A DNA stretch of 64,000 nucleotides from an uncultured Nitrospiraceae bacterium (GTDB lineage: Bacteria; Nitrospirota; Thermodesulfovibrionia; Thermodesulfovibrionales; Dissulfurispiraceae), in the NCBI GenBank assembly GCA_903822005.1, contig CAIJNL010000025.1, positions 1-64,000 on the forward strand, read 5' to 3'. Below are positions 1 through 64,000 of the stretch, in pieces. Every line of letters starts with the position of its first letter. Position 1 is the stretch's first letter. The notes below the pieces were generated by a model. That model had not been told where the DNA came from. It saw only the letters and a list, made by a program, of their open reading frames with translations, and did no database searches. The position numbers were made by a program, and so were the translations under genes.

Positions 1-140
1 TCTTACAGGTGGTCTCGTTTGCCTGGGATTAAACCCTGATAAACTGGTCTCGTTTTGGTGGGATTGGATACCTTAGAACTGGTACCGGTTAGGTGGGATT
101 TGCCCCCCTAAAATCGGTACCGAGTGGCTGGGACGTAACA
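1..140. mobile_element. Candidate terminal segment of a transposable element (IS21/Tn7-like style end with repeated transposase-binding sites); only the end is in the window
   Basis: Four repeats start at 11, 46, 81 and 116, exactly 35 bp apart, core GGT(C/A)(T/C)CG-nTTnGnTGGGATT; the last unit ends ..TGGGACGTAACA at 140, giving a possible CA-3' end. No transposase visible. Confidence 0.4.
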
Positions 141-224
141 GAAGAGAGAGGACAGTTCTCTTTTTCGCCTTATGTCATAATAGAAACATTCTTTAACATC
201 CATTACCAAGGGGGAGGTATTATC

Positions 225-1244
225 ATGAAACGCAGATTTATGCTTTGCCTGGTTGCTGCTCTGCTGTGCTGCTTTATTATCAGCGGTGCCGCCTATGCAG
301 GCGAAAAGGTCCACAAGTTTAAAGCTACGCCGGAGAATGTCCATAACGGGATGCTTGAGAGCACAATCACCCCGCGATTGACCATTAATTCGGGCGACAC
401 GGTTATCTTTAACAGCTTGATGCTGCTCGAAGGCAAACTCAAGGCTGGCATGAGCATGGACGAGATCCTCGCATTGAGAAAAGAAGTAATGGCCCGCGGC
501 AATGGCGCATATGCCCTGACCGGCCCCTTTTTCGTAAAAGGAGCCGAGCCGGGTGATGTGCTTGAGATTCGCATAAAGAAGATTGTGCCGGGAGACTATG
601 GCATAACCTACAATTATCCGGGGGACATGAAGCGCGGTGGCTTGCCGGAGTATGTTCCGGATGGCTGGTCCAGGACGCTCTACTATTCAAAGGACAAAAA
701 ATCGGTTGAGTTCATGCCCGGCATCGTAATACCGCTCAGGCCTTTCTTTGGCACCATGGCCCTTGCCCCCAGGCCGGGCGAAAAGAAAAATTCGGCTGTG
801 CCCGATTATTTCGCTGGCAACATGGACAACAAGGAACTTGTGGCAGGGACAACCCTTTATGTCCCGGTCAGCGCCAAGGGCGGTCTTTTCATGGCCGGTG
901 ACGCGCATGGGGCCCAGGGTGACGGAGAGGTCAGCATAACCGCCATTGAAACATATATTAAGGAAGCCGAATTTCAGTTCATATTGAGAAAAGACATGAA
1001 ACTCGAGCGCCCTATGGCCGAGTCAAAGACCCACTGGATACTGATGTCATTTCATGAGAGTCTGGATGAAGCCATGAAGATTGCGCTAAAGGATGCCATC
1101 GATTTCCTCATGGCAAAGAAAGGCTTGACCAAGAACGAGGCCTATGCCCTTTGCAGCCTTGCCGTAGACTTCAGGATCACCCAGGTCGTAGACGGCAACA
1201 AGGGCGTTCATGCCATGATTCCAAAGTCGATTTTCAAGAAATAA
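225..1244 (+). CDS. Exported acetamidase/formamidase family protein
   Basis: Translation has N-terminal signal peptide (MKRRFMLCLVAALLCCFIISGAAYA) and FmdA/AmdA-like motifs (GPFFVKGAEPGDVLEI, GDAHGAQGDGEV); RBS gggggaggt before ATG 225, so ORF start 93 is too long. Confidence 0.85.
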   Translation: MKRRFMLCLVAALLCCFIISGAAYAGEKVHKFKATPENVHNGMLESTITPRLTINSGDTVIFNSLMLLEGKLKAGMSMDEILALRKEVMARGNGAYALTGPFFVKGAEPGDVLEIRIKKIVPGDYGITYNYPGDMKRGGLPEYVPDGWSRTLYYSKDKKSVEFMPGIVIPLRPFFGTMALAPRPGEKKNSAVPDYFAGNMDNKELVAGTTLYVPVSAKGGLFMAGDAHGAQGDGEVSITAIETYIKEAEFQFILRKDMKLERPMAESKTHWILMSFHESLDEAMKIALKDAIDFLMAKKGLTKNEAYALCSLAVDFRITQVVDGNKGVHAMIPKSIFKK

Positions 1245-1255
1245 CCTGCTAAATA

Positions 1256-1294
1256 AAAAAAGAGGCGGCGCTGTCAGGCGCTGCCTCTTTTTTC
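1256..1294 (+). terminator. Rho-independent terminator
   Basis: aaaaaagaggcggcgctgtcaggcgctgcctcttttttcg: stem AGAGGCGGCGC/GCGCTGCCTCT followed by T-run. Confidence 0.85.
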
Positions 1295-1439
1295 GCGTCG
1301 AACACCAAACCGCTGCCCCAAAACCTGCATGGCCACCATTTCGCCACTATCTGACCTGCCTTAAATCACCGCATTTGCTGAAGTTATTCAGGGGTGGATG
1401 ACCGGGACAAATTCAGCTTGTAACCATGATATTTTGTGC

Positions 1440-1483
1440 TTGACAGTACCCAAAAGAAGATGTAATATCACATGATGACATTA
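1440..1483 (+). promoter_or_regulatory. Sigma70-type promoter with overlapping inverted repeat
   Basis: TTGACA (1440-1445), 17-bp spacer, TAATAT (1463-1468); near-palindrome TAATATCA-CATGA-TGACATTA (1463-1483). Confidence 0.5.
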
Positions 1484-1520
1484 TAAGTTTTGATACTTCA
1501 TCTACCGGAGGACGAATCGA

Positions 1521-2669
1521 ATGATCAACATTAAATCTGCGACAGCCTATCATCTTAAGGCCCCTCTTGAACAACCCTATCAAACTACGTTTGGGGCCAT
1601 GACTCATCGGCAGGCGGTGATAATCCAGCTTGACTCAACGGACGGCCTGTCAGGTCTGGCTGAAACATATATAAATTTTCCTATATGGGCCCCGGCAGAG
1701 AGAATGGCCGCTTATGCCGAGGGATACTTTCCGAAGACAGTAGGCCGCGATATCGAAGACATACCGGCATTCATAGCCGGTCTATGGAATACATTTTACA
1801 GATCAGCATTGCAATCATCCAGTCTCGGGCCGGCAATGCAGGCTGTCTGTGCCATCGAAGCGGCCTTATGGGACATAGCGGCAAAGCAAAAGTCGCAGCC
1901 TCTCAGGAACCTGTTCGCACCAAACGCTGCAAACCGGGTCAAGTTGTACGGCAGCGGCATTAACCCGCCATTGCCTTTTGACATAATCAGTGAATGCCTG
2001 GATGTCGGCATGGACTGCTTCAAGCTCAAAATAGGTTATGGTGAAGAGGCTGATAAGAAGAATATTACGGAGCTGAAAAAATATCTTGGGAACAAAGCCA
2101 GACTGGCTGTGGACGTCAATCGCAGCTGGACCTTCAAAGATACCCTCAGCAGACTCAGCTATCTGGAAGATCAACAGATCGCCTGGCTCGAAGAACCGCT
2201 CCTTATTGAGGAGGAACATCTTTATCCGGAATTAGCAGCGCGCAGCAAGGTTTTAATTTCATGCGGTGAAAATTTAATTATCCCGCCCGGCACGGACCTT
2301 GGTCCTGTTGTGGCTGGCGCTCCGAACATCCTGCAGCCGGCCATCGCAAAATCATGCGGTCTGTCCACAGCCGTAAAGTTGGTGCCGCTAGTGGAGAAGG
2401 CAGGCAAGGACATTTATCCGCACTATCTGAGCGGCGCTCCGGGATTGGCGGCCTCGGCCCAATTGGCCGCATTAACCAGGGCACAGCATGTGGAGTGGGA
2501 CATTAATCCTAATCCCATGAGGACTCATTTCTTTTCCGAACCGTTTACGATCAAAGAAGGCTATCTGGAATTAACCAGTCAGCCCGGCATTGGATGGCAG
2601 CCTAACACCACTGTTCTGACAGACTGGTTAGTGCAAAAACAGACAGTGTCTGCTAACAGGAAATCATAG
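1521..2669 (+). CDS. Mandelate racemase/muconate lactonizing enzyme (enolase superfamily) protein
   Basis: FKLKIGYG, LAVDVNRSW, WLEEPL, SCGENL motifs typical of MR/MLE. Confidence 0.85.
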   Translation: MINIKSATAYHLKAPLEQPYQTTFGAMTHRQAVIIQLDSTDGLSGLAETYINFPIWAPAERMAAYAEGYFPKTVGRDIEDIPAFIAGLWNTFYRSALQSSSLGPAMQAVCAIEAALWDIAAKQKSQPLRNLFAPNAANRVKLYGSGINPPLPFDIISECLDVGMDCFKLKIGYGEEADKKNITELKKYLGNKARLAVDVNRSWTFKDTLSRLSYLEDQQIAWLEEPLLIEEEHLYPELAARSKVLISCGENLIIPPGTDLGPVVAGAPNILQPAIAKSCGLSTAVKLVPLVEKAGKDIYPHYLSGAPGLAASAQLAALTRAQHVEWDINPNPMRTHFFSEPFTIKEGYLELTSQPGIGWQPNTTVLTDWLVQKQTVSANRKS

Positions 2670-2691
2670 TCAGGCAAGAAGGAGATTGAAT

Positions 2692-3963
2692 ATGGATATA
2701 ATTCAGGAGTTGCTTAAAAATGTACCTTTGCCGCGCATCGTGAAAGTAAAGCAGCATTTTCCTGCAAATGAAATCACGGATGTTGCGCTGGTTGTAAAAG
2801 AGCAGTTTGCTAAATCCGGTATCGGTGATACGGTAAGGCCAGGTATGCGGATCGCTGTGACCGTTGGCAGCAGGGGTGTTGCAAAAATCAGTCAGATAAC
2901 AGCAGCTATCGTGGCGGAGCTGAAGCTCCGGGGGGCGCAGCCTTTTGTCGTGCCGGCCATGGGAAGCCACGGCGCAGCATCTGCCGCCGGCCAAATCGAG
3001 GTCCTCGATGGGTTGGGCGTGACAGAGCAATCGGTTGGATGTCCAATCATTTCGTCAATGGATACTGTTGAACTCGGGTGCCTGGACAACGGACTTCCGG
3101 TTTTAATCGACCGTAATGCTTACGAAGCGGACGGCATAGTGGTCGTGAACCGGGTCAAACCGCATACGGCGTTCCGGGGACCCTCTGAAAGCGGACTCGT
3201 AAAGATGATTACAATCGGACTCGGGAAGCAAAAGGGGGCCGATACATGCCATGCCTACGGTTTTGGGCACATGGCCAGGCACATCCTGGCCATGTCGGCC
3301 ATCACGCTGAGTAAAGCAAAGATTCTGTTTGGCATTGGTATTGTGGAGAATGCTTACGATAAGCCGATGAAGATCGTATCTGTCCCAACCGCAGAAATAG
3401 TCTGGCAGGATGCAATCCTTTTGACGGAAGCAAAAGCAAACATGCCACGGATTTTGTTCGACCCAATGGATGTCCTGCTAATAGACCGGATGGGCAAGGA
3501 ATTCTCAGGGAGCGGGATGGACCCGAACATAACCAGCCGCTATCCGACTCCTCATGCAACAGGCGGTCCCAAGGTGGAAAAACTTGTTGTGTTTGATTTA
3601 ACCGACGAAACCCACGGAAATGCCAACGGAATCGGCATGGCAGATTTTACAACTCGACGCCTGGTAAGCCGTATTAACTATGCGGCGATGTATACCAATG
3701 CCTTTACATCAACGGTCCTGGCCCCGGTGCGGATTCCGTGCACCATGGAAACGGAGCGGGACGCCATTTTGGGTGCTATCAAGACATGTAATGCAACGGA
3801 TCTTACCAAGGTCCGCCTCGTGCGCATACAGGATACATTGCATCTCGGGGAAATCTGGATTTCCGAGGGTCTGCTGCAAGAGGCCCTGGCGAACCCGGCA
3901 ATTACGGTCCTCGGAGAACCGGAACCTATGCGGTTCGATGATGCAGGAAAGCTTGTGAATTAA
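2692..3963 (+). CDS. LarA-like / DUF2088 (nickel-dependent lactate racemase superfamily) protein
   Basis: RIAVTVGSRGVAKI, PAMGSHGAAS, RVKPHTAFRGPSESGLVKMITIGLGKQKGAD motifs; same operon orientation. Confidence 0.7.
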   Translation: MDIIQELLKNVPLPRIVKVKQHFPANEITDVALVVKEQFAKSGIGDTVRPGMRIAVTVGSRGVAKISQITAAIVAELKLRGAQPFVVPAMGSHGAASAAGQIEVLDGLGVTEQSVGCPIISSMDTVELGCLDNGLPVLIDRNAYEADGIVVVNRVKPHTAFRGPSESGLVKMITIGLGKQKGADTCHAYGFGHMARHILAMSAITLSKAKILFGIGIVENAYDKPMKIVSVPTAEIVWQDAILLTEAKANMPRILFDPMDVLLIDRMGKEFSGSGMDPNITSRYPTPHATGGPKVEKLVVFDLTDETHGNANGIGMADFTTRRLVSRINYAAMYTNAFTSTVLAPVRIPCTMETERDAILGAIKTCNATDLTKVRLVRIQDTLHLGEIWISEGLLQEALANPAITVLGEPEPMRFDDAGKLVN

Positions 3964-4031
3964 ACAGGGTCGCAGGACCTGGTCCTGCTGACAGTGGGCA
4001 TGTTTTGTTATAAAATAAGGGAGGAAGAAAA

Positions 4032-5354
4032 ATGAGTCAAGAGGAAAAGACCGGCCCGGTGAAACAAAAGCGGACTAATTTCCGCTGGTCGCTCGCCATC
4101 TTTGCCATGATGATGACATTCATGGCCTATATCGACAGAATCAATCTGGCGGTTACGACCCCGGCCATCATCCAGGAATTGCACTTCACTAAAGTCGAGA
4201 TTGGAACATTTCAGACTGTATTTTTTATCTGCTACGCATTATTTCAAATTCCTTCAGGCACCATGACAGAGTTCTTCGGCCACCGCCGCATAGTGCCGCT
4301 GGCACTCACCTGGTGGTCCGTGTTTACCTCTTTGACAGCTTTTTGCAGCAGCTTCACCTCCTGGATTGTCGTGCGCGCAATGTTCGGCATAGGAGAGTCG
4401 CCGATCTATCCAGGCTTGAACGGCGCGATTGCCAAGTGGTTCCCCCGGATTGAGAGAGGCAAAGCGGTCGGCCTGATGCTGATGGGCGCCAAATTCGGGC
4501 CTGCCCTCGGAATTCCGGCTGCCACGCTGATCATGATAGAATGGGGATGGCGTGCAGTCTTTATCATCTTTGGCGCTGTCGGCATTGTCATCGCCATTGG
4601 CTACTATATATTGATCAGGAACCACCCGGACGAGAGCAAATATGTTAACGCGGCCGAATTGAAACATATCAAGGACGGACAGACCGGCACAGAGGTTGGG
4701 AGCAAGATAATGCCGCCGTGGAAAGACCTGCTTCGTTCCAAACAGGTCTGGGCAGTTGGCGCGCAGTTCGCAATGGCAGACTATATCCAGTACGTGTTCA
4801 TCGCCTGGCTGCCGGTATACCTGCTTGAAGCGCATCACTTTACCCTTAAGGCAATGGGCTTTGCAGCTGCTTTGCCCGAACTCGGGTTTGCCTTTGGCGC
4901 AATTGCCTGCGGTGTTATCAGCGACCACCTGATCAAAAAGAAACTCACCAGCTTCGGTTCCAAATCCCGGGCATGGTTTGGCGGAGGGGGCCTTTTTTTC
5001 TGCGGCGTAGGATTGTTTCTGACGGCAATCGCTGATGATAAGTGGGTCACGGTGCTGGGCTTGACGATGTCCCTCATGTCTCTGGGTTTCACCATGAATG
5101 CCGCATGGACAAGCTGCACAGAGATGGCGGGCAAGTTTGCGGGCACGGTGTCAGGCTGGATGAATTTCTGGGGTAATCTTATTGGCGGCGCCGCCCCGAT
5201 GATAACCGCCTGGATCGCTACGCAGTATGGCTGGCAGGCGGCAATTTTTGCGACGGCCAGCACGGGCATAATCGGAGGCATATGCTGGATTTTTGTAAGG
5301 CCCGACAAGCCGCTGCAATACCCGTCGCTCGAGACGCGTAAGCAGAAAGCTTAA
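4032..5354 (+). CDS. MFS transporter, anion:cation symporter (ACS) type
   Basis: 12-TM profile, YIDRINLAVTTPAI and GIGESPIYPGLNGAIAKWFPRIERGKAVGL motifs. Confidence 0.85.
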   Translation: MSQEEKTGPVKQKRTNFRWSLAIFAMMMTFMAYIDRINLAVTTPAIIQELHFTKVEIGTFQTVFFICYALFQIPSGTMTEFFGHRRIVPLALTWWSVFTSLTAFCSSFTSWIVVRAMFGIGESPIYPGLNGAIAKWFPRIERGKAVGLMLMGAKFGPALGIPAATLIMIEWGWRAVFIIFGAVGIVIAIGYYILIRNHPDESKYVNAAELKHIKDGQTGTEVGSKIMPPWKDLLRSKQVWAVGAQFAMADYIQYVFIAWLPVYLLEAHHFTLKAMGFAAALPELGFAFGAIACGVISDHLIKKKLTSFGSKSRAWFGGGGLFFCGVGLFLTAIADDKWVTVLGLTMSLMSLGFTMNAAWTSCTEMAGKFAGTVSGWMNFWGNLIGGAAPMITAWIATQYGWQAAIFATASTGIIGGICWIFVRPDKPLQYPSLETRKQKA

Positions 5355-5382
5355 AAGTTTAATGAAATAGCCGGTCCGGAAA

Positions 5383-5414
5383 GAGAGGGGGCGAGAGCAA
5401 TTTCGCCTCCTCTC
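5383..5414 (+). terminator. Hairpin after MFS gene, possible terminator
   Basis: GAGAGGGGGCGA / TCGCCTCCTCTC arms, one mismatch, 8-nt loop. Confidence 0.55.
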
Positions 5415-5553
5415 AGCATAATTTTAACCTGCACTTTGACTAACACTTTTTTTCGGACCGCCTTATTTATGAATCGTGATATTTTTATTGACTCAATTCA
5501 GCTTTTCCGATACACTTTTATTGGCAGTAATCGAAACTGCAAGAGGAGGCAGC

Positions 5554-5892
5554 ATGGCAGGCTTATCCTGGGGTTTTAAATTCAAGGCAATTTTAATCGG
5601 TGTCCTGGCTATCATTCTGTTGGTTCTGTTCAGTTATTTTATTGCGGATTCGGTCCTGACAACGGTAACCGACGCGCAGATGGCAAAGGTGGATGGCCGG
5701 TTCATGATCGCTACGGACTACAGGCCTTTCGTGAATGAAGACGTATGGTACAGATTCAAGTACAATTCAGGAGACGTGCAGAACGAAGCGATCCGGTTGA
5801 GAGGGAAATCGGTGCTGATAAAAAAATACGGCTGGAGAATCCCGTTCCTCTCGATGTATGAGAATGTGGTCAGCATAAAAGAAGTGAAGTGA
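5554..5892 (+). CDS. Small single-TM protein, possibly DUF1523-like
   Basis: Start MAGLSWGFKFKAILIG behind aagaggaggcagc; one N-terminal TM then soluble domain. Confidence 0.55.
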   Translation: MAGLSWGFKFKAILIGVLAIILLVLFSYFIADSVLTTVTDAQMAKVDGRFMIATDYRPFVNEDVWYRFKYNSGDVQNEAIRLRGKSVLIKKYGWRIPFLSMYENVVSIKEVK

Positions 5893-5990
5893 AATACTAT
5901 TTTTAAAGACAGGAAACAGGGAAGGTCTTAGGGCAGCCAATTTTTGGAATATTTATATATATATAGCTGTTAAAAAGGGGGGCTCAAGGA

Positions 5991-7190
5991 ATGAAATTCA
6001 AAGTGTCGCTCGCAACTCAAACCTTTTTTGGCATGGTGGCCGGAGGAGTAGTAGGTTTTGCAGTAGGTCCTGATATTGTTGCGATTCAATTTATCGGCGA
6101 TATATTTCTGAGATTGCTTCAGATGGCCATTGTGCCGCTGGTTTATGTCAGCGTAACAAGCGCTATAGCCAATATGGGTGATATCAGCAGGCTCGGCAGG
6201 ATCGGCGGGAAAACTATTCTGCTTTTCCTTGCAACAGCATTTTCTGCCGCAATCTTCGGAATAATTATCGGCAGGATAATAAGTCCCGGAATGGGGCTGG
6301 TTTTGACTGATCTGCCGCCTGTCAAGGCATTGGCTGAAACACCGTCGGTCAGCAAGATATTGATCGGTATGGTCCCGACCAACTTTATTCAGGCGATGGC
6401 CGAGGCCAATCTGCTGCAGGTCATACTATTTGCCTTCTTTTCAGGCATTGCGATACTGATGCTGCAGGAGAATGACCGCCAGCGCGTTCATAATGCATTT
6501 GATGTGCTTTTTAAATTCATCATGAAGATACTCAACCTGGTCATAATGACCTCTCCTATAGGAGTGTTCGGTCTCATGGCCATCACCGCAGGAAAATACG
6601 GCGCCCAGGTAGTAGGGCCGCTGACGAAGTTTATTGCCGCGTTATACATCGGCTGGGCGCTTCACCTGGTATTATTTCTTTTTGTTATCTATTTTGTTTT
6701 TACAAAGAAGAATCCATGGACTTTTTTCAAGAACATCAGCCAGATCTGGATCACAAGCTTTTCGACCTGCAGCACCAAGGCAACCATGCCGATAGCCATG
6801 GAAACATGCGAACAAAAGGTGGGCATCTCAAAGGACATCGTCGGCTTTGCGATCCCTCTTGGGGCCTCCACAAATATGGACGGCAGTGCGTTGTGGTATG
6901 GAGTAGTGGCCATCTTTGTGTCTCAGCTGGTCGGAATAGAAATGAGCATTTCACAGCAAATCATGGCGGTCTTTGTGGGTGTTCTCATGACAATGGGAAG
7001 CACCGGAATACCGGGCGGGACTTTTGTGACTACCGCCGTTTTCCTGAATGTTATGGGACTGCCGCTCGAGGTCATGGGCCTTCTCGGAGGCATTTATCGC
7101 CTTGTTGACATGGGCCTGACCACAATCAACGTATTGGGTACTGTTTTTGTAACAGCGATAATCGGTCACCAGGAAGGGCCGCTCTGTTAA
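5991..7190 (+). CDS. Dicarboxylate/amino acid:cation symporter (DAACS, GltP/DctA-like)
   Basis: FSTCSTKATMPIAME, GASTNMDGSALWYGV, GSTGIPGG motifs. Confidence 0.88.
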   Translation: MKFKVSLATQTFFGMVAGGVVGFAVGPDIVAIQFIGDIFLRLLQMAIVPLVYVSVTSAIANMGDISRLGRIGGKTILLFLATAFSAAIFGIIIGRIISPGMGLVLTDLPPVKALAETPSVSKILIGMVPTNFIQAMAEANLLQVILFAFFSGIAILMLQENDRQRVHNAFDVLFKFIMKILNLVIMTSPIGVFGLMAITAGKYGAQVVGPLTKFIAALYIGWALHLVLFLFVIYFVFTKKNPWTFFKNISQIWITSFSTCSTKATMPIAMETCEQKVGISKDIVGFAIPLGASTNMDGSALWYGVVAIFVSQLVGIEMSISQQIMAVFVGVLMTMGSTGIPGGTFVTTAVFLNVMGLPLEVMGLLGGIYRLVDMGLTTINVLGTVFVTAIIGHQEGPLC

Positions 7191-7206
7191 GCGGCGGGAG
7201 GACCAT

Positions 7207-8238
7207 ATGAAATTGCTCGATTTCCGCAGCGATACCGTAACCCAGCCGACAGAGGAGATGCGCGCGGCAATGGCAAGCGCTGTTGTCGGGGACGACATCC
7301 TGGGTGAAGACCCGACAGTGCAGCGCCTTGAAAGTATGTGCGCGACAATGTTCGGTAAGGAAGCAGGACTCTTTGTCATCTCGGGTACCATGGCAAACCA
7401 GGTCTCTGTCATGGCCCTTACACAGCTGGGCGACGAGATTATCGTTGGCGAAGATACGCATATCTACAATCTTGAAGTGGGCGGGCTTGCGGCGTTGTCA
7501 GGTGTGCAGGCGAGGCCAATCAGGGCGGAGCAGGGCAGGTTCAGCCCGGCTGACCTGAAAAAGGCAATCCGTCCGAAAGGCGTTCAGTCCGCAATCAGCC
7601 GCGTTCTGTGCCTTGAAAATACTTATAACCTGAACAGGGGCATTCCGCTCAACGCAGACTACATGAAGGAAATGGCGGATATAGCCCACAACCATGATAT
7701 GACGGTATATCTGGACGGCGCCAGGATATTCAATGCCGGGGTCGCTTTTAACATGCCGCTCGCGAAACTCTGCGCGCCGGTAGACTGCCTGCAGTTCTGT
7801 CTGTCAAAAGGCCTTGCGGCCCCGGTAGGTGCGATCATGGTCGGGACCAAGGCGTTCATAGACCGCTCTCGCTGGATAAAGCAGCGTGTAGGCGGAGGCA
7901 TGCGCCAGGCCGGGCACATGGCGGCGGCGGGAATCGTGGCCCTCGAAAAAATGCAGTCGCGGCTGCAGGAAGACCATGATAATGCGACTTACCTTGCAAA
8001 GGGTCTCGCCTCGATAGACGAAGGGTTAGTCGATCTTAAAGCGCCGCGTACCAACATCGTCTACATTGATTTCGGGGCAACGGGCAGGCAGTCAGGGCCG
8101 ATAGTCAGTGAGCTTTTGAAGAACAACGTCAAGATCAAGCATATCGACGATGGGGCCTGCCGCATGATAACTCATTGGGGCATAGATAAAGCGGACATCG
8201 ATACCGTGCTGGCCCTTTATAAAAAGATACTCGGGTAA
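7207..8238 (+). CDS. ltaE: Low-specificity threonine aldolase
   Basis: DFRSDTVTQPTEEMRAAM, VVGDDILGEDPTV, SKGLAAPVGA PLP-Lys region. Confidence 0.88.
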   Translation: MKLLDFRSDTVTQPTEEMRAAMASAVVGDDILGEDPTVQRLESMCATMFGKEAGLFVISGTMANQVSVMALTQLGDEIIVGEDTHIYNLEVGGLAALSGVQARPIRAEQGRFSPADLKKAIRPKGVQSAISRVLCLENTYNLNRGIPLNADYMKEMADIAHNHDMTVYLDGARIFNAGVAFNMPLAKLCAPVDCLQFCLSKGLAAPVGAIMVGTKAFIDRSRWIKQRVGGGMRQAGHMAAAGIVALEKMQSRLQEDHDNATYLAKGLASIDEGLVDLKAPRTNIVYIDFGATGRQSGPIVSELLKNNVKIKHIDDGACRMITHWGIDKADIDTVLALYKKILG

Positions 8239-8240
8239 TA

Positions 8241-8455
8241 GTGTAAATATTTTGCCCCAAAAAGCAGAAGGCCAAGCTGGTTGTGCTCAATCGCTTGGCC
8301 TTCTGCTTTTTGAACCGGGTCGGAATTATTCCGGGTCAGAGGTCGACCGGCTGCTAGATGCAGCAGGAGATGAGTCCAGGGAGATCCGGCGTTATCTGAT
8401 AGATTATGGTTTTCTGTCCCGAAAGCGTTACGGAAGCGCCTATTGGAGAACCTGA
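8241..8455 (+). pseudogene. Disrupted/truncated DUF2087 domain gene
   Basis: Frame A reads KKQKAKLVVLNRLAFCF, then frame B reads FEPGRNYSGSEVDRLLDAAGDESREIRRYLIDYGFLSRKRYGSAYWRT; together a DUF2087-like domain broken at a 5-T run (about 8307-8311), no good start codon. Confidence 0.6.
8258..8312. terminator. Perfect 20-bp inverted repeat, likely bidirectional terminator
   Basis: caaaaagcagaaggccaagc (8258-8277), 15-nt loop, gcttggccttctgctttttg (8293-8312). Confidence 0.75.
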
Positions 8456-8481
8456 TAATTAATATATGGGAAAAAGTATAT

Positions 8482-9165
8482 TCATATGTCGATCTTTTGG
8501 GGCATAAGCCTGTTCCAGATCCCCGCCGGGTCTTTATCGAATATTATCTCAGGGTCAGCCGGCGCCACAATCCAGTCCCCTCTTATGACTTCGGCCTCAA
8601 GCTGTCCTGCTCCCCATCCGGCATACCCTGCGTAAAGCCGGAATTTCTCTCCCGGCCTCTTCTCATCCGCCATGCGCTGAAGCAGCGCTTTGCTCTGGCT
8701 GATATAGATATCAGCAATTATGTTCTCTGATTCCTCGGGTTTGACACCCGATCGGACCAGAAGAAAAAAGCTGTTCAAAGAAACCGGCCCGCCAAGATAA
8801 AGGGCGTCAGATGATTGGGCGAGGCCTTTGACGTCCGGAAGCAGGTCGGCAATCCCTGAATCGGTCTGTCTGTTAATTATCAAACCCATCGAGCCGTTTT
8901 GATCATGGGATATGAGCAGGATTACGGATTGACCGAATATCTGGCCCTGTACACGGATGTTAGCAATAAGAAACCTGCCCTTTGCGAGCTTTTGGTGTTC
9001 AGGCTTTATATTCCTGATCGGTCCCTGTGACGTGTCAGGAGAGGATGACCGCGCAAGATGAAGCGCGTTATCAGGTTTTATGTCCTGTCCGAAGGCAGTA
9101 ACGGATATAATGATTATAAACAGCGCCAATGCCGCTTTTAAGGGCCAGTTCGCAGCCACAGTCAT
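8482..9165 (-). CDS. YqgE/AlgH family protein with N-terminal signal peptide
   Basis: GRFLIANIRVQGQIFGQSVILLISHDQNGSMGLIINRQT and LYLGGPV motifs; N-terminal hydrophobic leader. Confidence 0.8.
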   Translation of the reverse strand: MTVAANWPLKAALALFIIIISVTAFGQDIKPDNALHLARSSSPDTSQGPIRNIKPEHQKLAKGRFLIANIRVQGQIFGQSVILLISHDQNGSMGLIINRQTDSGIADLLPDVKGLAQSSDALYLGGPVSLNSFFLLVRSGVKPEESENIIADIYISQSKALLQRMADEKRPGEKFRLYAGYAGWGAGQLEAEVIRGDWIVAPADPEIIFDKDPAGIWNRLMPQKIDI

Positions 9166-9388
9166 AAAGGTGGGTCCGCCTTTGGCACATCATTGCTATA
9201 GCCTGCAGGTAAATTACCCTGTTGATATTTTAATCGACTTGGGCAGCTTCTGCAATTATGCGAAAAGAAGGCAGAGAGGAAGAATACCATTTATTGATAT
9301 ACTGTCATAGTGTGACAGAAAGGTTCTGTGATTTGAGTTCGACTACGGGAAGTTAATTATCACGCTTTAACACGCATGGAGGCAGGCT

Positions 9389-10423
9389 ATGGGAAAAGCA
9401 ATGAACAAGATAAACAAATGGTTAAGGCTGATCCGGATCATGATTATCATTACGATTATCCTTATATTCTGTGCTGCCGGTGTTCTGATATATTACTGGT
9501 ATATGCCGGGATCATCATATACAGGTCCGCTGAAGCCGCTCACAACTGCTGAAGAGGAGACCAGGAATAATCTAACGGGACATGTGCGTATGCTGGCAAC
9601 TGTTATCGGGGAACGCAATTCTGATAAGTATGAGGAACTGCAATCAGCTGTTGAATATATAAAACACTATTTTGAAGAGGCCGAGATGGCCCTTTCGGTG
9701 CAGTCATTCGATGTCGAAGGGCAGAAGTTCGGAAATATTATCGTTGAGGTAAAGGGCGCCGGGAAGCCGGACGAGATAATTGTAGTCGCCGCGCATTATG
9801 ACACGGCGCGCAACACCCCCGGGGCCAATGATAATGCCTCCGGTGTAGCTGCCCTGCTGGAGCTTGCCCGTCTGATGAAGGACCGCAATCCAGGGCGCAC
9901 GCTGCGCCTGATAGCTGTCGTGAATGAGGAACCGCCGTATTTCCAGACTGACAAGATGGGCAGCAGCATTTACGCGAAACAGGCAAAAGAACGCGGAGAG
10001 AATATTGTAGCTATGCTGTCGCTCGAAACAATCGGGTATTATTCCGACAAACCCGGCAGCCAGGCATACCCGCCCTTGCTGAGTCCTCTCTATCCGGACA
10101 CCGGCAACTTCATAGCTTTTGTCGGGAACCTGAAATCGCACAAGCTGGTGCGGCAATGCGTTGACGCTTTTCGCCGTACGGCAGACTTCCCTTCAGAAGG
10201 CGCAGCATTGCCGGGATGGCTGCCGGGGGTGGACTGGTCTGATCACTGGTCGTTCTGGAAAGAGGGCTATCCGGCAGTTATGGTAACTGATACCGCTTTT
10301 TTCCGCTATCCCTATTATCACAGACCGGAAGACACGCCTGAGAAGCTGGATTATGACCGCATGGCAAGGGTTGTTACCGGACTTGTGCAGGTGATAACAG
10401 AACTGGCCTATATCGAGAAATAA
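9389..10423 (+). CDS. M28 family zinc aminopeptidase, membrane anchored
   Basis: VVAAHYDTARNTPGANDNASGVAALLEL and VVNEEPPYF motifs; N-terminal TM. Confidence 0.85.
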   Translation: MGKAMNKINKWLRLIRIMIIITIILIFCAAGVLIYYWYMPGSSYTGPLKPLTTAEEETRNNLTGHVRMLATVIGERNSDKYEELQSAVEYIKHYFEEAEMALSVQSFDVEGQKFGNIIVEVKGAGKPDEIIVVAAHYDTARNTPGANDNASGVAALLELARLMKDRNPGRTLRLIAVVNEEPPYFQTDKMGSSIYAKQAKERGENIVAMLSLETIGYYSDKPGSQAYPPLLSPLYPDTGNFIAFVGNLKSHKLVRQCVDAFRRTADFPSEGAALPGWLPGVDWSDHWSFWKEGYPAVMVTDTAFFRYPYYHRPEDTPEKLDYDRMARVVTGLVQVITELAYIEK

Positions 10424-10477
10424 ATTGTATTAGTTTCCACGGTCCCCCTGACATAATGTGGCTTGTGAAAGGGGGAG

Positions 10478-10984
10478 CTACGGCCCCAGGGAAAGCCTGG
10501 CCTCTATCCCCCACTCCTTCAGCTTCCGCATGGTAAGCTCTATCATCTTCTCAATATTGGCATTAACAATTTCAGACATCTCAAGGCCAAAGCAGAAGTC
10601 GTCTTCACACGGCTGCATGCCGACAAGGCATAATTCGGACGGCATGGCACCTTTCAGTTTCGCTACCGAAAGCAGGTCGGCAAGACCAATGTGATGCACC
10701 GATATCTTCGGAAAAATAATTGCCGGAATCTCATCGTTTTCAAGGATGCCGATATGGCCGGGTTCCCTGCCGAAATTGACCGCATCGACAATCAGTATCC
10801 TCTCAAACTCCTCAAAAAAAGGAAGCAGGTTGAGACCCAGCGTGCCGCCATCGACAATCTCAATTTCAGGTAAAAAGCAATACCGGCCCCTGATCGTGGT
10901 GACAACATGAACACCTATCCGCTCGTCCCTGAGCAGGACATTCCCTAATCCTATCAGCGCAACCTTCGGGCCGTTATTATTCAT
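10478..10984 (-). CDS. HyaD/HupD-type hydrogenase maturation protease
   Basis: LIGLGNVLLRDERIGVHVV, IVDAVNFGREPG; downstream of hydrogenase genes. Confidence 0.85.
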   Translation of the reverse strand: MNNNGPKVALIGLGNVLLRDERIGVHVVTTIRGRYCFLPEIEIVDGGTLGLNLLPFFEEFERILIVDAVNFGREPGHIGILENDEIPAIIFPKISVHHIGLADLLSVAKLKGAMPSELCLVGMQPCEDDFCFGLEMSEIVNANIEKMIELTMRKLKEWGIEARLSLGP

Positions 10985-11618
10985 CCAGGCTCTTATATCC
11001 GCTGAATATCGAGCTTATGAGACCGTTCCTCTCGACAATATCGTTTTCCCACCCTGTGTATACATGAATGATCACGATGACCCAGATCACCCACATAATA
11101 AGATGGTGCATAAGCCGCAGGTTTGCCACGCTCATCAGGCTGAGAGACCAGCCCCCAAAGAGCGTCCATACTGCCCCGCCGCCATGCGCCACCGACAGCA
11201 TCGCAAACCCGGTCGTGATCTCTATAAGATATAGCAGAAAAAGGAAGGTGTACGTGAGTCCGGCCAGCCCGGTATGTCCCGGCGTATACGGAAGGTTCCC
11301 CTGGCAGAAGGCATAGAACTTTGCTGTCTTCCTGATGTTCCTCAGCCTTTCAGCGGTGGTTGGAATGAACTGGCTGAGACGCGCATATCTGTTTCCTGCA
11401 AACCACCAGTACATCCTGAGGATGAGACTCACGGTAAAGACATAGGCGGCTGTAAAATGTATAAACCGCATATGCGCGGTAATGAGTGATTCAGCATCGG
11501 TCGCATGCATGAAGGGAGAACCTATATAGAATCCGGTAACGGACAATATTACTATACTCAACACGCCCAGCCAGTGCGTCAACCTCACAGGAAACTCCCA
11601 GACATATACCGGTTTCAT
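10977..11618 (-). CDS. Ni/Fe-hydrogenase b-type cytochrome subunit
   Basis: VWEFPVRLTHWLGVLSI, four TM, HLIMWVIWVIVIIHVYTGWENDI. Confidence 0.87.
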   Translation of the reverse strand: MKPVYVWEFPVRLTHWLGVLSIVILSVTGFYIGSPFMHATDAESLITAHMRFIHFTAAYVFTVSLILRMYWWFAGNRYARLSQFIPTTAERLRNIRKTAKFYAFCQGNLPYTPGHTGLAGLTYTFLFLLYLIEITTGFAMLSVAHGGGAVWTLFGGWSLSLMSVANLRLMHHLIMWVIWVIVIIHVYTGWENDIVERNGLISSIFSGYKSLDE

Positions 11619-11629
11619 GGCAGCCCCTC

Positions 11630-13327
11630 CTATTGCACTTCGACTTTGAACAGCTCTTTTTTGTCCACGTCAAAGATATGAATGGCACATGCCATGCACG
11701 GATCGAAAGAGTGTATCGTCCTCTGGATTTCTATGGGCTTCATCGGATCAGCCACAGGCGTGCCGATGAGGGCCTGCTCGAACGGGCTCCTCTGTCCTTT
11801 CGGGTCTCTCGGCCCGGCATTCCATGTGGTCGGCACGACTGCCTGGTAATTATCGATCTTGCCGTCTTTAATCACCACATAATGCGCGAGGGCGCCGCGC
11901 GGCGCGTCATGGAAGCCGACGCCTTTGGCCTCTTTCGGCCAGGTGGATGGGTCCCACTTGTCGGTGTTGGCCACACGGTAATCTCCCTTTTTCATGTTCG
12001 CAGCGAGTTCGCCGACCCAGCCTTCAAGCTTCTGCGCGACAAGCAACGTCTCAATCCCGCGCGCGGCGGTCCTGCCGAGTGTCGAGAAGAGCGCGGCCGG
12101 ACCCACGCCCAATTTTTTCAGGACCATGTCCACAGTCTCTTTGACCTGCTTATGCCCCGAAGCATACGCGACAAGACACCTTGCTAGCGGACCGACTTCC
12201 ATTGCCATGTCGTCATATCTCGGGGTTTTGACCCAGCTGTATTTTTTATTCGTGTCCAAATGCTCATAGGGCGGCTTCGGGCCTGTGTAATTGGGGGTCG
12301 TTTCACCGACCCACGGGTGCCTGCTCTTTGCGTCGCCGTCAGAGTATGAGTACCACGAATTATTGATATATTCTGCAATCTTTGCCTGGTCGACCGGATA
12401 TACTTTGCTTAAATCCTTATTTTTAATGATGCCCGCAGGAAAAAAGAATTTCCCGTCTGCATCTGCATGCTCTCCGCATGCAAGGAAGTTGTTAAAGCCG
12501 CCGTATCCTGCCCAATCCTTGTAAAAGGAAGCGACCGCGAGCAGGTCCGGAATATAGACCTTTGAGACAAATTCGAGTGCTTTTTTCGAGACTTCATTCA
12601 GCAGAGCGATACTTCCGGCATTCAGGGCATTCTGGCTGTTGGGGTCAACAGGTATAGACATGCCGCCGACAAGAAAGGTTTGAGGATGCGGGTTCTTGGC
12701 CCCGAGCAGGGCATGGGCGCGGATAATGTCCCTCTGCCAGTCGAGCGCCTCAAGGTAATGCGCTGTGGCCATAAGGTTTGCCTCGGGAGGCAGCCTGTAT
12801 TCCTTGTGCCCCCAGTATCCGTTCGCAAATATGCCTAGCTGTCCGCCGTCGACAAAATCCTTCAGTTTTTTCTGGATCGATTTGAAATGGCCGACCGAAT
12901 TATTGTTCGGCCAGTCCGACAGGGAAGAGGCGAGGGCAGCGGTCTTGACCGGATCAGCCTTGAGCGCGCTCACAATGTCCACCCAGTCGAGGCCGTGGAG
13001 ATGGTAGAAATGTATCACATGATCATGAATGGTCTGGAAAGCCATGATAAGGTCCCTGATCAGGCGTGCATTGTCCGGTATCTGTATCCCAAGGGCGTTT
13101 TCAACGGCCCTTACCGAGGCGATCGAATGCACTGTCGTGCAGACACCGCAAAAGCGAGAGGTAAAGGTCCAGGCATCTCTCGGGTCCCTGCCCTTCAGGA
13201 TGGTTTCGATCCCGCGCCACATTGTTCCTGACGCCCACGCATCCACTATCCTGCCGCCTTCTACCTGCGCCTCTATCCTTAAATGACCTTCTATTCTTGT
13301 TAAAGGATCAACGACTATCTTAGCCAT
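11630..13327 (-). CDS. [NiFe] hydrogenase large subunit
   Basis: MAKIVVDPLTRIEGHLRIE; RFCGVCTTVH and C-terminal DPCMACAIH Ni ligands. Start set at MAKIV (13327), not 13402. Confidence 0.95.
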   Translation of the reverse strand: MAKIVVDPLTRIEGHLRIEAQVEGGRIVDAWASGTMWRGIETILKGRDPRDAWTFTSRFCGVCTTVHSIASVRAVENALGIQIPDNARLIRDLIMAFQTIHDHVIHFYHLHGLDWVDIVSALKADPVKTAALASSLSDWPNNNSVGHFKSIQKKLKDFVDGGQLGIFANGYWGHKEYRLPPEANLMATAHYLEALDWQRDIIRAHALLGAKNPHPQTFLVGGMSIPVDPNSQNALNAGSIALLNEVSKKALEFVSKVYIPDLLAVASFYKDWAGYGGFNNFLACGEHADADGKFFFPAGIIKNKDLSKVYPVDQAKIAEYINNSWYSYSDGDAKSRHPWVGETTPNYTGPKPPYEHLDTNKKYSWVKTPRYDDMAMEVGPLARCLVAYASGHKQVKETVDMVLKKLGVGPAALFSTLGRTAARGIETLLVAQKLEGWVGELAANMKKGDYRVANTDKWDPSTWPKEAKGVGFHDAPRGALAHYVVIKDGKIDNYQAVVPTTWNAGPRDPKGQRSPFEQALIGTPVADPMKPIEIQRTIHSFDPCMACAIHIFDVDKKELFKVEVQ

Positions 13328-14411
13328 TATCTTTGTCCTCCCCCTTCTCCGGATTGCACTTCTTCTTGTTGACATACCGGATCGCCGCATGGGCCGCCAC
13401 ACCGGCTGCTGCTGCCGCTGCTACTCCGAGACCGATCTTGTCGGCAGTCGCCGTGAGGCCCGCGCCCGGAACTTCAGGCAGTCTCTGGTAGAACGGATAC
13501 GCCGTGTCCCAGTTCGAGGGTGCCGCGCACGCAATACATGGATGGCCGGCCTGGACGGGCCAGCTTGTGCCGCCATTCCATTTGATGGTCGGGCAGTTCT
13601 GGTAAGCCATCGGCCCTTTGCAGCCCATTTCATAAAGACACCATCCCTGCCTCGCGCCCTCATCGCCCCACTTCCTGACAAACTGGCCCGCATCGAAATG
13701 CGCGCGCCTTTCGCAGTTGTTGTGAATGAGCTTTCCGAAAGCGAAGCGCGGACGGCCGTTGCCGTCGAGGTCGGGCAGAGTGCCAAAGGTGAGATAATGG
13801 ACTATGGTGGCGGTGAAGTTTTCGGAGTTCATCGGGCATCCCGCGATGTTGACGACCCTGCCCCCGATGACATCTTTTATGCCTGCAGCTCCCGTCGGGT
13901 TTGGACTTGCTGCCGCGACCCCGCCGAAACAGGCGCAATTACCGACCGCTATGTTGACTGCGGCCCCTGCTGAAACCTCTTTAACGATCTGCTCTGCGGA
14001 CCTTCCGGCAACGCAGCAATAAACACCGCCGTCCTTTATAGGGACAGCTCCTTCATAGACCGCTATGTATTTGCCCTTTTTATTCCTGATAATGTCCTGC
14101 AGAGACTTCTCAGCCGCAAACCCTGACGGCGCCATGATCGTCTCGTGATAGTCAAGGGAAATAATGTCGAGGATCAGCTGGCTTAAGGTCGGCTTTGTGG
14201 CCCTGAGCACGGACTCTGAATCACCGGTGCATTCCGAAAAATGCAGCCAGACCACAGACGGCCTCTGCGCCTTTTCAAGCGCCTCGGCTATTCTCGGAAC
14301 TGATGATGAACAGATCCCCAATGTTGCGGCAGCACCCGCGCAGAACTTCAGAAAATCCCTGCGTGAAACGCCCTTGCGCGTCAGGTGCGAATAAATGCTT
14401 TCTCTGTCCAT
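13320..14411 (-). CDS. [NiFe] hydrogenase small subunit, Tat-exported
   Basis: RRDFLKFCAGAAATLG Tat motif; WLHFSECTGDSESVL; CPMNSENFTATI; GCKGPMAYQNCP. Confidence 0.95.
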   Translation of the reverse strand: MDRESIYSHLTRKGVSRRDFLKFCAGAAATLGICSSSVPRIAEALEKAQRPSVVWLHFSECTGDSESVLRATKPTLSQLILDIISLDYHETIMAPSGFAAEKSLQDIIRNKKGKYIAVYEGAVPIKDGGVYCCVAGRSAEQIVKEVSAGAAVNIAVGNCACFGGVAAASPNPTGAAGIKDVIGGRVVNIAGCPMNSENFTATIVHYLTFGTLPDLDGNGRPRFAFGKLIHNNCERRAHFDAGQFVRKWGDEGARQGWCLYEMGCKGPMAYQNCPTIKWNGGTSWPVQAGHPCIACAAPSNWDTAYPFYQRLPEVPGAGLTATADKIGLGVAAAAAAGVAAHAAIRYVNKKKCNPEKGEDKDNG

Positions 14412-14558
14412 GCAAATCCTCCATGCGGCCTTAATTTAAATCGCGGCAAATATGGCGCTATATATATGGTACAGATTTTAATAGCGACGTCAAGGCATCA
14501 GAATGAGTGGTTCAGAACAAATTGACGGCAGGCTGTTCCGGGCAGAGAGACCGGGCCG

Positions 14559-15218
14559 TCAGCCTCCCAGGATGAAGGCGCGCACGCCGGACCCGATGAA
14601 CTGCACGCCGATGCATACAAGCAGGAAACCCATCATCCTGTTCAGTGCGTCCATGCGTTCATGACCGATTAGCTTTGATGCAATCTGCGCAGAGCGGAGG
14701 GTGATCCATACTATCACGCAGGTCAGTAATATACTCGAAACAGTCGCGCTGTATGCCAGTGCCTGTGTCAGACGGCTCTTGAGCTCCGCTATCTCGGTAG
14801 AGATTCCGATGACAACGGCAATGGACCCGGGGCCGCTTATGCTCGGCAGGGCAAGCGGGAAAAAGGCAATGTCCTGCCTGCCCTGTCCGCTCGCCATATA
14901 AACATCAGGATTCTGAAACAGCATGCGATAACCGACTACCGAAACGGTCAGCCCGCCCGCGATACGCAATGCGCCGTAAGAGATGCCGAACCCTTCCATG
15001 ATAAACACCCCGCCAAAGAGACTGACGGTCAGGATCGTGAAGGCATAAATACTGGCCTTCAGCGCCAGACGTCTGCGCATGTCTTCCTGCATGTCACCGG
15101 TCAGGGACAGAAACAGGGGGATCTTTGACAGGGGGTTGGTGATAGTCACAAGGCTTATAAGACCGCCCAGAAAGAATGCTATAAACGTCCTTCCGATAAG
15201 ACCATCAATAAAAGCCAT
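14559..15218 (-). CDS. MarC family integral membrane protein
   Basis: ITNPLSKIPLFLSLTGDM, multi-TM, LPSISGPGSIAVVIGIST. Confidence 0.85.
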   Translation of the reverse strand: MAFIDGLIGRTFIAFFLGGLISLVTITNPLSKIPLFLSLTGDMQEDMRRRLALKASIYAFTILTVSLFGGVFIMEGFGISYGALRIAGGLTVSVVGYRMLFQNPDVYMASGQGRQDIAFFPLALPSISGPGSIAVVIGISTEIAELKSRLTQALAYSATVSSILLTCVIVWITLRSAQIASKLIGHERMDALNRMMGFLLVCIGVQFIGSGVRAFILGG

Positions 15219-15342
15219 CCCCGTTCTCCTTTCCAGCTGATTAGTTTATTATCAAAATCCTCATGCTCCAGTTTACAATTCACGGAAGCCGCCGCCATAA
15301 TCCATTATATCATCAGAAGGCTTGACAGTTCCGGTATAAAAT

Positions 15343-15377
15343 GAGGCAGGACATGAAGGGCCTTCATGTCCTGCCTC
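15343..15377. terminator. Perfect 17-bp-arm palindrome, likely terminator of the minus-strand operon
   Basis: GAGGCAGGACATGAAGG-G-CCTTCATGTCCTGCCTC; on minus strand followed by ATTTTAT. Confidence 0.75.
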
Positions 15378-15407
15378 CAGCTCAAAAGGCGCGTATGCAG
15401 CCTGAAT

Positions 15408-16751
15408 TTATTTCTGCAGCCAGGCCAGTAAGAAGATGGCCGCTGTAACAGTGCAGGCCCCGCCTATCCTTGTCGAAATCTGCGCAAAAGGCATAAGCAC
15501 CATCCTCTTTGCGGAAGTCAGGATCGCGACATCACCGGTGCCTCCCTGCCCGCTATGACAGCCGGTGACTATAGCGGTTTCAACTGCCCACATGTTCATA
15601 GCCTTGCCGACAAAAAAGCCGGTCGTGATGAGCGTGAGAACAGTCACGAAGATAGTGATTAAATAAGGTATGTTGAATACCGCAACAAGGCTTTCCCATG
15701 GTGTCATGGCAACACCCACGGCCATGAGCAGGGGATAGGTAATACCTACCACAAAAAAGCGATGGATCATATGTGCCCCGTCCTCTACATCCTTGGGCAA
15801 TATTCCGGATACTTTTATCAAAACGGCGCTGAAGAGCATGATGATCGGCGCAGGTATACCGATTAACTTGGCTGTCAAAACACCCACAAAATAGAAGAAG
15901 AGGGCGGTGCAGGCGCCTATCATCATTTTTTCGAGGTCCAGCTCCACTTTTGTCGTATCAAGGAATTTCAGTATGTCTTCAGCCCCTTCCTCGATCTTTA
16001 CCAGGTTGCCGTTTCCATTATATTTCGGATGATTTTCGGCCCATTTGGCCAGAAGCCCGCAGAGCATAATCGCCGATAAGCTGCCGAGCATGACAACCGG
16101 CAGGATCCTGGCGAACTGCTCGTCCTGGGCAACAGCCAGCACTCCCGCGTAACCGATGGACAGGGGGATTGCGCCCTCACCGACTCCGCCTGCCATTATG
16201 GGTACACAGATATAAAAGAACGTTTCATACACACTAAGGCCAAGCAATTGCCCCACAACTATGCCCACTCCCATCGCAGCCAGGGTTCCGCTTAACAGCG
16301 GGACAAACATCTTCATAAACCCTTTTATCAGGACTATCCTGTTCATCCCGAGGATACTGCCTATAATGACCATGGCGATATACAGATATAGAAAATTGGA
16401 CGTTTTCATGAATACAGTGACGCAATCGGTTGCTATCTGTGGCAGCAGCTGATGGGCGACCATAAAAGACGGAAGAAATGTCGCAAATATCGGGGCCCCG
16501 CCCAGGTTCTTGATGACCGGGATGCGCGCTCCGATCTCGGCCAGCAGATACCCGAAAACTATCAGGATGAGAATGGCCCCAAGCATGTCCTTTGGCAGTT
16601 TCCCGGTCAGCATCAGGGCATAGGTCAGGACCAACATCGGAACATAAACCATTACCGGAAGAATGCGGACTTTGTAGTAGAGCACCCGTTTCCAAAGTGG
16701 CAGCTCTTCCTCCTGCCCTTTAGACATTGCTTCTTTTTTTTCTTCGGACAT
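15408..16751 (-). CDS. 2-hydroxycarboxylate transporter family (CitS/CimH-like)
   Basis: Multi-TM; PIMAGGVGEGAIPLSIGYA and TGCHSGQGGTGDVAIL motifs of 2HCT transporters. Confidence 0.85.
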   Translation of the reverse strand: MSEEKKEAMSKGQEEELPLWKRVLYYKVRILPVMVYVPMLVLTYALMLTGKLPKDMLGAILILIVFGYLLAEIGARIPVIKNLGGAPIFATFLPSFMVAHQLLPQIATDCVTVFMKTSNFLYLYIAMVIIGSILGMNRIVLIKGFMKMFVPLLSGTLAAMGVGIVVGQLLGLSVYETFFYICVPIMAGGVGEGAIPLSIGYAGVLAVAQDEQFARILPVVMLGSLSAIMLCGLLAKWAENHPKYNGNGNLVKIEEGAEDILKFLDTTKVELDLEKMMIGACTALFFYFVGVLTAKLIGIPAPIIMLFSAVLIKVSGILPKDVEDGAHMIHRFFVVGITYPLLMAVGVAMTPWESLVAVFNIPYLITIFVTVLTLITTGFFVGKAMNMWAVETAIVTGCHSGQGGTGDVAILTSAKRMVLMPFAQISTRIGGACTVTAAIFLLAWLQK

Positions 16752-16838
16752 AAAATTACCTTCCTTTTTTTAGTATCTTTCTAAAAACAGACCCTGGTCC
16801 GCAGCATTCGAAATCAGGGCCTGTTGAACTGCCTTGAA

Positions 16839-18914
16839 TCAATCCCTGGGCCGCGTCAACATCCTGCAATCGCTGTTCGGCGTTCTCATGTCCATATCAG
16901 TGCCCGACTCGCGGTGGTCAAGATACTCGGCCGCACCGCCAGCCACCCGCCCGAGGACAAAGGTGAGGAACGGCAGGTCGTATGCGCGCTCCATGGTAAT
17001 CTGTCGGTCGACCAGCATGGGCCATGCTATGCCAAGGCAGACCCCCGTCAGCACCGCGTCTATATTTACCGCATGCGACTTGCCTGTCACCCCCTGCTTC
17101 GTCAATTCCCTGGTGAGGCGGTGGTAGAAATCTATGAAAACGTTATAGAGCTTATGCTCGTCCAGGTACTGGCTGACAACGCGTTCACGGGGATCATAGT
17201 TGACCTGGTCCTTGTTGAAAACAGGGTGGCCGAGACAGGGGATCTTTTCCAGGCCCAGTCCCGTTTCTTTTGCGGCAGCCTTGCGTTTTTTATAGTCCGA
17301 CACGAAGTCGTGCACGAGCTTGTCAAGATCGGGCGCTTTTTTCTGGTCATACGGATCGGTCATGCCCGTGTTCCTGAACATTTTGATCAGGAATTTTGCC
17401 GCGGCCTTGCCGTTGCCGCCATGTACTATACCGATAGCGCCAAGAGTGGTCATGATGGCTGTGTTAGGTTCGTTTCCGGCAGAGGCGCTCAGTTTGGCGC
17501 CCTGGGCAGAAATGGATCCCGGGCCGTTAGTGATTGAAGCGGTGAGGCACATCTCGAACAGTTCCGCTTCGAACTCATGCTTTGGATGCACGCCGAGCCA
17601 CGACAGCAGCACAGCCCGGGAGAAAGAACAGCGCTTCATCAGGTTGGGCAGCGAATGGCCGTATATGCGGGGGGTGGCGCCGTCATTTGATGACGCATGC
17701 GACGCGTTGCGCATGGATTGACGGGTAACGGTGCGGCCCAGATCGCCCTTCAGATGCTGGGCAAAGATCTCCTTGTAGGGGCTCGGAATAGTACCCGCCT
17801 GCAGTACCAGTTCCTTAGGCAGTTTGCGGGCAAGCTGGCCCAATTCCACAATCCAAGGGTTGAGCGCCAAAGGCCTTACAGGCGCGAAATCCTGACTGAT
17901 TCCCAACGCGTCCATCATCAGGCGCGCGGCCGGCACCAGGGCATGAAGGGTAGTTACCCGAATACCCAGCTTTTTGCGAGCAATGTTCCGGCGCGCTGCC
18001 TTCTCATCCTTTGGATCAAAAGCCGGGACACCGAAATATGCATCAAAAAGCCTCATCTTGTCGGTCGAAGAAGTGCATGCACCTTCCACGACAGCGCCCG
18101 CATGTCCCAGAGATATGTTCCTGCCCTCGGCAAAGGCCCCCGCTACGTATACGAGCAAGGGCTTTGTAAACTTTATCTTCTGTATATATTCCAGGGCATC
18201 CCTCTCATACGTTCCGCCCGGTTCTACATACAGGATTATCAGCCTGGTATGCTTGTCCTTGTTGGCAAGCGCCAGCAGCTCCTGCAGAGGCGTCAGGATC
18301 AGAGGGTCCTTGCCGGTCGATATTCCGAACGAGATGCCGAGACCGGCCGACTGCATATAGGAAGCTATGGTATTGACCATGTTGCCTGAGTTCGAAATAA
18401 TGGTCGCACTGCCGGGAATGAAAGACTCAGCCGGAGCATCGCCTCCAACTGCGCCCACCCGCACTTTATCGTGAGCGTTGATCATCCCGAGCGTGTTGCA
18501 GCCGATTATATCCATATGAGCGTCGTCGCAAAGATGTTTTAGCTTTGCTGTGACCTCGACGGATACATGCTCTGTGATGACAAAAATCGTTTCGACTGTG
18601 CCCTCTCCGCTGCTGATTACTTCCTTAACATCTCCGTAAACGGCCTCGGGCGGTGAATAGACTATCACCTTGTTCGGCCGCTCCTTTTCGGGCAGCTTCT
18701 TCATCAGGTCCTCGAACTGGCCGAAGACAGGGATGTCGCGTCCCCCGTGGACATTGATCACGTCTCCACCTTTTGCCAGCGCCCACCCTGCCGTTATGTT
18801 GCTGCAGTATTGCTGGGAGATGATGCTTACCTTTGACGATTCGCGTCCGGTGACATTCGACACCGCGACCCGGTCGCCTTTTTTGAGAAGTCCTGAAAGT
18901 GTATTGGTATTCAT
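16839..18914 (-). CDS. aclA: ATP-citrate lyase alpha subunit (SCS-alpha plus citrate synthase-like)
   Basis: NISLGHAGAVVEG phosphohistidine loop; C-terminal citrate-synthase-like domain (ASITNGPGSISAQGAKLSASAGNEPNTAIMTTLGAIG, LGRVAGGAAEYLDHR). Confidence 0.85.
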   Translation of the reverse strand: MNTNTLSGLLKKGDRVAVSNVTGRESSKVSIISQQYCSNITAGWALAKGGDVINVHGGRDIPVFGQFEDLMKKLPEKERPNKVIVYSPPEAVYGDVKEVISSGEGTVETIFVITEHVSVEVTAKLKHLCDDAHMDIIGCNTLGMINAHDKVRVGAVGGDAPAESFIPGSATIISNSGNMVNTIASYMQSAGLGISFGISTGKDPLILTPLQELLALANKDKHTRLIILYVEPGGTYERDALEYIQKIKFTKPLLVYVAGAFAEGRNISLGHAGAVVEGACTSSTDKMRLFDAYFGVPAFDPKDEKAARRNIARKKLGIRVTTLHALVPAARLMMDALGISQDFAPVRPLALNPWIVELGQLARKLPKELVLQAGTIPSPYKEIFAQHLKGDLGRTVTRQSMRNASHASSNDGATPRIYGHSLPNLMKRCSFSRAVLLSWLGVHPKHEFEAELFEMCLTASITNGPGSISAQGAKLSASAGNEPNTAIMTTLGAIGIVHGGNGKAAAKFLIKMFRNTGMTDPYDQKKAPDLDKLVHDFVSDYKKRKAAAKETGLGLEKIPCLGHPVFNKDQVNYDPRERVVSQYLDEHKLYNVFIDFYHRLTRELTKQGVTGKSHAVNIDAVLTGVCLGIAWPMLVDRQITMERAYDLPFLTFVLGRVAGGAAEYLDHRESGTDMDMRTPNSDCRMLTRPRD

Positions 18915-20152
18915 GAGCGTGCTCCTTTTGCCTGCTTGTCACCCTGGCGCACTATGCTTGCCGCATACTCGGCAACAAGAGTGATGGGCGTGTCCGGTCC
19001 GAAGATCACATGCGGGAGGCGCAGATTATCAAGCGTCTTTTTCAGGATTTCTATGCCCTGCACAAGATGCGCGCCTCCCCTTCCGACAACAACAGGGATA
19101 TTCACGGGCCCTTTGGCGTCCACGCATTCCTGAAGGGCGTCGGCAATAGCAGAAAAGGTCTCATCAATCAGCGTGTTATTGGCCTTGCCGCCCAGCAGGA
19201 GCAGGAGCTCGCAGGAATGCAGATGATGATCAAAACATATGGCCGCAGTTTTTTTCATGCGTTCATACGGCGGGTTGCCGCCGAAGTCGGAAAGAAAAAT
19301 GGGGTCTCCTCCAAGCTGCGCCAGGGTCTCGATGATGATGGTGCTTGCGCCGCCCCCGAACAGGACCGGCAGTATCTTCTTGCCTCCGAGGGGCGACACA
19401 TGGGCCTGTCCCTGATGGCTTGATGCGGCCCACGCATTCATCTCGCTCTCGAATTTCGTTTCCACTGTGGGGTACTCAGGCCAGTGCAGACCAAGGTCTT
19501 TCGCCTTGAAGTTGTTTTCATCAAAGGTCGCTTTGAAGTCGCAGACGAATATCTGGCCGCTCTTTGTCACGCGCCACGGATTCACTTCGCAGCTCAGCAT
19601 GCCTGTGGATATGAACATGTCCCACAGGTTGACGAATACCATGGACAGGCGAGAGTTCAGCTTGCCTGTGAGACCGAGCGTGTTGAGGGCCTCAGAGGCC
19701 TGGTACGCATTCAGCCCCTGGAACACATTCAGAGGGACTGTGACCTTATGTTTGTCGGCAATCGATTCTACGTCCATTCCTCCCTTAAGCGATACAGTGA
19801 AGGCAGGGGACAGAGAATGGCTGTTGTACCCGATCGAGGTGTAAATTTCGAGATCGGCAGGCACGCTCTGCACGATATACGCTGCGCGGGGCTGCATGCC
19901 GTTGACTTCAGTAGCCGCCACCTCACGCAATGCCTTCAGTGCTTCGTGTTCTTTTTCTACCTTGATGACAGAACCTGCCTTGCCCCTCTTGCCCGAGAGG
20001 ACGTCGGGTTTAACTATACCAGCGCCCCACTGCTCGAGCTTTTCCTTTAGTTTTGACTGCGACACCGGTTCGGACAAAAACTCCGGTACCGGCAGCTTAT
20101 AGCGCTGGGCAAGCTGTTCCAGAAATGTCAGCTCACCTATTCGTGGATTCAT
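18911..20152 (-). CDS. aclB: ATP-citrate lyase beta subunit (SCS-beta-like ATP-grasp)
   Basis: WGAGIVKPDVLSGKRGKAGSV, INPWRVTKSGQIFVCDFKATFDENN-like region, 4-bp overlap with aclA. Confidence 0.83.
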   Translation of the reverse strand: MNPRIGELTFLEQLAQRYKLPVPEFLSEPVSQSKLKEKLEQWGAGIVKPDVLSGKRGKAGSVIKVEKEHEALKALREVAATEVNGMQPRAAYIVQSVPADLEIYTSIGYNSHSLSPAFTVSLKGGMDVESIADKHKVTVPLNVFQGLNAYQASEALNTLGLTGKLNSRLSMVFVNLWDMFISTGMLSCEVNPWRVTKSGQIFVCDFKATFDENNFKAKDLGLHWPEYPTVETKFESEMNAWAASSHQGQAHVSPLGGKKILPVLFGGGASTIIIETLAQLGGDPIFLSDFGGNPPYERMKKTAAICFDHHLHSCELLLLLGGKANNTLIDETFSAIADALQECVDAKGPVNIPVVVGRGGAHLVQGIEILKKTLDNLRLPHVIFGPDTPITLVAEYAASIVRQGDKQAKGARS

Positions 20153-20241
20153 ACAGCCTCCTTTTTGCGGCCCCAGCCACACATCAATTAATTAACAGAT
20201 ATAACCTTAATGTTCATTATCTGCAGGAATTGACAATAACT

Positions 20242-21195
20242 CTATCCCGTTCCCGGCAGTCCTTTTTTGAAATCAGACAGTTTGGCATACATACTTTTTA
20301 CCGCCTCGGCGGATTTCGCGAAAGCGGCCTTTTCAGGATCGTTCAGTTTGAATTCGATTATCTTCATTACCCCGTTCCTGCCGAGAATGACCGGCACACC
20401 GTTGTATACATCAGTCACACCGTATTCACCAGTGAGATAAGCCGAGCAGGGCAGCAGCCTTTTTTCATCAATGACAATGGACTTGATCATATGGAATATT
20501 GCAGCGGCAGGCGCGTAATATGCGCTTCCGCTCTTGAGCAAGGCGACTATTTCGGCCCCTCCCTGTTTGGTCCGCTGCACAAGTTGCTCAACCCTCTCTG
20601 GGGTAAACATCTCGGTAACGGAAACCCCCTTTACCGTCGTAAACCTGGGCATCAGCACCATCCCGTCGCCATGACCGCCCAGGACCAGCGCCTCAACGTC
20701 CCTCGGCGATACCCCGGCCTCCCAGGCAACAAAGGTCCTGAAGCGGGCCGAGTCGAGTATGCCGCCCATGCCGATCACGCGGTTCTTCTTGAAGCCCGAT
20801 ACCTGCAGGCTCAACTGGGCCATGACATCGACCGGGTTGGTGACTATGATAAAGATCGCATTTGGCGAGAGGGCAGCAGTCCGCTCGACAATATCCGCCA
20901 CGATCCTCGCGTTCGCAAGCAGGAGATCGTCCCTGCTCATGTCAGGCTTTCTCGCAAGCCCGGCGGTCACGACGATAATATCCGACTCGGCCGTGTCTTC
21001 AAAGTTATTAGTGCCCAGTATCGAGGCCGAAGATATCCAGAGCGGTCCCGCCTCGGAAATGTCCAGGGCCTTGCCCTGCGGCACACCCTCGGCAATGTCA
21101 AAGAGAACAACATCCGCAAGCTCTGCCTGTATCATCAGATAAGCAAGTGACGAGCCGACGTTGCCCGCGCCGATAACCGAAACTCTTGTCTGCAT
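20242..21195 (-). CDS. mdh: Malate dehydrogenase (lactate/malate dehydrogenase family)
   Basis: VSVIGAGNVGSSLAYLM, TAGLARKPDMSRDDLLLANA, VTNPVDVM, LGGHGDGMV. Confidence 0.92.
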   Translation of the reverse strand: MQTRVSVIGAGNVGSSLAYLMIQAELADVVLFDIAEGVPQGKALDISEAGPLWISSASILGTNNFEDTAESDIIVVTAGLARKPDMSRDDLLLANARIVADIVERTAALSPNAIFIIVTNPVDVMAQLSLQVSGFKKNRVIGMGGILDSARFRTFVAWEAGVSPRDVEALVLGGHGDGMVLMPRFTTVKGVSVTEMFTPERVEQLVQRTKQGGAEIVALLKSGSAYYAPAAAIFHMIKSIVIDEKRLLPCSAYLTGEYGVTDVYNGVPVILGRNGVMKIIEFKLNDPEKAAFAKSAEAVKSMYAKLSDFKKGLPGTG

Positions 21196-21270
21196 CCTGC
21201 ACCTCCGGGTCCAGTTCTTATGATCACCTAGTTTAAAGACAGACAAGGCAATAAATCACCCTAATAACAA

Positions 21271-21286
21271 AATAATCGGTATTATT
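21271..21286. promoter_or_regulatory. AT-rich near-palindrome in the mdh/sensor-kinase divergent region
   Basis: AATAAT-CGGT-ATTATT with neighbouring ATTATTATTTAG. Confidence 0.4.
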
Positions 21287-21458
21287 ATTTAGTCCGATTT
21301 TGACGATATTAACAGCATGGGGGAGGCCTTGCAGTTTTGCATTTTGGAAACGGCAGTCATTAAAATAAACAACCGCTGTTAGAAGCGTGCAGGAAAGATT
21401 TTACCGGATTTCCAAACCCTTGCCTGATGGAGAGATTATCTGTGGGAGTGTCGGAAAC

Positions 21459-23033
21459 ATGACGTTAAGAAGCAAGATCAATTGGCTGGTATCGATAAAT
21501 ATCATCTTCGTGCTTGTCTTGCTGTTGTCCTCCGTGTCATATATGATCATCGAAAGCACATTCAGGGAGACCGGCGAGCGGGCGCTTGTGGTTGCAAAGA
21601 CCGTGGCAAGCCTGCCTCAGATCGTACAGGCATTTGATAAAAAAAATCCGTCGCAGTCGATCCAGCCTTTAGCGGAAGGCATCAGGAAGAATACCGGGGC
21701 CGAGTTTATTGTTGTCAGCAACATGGACCTGATCCGTTACAGCCACCCGAACCCGGACAATATCGGCAAGCGCATGGTTGGCGAGGACAATGACGCGGTA
21801 TTGAAGGGGCAGGACAGCATCACGAGCGCCAAAGGCACCCTCGGCTATTCTCTCAGGGGGAAAGCCCCTGTTATTGACAGTAATAATAATCAGATCGGGG
21901 TGGTATCAACAGGCTTTCTTGTCCGAAACATCTGGAGCAGTCTTTACAGCATGCTGCTAAAGGTTATAGCAATCGGGATCATAGCGCTTCTCTTTGGCCT
22001 TGTCGGCGCTTATTTCCTGTCCATGCATATCAAAAAACAGATCTTCAATATGGAACCTCACGAAATTGCCTTTGCGACGCAGGAGCAGGCCGCTATCCTT
22101 GAGGCCATACGCGAAGGTATCATCGCGGTCAACAGCAGCGGATGCATTGTAAGCTGTAACCGCGAGGCCAAGAAAATGCTCGGCATGGAGGAGGTAGACC
22201 TGATCGGTAAGGAACTATCTTCGGTGTTTCCTTCGACCCGTCTGCCAGAGGTCCTCAAAGACGGCATCCCCCAGTACGACCAGTCGATGATCGTCGGCAA
22301 CACCCTTGTCATTACCAACAGGGTGCCCGTTTTCCTTGGCGGCAGGGTCATCGGTGCGGTCGCGACTTTCCGCGACAAATTGCAGCTCGACCATATGGAC
22401 GAACGCCTTGCCGATATCGGGCGGTATGTGGATACCCTGCGCAGCCAGAGACATGAATTCATGAACAAGCTCCACCTGATTTCGGGCCTGATCCAGATGT
22501 CCGAATATGAAACCGCAAAGGAAGTCATCGAAGAGGTAAACGAGGAACATCATAACGCGATCCAGTACTATATGGCGAGGGTGCGGGATTCGGCCATAGT
22601 CGGAATCCTCGTCGGCAAGACGCATCTGGCCGGGGAACTCGGGATCAAGCTGTCCATACTGCCTGAATCCTATATCTCTGAACGCTGCCCGCATCGCGAG
22701 ATCGTGGTAACCATATTGGGCAATACTATTGAGAATGCCTTTGAAGCAATAAGGCTGTCTGATGTTAAAATACCATATCCGGCTGTAACGGTCTTTATGA
22801 AAGAGGAAGCCGGTCACCTGATCATCCGTATACGCGACAACGGGCCGGGTGTTGATCCGTCGGTAAAGAAACATCTCTTTGAGGACGGGGCAACGACCAA
22901 AGGAAAAGGCAGGGGGTTCGGTCTCTGGCTGATTTCGCGGCTGATTTTCAATGTGGGCGGCACAGTAACATGCGACAGCTCTTCGGAAGGGACTCTGATG
23001 AGCATCAGCCTGCCCACCGGGAGGGGCAATTAA
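21459..23033 (+). CDS. CitA/DcuS-family sensor histidine kinase
   Basis: N-terminal TM, sensor domain (SVSYMIIESTFRETGERALVVAKTVASLPQI), PAS, LRSQRHEFMNKLHLISGLIQMSEY H-box, GPGVDPSVKKHLFEDGATTKGKGRGFGLWL ATPase. Confidence 0.9.
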   Translation: MTLRSKINWLVSINIIFVLVLLLSSVSYMIIESTFRETGERALVVAKTVASLPQIVQAFDKKNPSQSIQPLAEGIRKNTGAEFIVVSNMDLIRYSHPNPDNIGKRMVGEDNDAVLKGQDSITSAKGTLGYSLRGKAPVIDSNNNQIGVVSTGFLVRNIWSSLYSMLLKVIAIGIIALLFGLVGAYFLSMHIKKQIFNMEPHEIAFATQEQAAILEAIREGIIAVNSSGCIVSCNREAKKMLGMEEVDLIGKELSSVFPSTRLPEVLKDGIPQYDQSMIVGNTLVITNRVPVFLGGRVIGAVATFRDKLQLDHMDERLADIGRYVDTLRSQRHEFMNKLHLISGLIQMSEYETAKEVIEEVNEEHHNAIQYYMARVRDSAIVGILVGKTHLAGELGIKLSILPESYISERCPHREIVVTILGNTIENAFEAIRLSDVKIPYPAVTVFMKEEAGHLIIRIRDNGPGVDPSVKKHLFEDGATTKGKGRGFGLWLISRLIFNVGGTVTCDSSSEGTLMSISLPTGRGN

Positions 23034-23736
23034 TGAAACGCTCAAAACTGCGGGTAATGGTCGTTGATGATGATTTTATGATCGCGAAGCTGCATGGCAA
23101 ATTTGTCGATCACCAGGAAGGCTACGAACTCCTGGGCATTGCCCACAATTATGAGCAGACCCTCTCCCGCATCAGGGAACTCCCGCCTGATCTGATAATC
23201 CTTGACGTCTACCTGCCCGACCGCTCCGGGATAGAGGTTTTGCGTTCCATCAGGTCCGAAAAGATCCCATGCGATATCATCCTGATAACCGCGGCCAAAG
23301 AGATAGAGATTATAGAAGAGGCATTCAGGCTTGGTATATTCGACTACCTGATCAAACCCTTTGATCTGGACCTGCTGAAGAATGCCCTCGAAAAATACCG
23401 CCTGTTCAGAAGTCATATGAAGTCTCCCGTCAATCCTAACCAGCAATTCGTTGACGAGCTTAAAAAAGCCGTGCTGCAAAATCTCATGCAGTCCATGATG
23501 TGCAAAAAGGTATCGACATGCGCACGCTCGACAAAATAAGGCAGTACCTGATAAAAGACGGGGATTACCGCAGCGCGGCCCAGATTGCGGCTTCTACTGG
23601 GGTCAGCCGCTCGACCGCGCGGGCTTATCTCGACTATATGCTCGAACAGGGGATCGCCGAGGAACTGCTGCAATACGGCACGGTCGGGCGTCCGCAGAGG
23701 CTCTTCAGGGCAAAGAAAGAAACCGCCGGAAAATAG
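23033..23736 (+). pseudogene. CitB/DcuR-type response regulator split by a -1 frameshift near 23502-23508
   Basis: Receiver in frame 1 (VMVVDDDFMIAKLHGKFV..DVYLPDRSGIEVL) to stop 23539; HTH in -1 frame (KGIDMRTLDKIRQYL..VSRSTARAYLDYML..YGTVGRPQRLFR) to 23736; break at TGCAAAAAGG. Confidence 0.75.
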
Positions 23737-23797
23737 ATTTTAAAGTCCAGGCTGATACTGGTTAACATACTGTTTCCAATTTATTGAGGGGATTTTC

Positions 23798-24982
23798 ATG
23801 TCGGCGTTACCAGCTGTATTTGCGAATAAACAATTTCAGAACATTGCTGTCAGTCATTTCAATACTACACTCAGTATACATATCCTCGTACCCGTTTTGC
23901 CCGTATTCCTGGCGGGCAAGGGCTTCGCGGAAACAGAAATAGGACTGATCATGGGAGCGGCGGCAGCATCTGCCCTGCTCGTAAGACCCTGGGTTGGCAT
24001 TCAGATTGATACCCGCGGGAGCCGGCCTGTTCTCATACTGGGTCAGATATTGCTGGTGCTTTCGATAGCAGGCCTGTTGTGGTCCGAGACTATCATCGCT
24101 TTCATTGTCCTGCGTCTTGCGTACGGCGTTGCTGCCGCCTTATACGGTACAGGCGCCGTAACTTTTGCGAGCAGCATCGGTACCGGGAAAACGACATCCA
24201 GTGCCATCGCCCTGTACACTCTTATTACAATGATCGGACTTGGATTGAGCGTAAGCCTGGCGCAGGTAATATTCGATAACTATGGTTTTACCGCTATTGT
24301 ACTGATGATCTCGTCATTGATTGCGATCGCACTCTGCGTCATGACATTTCGTGCCGAATCATTTCCCATAAGGCACAGCACGGACGAGAAGGTGCCTTTT
24401 ATGAGTGTATTGAAAACTAAAGCGGTGTTGGCCACATCAGCAGGCCACTTTGGTGCGAGCTTTGCATACGGGGCGATATTCACCTTTATTCCCCTGGCGG
24501 CCATCCAGGTCGGCATTTCTTTTTATTCCATATTTTTTATCTCCTTTGCCGTATCAGTCGTCTTTTCCCGCTTTCTCGTGCAAAGGGTCATCGAGTGGTT
24601 CGGGCTCGAAAAGGCCTGCGTGTATGCTTACGCGTCAATGCTGGTCGGCGGGCTGCTCCTGCTCTTTCCCCTGTCGCCGGTGGTCCTTGTATTGAGCGGT
24701 CTTATTTTCGGCGCGGGGTTTGGCATCACTTATCCCTCATTCGTTTTGTTGCTTGTGCACAGGATAGGCCCGGCCAATCGCGGTACTTCGTTGGGCATAC
24801 TGATGGCGTCATGGGACATTGGCAGTGCCCTGTCCATATCCATATTGGGAGGTATAGCTGAACACTTCGGTTACTTCTACCTGTTTCTTGCAGTAGGCGC
24901 TATGCTGGCCATATGCATGTATATTTTCTTCTCGCTCATCTACAGAAGAAAGTCCGGGCATACGGAATCGGCTGCCTCGTAA
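23798..24982 (+). CDS. MFS transporter
   Basis: 12-TM profile; GLIMGAAAASALLVRPWVGIQIDTRGSRPVL. Confidence 0.85.
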   Translation: MSALPAVFANKQFQNIAVSHFNTTLSIHILVPVLPVFLAGKGFAETEIGLIMGAAAASALLVRPWVGIQIDTRGSRPVLILGQILLVLSIAGLLWSETIIAFIVLRLAYGVAAALYGTGAVTFASSIGTGKTTSSAIALYTLITMIGLGLSVSLAQVIFDNYGFTAIVLMISSLIAIALCVMTFRAESFPIRHSTDEKVPFMSVLKTKAVLATSAGHFGASFAYGAIFTFIPLAAIQVGISFYSIFFISFAVSVVFSRFLVQRVIEWFGLEKACVYAYASMLVGGLLLLFPLSPVVLVLSGLIFGAGFGITYPSFVLLLVHRIGPANRGTSLGILMASWDIGSALSISILGGIAEHFGYFYLFLAVGAMLAICMYIFFSLIYRRKSGHTESAAS

Positions 24983-25187
24983 TTCTGACCCGCTAATTTC
25001 AGACAACCTTTGCCTAACGCCAATAAAGTAAAGATCAATTTTGAATATCACCATGACAAGGACTATCCCAACAGTGCCCTAATTTGGGGCAAGTCCAACT
25101 CTGGCTGTGGTACAATGATTTTGGGCAGGTCAGGATTGCTTTCCGACAAATCTATAGTTCGGATATTAATATATTTGGAGGTCTCAC

Positions 25188-26900
25188 ATGAAAAAAAATG
25201 ATTACTTCCCGGTTGAGAAGAATTATCGAAGCAGTATTGTCGTCGCCAATCCGAACCGGGCTGGTCACAGGGCCCATCTCCGGTCTCTGGGGCTTCTTGA
25301 CGAGGACTTTGAAAAACCATTTATCGGGATAGCAAATTCCTGGAATGAAATGCATCCAGGGCATGTTCATCTTCGCCAGATTTCCGAGGATGTTAAAAAA
25401 GGCATCCTGGCGGCCGGAGGCATTCCGTGGGAGTTTAATACTATTGCCATATGCGATGGTGTTACGCAGGGGCACATAGGCATGCGGTATGTGCTGCCCA
25501 GCAGGGATTGCATTGCTGACAGCATTGAACTCACGGCTGAAGCGCAGCAACTTGACGGGATGGTCTATATCGGTTCTTGCGACAAAATAGTCCCCGCTAT
25601 GCTCATGGCGCTGGTCCGCATAAACGTTCCTTCCGTTATGGTCACTGGCGGTCCGATGATGCCCGGATTCTTCAAAGGCAAATCAGTCGCCATTCCGGAT
25701 ATGAGGGAGGGCGTGGGCAGGTGGGTAGTTGGCGAGTACAGCGACAAGGAAGTGTTGGAGCTTGAGTGTACTGTTTGTCCCGGTCCGGGGTCCTGCGCGA
25801 TGGGAGGCACTGCTAACACGATGTCCTGCGTGGCAGAGGTGCTTGGGGTCTCGCTGCCCGGTTGCGGCACTTCCCACGCCGTAGAGTCCGTTAAGAAACG
25901 CATTGCAAAGCGGAGCGGGCTCGAGGTAGTCCGCCTTGTAAAGGAAAATATCAGACCGAGCGATATCGTCACCTTTAAAAGTTTCGAAAACGCGCTGATT
26001 CTGACTTCCGCGCTCGGCGGTTCGAGCAACGCGTCCATCCATATTCCTGCGATCGCAAGCGAGATGGGCTTCAAGGTAACGCTTGATGATGTAGAGAGAA
26101 TCAGCTCAATAACCCCGCACATTACAAATCTCATGCCCGCCGGCCGTCATGCTTTCTGGGACCTTGAAAGGGCAGGCGGTATTCCGGCGGTAGTAAAAGA
26201 ACTGCTTTCTATAATGCATAAGGATGAAAAAAATATAAACGGGCAGACGATTGCCCAGATTGCGGCTGAAGCAACCAACCGGAATGCTGATGTTATACAT
26301 TCGCTCGACAACCCGTTTCACAAGCAGGGCAGTTACGCAGTACTGCGCGGGAACATGGCTCCCCGCGGTTGTATCGTAAAACAGACCGGGGTGGACCCGG
26401 CTATGATGACGCACACTGGCCCGGCCAGGGTGTTTGATTCTGAAGCCGAAGCCGAGAGTGCAATTTACGATGGGCAGATAAAGCATGGCGACGTTATCAT
26501 TATTCGTTATGAGGGGCCAAAAGGCGGGCCTGGCATGCCGGAGATGCTGGTTGTTACAGCTGCGCTTGTAGGCGTAGGGCTCGGAAAGACAACAGCTATC
26601 GTGACCGATGGGCGATTCTCCGGTGGCTCTCACGGTCCCTGCATAGGCCACGTGGCACCGGAAGCCGCTGCGGGGGGGCCTATTGCATATATCAAAGAAG
26701 GGGACAGGATAAAAATTGATATCCCCAATAGGACCGTCGATATCCTTGTGGATGAAGAGGAAATGGCAAAGCGCAAACTGGAAATGCCTATAAAGCAGAG
26801 GGAAATTAAAAGCCAGGTATTGCGGCGTTACGTCAGTCTCGTAGGAGATGTTTCCGAGGGGGCCACCTTAACGAGGTTTCAGACTGACACAGTAAAATAA
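25188..26900 (+). CDS. IlvD/Edd family dehydratase (dihydroxy-acid dehydratase-like)
   Basis: [69 protein letters not shown]. Confidence 0.9.
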
Positions 26901-26933
26901 TTGCCGCTGTCCGGCCGCAGTTTGCTTGTAAAA

Positions 26934-26973
26934 TAAAAAGCCTCTAATCCGGTTAAGGGTCAGAGGCTTTTTG
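26934..26973. terminator. Bidirectional rho-independent terminator
   Basis: aaaaagcctct ... agaggcttttt between convergent genes. Confidence 0.85.
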
Positions 26974-26996
26974 TTTGTTCTGTCTGATCGACCGAT

Positions 26997-27836
26997 CTAT
27001 TGCTTAACCAGTTCCACCCTTCGGTTTTTTGCCCGGCCTTCTTCATTGTCATTGGATGCAACAGGTGTAAGCGGGCCGACCCCATTGGCCTTCAGGCGCG
27101 CAGGAGCGATTCCATATTTGCCAACCAGCGCCTGCATGACTGCCTGCGCCCTGTCCTGGGACAGCCTCATGTTGGAGTCAAGTCCACCGACGTTGTCGGT
27201 ATGTCCGACTACATATACCCTCAGCCCCGCATTGCCCTTGAGCAATTTGGCGATCTCGGCAAGTGCGGCATCTGACTCGGGCTTGATCACCGATTTGCCG
27301 GTGTCAAAGTAAATCCCGTAAATGGCGGTATGGCCTGTAGATTTAATATCACTGAAGAGGACCGCGGCGTTGGCAACAATGTCCTGCGCCATGGCCCCTT
27401 TTTCGACTATGAAAAGAGTAAACTCGGAAGTGATGTAGGCCGATACATGCACCCATATCTCTTTTCCGTCCTTGACCAGTTTCATATACGAATTGCCGTC
27501 ATAATCACTCTTCAGGACTGTTGCACCGATTTTCCTGGCAGCGTTCTCGTAGTTCCTCAGCACCTGAATCCTGCTCGGCTCTTTCGCGCCCGAATTCAGG
27601 GAGTACCTGATTTCATAGACGCGCCCTTCAACGCTGAACTCATTGAGTTTGGCATCCCTGAAGGCGTGATTATCGAATTCTTTCACCTCGTAGCGCTGTA
27701 TGAAATAACCGGGCATGCGGTTAAACAGCGGATGGTCTTTGGAGCCCGCCACATCACCGTCCTGGGCAAAGGCAAGCCCCGTGGTCAGGAGCGACAGGTA
27801 TACGATTCCTAAAAAAATACGTGCAAGTCTGCTCAT
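26997..27836 (-). CDS. OmpA-family outer membrane protein
   Basis: Signal peptide MSRLARIFLGIVYLSLLTTGLAFA; OmpA C-terminal domain YVVGHTDNVGGLDSNMRLSQDRAQAV. Confidence 0.88.
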   Translation of the reverse strand: MSRLARIFLGIVYLSLLTTGLAFAQDGDVAGSKDHPLFNRMPGYFIQRYEVKEFDNHAFRDAKLNEFSVEGRVYEIRYSLNSGAKEPSRIQVLRNYENAARKIGATVLKSDYDGNSYMKLVKDGKEIWVHVSAYITSEFTLFIVEKGAMAQDIVANAAVLFSDIKSTGHTAIYGIYFDTGKSVIKPESDAALAEIAKLLKGNAGLRVYVVGHTDNVGGLDSNMRLSQDRAQAVMQALVGKYGIAPARLKANGVGPLTPVASNDNEEGRAKNRRVELVKQ

Positions 27837-28002
27837 GCTTGTCTCCTCTGTATTTATTATTTGCGGCTTGCAATAGCTTAGCAATAAGCTTACTGGAAAA
27901 AAGAAGGCTTGTCAAAATATCCGGGCCATTCAAAAAATGTCCGGTAAGTGTTAATATATCCGCGGCTGGAAACAGATCTGAATATGTGGACAAGAGAGGC
28001 TC

Positions 28003-29451
28003 ATGAAGAGGCTGCTAAACAAAAAAACGCTGGCCGATCTGATTGTTGATGCGGCTGATGGAAAACATGGCCTGAAGAGGACCCTCGGTCCTGTGAGTCT
28101 TGTGCTCATTGGAGCCGGAGGTATTATTGGGGCCGGTATATTTGTGCTTACGGGGCACGCGGCAGCGCAAATGGCAGGGCCCGCAATAGTCCTTTCTTTC
28201 ATTCTTGCCGCAGTTGCATGCGCTTTTGCGGGTCTCTGTTATGCTGAATTCGCCTCCATGATGCCTGTTTCCGGAAGCGCATACACTTACGCTTATGCGA
28301 CGCTCGGACAGTTTGTTGCCTGGATTGTAGGGTGGGACCTGATCCTTGAATACACGCTTGGTGCTACGACCGTTGCTATCGGTTGGTCGGGCTATCTGGT
28401 CAGTTTTCTCAGGGACTTTGGAATAGTGCTTCCGGAAGCTTTTACATCACCCCCCTTCAACTATCTCGCAGATCAGCACAGCTGGATCGCTACGGGCGCC
28501 CTGTTTAATCTGCCGGCCGTAATCATAGTTATATTGCTTACCCTGATCATTGTCACGGGGATCAGGGAATCGGCCGGCCTTAATGCAGTAGTCGTATTTA
28601 TCAAAGTGGCCATAATACTCGCGTTCATTATTGCCGGGGCTTTTTTCATTAAACCGGAATTGTGGCGGCCTTTTGTGCCCGCAAATGAAGGGCCCTTCGG
28701 GGTCTTCGGTGTCAGCGGAATCCTGAGGGGCGCAGGGGTCATATTCTTCGCTTATATCGGATTTGACGCGGTATCAACACTGGCCCAGGAAGCGAAGAAC
28801 CCCCAAAAGGACATGCCGGTCGGCATACTCGGCAGCCTGGTTGTTTGTACGATTCTTTATGTTGCCTGCTCTCTAGTCCTGACCGGAGTGGTGCCTTACA
28901 GGGAACTGAATGGGCCGGCGCCTTTTGCCGTGGCCCTCGATGCCATGGACCTGCATTTCTTTTCTCCGATGCTCAAAGTCGGCGCACTTGCCGGATTAAC
29001 ATCGGTCATACTCGTCATGTTCCTGGGCCAGACCAGGGTGCTGTTTTCGATGGGCAAAGACCGACTGTTGCCCCCCTTCGTGGCGCGGGTGCATCCCAAA
29101 TTCAGGACCCCGTATATCATAACCTTGATAACCGGGGCCGTAACGGCAGTGCTGGCAGGACTTCTGCCTATAGGCATCGTTGGGGAGCTTGTCAGTATCG
29201 GCACACTCCTTGCCTTTGTCATTGTCTGTTCAGGTGTCCTGGTACTCAGATACTCCCATCCGGGGGCAACACGGACGTTTCGCGCGCCGGGCGGCACGGT
29301 CACTCCTATACTCGGGATTCTTACGTGCCTGTATCTCATGCTCGGACTTCCGCAGGACACATGGATAAGGCTTTTTGTGTGGCTGACGATCGGCTTTGTG
29401 ATCTATTTCGGCTACAGTATCAAACATGCGAACAAAAAGAAATCCGCTTAG
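28003..29451 (+). CDS. APC-family amino acid permease
   Basis: LVLIGAGGIIGAGIFVLTG, FFAYIGFDAVSTLAQEAKNPQKDMPVGI. Confidence 0.9.
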   Translation: MKRLLNKKTLADLIVDAADGKHGLKRTLGPVSLVLIGAGGIIGAGIFVLTGHAAAQMAGPAIVLSFILAAVACAFAGLCYAEFASMMPVSGSAYTYAYATLGQFVAWIVGWDLILEYTLGATTVAIGWSGYLVSFLRDFGIVLPEAFTSPPFNYLADQHSWIATGALFNLPAVIIVILLTLIIVTGIRESAGLNAVVVFIKVAIILAFIIAGAFFIKPELWRPFVPANEGPFGVFGVSGILRGAGVIFFAYIGFDAVSTLAQEAKNPQKDMPVGILGSLVVCTILYVACSLVLTGVVPYRELNGPAPFAVALDAMDLHFFSPMLKVGALAGLTSVILVMFLGQTRVLFSMGKDRLLPPFVARVHPKFRTPYIITLITGAVTAVLAGLLPIGIVGELVSIGTLLAFVIVCSGVLVLRYSHPGATRTFRAPGGTVTPILGILTCLYLMLGLPQDTWIRLFVWLTIGFVIYFGYSIKHANKKKSA

Positions 29452-29527
29452 CCTTTTCATAACGCACTAGTCACGCAATTCATTTCTCAGCCGCTGTCTT
29501 TTGGCGTAATCCACCCTTATCCGACAT

Positions 29528-29575
29528 TTTTGGTACTACATAATTGTTAGATATTACAAATATGTAGTGCCAAAA
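29528..29575. promoter_or_regulatory. Inverted repeat upstream of the nitrogen locus
   Basis: TTTTGGTACTACATA (29528-29542) / TATGTAGTGCCAAAA (29561-29575), 15-bp arms, one mismatch. Confidence 0.6.
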
Positions 29576-29612
29576 TCAATTACAAAACCAGACATATCAA
29601 AGAGTTATGGGC

Positions 29613-29628
29613 TGGCATGCTTTTCGCA
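29613..29628 (+). promoter_or_regulatory. Candidate sigma-54 promoter
   Basis: TGGCATGCTTTTCGCA: GG and GC at correct -24/-12 spacing; about 37 bp before the HTH ORF. Confidence 0.5.
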
Positions 29629-29664
29629 ATCCATTTATATCTGTTGTGGAACAGGAGGAAGCGA

Positions 29665-29877
29665 ATGGATTCACTCAGGATGAAGGTGAGCGAGATCGAG
29701 AAAGAGGAAATAACCAGGGCCCTCAGGGAAAGCAATTGGGTAATGGCGAGGGCCGCAAGGACACTCGGGATTACGGAAAGAATAATCGGCTACAAGATCA
29801 GAAAATATGGAATAAGAAAGGGGGCTGCTGAGACAGGTATGGCAGAAAGTACGAGAGAGGTTTTTAACAGCAAGTAA
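29665..29877 (+). CDS. Orphan Fis/NtrC-C-terminal-type HTH protein
   Basis: ITRALRESNWVMARAARTLGITERIIGYKIRKYGI matches Fis-type HTH of NtrC/NifA activators; no AAA+ domain upstream. Confidence 0.75.
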   Translation: MDSLRMKVSEIEKEEITRALRESNWVMARAARTLGITERIIGYKIRKYGIRKGAAETGMAESTREVFNSK

Positions 29878-29923
29878 GTGCGGCATTAAATACAAATCAT
29901 TCATCCCAGAGGAGGATACGAAA

Positions 29924-30829
29924 ATGAGATGGTCAGGATCAGCAGTAGCAGCATTGTTTGCATTGTGTATGTTTGCAGGAGGCGTCTTTGCAGCAGAGAC
30001 CACTCCGGCCCCTGCAGGGACGGCAGTAGCGCCGGCAGCCACCACTGCAGCACCGGCTGCGGAAGCGCCCAAGGTTGAAGAGCCCAAGGTCACCGGCAGC
30101 TTCGGCGTCGGCGCATTTAACAGGTATATCTTCAGGGGATATGAACTCGGGCAGAGGAGTGCCGTCATTCAGCCGACCAGCACCCTTTCATACAGGGGTT
30201 TTTCAGCCACCTTCTGGGGAAACCTGGACACGAGACAGCACGCCACACAGAACTTTGGGTCTAATGACCGCCAGAGGAGCTGGAATGAGACGGACTTTAC
30301 CGTCAGCTATACACATAACATAGGCAAGCTGGGACTTACTGGAGGCTATATATATTATGGCACTAAATACACCAAGGAAACACAGGAAGTATTCGGAAGC
30401 GCCGCTGTTGACATCATAGGGCATCCGACTATTACGGTAAACCAGGACGTAGCGGCATACGCGGGAACTTACTTTAATCTTTCACTGAGCCAGTCACAGC
30501 CCATATTCAAGCTGCCGACGGGTGATGTGACAGTGGACCTGGGAGCGTCGGCCGGATATTTTATGGGCGAGGGCAAATACTGGAGGACTTATCAGAGCTC
30601 AACCGGCGACTATACCGGAAAGAAATACAATGCGCTTCATGACGGCATGGCCAAGATAGGTTTTACGGTTCCTCTCGGAAAAGGTTTCACTATTCAGCCG
30701 GTTGCACAGTACTGGATCCCGCTTTCAGGAAAGGCGCACCACAATCTGATTGACGGCAACAGCTACCAGCGCAACGGCGCCATAGACAACACTTTTGTGT
30801 ATGGCATAAACCTGGGTTTCACATTTTAA
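29924..30829 (+). CDS. TorF/TIGR02001-like outer-membrane porin
   Basis: Signal peptide; GSFGVGAFNRYIFRGYELGQRSAVIQPTSTLSYRGFSATFWGN; terminal F. Confidence 0.72.
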   Translation: MRWSGSAVAALFALCMFAGGVFAAETTPAPAGTAVAPAATTAAPAAEAPKVEEPKVTGSFGVGAFNRYIFRGYELGQRSAVIQPTSTLSYRGFSATFWGNLDTRQHATQNFGSNDRQRSWNETDFTVSYTHNIGKLGLTGGYIYYGTKYTKETQEVFGSAAVDIIGHPTITVNQDVAAYAGTYFNLSLSQSQPIFKLPTGDVTVDLGASAGYFMGEGKYWRTYQSSTGDYTGKKYNALHDGMAKIGFTVPLGKGFTIQPVAQYWIPLSGKAHHNLIDGNSYQRNGAIDNTFVYGINLGFTF

Positions 30830-30853
30830 GTAAAAGATATAAGGAGGAATGAG

Positions 30854-32637
<1,784 letters not shown>

Positions 32638-32645
32638 TCTTCAGC

Positions 32646-32692
32646 TAAAAAACGAACGGGTGGAGTTTTCAGACTCCTCCCGTTTTTATTTT
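32646..32692 (+). terminator. Terminator after PII gene
   Basis: aacgggtggagttttcagactcctcccgtttttatttt; stem with one mismatch and T-run. Confidence 0.75.
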
Positions 32693-32706
32693 GTCATTCG
32701 GCCCCG

Positions 32707-33081
32707 TCATTCGTATTGCGCCAGCTCGTCATCCGAAAGGCCGAAGTAGTGGCCCACTTCATGGACTATTGTAATCCTGATCTCTTCCACCAACTCCTGC
32801 GCCGACCCGCATATGGCCTCAATATTTTTCTGGTAGAGTATGATTGAATCCGGCAGGGCAGCTGGAGTCTCGAAAAAGCCCGCACCCGCGTAGCCGGTCC
32901 CTTTGAAGAGCCCGAGCAGTTGGTCCTTCTGCACGCCCACAGATTCAGCGTCTTCATCTCCCGGCTGGTCTTCGACAAGTACTGTCAGGTTACGTAAATT
33001 CCGCAGATATTTTTTGGGGATGGACTTTAGTGCCTCTTCGGCGAGGTGTTCAAACTCGGGACGTTCAACATGATAGGACAT
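32707..33081 (-). CDS. Zincin-like metallopeptidase domain protein
   Basis: ITIVHEVGHYFGLSDDELAQYE (HExxH-type site). Confidence 0.75.
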   Translation of the reverse strand: MSYHVERPEFEHLAEEALKSIPKKYLRNLRNLTVLVEDQPGDEDAESVGVQKDQLLGLFKGTGYAGAGFFETPAALPDSIILYQKNIEAICGSAQELVEEIRITIVHEVGHYFGLSDDELAQYE

Positions 33082-33128
33082 AAATTATATCTTAACGCAG
33101 CGCGGGGCAACGTCCCGGTTCCAATGGT

Positions 33129-33467
33129 TCAGGCGTGCGAATGGGATACAGCCTGTATTAATTTTATATACTCAGCGGGCGGATCAATGATTTCGAGGCC
33201 AATGCTGTCAATCTCGCCTTCGGGAGGAAGCTTATGATATGCCCAGCGGGTGATGCAATGCAGCAATATTTTAATACCGGACGAAAGTTCGAGTTTAAGG
33301 TCGATCTCGTTGCCAGGCACATATTTTCTGATGGCCGCGGACGGGGCCGTAATAATATGAATGCCGCGTTCCGAAATGTCCTCTATGAATACCGAATGTT
33401 TCTCATCGCCCGAGATGCGTTCGGCCTTCAGACTGACACTTACCCTTTTTGCCGTCCTTCTCTCCAT
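33129..33467 (-). CDS. PilZ-domain-like protein
   Basis: MERRTAKRVSVSLKAERIS...DISERGIHIIT pattern typical of PilZ. Confidence 0.6.
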   Translation of the reverse strand: MERRTAKRVSVSLKAERISGDEKHSVFIEDISERGIHIITAPSAAIRKYVPGNEIDLKLELSSGIKILLHCITRWAYHKLPPEGEIDSIGLEIIDPPAEYIKLIQAVSHSHA

Positions 33468-33586
33468 GCCCGCATTGTAGCATATTTTCTTTTTAAACTA
33501 AAGCAAAAAATGAGCTGTTGCAAAGCAGGACGGAATGGCCCGGAATTTGCCGTTTCAGACCCGTAGTTGGAGGACTGAACCGGTCG

Positions 33587-34327
33587 TCAGGAAAACTCCA
33601 CTTTTGAATCCGGATTGAAAGGATTTGTGCGAACTGCAAGTGAATAAAGATAGGGATACTCTTTTTTCAGGTGGCGCATATAAGAGATCCATTCCACTAC
33701 AAGAGCAGCATAGGCGCGCTTCATGTCGCCGGCAAGATGCTTCGTGTCAGAGGCTGAGATCTTGGTCAGATGTTTTCGCATAGAGAGTTCTTCGCAAAGG
33801 TGCTGCACGGCAAGAAACATATCGGTAAATGATTCGTGCTCAAGCAGATTGGGGTTTTCCATCAGGCCCATTATGATGCGCCGTCTGTGGCGGAAAAATA
33901 CCTGCAGGTCGCCGATGTAGCCGCGATGGACCTCGACCTGAAAGTCAAAGTTCAGGATCTGCTTTCGTGCATTCGCGAAATCTTCTTCAGTCCACTTGTC
34001 GCCGATCTGGAGGAATTTTACGGCTTCAGTATTGGTCTTGTCGAACTCTGCGAACATGCGGATCAGATCAGTGCCTACTTCAATGAAAAAGACCCCGACG
34101 ATCATGTTCAGCTTTTTCATGACCGACTGATGTTCAAAGCGCTTCAGCAGCTTCTCCAATATTATAACAACGAGGAGCACATGCAGGGGGAGAAAGGCGA
34201 GGTCCTGGAAAAGCAGAAAGAAGGTCTCCTCGGCCTTATGGAATATCACTATCTGTGCGATATAAAGCCCAGTCGAAAAGACCAAAAAAACCAGGCCCAG
34301 CGCCAGCAGCCATTTCATATCTTTCAT
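33587..34327 (-). CDS. Hypothetical two-TM membrane protein
   Basis: 246-aa ORF, two N-terminal TM segments, charged C-terminal region. Confidence 0.5.
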   Translation of the reverse strand: MKDMKWLLALGLVFLVFSTGLYIAQIVIFHKAEETFFLLFQDLAFLPLHVLLVVIILEKLLKRFEHQSVMKKLNMIVGVFFIEVGTDLIRMFAEFDKTNTEAVKFLQIGDKWTEEDFANARKQILNFDFQVEVHRGYIGDLQVFFRHRRRIIMGLMENPNLLEHESFTDMFLAVQHLCEELSMRKHLTKISASDTKHLAGDMKRAYAALVVEWISYMRHLKKEYPYLYSLAVRTNPFNPDSKVEFS

Positions 34328-34406
34328 CCTGTCAAGAACTCCTTTCTGCTTGTATCCTCATATGTCGGGCAGAGGGGCGGTTTTACGCGCCCCTGATTTA
34401 AGCATG

Positions 34407-34892
34407 TTATTTCCCTGACTGTGCCTTTCTTCTGTCGGCCTCTGCCTTTGTGGCAGCAGAGCATGGGCCCAGATAGCGGCCGCTAAGCCTGGTTGCGGTC
34501 GTCATGGTCGTTCCGTCGCGCCTGTCAATCATCTTTGTGTTTATGTTCCCGGTATATGAGGCGCCGCTATAAGTTATCCGGCCGTCGCCTTCAGTCCTGG
34601 CCTTTGCGTCTTCGCAGATGACCTTCCATGAATACGTATTGCCCTGAACCGACTGGTCCTTGATAACGCAATCTTTCCTGTTCTTGTCAACAGGGGCCAT
34701 GTCTTCCTTTGTCACGCACTGCTTCATCTTGTAAGTCTGGGGCGGCATCTGGAAGGGCATCCCCTGCATGGTGGTGGTCATGGTAACTTCCCAGTCTCCT
34801 TCATTCATGTCCATACCGAATGCGGCGGCACCTGAAAATACTATTAAAGAACAAGTTATGAGTGACAGGTAAAAAAGGCGTTTGATCAGCAT
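34407..34892 (-). CDS. DUF3617-like exported protein
   Basis: Signal peptide; MNEGDWEVTMTTTMQGMPFQMPPQTYKMKQCVTKED pattern. Confidence 0.7.
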   Translation of the reverse strand: MLIKRLFYLSLITCSLIVFSGAAAFGMDMNEGDWEVTMTTTMQGMPFQMPPQTYKMKQCVTKEDMAPVDKNRKDCVIKDQSVQGNTYSWKVICEDAKARTEGDGRITYSGASYTGNINTKMIDRRDGTTMTTATRLSGRYLGPCSAATKAEADRRKAQSGK

Positions 34893-35174
34893 GATACCCC
34901 CAAAAAGAGATTGGAATACTTTTAAAACGGCAATCAATGATTACCATGCAATAAAAAAGCATAAACAGTAATGAGTTGTGAAATCAAGTCTTGGGGTAAC
35001 ATTAAACAGCATTTACCATCGAGTTTGCAGCGGCTGCACGCAAGGTACAGCTCCCGTTTGTTGTTGCGCCGGAAGTGCCATTGCGAAACCGTCTTGACAA
35101 TAGATGCATAGTTCGTAAACAATACATGTTCATATCTAGATTTATTACTATGATCGCAAGGGTGGTGAATAGGG

Positions 35175-35726
35175 ATGGGGAATGTGCTGAATAGGCGGGA
35201 TATACTCAAGCTGACCGTTGCTGCAGGTGTAACTTTGGCAACTGGTGGAATCACTGATATTTCAGAAGCGGTTGGCAGGGACAAGAGTCCGGACAATAAG
35301 CCTGAACATGCCAAAGACAGGTTTTTAAAATCAATGAACTGTTCACAGGCCATATTTGAGACATACGCCCCATCAATGGGGATGAGTGTTAAGCAGGCAC
35401 GCAAGTTAGCAGCAGCTTTTGCCGGCGGGATGGGCATGGGGTCGGAATGCGGTGCTGTTACAGCCGCGTTTATGGTCATAGGCATGAAGTATGGAAAGAC
35501 CGTTGATAAAGACACTCAGGCTGATGGCGAGACATTCAAGCGAACAGCCGCATTAGTCAAAGAATTCAAGGCTAGGCATGAACACATCGCATGCTCGGCC
35601 TTGCTGGAATCTGACATGAGTACACCGGTTGGTGTCCAGCTGGCTGCTGAGAAGGGCTACTTTGTTTCCCGGTGTCCCGCCTATGTCAAGACAGTTGCCG
35701 AGATCCTGGATAAGATGCTTGTCTGA
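35175..35726 (+). CDS. C_GCAxxG_C_C family protein with Tat-like leader
   Basis: NRRDILKLTVAAGVTLATGG leader; NCSQAIFETYAPSMG...FAGGMGMGSECGAVTAAFMVIG. Confidence 0.75.
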   Translation: MGNVLNRRDILKLTVAAGVTLATGGITDISEAVGRDKSPDNKPEHAKDRFLKSMNCSQAIFETYAPSMGMSVKQARKLAAAFAGGMGMGSECGAVTAAFMVIGMKYGKTVDKDTQADGETFKRTAALVKEFKARHEHIACSALLESDMSTPVGVQLAAEKGYFVSRCPAYVKTVAEILDKMLV

Positions 35727-35754
35727 ACAATTAATCTGATGGAGGATAATTATT

Positions 35755-36087
35755 GTGGCGGATTATTATAATGATGAAGACCTTGCCCGTTTCGGGGAGA
35801 TAGCTAAATCCAACCCGGACCTGTTCCGCAAATTCATGGCTTGGTATGAGGCGTCGTTTACACCTGGCCTGCTGACAAAACGTGAAAAGGTGCTGGTCGG
35901 GGTCGCTGTCGCACACGCAGTTCAGTGTCCCTACTGCATCGATGCTTACACAAAGGCCTGTCTGGAAGAGGGAATGAGCATGGAACATATTGCAGAGGCC
36001 GTGCATGCCGCATCCGCAATCAGGGGCGGGGCTTCGCTCATACACGCGATACAGGCGCAGAACGCTGCGGATAAAATATCCCTTTAA
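35755..36087 (+). CDS. Carboxymuconolactone decarboxylase-family, arsenosugar-associated peroxidase-like protein
   Basis: DYYNDEDLARFGEIAKSNPDLFRKFMAWYEA, VAVAHAVQCPYCIDAYTKACLEEG; GTG start; overlaps arsS. Confidence 0.78.
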   Translation: MADYYNDEDLARFGEIAKSNPDLFRKFMAWYEASFTPGLLTKREKVLVGVAVAHAVQCPYCIDAYTKACLEEGMSMEHIAEAVHAASAIRGGASLIHAIQAQNAADKISL

Positions 36088-37049
36088 TGTCTATTTCGAC
36101 TGCATTTCACGACAAACTTAACGGCGCCTGTACTGTGCCTTTGCAGGCGCATGGGCTTGAGGTGCTTCAGGTCAACCTCGGATATCGCTGCAACATGGAA
36201 TGCCGCCATTGTCACGTCAATGCCGGACCCGACCGAAAAGAAATTATGAGTTCCGAAAATATCGATCGTGTGATCGATATAGTTTCCGGCAACGGGATCT
36301 CTACCCTTGATATAACCGGGGGAGCGCCCGAACTGCATCCGGAGTTTACCCGGCTGGTCCGAGAGGCGATGACAGCAGGCTGCCATGTGATCGTAAGGTG
36401 TAATCTGACGGTACTCCTCGAACCCGGCATGGAGCATCTGTTCGAATTTTACGCAGATTTTCCGGTCGAGATAGTCGCGTCTTTTCCATACTATCGTGAA
36501 GCTGACCTTGACCGCATGCGCGGCGCAGGTTCTTTTGCAAAGAGCATACGGGTCATGAAGCGGCTGAATCAGATGGGATACGGCGTGCCCGGAAGCGGCC
36601 GCGTCCTTAACCTTGTCTATAATCCGGGCGGCGCCTTTTTGCCGGCTTCTCAATGTTCTCTTGAGGCGGAATTCAAAAATGCCCTCGAAAAGCATGATAT
36701 CGTGTTCAGCAGACTGCTCTCTCTTGTGAACATGCCGATCGGCCGTTTCAGGGACTTTCTCGTCAGGACGAACAATTATGATGCCTACGTTAAGAGACTC
36801 GCGGACGCTTTTAATCCGGACACGCTTGCTGGGGTGATGTGCCGCCAGATAGTGAGTGTGGCCTGGGACGGCAGGCTCTTTGACTGCGATTTCAACCAGA
36901 TGCTCGACATGCCGATAGAACCGCCTTATCCCGGCAGGCTTGAGGACTTCGATTATGACATGCTCGCAAACCGCAGGATTATAGTTGGCAACCACTGCTT
37001 TGGCTGCACGGCGGGGCAGGGCTCTTCATGCGGCGGCGCTATTGACTGA
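36087..37049 (+). CDS. arsS: Arsenosugar biosynthesis radical SAM protein ArsS (Cys form)
   Basis: LQVNLGYRCNMECRHCHVNAGPDRKE, TLDITGGAPELHPEF, C-terminal NHCFGCTAGQGSSCGG. Confidence 0.85.
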   Translation: MSISTAFHDKLNGACTVPLQAHGLEVLQVNLGYRCNMECRHCHVNAGPDRKEIMSSENIDRVIDIVSGNGISTLDITGGAPELHPEFTRLVREAMTAGCHVIVRCNLTVLLEPGMEHLFEFYADFPVEIVASFPYYREADLDRMRGAGSFAKSIRVMKRLNQMGYGVPGSGRVLNLVYNPGGAFLPASQCSLEAEFKNALEKHDIVFSRLLSLVNMPIGRFRDFLVRTNNYDAYVKRLADAFNPDTLAGVMCRQIVSVAWDGRLFDCDFNQMLDMPIEPPYPGRLEDFDYDMLANRRIIVGNHCFGCTAGQGSSCGGAID

Positions 37050-37099
37050 AGGCAGAGGGTTCCCCCCCTGCCCCAGGTGCCATTTTCCTTGCCGCAAGA

Positions 37100-37621
37100 T
37101 TACTTTCTGTATTGCTCTTCGCTGACCTTTTCCATCCAGTCCGCGGACTTGCCGTCAATCCGTTCCACGAGTGATATGTGCGTCATGGATGTGTTTGCCG
37201 TGGCCCCGTGCCAGTGTTTCTGTCCCGGCGGGATACGGACAATATCACCTTTCCGGATTTCCGCGATTTTACCGCCCCATTGCTGAACCCAACCGGTGCC
37301 GTCCGTTACGATCAGGGTCTGGCCCGTTGCGTGGGCGTGCCACGCTGTACGGGCCCCGGGCTCAAAAGTGACGAGGTTAGCAGACAAACGTGAAGGAGCG
37401 ATTTCCTGGAACAGGGGCTCAGAGTGCACCGTGCCGGTAAAATTCGTGGCCGGTCCTCTGCTGGAGGGCTGGGAACCCATCTTTATGATTTTGATTGACT
37501 GCGAATCCTTGCCTGAAGCGGCAGGGGGAGCGCCCAATTCCGAGGCGGCCGCCTGATTTGCATTGGCCGAAACCAAAGCCAGCAGAAAAAACGTCATAAC
37601 TGTTGCGGTGATCAGTTTCAT
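37100..37621 (-). CDS. Exported cupin-domain protein
   Basis: Signal peptide; [57 protein letters not shown]. Confidence 0.82.
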
Positions 37622-38700
37622 TTATTTCCTCCTTCTGATTGACTGGCAGCCTTCAGGGACGTCATATCTATGGAGAAGCGGTACTTCACATCGGATTTGA
37701 CGAGTCTCTCGTAGGCTTCGTTGACCTTCTGGATGGGGATGACTTCGACATCGGCCGTGATGTCGTGCTTGCCGCAGAAGTCGAGCATCTCCTGTGTCTC
37801 TGCGATGCCGCCAATGAGTGAGCCGGAGAGGCTGCGGCGCCCGAATATCAGGCTGAAGGCAGAAACGGCAAACGGTTTTTCGGGCGCGCCTACAAGCGTG
37901 ATGTTGCCGTCCCGACCAAGCATGTTGAGGTAGGCGTTGATGTCATGTTCCGCGGCAATGGTGTCGAGGATAAAGTCGAATGAACCTGCGTGCTTCTGCA
38001 TCTCTCCAGCATTGGTCGAAATGATGACCTCATCGGCGCCCAGGCGAAGCGCATCCGCTTTCTTGCCTGGAGAGGTGGTGAAGACAACGACGTGTGCTCC
38101 AAACGCACGGGCAAACTTGACCCCCATGTGGCCCAGACCACCCAGGCCGACCACCCCGACTTTTTTGCCCGTGATGTTGCCCCAGCGGCGCATGGGCGAG
38201 TACGTTGTGATCCCGGCGCAAAGCAGAGGCGCGACGCCGGCAAGATTGAGATTGGACGGAACGTGCAGAACGAAGCGTTCATCGACGACAATACTTTCCG
38301 AGTATCCCCCGTAGGTGACGCCCCCGAGGTGTTTGTCCGGGGAGTTGAAGGTGAGGGTCTGGTTTGGGCATAATTGTTCCAGGCCGTCTTTGCAATTGGG
38401 GCATGTGTGGTCCGAATCAACCAGGCAGCCGACGCCCGCAAGGTCGCCCGGCTTGAACTTCGTTACCTTGGAGCCGACCTTGGTGACACGGCCGACAATT
38501 TCGTGGCCGGGGACAATCGGGTAGACAGTGGGCATGATACTGCTCCACTCGTTGCGCACCGAGTGCAGGTCGGAGTGACAGATGCCGCAGAAAAGGATCT
38601 CTATCTGCACGTCACTTTCAGTGTTATCGCGTCTTGGGATCGTGAAGGGGGCCAGGGGTGATGTTGCACTGGCAGCGGAATAGGCTTTTGCTTTGTACAT
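37618..38700 (-). CDS. Zinc-dependent NAD(P) alcohol dehydrogenase (YahK/cinnamyl-alcohol type)
   Basis: GICHSDLHSVRNEWSS, PIVPGHEIVGRVTKVGSKV, VGVVGLGGLGHMGVKFA. Confidence 0.9.
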   Translation of the reverse strand: MYKAKAYSAASATSPLAPFTIPRRDNTESDVQIEILFCGICHSDLHSVRNEWSSIMPTVYPIVPGHEIVGRVTKVGSKVTKFKPGDLAGVGCLVDSDHTCPNCKDGLEQLCPNQTLTFNSPDKHLGGVTYGGYSESIVVDERFVLHVPSNLNLAGVAPLLCAGITTYSPMRRWGNITGKKVGVVGLGGLGHMGVKFARAFGAHVVVFTTSPGKKADALRLGADEVIISTNAGEMQKHAGSFDFILDTIAAEHDINAYLNMLGRDGNITLVGAPEKPFAVSAFSLIFGRRSLSGSLIGGIAETQEMLDFCGKHDITADVEVIPIQKVNEAYERLVKSDVKYRFSIDMTSLKAASQSEGGNK

Positions 38701-39054
38701 GGCTTAATCCTCCTGATGGTTTTATTATACTGGATCAGCGTTCTGCCCGTGTTTATCCTTTAACTATTTCGGGTCGAACTGTTTCATGGATTTTACACCC
38801 ATCTGTTTGCTGCCTATTTATAATTCTAGTGTAATTCCGGAAGAACACAAACAGGTAGAGACCAACCCTGCTCATTTTGAATGGAAATGAACTATAGCAA
38901 GTAACAATCAGCCATAATGACGTCTACTGAAAGTCAAGAAAATCGGTAAGCCTTCAATATTGCGCATTTCCGAAAGAAATACTGATAACCGCATTTTTGC
39001 ATTCCGGCTTCTGAGTCACTTCACAAGATTTGATCAAATGAGATATTAACTGCA

Positions 39055-39129
39055 GGTTCAGTTAGCGGTGTGAAGCTTTATTTTACTTGTACAGATTTGA
39101 ATGAGGAGAATAAAGTTGTACACTGAACC
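39055..39129. repeat. Nested inverted repeats upstream of chrA
   Basis: GGTTCAGT (39055) / ACTGAACC (39122) enclosing CTTTATT (39076) / AATAAAG (39109). Confidence 0.5.
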
Positions 39130-39209
39130 TAATACCAAAATCACATCTCCAGACAGTGTCTGAGATGCTCTATGTATCCAAAAGCAGACGAACGGGAATA
39201 ATTAACGTG

Positions 39210-40505
39210 ATGACGAAACCAACATTTATTGAAGCATTGCGCTATTGGCTTAAACTTGGTTTTATCAGCTTCGGCGGGCCAACCGGACAGATAGCGATGA
39301 TGCATAAGGATCTGGTTGAGAAGAAGAAATGGATACCCGAAGACCATTTCCTCCAGGCGCTCAACTTCTGCATGCTTCTCCCCGGTCCTGAAGCCCAGCA
39401 ACTGGCGATCTATATCGGCTGGCTCCTGCATGGGACGAGAGGCGGAATTGTGGCTGGGGTGTTATTTGTCCTGCCTTCGGTTTTCATACTTTGGGGACTC
39501 TCCTGGCTCTATGTTTCCATGGGGGATGTAGCAGCTGTTGATGCATTCTTTTATGGATTGAAGCCGGCTGTGGCTGCCATTGTCGCTGAAGCAGTCATCC
39601 GCATTGGGAAAAGGGCTCTCAGGAATGAAGTGTTTATCACTCTGGCTGCACTGTCATTCATCGGAATATATTTTCTGCATATTCCATTTCCGGCCATCAT
39701 TCTCGCTGCCGGGTGCATCGGTTATGCAGGCAGCATTTATGCTCCGGCCAGGTTCACAGTGACAACTGACAATAAATACATAGATCCCTCGGAATATGTT
39801 ATTGCTGATTCGAGGGCTGCCGAAGCATCAACTGCCGGCTGGCGGCATTCCCTGAAAGTGATAGCGATATGCCTGCCGCTCTGGTTTCTACCCATAATCC
39901 TCCTTGGTTTCTTGAGAGGCTGGAATGATATATTCATCGATATCGGTCTTCTTTTCAGCAAAGCTGCAATGGTGACCTTTGGCGGGGCGTATGCCGTGCT
40001 CGCTTACATTGACCAGCAGGCTGTCATGCAATATGGCTGGATACGACCTGAGCAGATGATCGATGGTCTTGGCCTGGCCGAAACTACTCCTGGTCCACTT
40101 ATCATGGTGACTCAGTTTGTCGGCTACCTTGCAGCCTTTTACAACGCTAAAGGGCTTCAGCCGGCTGTCGCTGGTGCGATCGGAGGTCTGCTCACTACCT
40201 GGGTGACCTTTACCCCATGCTTCATGTGGATATTTGTCGGCGCCCCGTATATCGAAAAGGTAAGACGAAATGTCCGCCTTGGCGCAGCTCTATCAGCCAT
40301 TACCGCGGCCGTAGTCGGCGTTGTACTAAATCTGTCGGTATTCTTTGCATATCATGTGCTGATGCCTGCAGGCAAAGGATTCGACTGGTATGCCCTTGTA
40401 GCTGCTTTGATAGCGTTTGTCGGAATGATATATTTTAAGCGGGGAATGGTCCCGGTGATTATAGGCTCAGCACTGGCCGGCTTTCTCTGGAAGACGGTAG
40501 TGTAA
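39210..40505 (+). CDS. chrA: Chromate transporter family (ChrA-like)
   Basis: LRYWLKLGFISFGGPTGQIAMMH and KAAMVTFGGAYAVLAYIDQQAV duplicated CHR domains; ETTPGPLIMVTQFVGYLAAF. Confidence 0.88.
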   Translation: MTKPTFIEALRYWLKLGFISFGGPTGQIAMMHKDLVEKKKWIPEDHFLQALNFCMLLPGPEAQQLAIYIGWLLHGTRGGIVAGVLFVLPSVFILWGLSWLYVSMGDVAAVDAFFYGLKPAVAAIVAEAVIRIGKRALRNEVFITLAALSFIGIYFLHIPFPAIILAAGCIGYAGSIYAPARFTVTTDNKYIDPSEYVIADSRAAEASTAGWRHSLKVIAICLPLWFLPIILLGFLRGWNDIFIDIGLLFSKAAMVTFGGAYAVLAYIDQQAVMQYGWIRPEQMIDGLGLAETTPGPLIMVTQFVGYLAAFYNAKGLQPAVAGAIGGLLTTWVTFTPCFMWIFVGAPYIEKVRRNVRLGAALSAITAAVVGVVLNLSVFFAYHVLMPAGKGFDWYALVAALIAFVGMIYFKRGMVPVIIGSALAGFLWKTVV

Positions 40506-40573
40506 ATAACAGGAAGCAGCACTTTGGTAATGTTTATTTAAAGGAGCTCGCAAAGCTCATCGGGAGGATTAAG

Positions 40574-41314
40574 ATGAAGTGCTATAGATCATTCTGTTTT
40601 ATTATCGCTATTGTGACAGTATCAATTGTATCGGGGATATTATTGACACCTGAACTTTCGGCCTCGGAACCAGCTGGCAGAATAATAGATTTTCAGAAAG
40701 ATACAATCGGCGCAGAACCAAAAACATTCCTGTCGATTATGGGGGTGTGGTTAATCGAAAAGGACGGCGCGCGACAAGTATACGCTGTTGATGGTCGAAA
40801 ATGGAAACAGGGAACCTTATCGCAGCAGCTAGTTGATAATGCTAAATCAGTATTTGGGCCTGAGTATGCTTTATTCATAAAGAACATTTCCTTATATAAT
40901 GAATTCCCTCTGAGCATCTGCAAAGATTGTCAAAGCTTTCGAAACGGCTCATTGACGGTTTCTTTTAAGGCGATAGCCGGGAAGGAAGACCAGGCTGCCG
41001 GGATAGCATTCAATATAAAGGCAGAAGGAGAGTATCTCGCTGTCAGGGCGAATGCCCTCGAAAACAATCTCGTTCTTTTCAAATTTGAGAAAGGGAAACG
41101 TTCCTCTTTGCAATGGATAAAGAATGTCCCTCCGCCGGGAAAAGGATGGCATACATTGAAGGTGCTTATTAAGGACAGAAAGATTGAAGGATATCTTGAC
41201 GGTAAAAAATATATCGATTATACCCTCAAGACTGACATTAACGGCAGAGTAGGTCTTTGGTCCAAAGCAGATTCACATGTTCTCTTCGACAATTTCATAG
41301 CGAAACAAAAATAG
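40574..41314 (+). CDS. Exported concanavalin/LamG-like (DUF1080-like) protein
   Basis: Signal peptide; GKGWHTLKVLIKDRKIEGYLDGKKYIDYTLKTDINGRVGLWSKADSHVLFDNF. Confidence 0.65.
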   Translation: MKCYRSFCFIIAIVTVSIVSGILLTPELSASEPAGRIIDFQKDTIGAEPKTFLSIMGVWLIEKDGARQVYAVDGRKWKQGTLSQQLVDNAKSVFGPEYALFIKNISLYNEFPLSICKDCQSFRNGSLTVSFKAIAGKEDQAAGIAFNIKAEGEYLAVRANALENNLVLFKFEKGKRSSLQWIKNVPPPGKGWHTLKVLIKDRKIEGYLDGKKYIDYTLKTDINGRVGLWSKADSHVLFDNFIAKQK

Positions 41315-41358
41315 AACTTATGGGGCAGTTGTCGAAAGACGGCAATGATGCACGAAAA

Positions 41359-41652
41359 CTATTGCAGAGAAACCCCGCTGGCAGTTTTTTTTCTGGCTTT
41401 CACTGTTTTCTTTGTAGCAGTCTCCTGCTTCATCTCCGTTGCGGCAGGGGATACAGTTATTTCCTTTGGCGTTTCTTTAACGTCCATTGTTGAATCAATG
41501 TCACTGGTGACATCCGATATGGCTTTTTTTAGTTCCCTGATACTCTTGCCGAGTCCTTTACCAAGTTCAGGAAGCTTGCCAGGCCCGAAGACTATCAGGG
41601 CTATGGCAAGTATAATGATTAAATGCATCGGTTGAAACAATCCTTCAAACAT
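41359..41652 (-). CDS. Twin-arginine translocase TatA/TatE-like subunit
   Basis: MHLIIILAIALIVFGPGKLPELGKGLGKSIRELKKAI. Confidence 0.88.
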   Translation of the reverse strand: MFEGLFQPMHLIIILAIALIVFGPGKLPELGKGLGKSIRELKKAISDVTSDIDSTMDVKETPKEITVSPAATEMKQETATKKTVKARKKTASGVSLQ

Positions 41653-42001
41653 ACGCTACCTCCATAATAATTATATTATAACCTTTCAGTGGCAACTCAA
41701 CCTCATGCATGCAAATTTTCCTGCACTTTATAATAATGATTTATCAAACGATTCCTGGATTAAAACGAAAAGGAAATTGTCAGAGGATATTGCAACTTGT
41801 CGGTGACTACTAACTGAAAGCATCTTTGAGAACGGCACATATTGGAATGGGCCATGAGCTGCTCTGACGTGCGCCGCGTGTATCCCTCGGCACAAAACTC
41901 TCTGCGCCATTGTGTTGGGTATATTAATTTCTCACTGTCTATTATAAATGCCGCGTGATCGTGTGCTATTATATCGACATTGCAAATAACCGCGTCACTT
42001 T

Positions 42002-42577
42002 ATGACAATACCTGAAATCCTTGAATATCTCATTCGTAACTATGGCTACAGTGCCTTGCTGGTCGGCACGTTTCTCGAAGGGGAAACGATATTACTGCTC
42101 GGTGGTGTAGGCGCATCGCTTGGCTATCTCGATCTTTCGCTCGTTATGGCTATTGCAGTGGTAGGTAGTTTCTCGGGAGACCAGTTTTACTTCTATGTGG
42201 GCCGTTGGAAAGGGAACGTAATTCTTGCGCGTTTCCCGAGGCTTTATCAGAAAGTTCAGAGGGTTCACCACTTTCTTGAACGGTATCACGATGCGATCAT
42301 GCTCAGCTTCCGCTTTGTTTATGGGATTCGCATTATGACGCCGTTTGTCCTTGGCATGAGCAATCGAGTTAATGCAGGCAGGTTTGCTTTCTTTAATTTT
42401 GCGGGAGCTATACTATGGTCAGTCGGTGTTGCAGGAGGTGGCTATCTGTTCGGACATGCTGTAGAGTTGTTTCTTGCTGATGTCAAACAGTTTCAGATTC
42501 TTGCGATTGCCATTGCAATATGCGCAGCTGTCGGCTTTTGGTATCTGCAGAAACGGAAATTCTGGAAAAAGCGTTAA
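42002..42577 (+). CDS. DedA/SNARE-associated family membrane protein
   Basis: GETILLLGGVGASLGYLDL, FYVGRWKG, GIRIMTPFVLGMSN. Confidence 0.85.
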   Translation: MTIPEILEYLIRNYGYSALLVGTFLEGETILLLGGVGASLGYLDLSLVMAIAVVGSFSGDQFYFYVGRWKGNVILARFPRLYQKVQRVHHFLERYHDAIMLSFRFVYGIRIMTPFVLGMSNRVNAGRFAFFNFAGAILWSVGVAGGGYLFGHAVELFLADVKQFQILAIAIAICAAVGFWYLQKRKFWKKR

Positions 42578-42848
42578 CCCAATACTCTATAAGGAACGCA
42601 TTGAGCGTATTCTGAGGATGTTGCATATTATTGACTATAAGAAACGAAAAGCGAAAAGAGCCCCCAATAAGCAGGACTAAGAAATGCGAAGAGCACCAGG
42701 ACGCCAAGAATGACTTCCTTCTCACTTCACGAAGAATTGCGTATTTCCACTTGTACACTGCAACATATTTAGGTTGGCATGCCGCAAGGATTGCTGTGAG
42801 AAACCTCTCCTGCCCTTGCCAACATGAGATAGGCACTATTCCCTGCGA

Positions 42849-45383
42849 TCACATCCGCTTTTTTACCTTACGGGTCGGTATCGCATTCCAAGGATCATCC
42901 GGCCAGGGATGCTTCGGATAGCGCCCCTTCATTTCCTTCTTTACCTGATGGTAACTGCTGTCCCAGAAACCCTTTAGGTCCTGAGTGATCTGCAGCGGCT
43001 TGCGCGACGGTGAGAGCAGGTGAAGAAGTATCTTTACCCTCCCTCCGGCAATCTTCGGCGTATCGGCAAGTCCGAACATCTCCTGAAGTTTAACGCCGAG
43101 CACCGGAATATCTCCCGATTCATAGTCAAGCACAACGCGGCTCCCGCTCGGCACAACAATATGCGTCGGTGAGCGGTCATCCAGCAGGCGCTGCTGTTCA
43201 CGCGTCAGCATTGCCCTTAGTGCAGGCAGTATGTCGAGCTTTGCAATGTCCTGCGCAGTGCGTGCAGGGCCAAGCCAGGGCTGCAGCCATTTATTGGTTT
43301 TTTTAAGCAGCGCCTCAGCCGATAGATCAGGCCATGACTCAGCGGGAAAGTGTTTTGCCATCAGGGCGACGCGACCCTGAAACTGCAGGGCTTCTTTAGT
43401 AAAAGTAAGAGTTGCGACAGATGTTCTGATGGCATCGCATAGTATCGGCGATGCCTCATCATCAGACGGCCTGAAGGGTTTGGTCGAAAGAAGGATGCTG
43501 CCGATCTTTTCTTCGATGGTGGCAACTATCCTGCCTTCGCGCCTGTCCCATTCAACGCGGCGTGTGGTGCGGATTCGATCAGCGCATTCCTCCCTTATGG
43601 TTTCTTCATCAAGGGGCGAAGCGATATGGACGGTGCCTTCTCCCGGGCCGCCTGCATCGAGCTGCGCCGCAACGATATATGGAGAATTACTCAGCGTATT
43701 AGTTGAAGTGAACCTCACACCTTTGCCTTGTGAAAGCACAAAACGGCCTTCGCCGTCAACCCGCTTTTTTGCAATCCGGTCGGGATAAGCGCAAAGCAGG
43801 AGGCGAGAGATCAGTTCATATTTATCTTTAACAGGTTTATCTTTTGTGCCGGACTTCGGCATCAGGCGTAATAGCTGACTGGATGTCCTGTCCGCATTAC
43901 GAAGGGCCCCCGAGTCAGCGCCGCTGGAATCCTTCTTTTCTTTGCGCCAGGAATGAAGCATCCCGAGCCTGTCGGCGATGTCTGCTTCGCGGGAATATAC
44001 CATGCGCCCATGCTCACCACGCTGGACAACATCGCGTTCAGAAAGCAGGGCGGCAAGATCGGCGCCAAGGGCAGGGCAGCCCAGATCCGACGCTCTTAAC
44101 AGCAATGACGCGAGTCGCGGATGGAGTGGCATGCGCACCATTGCCCTGCCTCTTTCAGTAATTGAGCCGGACAGATCTATTGCCCCAAGTTCTGTCAGCA
44201 ATTCTTTGGCAGCTGCCCATGAAGCTTGCGGCGGCGCATCGAGCCATGAGAGCCCTGAAGGTCCGGTCACCCCCCATGCCGCCAGTTCGAGGGCAAGGGA
44301 TGAAAGGTCGGATATGAGTATTTCAGGCGGAGAAAAAGGGAGCATGGAGTTGAAGGTATGCTGGCTGTAAAGGCGGTAGCATACGCCCGGACTGAGCCTT
44401 CCGGCCCTGCCTTTGCGCTGCTCGGCGGATGATCTTGAGGCAGAGACAGTGATCAGCCTGTTCATACCGGTGGCCGGGTCATACTGAAGCCTGCGTGCAA
44501 GGCCGCTGTCGATTACAATGCGAACCCCTTCGATAGTGAGGCTTGTTTCAGCGATATTCGTTGCGAGCACTATCTTGCGCTGTTGCGCCGGCAGTATCGC
44601 CCGCTCCTGTTCCTCAAAGGGCAGGTCGCCATAAAGAGGATGAAGGGTGACCGAAGACTCTTTTTTTTCTATCTCAGGGCGCAGCTCTGCAGCACATGCA
44701 CGGATATCACCGGAACCCGGAAGGAATACGAGGATGTCCCCTTCATCTTCATTGAGCGCGGTTTTAACCGCATCTCTTACCTTGACTGATAGCGGTATGT
44801 TATTCCTGTCCTCAGAATATTTCTCGGACACAGGGAATGCCCTGCCGCCTGATGTGATGACCGGCGCGTCTCCAAGCAGGCCCGCAACAGGGGCGCAGTC
44901 GAGCGTGGCAGACATGACGATTATCTTCAGGTCCTCCCTCAGGCAGCGACGCGCGTCGAGGCTTAGAGACAGGGCAAGGTCAGCATTAAGGCTGCGTTCA
45001 TGGAATTCATCGAAAATGATTATTGCGATCCCTTCGAGACCGGGGTCAGCCTGGATACGGCGGGTGAGTATTCCCTCAGTTACGACTTCAATCTTAGTGG
45101 CTGCGGAAACCCTGTTATCAAAGCGTATTGTATAACCTACGGTCTGACCGATCTCTTCGCCCAGCAGATGCGCCATCCAGCGGGCCGCCGAGACAGCGGC
45201 GATCCTTCGTGGTTCGAGCATGATGATGCGGCTGCCTGGCATCAGGGCGTCGAGCAGTGCCAAAGGCACACGTGTAGTCTTGCCTGCTCCAGGCGGGGCA
45301 TGCAGGACAACAGAGGGACACTTTCGTAGCGCCTCTTTCAGTGCGGGGATTATCTCATCTATCGGACAGGCTTTCACAGGCAT
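42849..45383 (-). CDS. hrpB: ATP-dependent helicase HrpB
   Basis: LHAPPGAGKTTRVPLALL, IFDEFHERSLNADL, ATNIAETSLTIEGV, QRKGRAGRLSPGVCYRLY. Confidence 0.93.
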   Translation of the reverse strand: MPVKACPIDEIIPALKEALRKCPSVVLHAPPGAGKTTRVPLALLDALMPGSRIIMLEPRRIAAVSAARWMAHLLGEEIGQTVGYTIRFDNRVSAATKIEVVTEGILTRRIQADPGLEGIAIIIFDEFHERSLNADLALSLSLDARRCLREDLKIIVMSATLDCAPVAGLLGDAPVITSGGRAFPVSEKYSEDRNNIPLSVKVRDAVKTALNEDEGDILVFLPGSGDIRACAAELRPEIEKKESSVTLHPLYGDLPFEEQERAILPAQQRKIVLATNIAETSLTIEGVRIVIDSGLARRLQYDPATGMNRLITVSASRSSAEQRKGRAGRLSPGVCYRLYSQHTFNSMLPFSPPEILISDLSSLALELAAWGVTGPSGLSWLDAPPQASWAAAKELLTELGAIDLSGSITERGRAMVRMPLHPRLASLLLRASDLGCPALGADLAALLSERDVVQRGEHGRMVYSREADIADRLGMLHSWRKEKKDSSGADSGALRNADRTSSQLLRLMPKSGTKDKPVKDKYELISRLLLCAYPDRIAKKRVDGEGRFVLSQGKGVRFTSTNTLSNSPYIVAAQLDAGGPGEGTVHIASPLDEETIREECADRIRTTRRVEWDRREGRIVATIEEKIGSILLSTKPFRPSDDEASPILCDAIRTSVATLTFTKEALQFQGRVALMAKHFPAESWPDLSAEALLKKTNKWLQPWLGPARTAQDIAKLDILPALRAMLTREQQRLLDDRSPTHIVVPSGSRVVLDYESGDIPVLGVKLQEMFGLADTPKIAGGRVKILLHLLSPSRKPLQITQDLKGFWDSSYHQVKKEMKGRYPKHPWPDDPWNAIPTRKVKKRM

Positions 45384-45444
45384 GTACCATAAAGTTCATC
45401 ATTATTATATAATGCCGGACGTCGATATTACCTAAAAATTTCTC

Positions 45445-45498
45445 TTGACAATGCGTCAAAAATTTCATATAATGGAACAAGGTTTCGTAATATGGAAC
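45445..45498 (+). promoter_or_regulatory. Consensus sigma70 promoter with two tandem IclR-like operator half-repeats
   Basis: TTGACA (45445-45450), 17 bp, TATAAT (45468-45473); TTTCATATAATGGAAC (45463-45478) and TTTCGTAATATGGAAC (45483-45498). Confidence 0.75.
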
Positions 45499-46298
45499 GC
45501 AATAACATAGCGCAAAAACCGTCAAATCTGGTGCAAAGCGTCGAGCGCGTGGCCAATATCCTGGAGCTTGTAGGCAGGAATTCACAGGGTACGGGCATAC
45601 GGGACGTTTCACTCATCTTAAATCTCCCTAAAGGCACAGTCCACCGGCTACTTTCGACACTAGTATATATGGGATATGTCCGCCAGGATTCCGCCACAAA
45701 GAACTACTTTCTCGGACTTAAGCTGCTTGAACTCGGCAACCTTGTAACCAGTCAGCTGGACCAGATAAAGATAGCTGAACCTGTACTCAGGAGGCTTGCC
45801 GAAGATTCAGGCGAGACCGTCCATATGGCGATCCTCGAACAGAACGAGATTGTCTATATAAACAAGATAGAGAAAGAGATAAATGCAGGCGGACTGAAGA
45901 TGTCCTCGCGCGTGGGCTCGCGCACCCCGGCCAACAGCTGCGCCGTGGGCAAGGTCCTGCTTGCCTATTCTTCAGAAGATGAAGTCGAAAGCGTGATCCA
46001 AGCTACTGGTCTGCCGCCGCGCACGCCCAATACCATCACAGACCCCGCGCAACTGAAAGAGCATCTGGCTGCGGTCAGGAAGCAGGAATATGCTGTTGAT
46101 GATGAAGAGAATGAGCTGGGTATCCGCTGCGTAGCGGCCCCGGTCTTTGGTGATAAAGGGAAGGTGGTATCCGCAATCAGCGCTTCAGGGCCTGCCTTCC
46201 GGGTGACTAAAAGGATGATACAGGACACATTGAGGAAAGAGGTCATGAGAGCTGCCTCTGAAATTTCCGTGCTGCTTGGGTATTCGGGGGTAAAGTAA
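45492..46298 (+). CDS. IclR/KdgR-family transcriptional regulator
   Basis: SVERVANILELVGRNSQGTGIRDVSLILNLPKGTVHRLLSTL; GETVHMAILEQNEIVYINKIE. Confidence 0.9.
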   Translation: MERNNIAQKPSNLVQSVERVANILELVGRNSQGTGIRDVSLILNLPKGTVHRLLSTLVYMGYVRQDSATKNYFLGLKLLELGNLVTSQLDQIKIAEPVLRRLAEDSGETVHMAILEQNEIVYINKIEKEINAGGLKMSSRVGSRTPANSCAVGKVLLAYSSEDEVESVIQATGLPPRTPNTITDPAQLKEHLAAVRKQEYAVDDEENELGIRCVAAPVFGDKGKVVSAISASGPAFRVTKRMIQDTLRKEVMRAASEISVLLGYSGVK

Positions 46299-46325
46299 AA
46301 ACGGTCTAACAGGGAGAGGTGGATT

Positions 46326-47264
46326 ATGAGAATTCTTAGGGTAATGCTTGTTGCCGTATGTCTCGTTTTTTTCGTTGCCGGTCAGTCTCTTGCTGTTGAT
46401 GCAGCAGCCAAAAAGATCACCTTCACCAAGTATCCCAATCTGAAGCTCGGTTTCCTTTCGGCAAGTTTCGGCCCTGCCGGAATCGGCCCGTCGCTCGAAA
46501 ATGCCAAAATGCTTATCGATTTCGGCAAGGAGCAGGGTTTTTCCTGGATGGAGCTGAGGGACGCCAGCGCAGCGCTGTCTGAAGCAGACATCAAGGCAAT
46601 AAGCAAATATGCTGCATCAAAAAAGATCGAGATAGTCTATGCGTCCAACCGCGGCCCGCTTGATGCAGATTACTGGCAGGTGCTTGCGAATTCAAAGAAA
46701 AACGCCGGTTATTTCAAGAAGGGGACAAGGACAGTCCGTTCTGCAGACTCAGGAGATGAATTCGGCAAAGACCCTAAAAAGATGGCATGGACTGAAGACG
46801 AATTTAAAAAGGCCGTTGCAGTTCAGAACAAAGCGGCAAAAGAGGTCAAGGCCGCCGGACTGCAGCTCGTTGTCGAAGACGCTTTCCTGCCGGTTTTGGG
46901 AGCATACGGCTACGAGGCTTTTGCTGACGCTACAGACAAGGCTGTTGGATTACAGCTCGATACTGCCAACATGTTCTGCGTATCACGGGTGCGTACCGAT
47001 CCAAAGGAAGCTGAACGCGTTATCAGGAAGATCGCTCCAAGGCTTTATTACACCCATTTGAAGGCCTCGGTAAATGGCGTATGCCAGCCGGTGCTTACTG
47101 ACAGCGAACTCGACTTTGGTGTTATTTTCGAGATCCTCGCGAAGAACAAGAAAAATTATATCGGGATCGAACTCGTCGGGGCAAAGACAGTCGAAGAGAC
47201 AAAGGCGAATTATATCAAGAGCCTCGAGTATCTGAAGAACAAAGGATATATAACCATTAAATGA
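46326..47264 (+). CDS. Exported sugar phosphate isomerase/epimerase-like TIM-barrel protein
   Basis: Signal peptide MRILRVMLVAVCLVFFVAGQSLA; GFSWMELRDASAALSEADIKAI, LQLDTANMF, LYYTHLKAS. Confidence 0.72.
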   Translation: MRILRVMLVAVCLVFFVAGQSLAVDAAAKKITFTKYPNLKLGFLSASFGPAGIGPSLENAKMLIDFGKEQGFSWMELRDASAALSEADIKAISKYAASKKIEIVYASNRGPLDADYWQVLANSKKNAGYFKKGTRTVRSADSGDEFGKDPKKMAWTEDEFKKAVAVQNKAAKEVKAAGLQLVVEDAFLPVLGAYGYEAFADATDKAVGLQLDTANMFCVSRVRTDPKEAERVIRKIAPRLYYTHLKASVNGVCQPVLTDSELDFGVIFEILAKNKKNYIGIELVGAKTVEETKANYIKSLEYLKNKGYITIK

Positions 47265-47296
47265 TGATGCAATCAATTGTTCGAGGAGGTATGAGA

Positions 47297-48286
47297 ATGA
47301 AAAAGCTGTTGATCGCTGTTTTAAGCCTGGCCGTTGCCGTCTGCGTCTTTGGCATGGCCGGCAATGCAGCTGCCATTGACCTGAAGATGGGCCATTTCGC
47401 GGCTGACACTCACGCGGGCAACCTGGCAAGCAAGATGTTTGCGGAAGCGGTAGCAAAGAGGACAAACGGACAGGTAAAGGTAATTATCTATCCGAATAAT
47501 GCGCTCGGTTCACCGCCCGAGGTGCTGGAGCAGAACATCCTGGGCGCTGTTGACATGAGCCTTCCCACACAGGGACAGCTCGGAAAGTACTCACCCAAAT
47601 TCAATTGCGTTATGCTTCCCTTTGTATTTAAAAATTATGCGCAGGCAGACAAGGTCCTTGACGGGCCGTTCCTCAAGTGGGCGGTCGGAGACCTGGACAA
47701 GGCAGGACTGGTATTCCTGTCAAACTGGGAGTGGGGGTTCAGAAACCTTACGAATAATGTGCGCCCCGTCAATAAGCCGGACGACGTAAAGGGGCTGAAG
47801 ATACGCACCCCACCTGAACTGCCGACGCAGGCAGCCATGGAAGCCCTCGGGGCAGTTGTGGCCACGATCGGTTTCAATGAACTCCAGATGGCGCTGAGCC
47901 AGGGAGTCGTGGACGGGCAGGAAAACCCGATCTCGGTCATTTACTCGAACAAGCTTTACGAACATCAGAAATATCTTGCCATGACAGGCCATAACTACAA
48001 CACCATGGTCCATGTCATCAGCAAGAAAACATGGAATAAACTGACGCCGGAGCAGAGGACCATAATCAAGGAAGAGAGCGTAAAGGCAGGCAACTGGATG
48101 AGAAAGACCCTCAGGGCAGCAGAGGCTGATCAGATCAAACAGCTGAAGAAACTGGGGATGCAGGTTACTTATCCTGACGTCTCAAAGTTCAAGGCGCTAA
48201 TGGGTCCCGCCTATGAAAGGATGAAGGCCACGGCCGGCGAAGCTAACATCAAGGAATTCGTGAAGATGGTGGATGCTGTAAAGTGA
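47297..48286 (+). CDS. TRAP transporter substrate-binding protein DctP family
   Basis: Signal peptide; KMGHFAADTHAGNLASKMFAEAVAKRTNGQVKVIIYPNNALGSPPEVLEQ; GVVDGQENPISVI. Confidence 0.92.
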   Translation: MKKLLIAVLSLAVAVCVFGMAGNAAAIDLKMGHFAADTHAGNLASKMFAEAVAKRTNGQVKVIIYPNNALGSPPEVLEQNILGAVDMSLPTQGQLGKYSPKFNCVMLPFVFKNYAQADKVLDGPFLKWAVGDLDKAGLVFLSNWEWGFRNLTNNVRPVNKPDDVKGLKIRTPPELPTQAAMEALGAVVATIGFNELQMALSQGVVDGQENPISVIYSNKLYEHQKYLAMTGHNYNTMVHVISKKTWNKLTPEQRTIIKEESVKAGNWMRKTLRAAEADQIKQLKKLGMQVTYPDVSKFKALMGPAYERMKATAGEANIKEFVKMVDAVK

Positions 48287-48308
48287 TGTAACAATGGGCG
48301 GATAAGTA

Positions 48309-48357
48309 AATCCGGGGTGACTGCCGGCATATATCCATGCCGGAGCCACCCCGGATT
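48309..48357 (+). promoter_or_regulatory. Strong intercistronic stem-loop between dctP- and dctM-like genes
   Basis: AATCCGGGGTG / CACCCCGGATT and inner CCGGCAT / ATGCCGG, no long T-run. Confidence 0.7.
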
Positions 48358-48461
48358 CTCTGCCCCGGATCAAGAAGCAGGATATAAAAGCGTAGCCCCG
48401 TGTCTCCCTTGGCAGATAACGGATGCGTCTTGAAAAGGGAAGAAATCCAAGGAGCACTAAT

Positions 48462-49745
48462 ATGCTTACTTTTCTTGTTTTTGCCGTTCTCCTGGTGCTG
48501 GTCATGAGCAATCTGCCCATCGCGGTGGCCCTGGGCCTCACAGCCACGACGTTCTTCACCGCCCTGGGCGATAGCGATTTCCTGACTATGCTGCCTCAAA
48601 GAATGTATGCTTCTACTACGAGCTTTACCCTTCTTGCGATACCTTTCTTTATTCTCGCGGGAAACCTCATGAACAGCGGCGGCGTCACCGACCGGATCTT
48701 CCGTTTTGCCAAAGCACTATTCGGTCATTTCTCGGGCGGTCTCGGGCATGTTTGTGTTATTGCCAACGTCATCTTCTCGGGCATGTCCGGCTCGGCCATA
48801 GCTGATGCGGCAGGGCTGGGCCAGGTGCTTTACAAGGCCATGGCTGACAACGGTTTTGGCAAGCGTTTTTCTGCTGCCATAGTGGCGGCCGCAGCAACCA
48901 TCGGTCCTGTAATACCGCCAAGCATTCCCTTTGTTGTCTATGGCGCCCTGACAGGGGTGTCTGTCAGCGCTCTCTTTCTGGCAGGATTCATTCCAGGGAT
49001 AATGATGGCCATAGCCATGATGATAGCAATATATATTCTGGCACGGGTCCGCAAGCTGCCGAAGCAGCCCAGGGCTGATTTAAAAGAAGTGCTTGCGAGT
49101 ATCAAGGGCGCTTTTCTGGCCCTCATGACCCCGGTTATTATTATCGGCGGCATTCTCACCGGTATTTTTACCCCGACGGAAGCTGCTGTAGTCGCTTCTC
49201 TCTATGCCCTGTTTCTGGGGTTTCTGTACAAGGATCTCACGCTGAAAGTCCTGCCGAAAATCTTCTGGACATCAATCAAGCAGTCCATTGCCCTTATGTT
49301 CATTATCGCCGCTGCCGGTTTTTTTGGCTGGCTTTCCATATACCATAAGATACCCGATGAAATAATCATGACCCTGACCAATATGGCTGCTACGCCTTCT
49401 GCGATACTTGCCATGATTATTGTGGTGGTCCTGATCCTGGCATTGACCCTTGAAGGCAACGCAATCTTCATACTTACCATACCGATCTTCTTCCCCATAT
49501 GCCAGCGCTTCGGAATAGACCCGGTCAACTTCGGCGTAGTTATGACCCTGCTGATCATGATAGGGAACCTGATGCCGCCTGTCGGAATGTGCCTTTACGC
49601 CGTGTCCTGCTTCAGCAAGGTCACTCTCGGAGAAATATCGAGAGAGGTATGGCCTTATTCTGTCGGAATCCTGATTGTGACTATCATAATTGCGTATGTT
49701 CCGCAGATCGCGCTGTTTATCCCGAATCTTTTGGGCGGCAAGTGA
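48462..49745 (+). CDS. TRAP transporter large permease DctM family
   Basis: LTFLVFAVLLVLVMSNLPIAVALGL, FFILAGNLMNSGGVTDRIF, GMSGSAIADAAGLG. Confidence 0.93.
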   Translation: MLTFLVFAVLLVLVMSNLPIAVALGLTATTFFTALGDSDFLTMLPQRMYASTTSFTLLAIPFFILAGNLMNSGGVTDRIFRFAKALFGHFSGGLGHVCVIANVIFSGMSGSAIADAAGLGQVLYKAMADNGFGKRFSAAIVAAAATIGPVIPPSIPFVVYGALTGVSVSALFLAGFIPGIMMAIAMMIAIYILARVRKLPKQPRADLKEVLASIKGAFLALMTPVIIIGGILTGIFTPTEAAVVASLYALFLGFLYKDLTLKVLPKIFWTSIKQSIALMFIIAAAGFFGWLSIYHKIPDEIIMTLTNMAATPSAILAMIIVVVLILALTLEGNAIFILTIPIFFPICQRFGIDPVNFGVVMTLLIMIGNLMPPVGMCLYAVSCFSKVTLGEISREVWPYSVGILIVTIIIAYVPQIALFIPNLLGGK

Positions 49746-49776
49746 GCAGGCCGGATAAACTGGAAAGGAGATGTCC

Positions 49777-50310
49777 ATGAACATTTTAAAACTGATAGAT
49801 GCGGGCATTCTGAATTTGCTGAAGACCATAACAATAACCTGTTTCGTTCTGCTCACACTGCTGGTAACGGCAAACGTCATGGTGCGCTTTATCCCGATAG
49901 TTTCTCTGCACTGGTTTGATGAGATAATTGAACTACTGGTGGCCTATCTCGTCTTTTACGGGTCAGCGGCCCTCTGGATATCAAGGGAGCATTTCAGTGT
50001 CGGCGACTGGATAGAGAAACGCCTTGCCCCCAGACCGCGGCATGCGTACCGCCTGGTCATTGAAATCCTGGCCCTGGCTTTTGCTGTGATCTTCTTTTAT
50101 TATTCCTGGCAATTGACCGATGCTGCTGAGGATGTCACGAACGTCTTCGCGATACCAAAATGGATACTCTATTCATGCCTGCCAGCTTCAGGCGGCATCA
50201 TGATTATTTATTCCATCCGGAATGTCGTATCGGAAATTATCGGCATTGTAAAGGACGGAGATGGCGTTGGCGGCAAAGAGGTTTGTGAAGTGGTGCAGGA
50301 CAGGCGATAG
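49777..50310 (+). CDS. TRAP transporter small permease DctQ family
   Basis: Four TM; WFDEIIELLVAYLVFYGSAALWISREHFSVGDWI. Confidence 0.87.
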   Translation: MNILKLIDAGILNLLKTITITCFVLLTLLVTANVMVRFIPIVSLHWFDEIIELLVAYLVFYGSAALWISREHFSVGDWIEKRLAPRPRHAYRLVIEILALAFAVIFFYYSWQLTDAAEDVTNVFAIPKWILYSCLPASGGIMIIYSIRNVVSEIIGIVKDGDGVGGKEVCEVVQDRR

Positions 50311-50357
50311 GCGGCTGATTCAGGCTGCCGGAGGATAGTCAGGTTAAAGGAGAAAAT

Positions 50358-51188
50358 ATGGATATACGATACTCAATTCATGCTGACCATCTGAAGATGA
50401 TGGCGACGGAAGAGATGAGAAAACACTTGCTTGTCGAAAATCTTTTCGAACCCGATAAGCTGACCATGGTTTACAGCCATATAGACAGGATAATCGTCGG
50501 TGGGGTTTGTCCTGTGGCCAAGGCAGTCTCGCCAGGAGTGACGAAGGCATTGGGTGTCGACTATTTCCTGCAGAGGAGAGAGCTCGGCATAATAAATATT
50601 GGCGCTGAAGGCGTTGTGACAGTGGATGGGACGGATTATGATCTGAAATATAAAGAGTGCCTTTATGTGGGCATGGGGGCAAAGGAACTCTCCTTCAAAA
50701 GCATCAACGGCGCAAACCCGGCAAAGTTTTATTTCAACTCCGCTCCGGCCCATGCAACATATCCGACCACTAAAATCACTAAGGATTCGGCACAGAAGGT
50801 TGTGCTCGGGACTCAGGAGGGCGCTAACAAGAGGCAAATATTCCAATGCATCCATCCGAGCGTGCTTCAGAGCTGCCAGCTTGTGATGGGCTTTACCGAG
50901 CTGGAGAAAGGCAGTGTCTGGAACACCATGCCATGCCACACTCATGACCGCCGCATGGAGGTATACTGCTATTTCGAGATGCCAGAGAATTCCCTTGTCT
51001 TCCATCTCTTCGGCGAGCCGAAAGAGACCAGGCATATGGTGATGAGAAACGAGCAGGCGGTGATATCGCCAAGCTGGTCGATACATTCAGGAGTGGGGAC
51101 CTCGAACTATACCTTCATATGGGGAATGGTTGGAGAAAATCAGACCTTTACTGACATGGACGATGTGCCAATGTCAGAGATGAAATAA
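50358..51188 (+). CDS. kduI: 5-dehydro-4-deoxy-D-glucuronate isomerase
   Basis: [53 protein letters not shown]. Confidence 0.93.
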
Positions 51189-51208
51189 CCGATACCAGGA
51201 AGGTGAAT

Positions 51209-51970
51209 ATGATACTCGATCAATTCAGTCTGGCAGGTAAGGTTGCAATCGTCACAGGATGCCGCACTGGCCTCGGGCAAGGGATGGCGATGGGGCTGGC
51301 AGAGGCAGGTGCTGATATAGTGGGAGTCGACCACGCCGGCATGGATGAGACAAAGAAGGCTGTAGAGTCACTCGGGCGAAAATTCCTGCCCGTTGAAGCC
51401 GACCTGTCGACGATAAAGGCAGTAGAGACTGTAATGGTCAAGGCGGTAGAGACCTTTGGCAAGATCAATATCCTCGTCAATAATGCCGGAATCATAAGAA
51501 GGGCAGATGCCATTGACTTCACTGAAAAGGACTGGGATGATGTTATAGATGTCAACCTCAAGACTGTTTTTTTCTTTTCGCAGGCCGCTGCAAAACAATT
51601 TCTTAAACAGCAGACCGGCGGCAAGATAATTAATATCGCGTCCATGCTCTCTTTCCAGGGAGGCATCAGGGTGCCGTCCTACACTGCCAGCAAGAGCGGG
51701 GTCATGGGGGTGACAAGGCTGCTTGCGAATGAGTGGGCCAAACATTCCATTAATGTAAACGCGATTGCTCCCGGCTACATGGCTACGGACAACACGGCCC
51801 TTTTGCGCGAAGACCCCAAGAGAAACCAGGCCATTCTTGAGCGTATACCTGCCGGGCGATGGGGACTGCCCGCGGACCTGAAAGGCACAGCCGTATTTCT
51901 CGCGTCAGCAGCATCCGACTATGTCAACGGATATACACTGGCTGTTGATGGCGGATGGCTCGCGAGGTGA
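51209..51970 (+). CDS. kduD: 2-dehydro-3-deoxy-D-gluconate 5-dehydrogenase (SDR)
   Basis: FSLAGKVAIVTGCRTGLGQGMA, NNAGIIRRADAIDFTEKDWDDVIDVN, YTASKSGVMG, YVNGYTLAVDGGWLAR. Confidence 0.9.
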   Translation: MILDQFSLAGKVAIVTGCRTGLGQGMAMGLAEAGADIVGVDHAGMDETKKAVESLGRKFLPVEADLSTIKAVETVMVKAVETFGKINILVNNAGIIRRADAIDFTEKDWDDVIDVNLKTVFFFSQAAAKQFLKQQTGGKIINIASMLSFQGGIRVPSYTASKSGVMGVTRLLANEWAKHSINVNAIAPGYMATDNTALLREDPKRNQAILERIPAGRWGLPADLKGTAVFLASAASDYVNGYTLAVDGGWLAR

Positions 51971-52009
51971 AAGGCAGCAGCCCGAATAACTGAATCAGGA
52001 GGGAGCGAC

Positions 52010-53044
52010 ATGAAAAAAGTTGTTACCTTTGGAGAGATAATGCTGCGGCTCAGCCCGCCCGGCTTTTTAAGGTTTGGTCAGGCAAAGGCATTCGATGTCA
52101 CCTTTGGCGGCGGCGAGGCAAATGTTGCGGTCTCGCTCGCCAATTACGGCATGCCTGTTGACTATGTGACAAGGCTTCCGAAAAATGATATCGGAGATGC
52201 CTGCGTGTCCTTTCTCAGGAGTTTCAACGCAGGCACTGAAAAGATAGTTAGAGGTGGCAGCCGCATCGGCATATATTTTCTCGAAAACGGAGCGGTGCAG
52301 CGCGGCTCAAAGGTGATCTATGACAGGGACATGTCATCCATTGCGACCATCGAACGAGGCATGATCGACTGGGACATGGTTTTTGCTGATGCGGACTGGT
52401 TCCACTGGACAGGCATTACGCCTTCCATCAGTGAGGGGCTCTGCGACGTCTGTCTTGAGGGTATCATGAAGGCGCGTGAAAAAGGCCTGACTATCTCGTG
52501 CGATCTCAATTTTCGCGCGAAGTTATGGAAATGGGGAAAGAAGGCGGGCGATGCAATGCCCGAACTGGTAAGTTTATGTGATATCGCAGTCGGAAATGAA
52601 GAAGACGCGGAAAAGGTCTTTGGCATCAAGGCCCCTGATACGGACGTTACAACAGGCAATGTAGATGCCGGAAAATACCGGTATGTTGCGGCAGAGATGA
52701 TGAAGGTCTTCCCGAATCTGAAGCTTGCCGGTATAACATTGAGGGGGAGCATCAGCGCCAGCCACAACACATGGTCAGGCATACTGTATGACGGCAGTAA
52801 GATGTATGTCGCACCCAAATTTGACATTACCGACATTGTCGACCGGGTGGGATCGGGAGATGCCTTTGTCGGAGGGCTGATATACGGATTGAGGACCTTT
52901 GACAAAGACCTGCAAAAGGCCCTCGACTTTGCGGTTGCGGCCTCCTGCCTGAAGCATTCCATATCCGGTGACTTTAATATGGCAACGGTTGAGGAGGTCG
53001 AAAAGATCATGTCGGGCGACGCCTCCGGCCGGGTATCGAGATAG
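52010..53044 (+). CDS. kdgK: 2-keto-3-deoxygluconate kinase (PfkB family)
   Basis: TFGEIMLRLSPPGFLRFGQAKAFDVTFGGGEANVAVSLA; DRVGSGDAFVGGLIYG. Confidence 0.88.
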   Translation: MKKVVTFGEIMLRLSPPGFLRFGQAKAFDVTFGGGEANVAVSLANYGMPVDYVTRLPKNDIGDACVSFLRSFNAGTEKIVRGGSRIGIYFLENGAVQRGSKVIYDRDMSSIATIERGMIDWDMVFADADWFHWTGITPSISEGLCDVCLEGIMKAREKGLTISCDLNFRAKLWKWGKKAGDAMPELVSLCDIAVGNEEDAEKVFGIKAPDTDVTTGNVDAGKYRYVAAEMMKVFPNLKLAGITLRGSISASHNTWSGILYDGSKMYVAPKFDITDIVDRVGSGDAFVGGLIYGLRTFDKDLQKALDFAVAASCLKHSISGDFNMATVEEVEKIMSGDASGRVSR

Positions 53045-53105
53045 AATGCGTTTGCATTACTGCTGAAACGGGATGAGAATATGCCGAAACTGACCGGAGG
53101 TTTAT

Positions 53106-53786
53106 ATGGGACGCTTTAAACGCCTTGAGGTTTTGAATGCAATGACAGAGAGCGGTCTGGTCCCTGTCTTTTACCATAAGGACATCGAGGTGGCGAAGAT
53201 GGTTGCTTTGGGCGTTGCCAAAGGCGGTGCACGCCTGCTCGAATTTACAAACAGGGGCGATTTTGCATATCAGGTCTTTGCTGATCTGAAGAAATGGGCC
53301 ACAAAAGAGGTCCCTGACCTGATACTCGGAGTCGGGTCCATTATTGACCCCGGGACCGCATCGTTCTACATTAACAGCGGCGCCGAATTTGTGGTAGGGC
53401 CGGTCCTGAATGCAGATGTTGCCAAGGCCTGTAATCGCAGGAAGGTGGCCTACATGCCGGGCTGCGGCAGCGCCAGCGAGGTGTCATATGCTGAAGAGCT
53501 TGGCTGCGAGATATGCAAGATATTTCCGGGCAGCGAAGTCGGAGGCCCGTCCTTTGTCAAAAGCATTCTCGGCCCCATGCCGTGGTCGCTCCTTATGCCG
53601 ACCGGAGGTGTTGACAGGACCAGGGAAAGCATAGAAAAATGGTTTAAGGCAGGAGTGGCAAGTGTCGGCATCGGATCGAACCTCATAACCAAAGAGATTC
53701 TCTCCTCGGGAGATTTCGATGCCCTTGCGAGAAATACCGCGGAAGTCCTGCAGTGGATCAGGAACGCCAGAGGCGGGCAGTCCTGA
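53106..53786 (+). CDS. eda: KDPG/KHG aldolase
   Basis: GLVPVFYHKDIEVAKMVALGVAKGGARLLEFTNRG, ILGVGSIIDPGTASFYINSGAEFVVGP. Confidence 0.88.
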   Translation: MGRFKRLEVLNAMTESGLVPVFYHKDIEVAKMVALGVAKGGARLLEFTNRGDFAYQVFADLKKWATKEVPDLILGVGSIIDPGTASFYINSGAEFVVGPVLNADVAKACNRRKVAYMPGCGSASEVSYAEELGCEICKIFPGSEVGGPSFVKSILGPMPWSLLMPTGGVDRTRESIEKWFKAGVASVGIGSNLITKEILSSGDFDALARNTAEVLQWIRNARGGQS

Positions 53787-53820
53787 ATCAGGAACGCATA
53801 TTAAAAGTTTTAGATATTAA

Positions 53821-54309
<489 letters not shown>

Positions 54310-54347
54310 CGAAAGAGTTTCAAAAAAGGAAGGCAGTTGTCGCGAGA

Positions 54348-55127
54348 TTATTTCCCGCCTGCTGCTTTAAGGGTAGATTTGACGCCCAGATACAGTGACC
54401 TGCCACCAAGGTAGAGGAATAACAAGAACAAAAGGTTGAGCGTGTCGCTTGCAGACCGTTCGTTGCCCGCATTCATCGCGTATATGAAAATCAGGGTCAT
54501 GGACAGAAGCACGATGCCCAGCACAGTGCCGGTCAGCGGATTTCCCCTGATATACATGCCGCAGTGATCGCAGAAATAGACCATCTTTTTTGCGCCGCCC
54601 GCGCTCTTTTCTTTTGCCGTAACGGTGACCTGCCCGCACCTTGAGCAGGTGCCTGAGTCATATTTAAGGTTCGTGCCCTCTTCAACAAGTTCTTTAGTGT
54701 TCAGGGCTTCAGCGAAATTGAGTCTGACCTCAGCATATCTGAAAAAGAGAACAAAGCAGACGAGTGTCCCATATATCCATGAGAGTTCTCCCATGCTGTT
54801 TTCAATAACGTCACCGATGGAAGCGGCCCTATAGGCCAGCATCAGCAGCGTATACATGCTGAATATAACGACAAAGGAGCAAAGGACAAGAAGGAAAGCC
54901 TTTCTTAATTTGTACACATATATTGCCATGGAAGAGCCAAGCAGCGCGTAGAGTACATTGATAAGTATTATCTGAGTGCTCGCAGGATTGGCCGGTACGA
55001 AGCCGCGGAATACCAGACCTATTATAAGGTTAAAGATTATGATCGAAATGGGTAAGGTCAGGGTCATCCCGATAAATTCTATGGTGCTGCTCTCTTTCCA
55101 GACTGGATTTGCGCCCGGGTCTTTCAA
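54348..55127 (-). CDS. Membrane protein with internal zinc ribbon
   Basis: Six or so TM segments; CSRCGQ...CDHCGMY. Confidence 0.55.
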   Translation of the reverse strand: MKDPGANPVWKESSTIEFIGMTLTLPISIIIFNLIIGLVFRGFVPANPASTQIILINVLYALLGSSMAIYVYKLRKAFLLVLCSFVVIFSMYTLLMLAYRAASIGDVIENSMGELSWIYGTLVCFVLFFRYAEVRLNFAEALNTKELVEEGTNLKYDSGTCSRCGQVTVTAKEKSAGGAKKMVYFCDHCGMYIRGNPLTGTVLGIVLLSMTLIFIYAMNAGNERSASDTLNLLFLLFLYLGGRSLYLGVKSTLKAAGGK

Positions 55128-55356
55128 CGGCTTTCTTCCTCCGTGCCATATATTTGAGGCAACAACTGCAATAGTCTAACAGAAGCGGCAGGGCTTATCA
55201 AGAACGGCATGTGACGGGGCCGGCTGCATGATAGTGTGAGCGGCTTGAATCAGGGAGTAAACTTTGATAGAGTAGAAGCGGACAGAAAGCAGTTGCCGGG
55301 CCTTGCTTTCCCGTAAACGAAGGTCTGCCCGAGTATCATTCACAGGAGGCTGTTAC

Positions 55357-56160
55357 ATGAAGTTTTCAGAAGTATTCGGATCTAATAAACCGCTTATTGC
55401 CTGCATTCATCTCCTGCCGCTCCCGGGCTCCCCGCTGTATGGCGGTTCGATGAACGAGGTGTACGACCGCGCCCTTCAGGAGACGGAGATATTCAGGAAT
55501 AATAAAATTGACGGCCTCATAATCGAGAATTTTCGCGACAAGCCTTTCTTTCCTGTCAGGGTGCCTGCCGAGACGGTAGCGGCCCTGAGCGCAGTGGCGC
55601 GCGAGGTGATGAAGCTCGCAAAGGTACCAATCGGCATAAACGTGCTGCGTAACGACGGTGAATCCGCAATCGCAATCGCTGCCGCGGTGCAGGCCCACTT
55701 TGTCCGCATAAATGTTCATATGAATGCCGTCGTGTCCGAGCAGGGAATCATCCAGGGGACGAGCCACCTGACCATGCGGCTGCGGTCGGCGTTGAAATCT
55801 GATGTAATGGTCTTTGCGGATGTTGGCGTAAAGCATGCAGCACCGCTGGCTGACCGCGGGCTGGCGATAGAGACCCGCGACCTGACGGAACGGGGACTGG
55901 CTGACGCGATCATCGTGTCCGGCGAATTGACCGGCTCAGAGACGAAGACCGGGGACGTAGACATTGTGAGACAGAACACCTCTCTGCCCATCGTGATCGG
56001 AAGCGGGGCCACGCCCGAAAACCTGCACAGGGTTTATTCAAAGGTCGACGGAGTGATTGTGGGCAGTTATTTCAAGAAAGATGGAAAAGGGAATAACTTT
56101 GTTGATGAGAAACGGGTCAGGGCCTTTACTGATGCACTCGTATCTTTGAAACGAGGGTAA
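55357..56160 (+). CDS. BtpA/SgcQ family TIM-barrel protein
   Basis: KPLIACIHLLPLPGSPLYGGSM, DGLIIENFRDKPFF, VIVGSYFKKDG. Confidence 0.85.
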   Translation: MKFSEVFGSNKPLIACIHLLPLPGSPLYGGSMNEVYDRALQETEIFRNNKIDGLIIENFRDKPFFPVRVPAETVAALSAVAREVMKLAKVPIGINVLRNDGESAIAIAAAVQAHFVRINVHMNAVVSEQGIIQGTSHLTMRLRSALKSDVMVFADVGVKHAAPLADRGLAIETRDLTERGLADAIIVSGELTGSETKTGDVDIVRQNTSLPIVIGSGATPENLHRVYSKVDGVIVGSYFKKDGKGNNFVDEKRVRAFTDALVSLKRG

Positions 56161-56193
56161 GCCATGACTATTTGAAGAAAACCTCAGGCCTGA

Positions 56194-56244
56194 ATTTTTG
56201 CGACGGTTCCGCAGGGCGTTTGCCTTCCGGAACCGTCGCTTTTA
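56194..56244. terminator. Bidirectional terminator
   Basis: GCGACGGTTCCG (56200-56211) / CGGAACCGTCGC (56228-56239), flanked by ATTTTT and TTTTAAT. Confidence 0.85.
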
Positions 56245-56286
56245 ATTATCAAAAGTGTGTTTCTCTGCTCTTAAGTCTCTCCTGAT

Positions 56287-57708
56287 TTACGACAGATACC
56301 ATTGCAGATACGGCACTCCCATAAGAAGAAATACGGCAAGGAATATCATGCCGAAAATGAACCCCAGTCTCCAGAAGTCCTTCCTGTCAATGTATCCGCT
56401 TCCGTAGTATATAGCACTGGGTCCGCTCGCATAAGGAGTCATCATGGCGCTGATTCCGGATGTGTAGCAGAGCATAATCGAGATCATTTTGATTGGAACG
56501 TCAGGCACTGTAAGTGCCATTGCCAGGAAAAACGGAAGCAGTGCCGTGGCGTGTGCCGTAAGGCTCGCGAACATATAATGCACAAGGAAATAAATCGCGA
56601 CCAGCAGAATGACTATCCAGAGTATGGGCAGTCCCTGCATTACCCCTGCTGTTGTTGTTGCAAACCATTTGAGGAAGCCGACCATGCCCAGACCGTCCGC
56701 CAGGGCAACCAGAGTTCCAAACCATATGAGCATGTTCCAGGCCTGCTTGTAAGCAAGGAGATCGTCCCACTTTATTACTTTGGTCAGGATCATCAGCACC
56801 AGAACGATTATGGCAACAGTCGTCGAATCGAAAAGCTTGCCTCCGAAAATCCAGAGAGTCAGCGCTATGACCGCCAATCCCGCCATAATAAGTTCTTTGC
56901 GCGACACGGCGCCCAATTTTTTCAACTCTTCGGTCGCCCAGGTATCGGCCCCTGCACTCTCCTTGATCTCGGGAGGATAAATCTTATAAGTCAAATAAGG
57001 CACCGCGAGAAAAAGCAGTGCTCCCATTGGCAGAAAACCGAAGAACCACTCCCACCAGGAAATTGTTATGTTAGTGGCCTTTCCGACCAGCGCAATTCCG
57101 AGCAGGTTCGGCGCATTGGCCGTCAGAAACAAAGAGCTGGTGACAGCGCATGTTGCGATTCCGGTCCACATGATATACGCCCCCATTTTGCGGGACGTTT
57201 CACCCGGATACGATCCAAACAGCTCTGGTATATTTTTAATGATCGGATAGATGGTGCCGCCGCTGCGAGCTGTATTCGAAGGCATGAACGGACCGAGGCA
57301 GAGGTCCGACAGCGCAACGGCATATCCCAGCCCGAGGGTTTTTTTGCCGAGAAGTTTTACCAGGTTCAGGGCAATACGGCGGCCAAGTCCTGTCTTTTCA
57401 TAGCCAAGACCGAACATGTACGCTACGAAGATCAGCCATACCGTGCTGTTGGAAAAACCGGAAAGCGCCCACTTTACAGATGCGCCGGGATTCGAGCTTA
57501 TTAACTGCAACGCCGCGGCCGCGGCCAGGCCTATAAGCCCTACGATAGAGCCAGGTACCGGCTCCAGAATAAGCCCTACAATAACAGCTGCAAACAGGGC
57601 AAAATAGTACCAGGCATTCGGCTGCAGGCCCTGGGGAACAGGGAAAAGAAGAATAATCCCCCATACTGCCAGTGGAATTAGTGCGTTGATCAGTTGTTTT
57701 CTGTCCAT
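56287..57708 (-). CDS. DASS/SLC13 family anion transporter (CitT/TtdT-like)
   Basis: FMPSNTARSGGTIYPIIKNI, SLFLTANAPNLLGIAL, SAMMTPYASGPSAIYYGSGYI. Confidence 0.9.
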   Translation of the reverse strand: MDRKQLINALIPLAVWGIILLFPVPQGLQPNAWYYFALFAAVIVGLILEPVPGSIVGLIGLAAAAALQLISSNPGASVKWALSGFSNSTVWLIFVAYMFGLGYEKTGLGRRIALNLVKLLGKKTLGLGYAVALSDLCLGPFMPSNTARSGGTIYPIIKNIPELFGSYPGETSRKMGAYIMWTGIATCAVTSSLFLTANAPNLLGIALVGKATNITISWWEWFFGFLPMGALLFLAVPYLTYKIYPPEIKESAGADTWATEELKKLGAVSRKELIMAGLAVIALTLWIFGGKLFDSTTVAIIVLVLMILTKVIKWDDLLAYKQAWNMLIWFGTLVALADGLGMVGFLKWFATTTAGVMQGLPILWIVILLVAIYFLVHYMFASLTAHATALLPFFLAMALTVPDVPIKMISIMLCYTSGISAMMTPYASGPSAIYYGSGYIDRKDFWRLGFIFGMIFLAVFLLMGVPYLQWYLS

Positions 57709-57720
57709 TAAGCCTCCTCC

Positions 57721-58326
57721 CTATTTTATGAATCTGACCTTGCTGGAGATATCTTCAACTATGCTCTTTTTCTTTGCGTTATAGGCGGCCTTGTTGGTTT
57801 CGAACAGGTTGTTTCCTTTTGTGTCAATAGATATTATGAGCGGACCGAACTGTTTTACCCGCGACACCCAGAGTGCTTCGGGCATCCCGAGCTCCTGCCA
57901 CTCCACCTTCTCGATCTCTTCGACTTCAGTGGCGGCAAGGACAGCGCAGCCGCCCGGAAATACCGCGTGTACCGCTTTGTATTGTTTGCAGCCTTCAACT
58001 GTCTCGGGGCCCATGCCGCCTTTGCCAACCACGAGTTTTACGCCCGTCTGGCGGATGAATTCTTTCTCGAACTTTTCCATCCTCATGCTTGTGGTCGGGC
58101 CTATTGATACCATTTTCCAGCCTTTGCCGTCCTTTGCGACAATCGGGCCGGCATGGAAAATTGCGAGGCCCTTCAGGTCCACAGGCAGTTTAATCCCGAG
58201 TTCTATCAGACGGCGGTGAGGTACGTCGCGGCAGGTGACAAGTATACCGTCGAGGAAGACGATATCACCGACATTCAGGGATTCGAGATCTTTATCCTGG
58301 ATAGGTGTTGTCAACGTTTTTTTCAT
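57721..58326 (-). CDS. Class I fumarate hydratase / L-tartrate dehydratase beta subunit
   Basis: [50 protein letters not shown]. Confidence 0.87.
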
Positions 58327-59222
58327 ATTTTTGCTCCTTTGTGCGTAAGAATTTCATATGTCATGTCTTCATTGATACGGATGGTCCCGCGCCTGTGCGC
58401 CCAGCAGCCGGTCGACATGCCGACGCCGATGGTGGATGGGTGGCGAGCTGAAGATTCTATATGAACTCCCATAACACTCGAGCTTCCTGTCAGGCCCTGG
58501 GGTCCGACGCCAAGCTCGTTGAGGCCCTTTTCGAGCAGCAGTTCCATTTCTGCCGCCTGGGGATTGGCGTGGCGGCTCCCGATCGGCCGCATGAGGGCCT
58601 TTTTCGAAAGAAGGGCAGCTGTTTCTACGGCAGTCGAGATTCCCACTCCGATAAGCAGTGGCGGGCAGGCATTCACGCCATAGGATGTCATGACATCGAA
58701 GACGAATTTGACGACGCCCTCATATCCTTCGCCAGGCATAAGGACCTTTGCTGCTCCTGGAAGAGTACAGCCGCCGCCTGCCATATAAACATGGATTGTG
58801 GCACTGCTGCTGTTTGGAACGATCTCCCAGTCTATCCAGGGCACGCGTGTGCCCACGTTGTTTCCGGTATTTTTTTCTATGAAGGTTTCGACGGCGTTAT
58901 GACGCAGCGGGGACTCTATGGTAGCGGCCTTGACCGCATCCGTGAATATCTGCCTCAATTCCCCAAGCACGGGGAAATCCGCACCGGCCTCGACAAAGAA
59001 TTGAATGACCCCGGTGTCCTGGCAGCAGGGCACATTCAGCTTATTGGCCAGCTCCTGGTTCTCGAACATCGCTTCATAAATTGTTTTTGCGATAGGGACC
59101 GTTTCTTTCTCTCTCAGTTCAATAAGCTTCTTCGTCACATCATCGGGCAGATGCTTTCCGACATATGATGTGAACTTTTTCATGACATCCGTCATGGTTT
59201 CGATCTTCTGTTTTTTGTCCAC
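58323..59222 (-). CDS. Class I fumarate hydratase / L-tartrate dehydratase alpha subunit
   Basis: [50 protein letters not shown] start at 59222 behind aaggaggt. Confidence 0.87.
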
Positions 59223-59446
59223 AGAGAAAACCTCCTTTACGGCAGATAATATTCTGGTTGTGCCTGATGCTGTATTAATAATCTGAATGTACTGAATCGT
59301 CCTCCTTTCAGAGAATTGAAGCAAGAACGGTTCTAAATTCCATTGATGTTAACATATTGCTTAATGTTGTTCCAGAGTGTATCTTCTTTGTAAAGACAGG
59401 CTGCGAACAATCCGGAGAAATTAGAGGGGAAGTTAAATAAGGCAGT

Positions 59447-59842
59447 TTGAAAAACATGGCAGGCGCGCGCGCAAAAGGGGTTTCAATAATCTACAGTCTT
59501 TCTCCCGGTGCAGCGGCAGCCGATATCTCAAAGGAACTCTCTCCCGTGGCTGGAGAGCCGGTTGTAACCTCAGGCCCGGACAAATTCCTCGGCACTGACC
59601 TCGAAAAAATACTCAAGGCAAAGGGCATAGAGACCGTAATTGTTACAGGCACTGCCGCACATGGCGCGGTATTGTATACGGCAAGCGGGGCCGCATTGAG
59701 GGGTATCAATGTAATTGTTCCGGTAGACGGCGTCTCGGCTGAAAGCCTCTATGCCGAACAGTATGTGGTCTGGAACCTCGCAAATGCGCCGCGTGTTTCG
59801 GCTAAAACTACTATTACCAGAACAGGAATGATAGGGTACTGA
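59447..59842 (+). pseudogene. N-terminally truncated isochorismatase-fold protein
   Basis: ETVIVTGTAAHGAVLYTASGAALRGINVIVPVDGVSA matches the C-terminal half of the cysteine hydrolase fold; N-terminal catalytic Asp region is missing and the usual catalytic Cys position reads Ala. Confidence 0.55.
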
Positions 59843-60023
59843 ATTGACAACAGGCTGCTATTAATATTATATTTATCAGCTATACTCAGCTTCCCGGTCA
59901 CATCCGCACTCTTTACCGGACGTGCCAATCAGGGGAGAATGAAGCAGGATGATTACATGTCCGGCTGAGATGGGCGAATATTTTATGGTGATCCAGGCGT
60001 AATGTCTGAAAGGAGGCAGTATC

Positions 60024-60182
60024 ATGGCAGGTAAGGTAAAATCCAAGACGGACGTGTCAGCAAGGGCCGAGGCCAAGGGTAAAGGTCTCAACTGCCGTTA
60101 TTGCGGCAAAAAGGTCGATGTTGTACTGGCAGTATCGTCGACGGGCAAGAAGAGAGTAAGACGGATCTGTTGCGGCGAATAG
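60024..60182 (+). CDS. 52-aa small zinc-ribbon-like basic protein
   Basis: MAGKVKSKTDVSARAEAKGKGLNCRYCGKKVDVVLAVSSTGKKRVRRICCGE; RBS aaaggaggcag; CxxC...CC; below the ORF-track length cut-off. Confidence 0.65.
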   Translation: MAGKVKSKTDVSARAEAKGKGLNCRYCGKKVDVVLAVSSTGKKRVRRICCGE

Positions 60183-60218
60183 TCAATTCTTCGCAGGCAG
60201 TTCGCAATAGTTGCAGAT

Positions 60219-60250
60219 AACGGGACGGCAGAATGCCGCCCCGTTTCTTT
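60219..60250 (+). terminator. Terminator after the small ORF
   Basis: aacgggacggca gaa tgccgccccgttt then ctttat. Confidence 0.75.
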
Positions 60251-60385
60251 ATATTTACAAAATGGAACCGGATTTGATAGTCTGCAAGCATAGGGAATGC
60301 CGGCAGATCAGGGGAGATGGCTGATAATCCCCCTCCGGTTTTGTTTGCCTTGTAAGGATTGGTACTGCAACAATTGATAAAAAAA

Positions 60386-63271
60386 ATGAATGATATAGAC
60401 AAAACTGACGCGATAGAAGGGAATGCAGAATTCAACTACAAGCGTTTTTTCCAGAACGCGGTTGAGGGGCTTTTCCAGTCTACGCTGAGCGGAAGATTTC
60501 TTGCAGTCAACCCGGCCCTTGCAGGGATACTCGGTTATGAGAGCCCTGAAGAACTGATCCTCGTCCTGAGCGATCTCAGGTCCCAGCTGTATGTCAATCC
60601 TGAAGACCGCGACCGCCTTCTCAGCACGCTGAGAAGGGAAGGCAAGGCCAACATGGAAGTCCAGTTCAAGTGCAAGGACGGCACGGTCAAGTGGATCAGC
60701 CTTGTTGCGCGCGAGATTCCTGATGAGACCGGCAAGCCTTCTTATGTAGAAGGGCTGAATATTGACATTACGGACCGGAAGAACGCCGAAATGGCCCTTA
60801 TGGAGAGTGAGGACAGATTCCGGCGCACCTTTGACCAGGCCCCGATCGGCGCCGCCATAATCGATCTCAACCTGAACTTTATCCGCGTCAACAAGGTCCT
60901 GACCGAAATGACCGGCTATTCTGAAGAGGAGATGCTCGCCAGGAAAAGTCTTGACCTTATTCATCCTGATGACCGGGCTGTCGGCAGAAAATTTGCCGAG
61001 CGGCTTATCACCGGCGAGATAGATTATTATGAAAATGACAGGCGGTTTATCCATAAAAACGGGAGCGTAATCTGGATAACCGTATCGATGCGCCTGTTGA
61101 GAGACCAGGCAGGCAAGCCGCATTATCTGTTGCCCATGTATCTTGATATCACTGCCCGCAAGAAGACTATTGACCTGCTCGCTGCCACTCAGAACCGTCT
61201 GGAATACCTGTTATCCGCCAATCCCGCAGTTATCTATAGTTTTGTCATGGAGGAGGGCTATCCACTGACATTTATAAGCAGGAACATCGCGGAGATCACG
61301 GGATATGATGCAGACGAATTTTTGAGCGACCCGGGGCTCTGGAGCAGATGCATCCATCCTGATGATGCCGTGGAACGAGAAGCAAGGATTGCATCCATAC
61401 GCACCGAAAAACATCTGACGATGAAGTACAGGTTCCTGCACAAAAAAGGCGGATATATATGGCTGAGGGCCCAGATACGCCTCTCGCCTGAGGACGCTGA
61501 ATGCCCTAAGGAAGTTGTCGGATTCATCAGTGATATTACCGAACAGCAGGAGATGAAGGAACGCCTGCGCAAGACGGAGTTCAGGTATCAGGCGATTGTC
61601 GAGGACCAGGTCGAACAGGTCTGCAGGTATAAGAGCGACGGCAGGCTGACATTCGTTAATGACGCGTATGCCAGATTTTTTCAGAAGGGGAAAGAGGAAC
61701 TGATCGGCACGACCTGTCAGCCCCTGATACCTGATGACGACGATAAGCTGGTCCAGAGGCTCTTGATGGGTCTTACCCCGAACAAACCTGTGGCTGATAT
61801 GGAGCATCGAGTGATTCTGCCCGACGGCCAGATCAGATGGCTGCATCGTTCCGTGAGGGCATTCTTTGACAGATCGGGCAATCCGACCGAGTACCAGGTC
61901 GTGGGGCGCGATGTGACCGAAAAGGCCGTGTCCGAGCAGGAAATAACGAGGATCTCTAACGAGAAGGAGCAGTACCGCCTGAACCTTGAGGCAGTCTTCA
62001 GCAGTATTCCCGATGCGGTGCTTACCATAGACCAGGACATGCGGATTATACAGAGGAACAGGGCGATGTCCGAGTTCTGCTGTATCAGCGACAAGCTCGT
62101 CCCCGGCAAATCTCTTATGGGCCTGTCCGGGTCATGCGAGAGGTCATGCTTCCACATCCTGTTCAAGACCTTGCAGACAAAGGAGCCTGTTATAGAATAT
62201 CGCCTGGAATGCACGACAAGCAAACCGAGCAAGGTATTTATTATTAACTCGTCTCCGCTTCGGGACCATGAACGCAGGTCCATGGGAGCGGTGCTTGTAA
62301 TAAGAGATATAACCCGGCTGGCCAACCTCGAAAAGCAGGTATCGAGTCCGGCAGGGTACAAAAATATCATCGGTAAGAGCAGGGTAATGCAGGAGATATA
62401 CCGTGTCCTGGACCTGCTGGCCGATGTCGAAACAACCGTGCTTGTCACGGGAGAGTCGGGCACGGGCAAGGAGCTTATAGCGGACGCGCTCCACTATGGG
62501 GGATCGAGGGCCAAGGGGCCGCTTGTAAAGGTCAATTGCGCTGCCCTGGCTGATAATCTTCTTGAAAGTGAACTTTTCGGGCATGTGCGCGGCGCTTTCA
62601 CGGGTGCTGTTAAAGACAAGATAGGGCGGTTCGAGGCTGCTGAGGGCGGCACGCTGTTCCTTGATGAAATAGGAGATATCCCTCTCAGCACCCAGCTCAA
62701 GCTCTTGCGTGTGCTCGAGCGGAAGGAGTATGAGCGGGTAGGTGATTCGAAAACATTGAAGGCGGATGTGCGTGTTATTACTGCGACCAATGTCGATCTG
62801 CAGAAAAAAATCCGGCAGGGTCAGTTCCGCGAAGACGTCTATTACAGGCTGAAGGTGATGACAATCCAGCTGCCGCCGCTCCGTGAGCGCACTGAAGACA
62901 TACCTGGTTTATGCCAGCATTATGTCAGCCAGTTGAATGTGGAGCATGAAAAGAACATAAGCCGCGTTTCGGACGAGGTGATGAGGATCTTCATGGAATA
63001 CCAGTGGCCGGGAAACATCCGGGAGCTGCGCCATGCGCTTGAGCATGCCTTCATCCTCTGCCCATCAAGCGAGATCTGCCCTGAACATCTGCCAAGGGAG
63101 TTTACCAAATCGGGTCCCGACCTTGCAGACGACAGGACCCCTCACAAGACGAAGGTCGACATGGATGCGATAATGGATGCGCTTAACCGTACCGGCGGCA
63201 ACAAGGCAAAGGCCGCACGCGACCTCGGGATCGACCGCAGGACGCTCTATCGCAATCTCGAGAGGAAATAG
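60386..63271 (+). CDS. Multi-PAS sigma-54-dependent transcriptional activator
   Basis: Several PAS/PAC repeats; [32 protein letters not shown], Fis-type [28 protein letters not shown]. Start 60359 (TTG) or 60386 (ATG). Confidence 0.92.
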
Positions 63272-63278
63272 CTTTTAA

Positions 63279-64000
63279 ATGGAGCGGAAGGTTTTCATGC
63301 CGCCTGGACATTCTCTTGTCGAGAAATTGATAATATATGCCGCCCGGAGAATAAACGCCAGGTGCCTGAATTTCGCCCCGTCTTCTTCCCTGTCGGTCCC
63401 GCGCAGTGCTGACAACGGCCCGATGATGCTTTACATGCATGTGCCGTTTTGCGAGGAGCTCTGTCCTTATTGTTCCTTCAACCGGGTCAAACTTGAAGAA
63501 GGCCTTGCGAGGGCCTATTTCAGGGCCCTGAGAAAAGAGATATTGATGTACAGGGACCTCGGCTATAAATTCGGGGCGGTATATGTCGGCGGAGGAACGC
63601 CGACGGTCCTTATGGATGAACTCTGTTCTTCACTGCGCCTTATAAAAGAGACGTACGATATAGAAGAGATCTCGGTCGAGACTAACCCCAACCACCTTAC
63701 AAAAGAGAACCTCAGGATTTTAAAGGACCTCGGCATCAACCGTCTGTCCGTGGGCGTGCAGACTTTTGACGACGGACTGCTTAAATCTCTCAACCGGTTT
63801 CATAAATACGGCAGCGGGGCCGAGATCGCGGAGCGGCTCAGAATGACACAGGGAATATTCCATACCCTGAATGTTGACATGATATCCAATTTCCCGGGAC
63901 AGACCATCGGCATGCTCGAAAAGGACGTCTCAACCATCGTGGAACTCGGGGTCGACCAGGTCACCTACTATCCTCTTATGGCTTCATCAACGACACAGGA
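63279..64000 (+). CDS. HemN-like (coproporphyrinogen III oxidase family) radical SAM protein, runs off window
   Basis: MLYMHVPFCEELCPYCSFNRV, YVGGGTPTVL, SVETNPNHL, RLSVGVQTF; open to position 64000. Confidence 0.82.
   Translation, partial: MERKVFMPPGHSLVEKLIIYAARRINARCLNFAPSSSLSVPRSADNGPMMLYMHVPFCEELCPYCSFNRVKLEEGLARAYFRALRKEILMYRDLGYKFGAVYVGGGTPTVLMDELCSSLRLIKETYDIEEISVETNPNHLTKENLRILKDLGINRLSVGVQTFDDGLLKSLNRFHKYGSGAEIAERLRMTQGIFHTLNVDMISNFPGQTIGMLEKDVSTIVELGVDQVTYYPLMASSTTQ

Follow-up and report, generated by a model that had tools for sequence, protein, structure and literature searches.

Genes and organisation of the locus

Within the window, which is the whole stretch of 64,000 nucleotides that was analysed, four minus-strand genes, mdh, aclB, aclA and a 2HCT transporter gene, stand divergent from a CitA-like sensor kinase gene and a regulator gene on the plus strand (Table 1), and both the gene order and the domains of the products agree with the original prediction. 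The aclB and aclA frames overlap by 4 nt, and the module may be co-transcribed. The mdh product is the genome's sole protein at the level of TIGR01763, and close homologues of it are carried by relatives of the same family. As the only housekeeping-type copy, mdh is a poor fit with an operon expressed purely in dependence on citrate. A NiFe hydrogenase is encoded near the acl module.

Table 1. Positions of the genes and other features of the locus within the window
Feature	Position	Strand	Basis or remark
NiFe hydrogenase with cytochrome b	10977..14411		
2HCT transporter (citrate:cation symporter-like), 447 aa	15408..16751	-	PF03390, nearest structure CitS
aclA, 691 aa: SucD-like + one CCL domain	16839..18914	-	domains, AF2 model
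aclB, 413 aa: ATP-grasp + ACL citrate-binding domain, CCS-beta-like	18911..20152	-	PF08442, PF16114
mdh, malate dehydrogenase	20242..21195	-	TIGR01763 over cut-off
Divergent intergenic region, 41.6% GC	21199..21455	.	inverted repeat 21267-21293
CitA/DcuS-family sensor histidine kinase	21459..23033	+	sCache_3_2, PAS, SPOB_a, HATPase
Response regulator, in this frame receiver domain alone	23033..23539	+	PF00072; best full families DpiA/DcuR
DpiA-like HTH of the same regulator, -1 frame	23509..23736	+	PF20714, 34 bits (cut-off 27)

Architecture and active site of AclAB

Residues 1-300 of AclA correspond to citryl-CoA synthetase (CCS) alpha, which is SucD-like, and residues ~415-690 to one citryl-CoA lyase (CCL)/citrate-synthase-like domain. 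AclB matches PF08442 and, with 51 bits against a cut-off of 26.8, PF16114, and with PF13607 also over its cut-off the complete CCS module of ATP-grasp, citrate-binding domain and phospho-His is present. Both subunits have their best PDB sequence match in the Hydrogenobacter CCS and CCL (6hxq, 6hxp), that of AclB being the CCS large subunit (6hxq_B, E 4e-38), although CCS and CCL are separate genes in Hydrogenobacter and are fused in the AclA of the window. The AF2 model of AclA aligns over ~700 columns with full-length ATP-citrate lyase (ACL) holoenzymes (Foldseek E 3e-25). In contrast to what had been assumed, AclA is more similar to CCS plus CCL than to classical ACL.

The phospho-His of AclA, H271 in the motif GHAGA, is found in 45 of 46 rows of the compact clade described below, the remaining row having a gap, and the set H271, H498, H563, R576, D619, R656 and R677 is kept in 45-46 of these 46 rows and in all 31 rows of the related tandem set. 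The fused C-terminal CCL domain therefore has the catalytic Asp and the active-site His and Arg residues (D619, H498, H563, R576, R656 and R677, all invariant), the presumed equivalents of residues of citrate synthase and ACLY. The putative citrate-binding residues N325, T327 and R358 of AclB are invariant in 72 sequences. The AclA C-terminus that had been quoted as atypical was read exactly, and the greater part of its motif, namely R656, D666, H667, D675, R677 and T678, does not vary among divergent ACLs. The exception is Asn463, which occupies the position of the ACLY 'ADHGP' motif (citrate synthase H238-like) where ACLY and CCL have His, and which is itself invariant (46/46 compact and 31/31 tandem-set rows). 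In summary, the predicted catalytic and citrate-binding positions of AclAB are conserved except for Asn463, and the enzyme would cleave citrate in an ATP- and CoA-dependent manner, with the caveat that an invariant Asn in place of the ACL/CCL His may signify a different substrate or mechanism.

Phylogenetic placement and distribution

AclAB falls outside both type I ACL and the ~905-aa type II ACL and belongs to a sister 'compact' clade, in which CCS-alpha is fused to one CCL domain and which comprises sequences from Planctomycetota, Spirochaetota, Kiritimatiellota and Elusimicrobiota. The AclA of the window has the length (~690-700 aa) and the single CCL domain of this clade, and its CCL region is 48-78% identical to the other members (L057-L101). 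The AclB tree joins the window with L057 and L058 at a support of 100/100, and the nearest homologue is from an Elusimicrobia MAG (78/83% aa). The description of AclA as type II-like was therefore close, but the protein, with 691 aa and one domain, falls in a separate, strongly supported clade. A scan of genomes with AclA as a single protein returned no relatives; an alignment was needed to find them.

Type II ACLs, described from Nitrospina and from the symbionts of tubeworms (PMC3522073, PMC3578206), are homologous over both subunits, at ~27-42% aa in the fetched loci, among them Nitrospina MAGs. These fetched proteins have the invariant active-site set in common with the AclA of the window, including Asn for His, and differ in their ~905 aa and two tandem citrate-synthase-like domains, where AclA has one. 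Fused CCS-CCL 'intermediate' ACLs have been described from Planctomycetes and Spirochaetes, for example Planctomycetes DG20 (Thiel et al. 2017, PMC5459899), and both architecture and phyla match the compact clade, which, to judge by the published description, very probably is the same group. The fused enzymes were discussed there solely for the reductive TCA cycle. In the window acl sits with 2HCT, CitA and mdh; in the 45 compact loci that were fetched, none of these three adjoins it. Other phyla mostly gave no conserved operon partner for compact ACL, and no relevant publication connecting ACL with 2HCT turned up in the literature. Isocitrate dehydrogenase, an aldehyde dehydrogenase (P5CDH-like by eye) and GntR-type regulators recur near compact ACL genes.

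Among 396 sampled genomes of the phylum, the 2HCT transporter and the compact ACL occur in this genome only, and the CitA kinase in one of 31 genomes of the family, while relatives do carry close homologues of the neighbouring hydrogenase and mdh genes. A module unique in the phylum sample and set between native flanks looks acquired: the acl genes were apparently gained with the transporter and sensor, beside native mdh and hydrogenase genes, and the three may have arrived jointly. Contamination is unlikely, since the same 148-kb contig carries the hydrogenase and mdh that match family relatives. The GC and GC3 of the acl genes resemble those of neighbouring genes.

Sensor, regulator and transporter

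The sensor domain of the kinase is a single Cache domain with the CitA-like ligand residues R93, H96, R133 and K135; it aligns best to Geobacillus CitA (8bgb) and was also aligned to the CitA fusion 6lnp. It has R-x-x-H and RGK, the CitA signature, where DcuS has RVF instead, and this ligand signature suggests that the kinase is a putative citrate sensor of the CitA and not the DcuS type. A regulator does lie downstream of the kinase as had been predicted, but it is frameshifted: the receiver reading frame ends at 23539, the HTH lies in the -1 frame and the frame changes at TGC AAA AAG, ~23501-23509, close to the AAAAAG at ~23504-23509. Receiver and DpiA-like HTH, which a CitB/DpiA regulator has in one frame, are thus both present in different frames, so that the regulator as assembled is either broken or dependent on frameshifting, and its integrity is in doubt.

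Between the divergent genes, the AT-rich dyad AATAATCGGTATTATT is present at 21271-21286, inside the inverted repeat at 21267-21293, and is unique in the window, but it does not exceed local chance. When this AT-rich region was shuffled 300 times with its dinucleotides preserved, 36 of the shuffles contained a 10-nt inverted repeat equally good, so the dyad is no evidence of an operator and was rejected as one; no credible operator was found in the divergent intergenic region.

The transporter belongs to the 2HCT family (PF03390, 467 bits), and CitS (5a1s, E 1.8e-45) is the solved structure most like it. It falls below the citrate-specific cut-offs (TIGR00783 'ccs', 448.6 against 549 bits; CitS, 224.5 against 600), so its substrate may also be malate or another 2-hydroxycarboxylate.

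Carbon metabolism of the genome

Genes for citD, citE, citF, citC and citX/G lie together on another contig (C42), outside the window, with CitE below its equivalog cut-off, and ACL therefore does not stand in for an absent citrate lyase, the genome having both. A citrate lyase operon under the same regulator, which the original prediction had named as speaking against it, was not found as far as can be read from sequence; the genes near citDEF encode a DctA transporter and a sigma-54 regulator similar to PrpR. There are also candidate genes for a KOR-type complex and for SDH/FRD, KOR versus POR and FRD versus SDH being assigned from gene order and family, together with genes for SucCD, IDH, aconitase (C20), malic enzyme (C25), a conventional citrate synthase and CODH/ACS. 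Since the genome has citDEF elsewhere, CODH/ACS and a TCA cycle of the KOR type, neither citrate cleavage nor autotrophy requires ACL.

Discussion

It is suggested, with moderate confidence, that the locus is a catabolic citrate-utilisation module in which citrate sensed by CitA and imported by 2HCT is converted to acetyl-CoA and oxaloacetate. Extracellular citrate would bind the CitA-like kinase, which would phosphorylate the DpiA/CitB-like regulator and so induce mdh-aclB-aclA-2HCT; citrate would then enter through the 2HCT symporter, and AclB/AclA, after phosphorylation of the His, would form citryl-CoA and split it to acetyl-CoA and oxaloacetate at the cost of ATP to ADP and Pi. MDH would convert the oxaloacetate to malate, and the acetyl-CoA would stay activated and could enter biosynthesis, the TCA cycle or CODH/ACS, where CitDEF releases free acetate instead. 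The predicted inducible use of imported citrate is supported by its context, namely the CitA signature, the transporter nearest to CitS, the apparent acquisition of the module and the plasmid ACLs near tricarboxylate transporters. Counting against it are the separate complete citrate lyase operon, the frameshift of the regulator as assembled, the want of a credible operator, the status of mdh as the only housekeeping-type copy, the compact-clade relatives without nearby 2HCT or CitA, the invariant Asn463 and the transporter scores under the citrate-specific cut-offs.

A reductive TCA cycle would have ACL split internal citrate during growth on H2/CO2, with MDH reducing oxaloacetate, the adjacent NiFe hydrogenase giving electrons and 2HCT and CitA serving C4- or tricarboxylate supply. 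The genome encodes the KOR-type complex, SucCD, IDH, aconitase, SDH/FRD and malic enzyme, acl adjoins mdh, the hydrogenase with its cytochrome b is close by, and related type II ACLs have been assigned to this cycle (PMC3522073, PMC3578206, PMC5459899). Nevertheless, CODH/ACS is an independent route of CO2 fixation, the genome has a conventional citrate synthase, relatives without ACL also have the hydrogenase, and the cycle needs no citrate-type sensor or transporter; this scenario is unlikely, and a reductive-cycle role for ACL is less likely than citrate catabolism. The module could also be decaying or its regulation misread, the regulator being a pseudogene and the operon constitutive or silent, which may be combined with the other readings. 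The split of receiver and HTH between frames fits this, yet the HTH frame is otherwise intact, as is that of every other gene, the acl active sites are conserved, the shift falls at an A5 run, a common place for sequencing errors, and the in-frame C AAA AAG at the shift could also slip, and we regard decay as quite unlikely.

The invariant Asn463 raises the possibility that the substrate of the lyase is a different tricarboxylate or 2-hydroxy acid taken up by the cell, such as 2-methylcitrate or homocitrate, which would explain both the His-to-Asn change and the PrpF-like neighbours of related loci: the residue is Asn in every compact (46/46) and tandem-set (31/31) row where ACLY and CCL have His, PrpF/oxalomesaconate-tautomerase-like genes adjoin plasmid ACL loci, and TcuABC and PrpF are encoded within the same genome. 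This is very unlikely, the ACL citrate-binding domain and its residues being retained in AclB, the kinase bearing the CitA signature and the Nitrospina homologue having been inferred to cleave citrate in an autotroph (PMC3578206).

As a citrate catabolic module, the locus resembles the CitAB-controlled citCDEFXG operons of Klebsiella and E. coli with CitS/CitT, where likewise a CitA-like sensor, a DpiA/CitB-like regulator and a citrate-type transporter stand beside a citrate-cleaving enzyme. It differs in that CitDEF yields acetate and ACL would yield acetyl-CoA, and in that the cluster has mdh and is without oxaloacetate decarboxylase, the genome's CitDEF being elsewhere. The module is thus a testable example of an ATP-dependent citrate catabolism that would preserve acetyl-CoA, and the invariant Asn for His poses an enzymological question for the whole divergent ACL group.

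ACL genes serve as a diagnostic marker of reductive-TCA autotrophy (e.g. PMC9802188, PMC3522073). Here an ACL stands with an importer and a sensor of the citrate type, and the genome has both CODH/ACS and a separate CitDEF, which calls for caution in inferring autotrophy from ACL. A broader proposal, which we hold to be rather doubtful, is that both clades of the ACL superfamily with the His-to-Asn change, the compact and the tandem one, are first of all a widespread catabolic ATP-dependent tricarboxylate lyase, found repeatedly beside tricarboxylate transporters and sensors, and only secondarily, if at all, a CO2-fixation enzyme, so that its use as a reductive-TCA marker in metagenomes would often be wrong. 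On proteobacterial plasmids, organic-acid uptake or PrpF-like genes lie within 10 kb of the related tandem ACL in 4 of 6 loci, the neighbours being 2HCT; TcuC and DctA; a TctA-like protein (by eye) and DctA; and an ABC transporter and a PrpF-like gene.

Organisation and origin of the module

The wiring of the ATP-citrate lyase (ACL) module is real and unusual; the type of enzyme that it contains is already known, though poorly characterised. The six genes of the module lie where the original prediction had placed them, and the AT-rich dyad described between the divergent arms is present as quoted; it carries no evidential weight, however, because dinucleotide shuffling of this 257-bp intergenic region produced a 10-nt inverted repeat as good in 36 of 300 trials.

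Features of the module, its genome and the loci compared
Feature	Location	Strand	Remark
mdh	20242-21195	minus	first in presumed transcription order
aclB	18911-20152	minus	second
aclA	16839-18914	minus	third; 4-nt overlap with aclB
2HCT transporter	15408-16751	minus	last
Sensor kinase	21459-23033	plus	divergent from mdh-aclB-aclA-2HCT
Response regulator	frame ends 23539	plus	divergent, with kinase
NiFe hydrogenase	10478-14411		small and large subunit, cytochrome b, maturation protease-like ORF; follows the module immediately downstream
dctA-citD-citE-citF-citC	contig C42, L159:6203-18732		second citrate-type pathway, same genome
Aconitase, IDH, SucD, SucC, 2-oxoacid:ferredoxin oxidoreductase, tcuCBA	contig C20, L168:1592-14366		
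SDH/FRD, malic enzyme	contig C25		continues C20 gene set
Plasmid ACL-like proteins, ~900 aa	L051:7144-9855, L053:7114-9819, L054:6958-9732, L055:7030-9825, L056:7030-9732		where annotated, only 'CoA-binding protein' or hypothetical
Compact ACL beside isocitrate dehydrogenase and/or a P5CDH-like (by eye) aldehyde dehydrogenase	L063:4244-7563, L070:4762-5973, L082, L094		Kiritimatiellota/Verrucomicrobiota, Spirochaetota

The regulator frame stops just past the receiver domain, and a DpiA-like HTH over the Pfam cut-off lies in a 75-aa stretch of the -1 frame (23509-23736), with an in-frame C AAA AAG heptamer (23498-23512; TGC AAA AAG) exactly where the frame switches. Given that receiver and HTH occupy different frames, either the gene is broken as assembled or its translation depends on a -1 slip at TGC AAA AAG, and the change may be a sequencing error, a pseudogene or a programmed -1 frameshift.

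The fused AclA-type protein is absent from all 60 relatives examined (up to the same order), and among 396 genomes sampled phylum-wide only the N-terminal SucD/CCS part of AclA was matched outside the window. The 2HCT family occurs in 1 of these 396, and a kinase of comparable similarity in 1 of 31 family genomes. Given this rarity, and that the hydrogenase flank and mdh are common to relatives (67-71% nucleotide identity), the simplest reading would be that acl, 2HCT and citAB were acquired, together or separately, beside a native mdh, the only copy in the genome over the TIGR01763 cut-off. GC adds nothing further on the origin.

Identity of AclAB

Both subunits find a closer PDB match in Hydrogenobacter citryl-CoA synthetase (CCS) than in any ACL (E 6e-36 and 4e-38), and the C-terminal part of AclA weakly matches citryl-CoA lyase (CCL; NCBIfam PRK06224). 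The best fold matches of the AclA AlphaFold2 model (mean pLDDT 77, pTM 0.59) are full-length ACLs (~700 columns, E 3e-25), the whole-chain rmsd being large (24-30 Å) because domain placement is uncertain. Given the CCS/CCL sequence matches and the ACL fold matches, AclAB is a fused, two-subunit ACL-like enzyme. The AclA phospho-His H271 and H498, H563, R576, D619, R656 and R677 are invariant (45-46 of 46 compact and 31 of 31 tandem-set rows, the window sequence counted in each), as are AclB N325, T327 and R358 in 72 sequences, which we take to be equivalents of human ACLY citrate-binding residues.

A genome scan with the alignment as query gave 80 loci: 45 compact (L057-L101; mostly ~690-710 aa, 49-78% identity over AclA), the others (L102-L136, with Nitrospina, Ignavibacteria, Thiotrichaceae and Deltaproteobacteria among them) ~905 aa where complete. 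Plasmid searches found a related protein in 29 records; in the six loci examined it is ~900 aa long, with two tandem citrate-synthase-like domains, to the second of which the window's single domain is nearer. In the AclB tree the compact and tandem groups separate with full support; the window falls in the former, where L057 (an Elusimicrobia MAG) and L058 (an uncultured bacterium) group with it at 100/100. The predicted 'type II-like' character of AclA holds as homology, but the protein has one citrate-synthase-like domain and its compact group stands apart from the ~905-aa group. Type II ACL was described in PMC3522073 and, unnamed as such, in the paper on the Nitrospina genome (PMC3578206). 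As a clade, the compact group is very probably not new, since Thiel et al. 2017 (PMC5459899) had reported fused enzymes of Planctomycetes that lie between CCS/CCL and type II ACL.

Proposed function

Geobacillus CitA gives the best alignment to the sensor domain of the kinase, in which R93, H96 and the RGK motif (R133, K135) are retained; DcuS has RVF at the motif. The transporter is nearest to CitS, yet under citrate-specific NCBIfam cut-offs. For these reasons citrate is a likely, not a certain, ligand and substrate, and sensor and importer point to citrate from outside the cell. The genome also has a complete citrate lyase (CitDEF) operon, whose neighbourhood includes prpF, a citX-citG fusion and a gene for a PrpR-like sigma-54 regulator, and it encodes one citrate synthase. 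ACL costs ATP and yields acetyl-CoA, whereas CitDEF yields acetate; with CODH/ACS, also present, and the TCA cycle, the retained CoA ester would avoid reactivation of acetate, a rationale for holding both enzymes. Independent support for catabolic citrate use comes from the plasmid tandem-clade loci, an anecdotal sample of six with no matched control: a 2HCT gene lies nearby in L054, TcuC and DctA in L055, DctA and a membrane protein that by eye alone is TctA-like in L056, and an ABC transporter and a PrpF/oxalomesaconate-tautomerase-like gene in L052, while L051 and L053 have no obvious tricarboxylate transporter near the ACL.

In the compact loci (L057-L101) neither 2HCT nor CitA lies near acl; the genes that turn up repeatedly beside it encode isocitrate dehydrogenase and an aldehyde dehydrogenase, so that the enzyme could plausibly serve biosynthesis or a reductive pathway in this clade. 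In the Kiritimatiellota/Verrucomicrobiota and Spirochaetota loci this neighbourhood suggests a reductive route from glutamate/2-oxoglutarate to citrate. In the window's genome a reductive TCA cycle with ACL is possible: it is genetically feasible, with candidate oxidoreductase and fumarate reductase genes present (KOR placed by gene order, SDH/FRD as a class), and the adjacent NiFe hydrogenase fits. However, relatives that lack ACL have this conserved hydrogenase too, and with CODH/ACS present autotrophy does not require ACL. It is also possible that AclAB acts on a different substrate, given that AclA has N463 where ACLY and CCL have His; N463 is invariant in the family and so is characteristic of it, rather than damage to the window aclA.

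The tcuABC genes (tricarballylate utilisation) stand beside the oxidoreductase-SucCD-IDH-aconitase block. Elsewhere in the window, 45492-54309 carries an IclR-type regulator, a TRAP transporter and dehydrogenase, sugar kinase and aldolase-like genes, a set that by eye looks like a cluster for sugar-acid catabolism.
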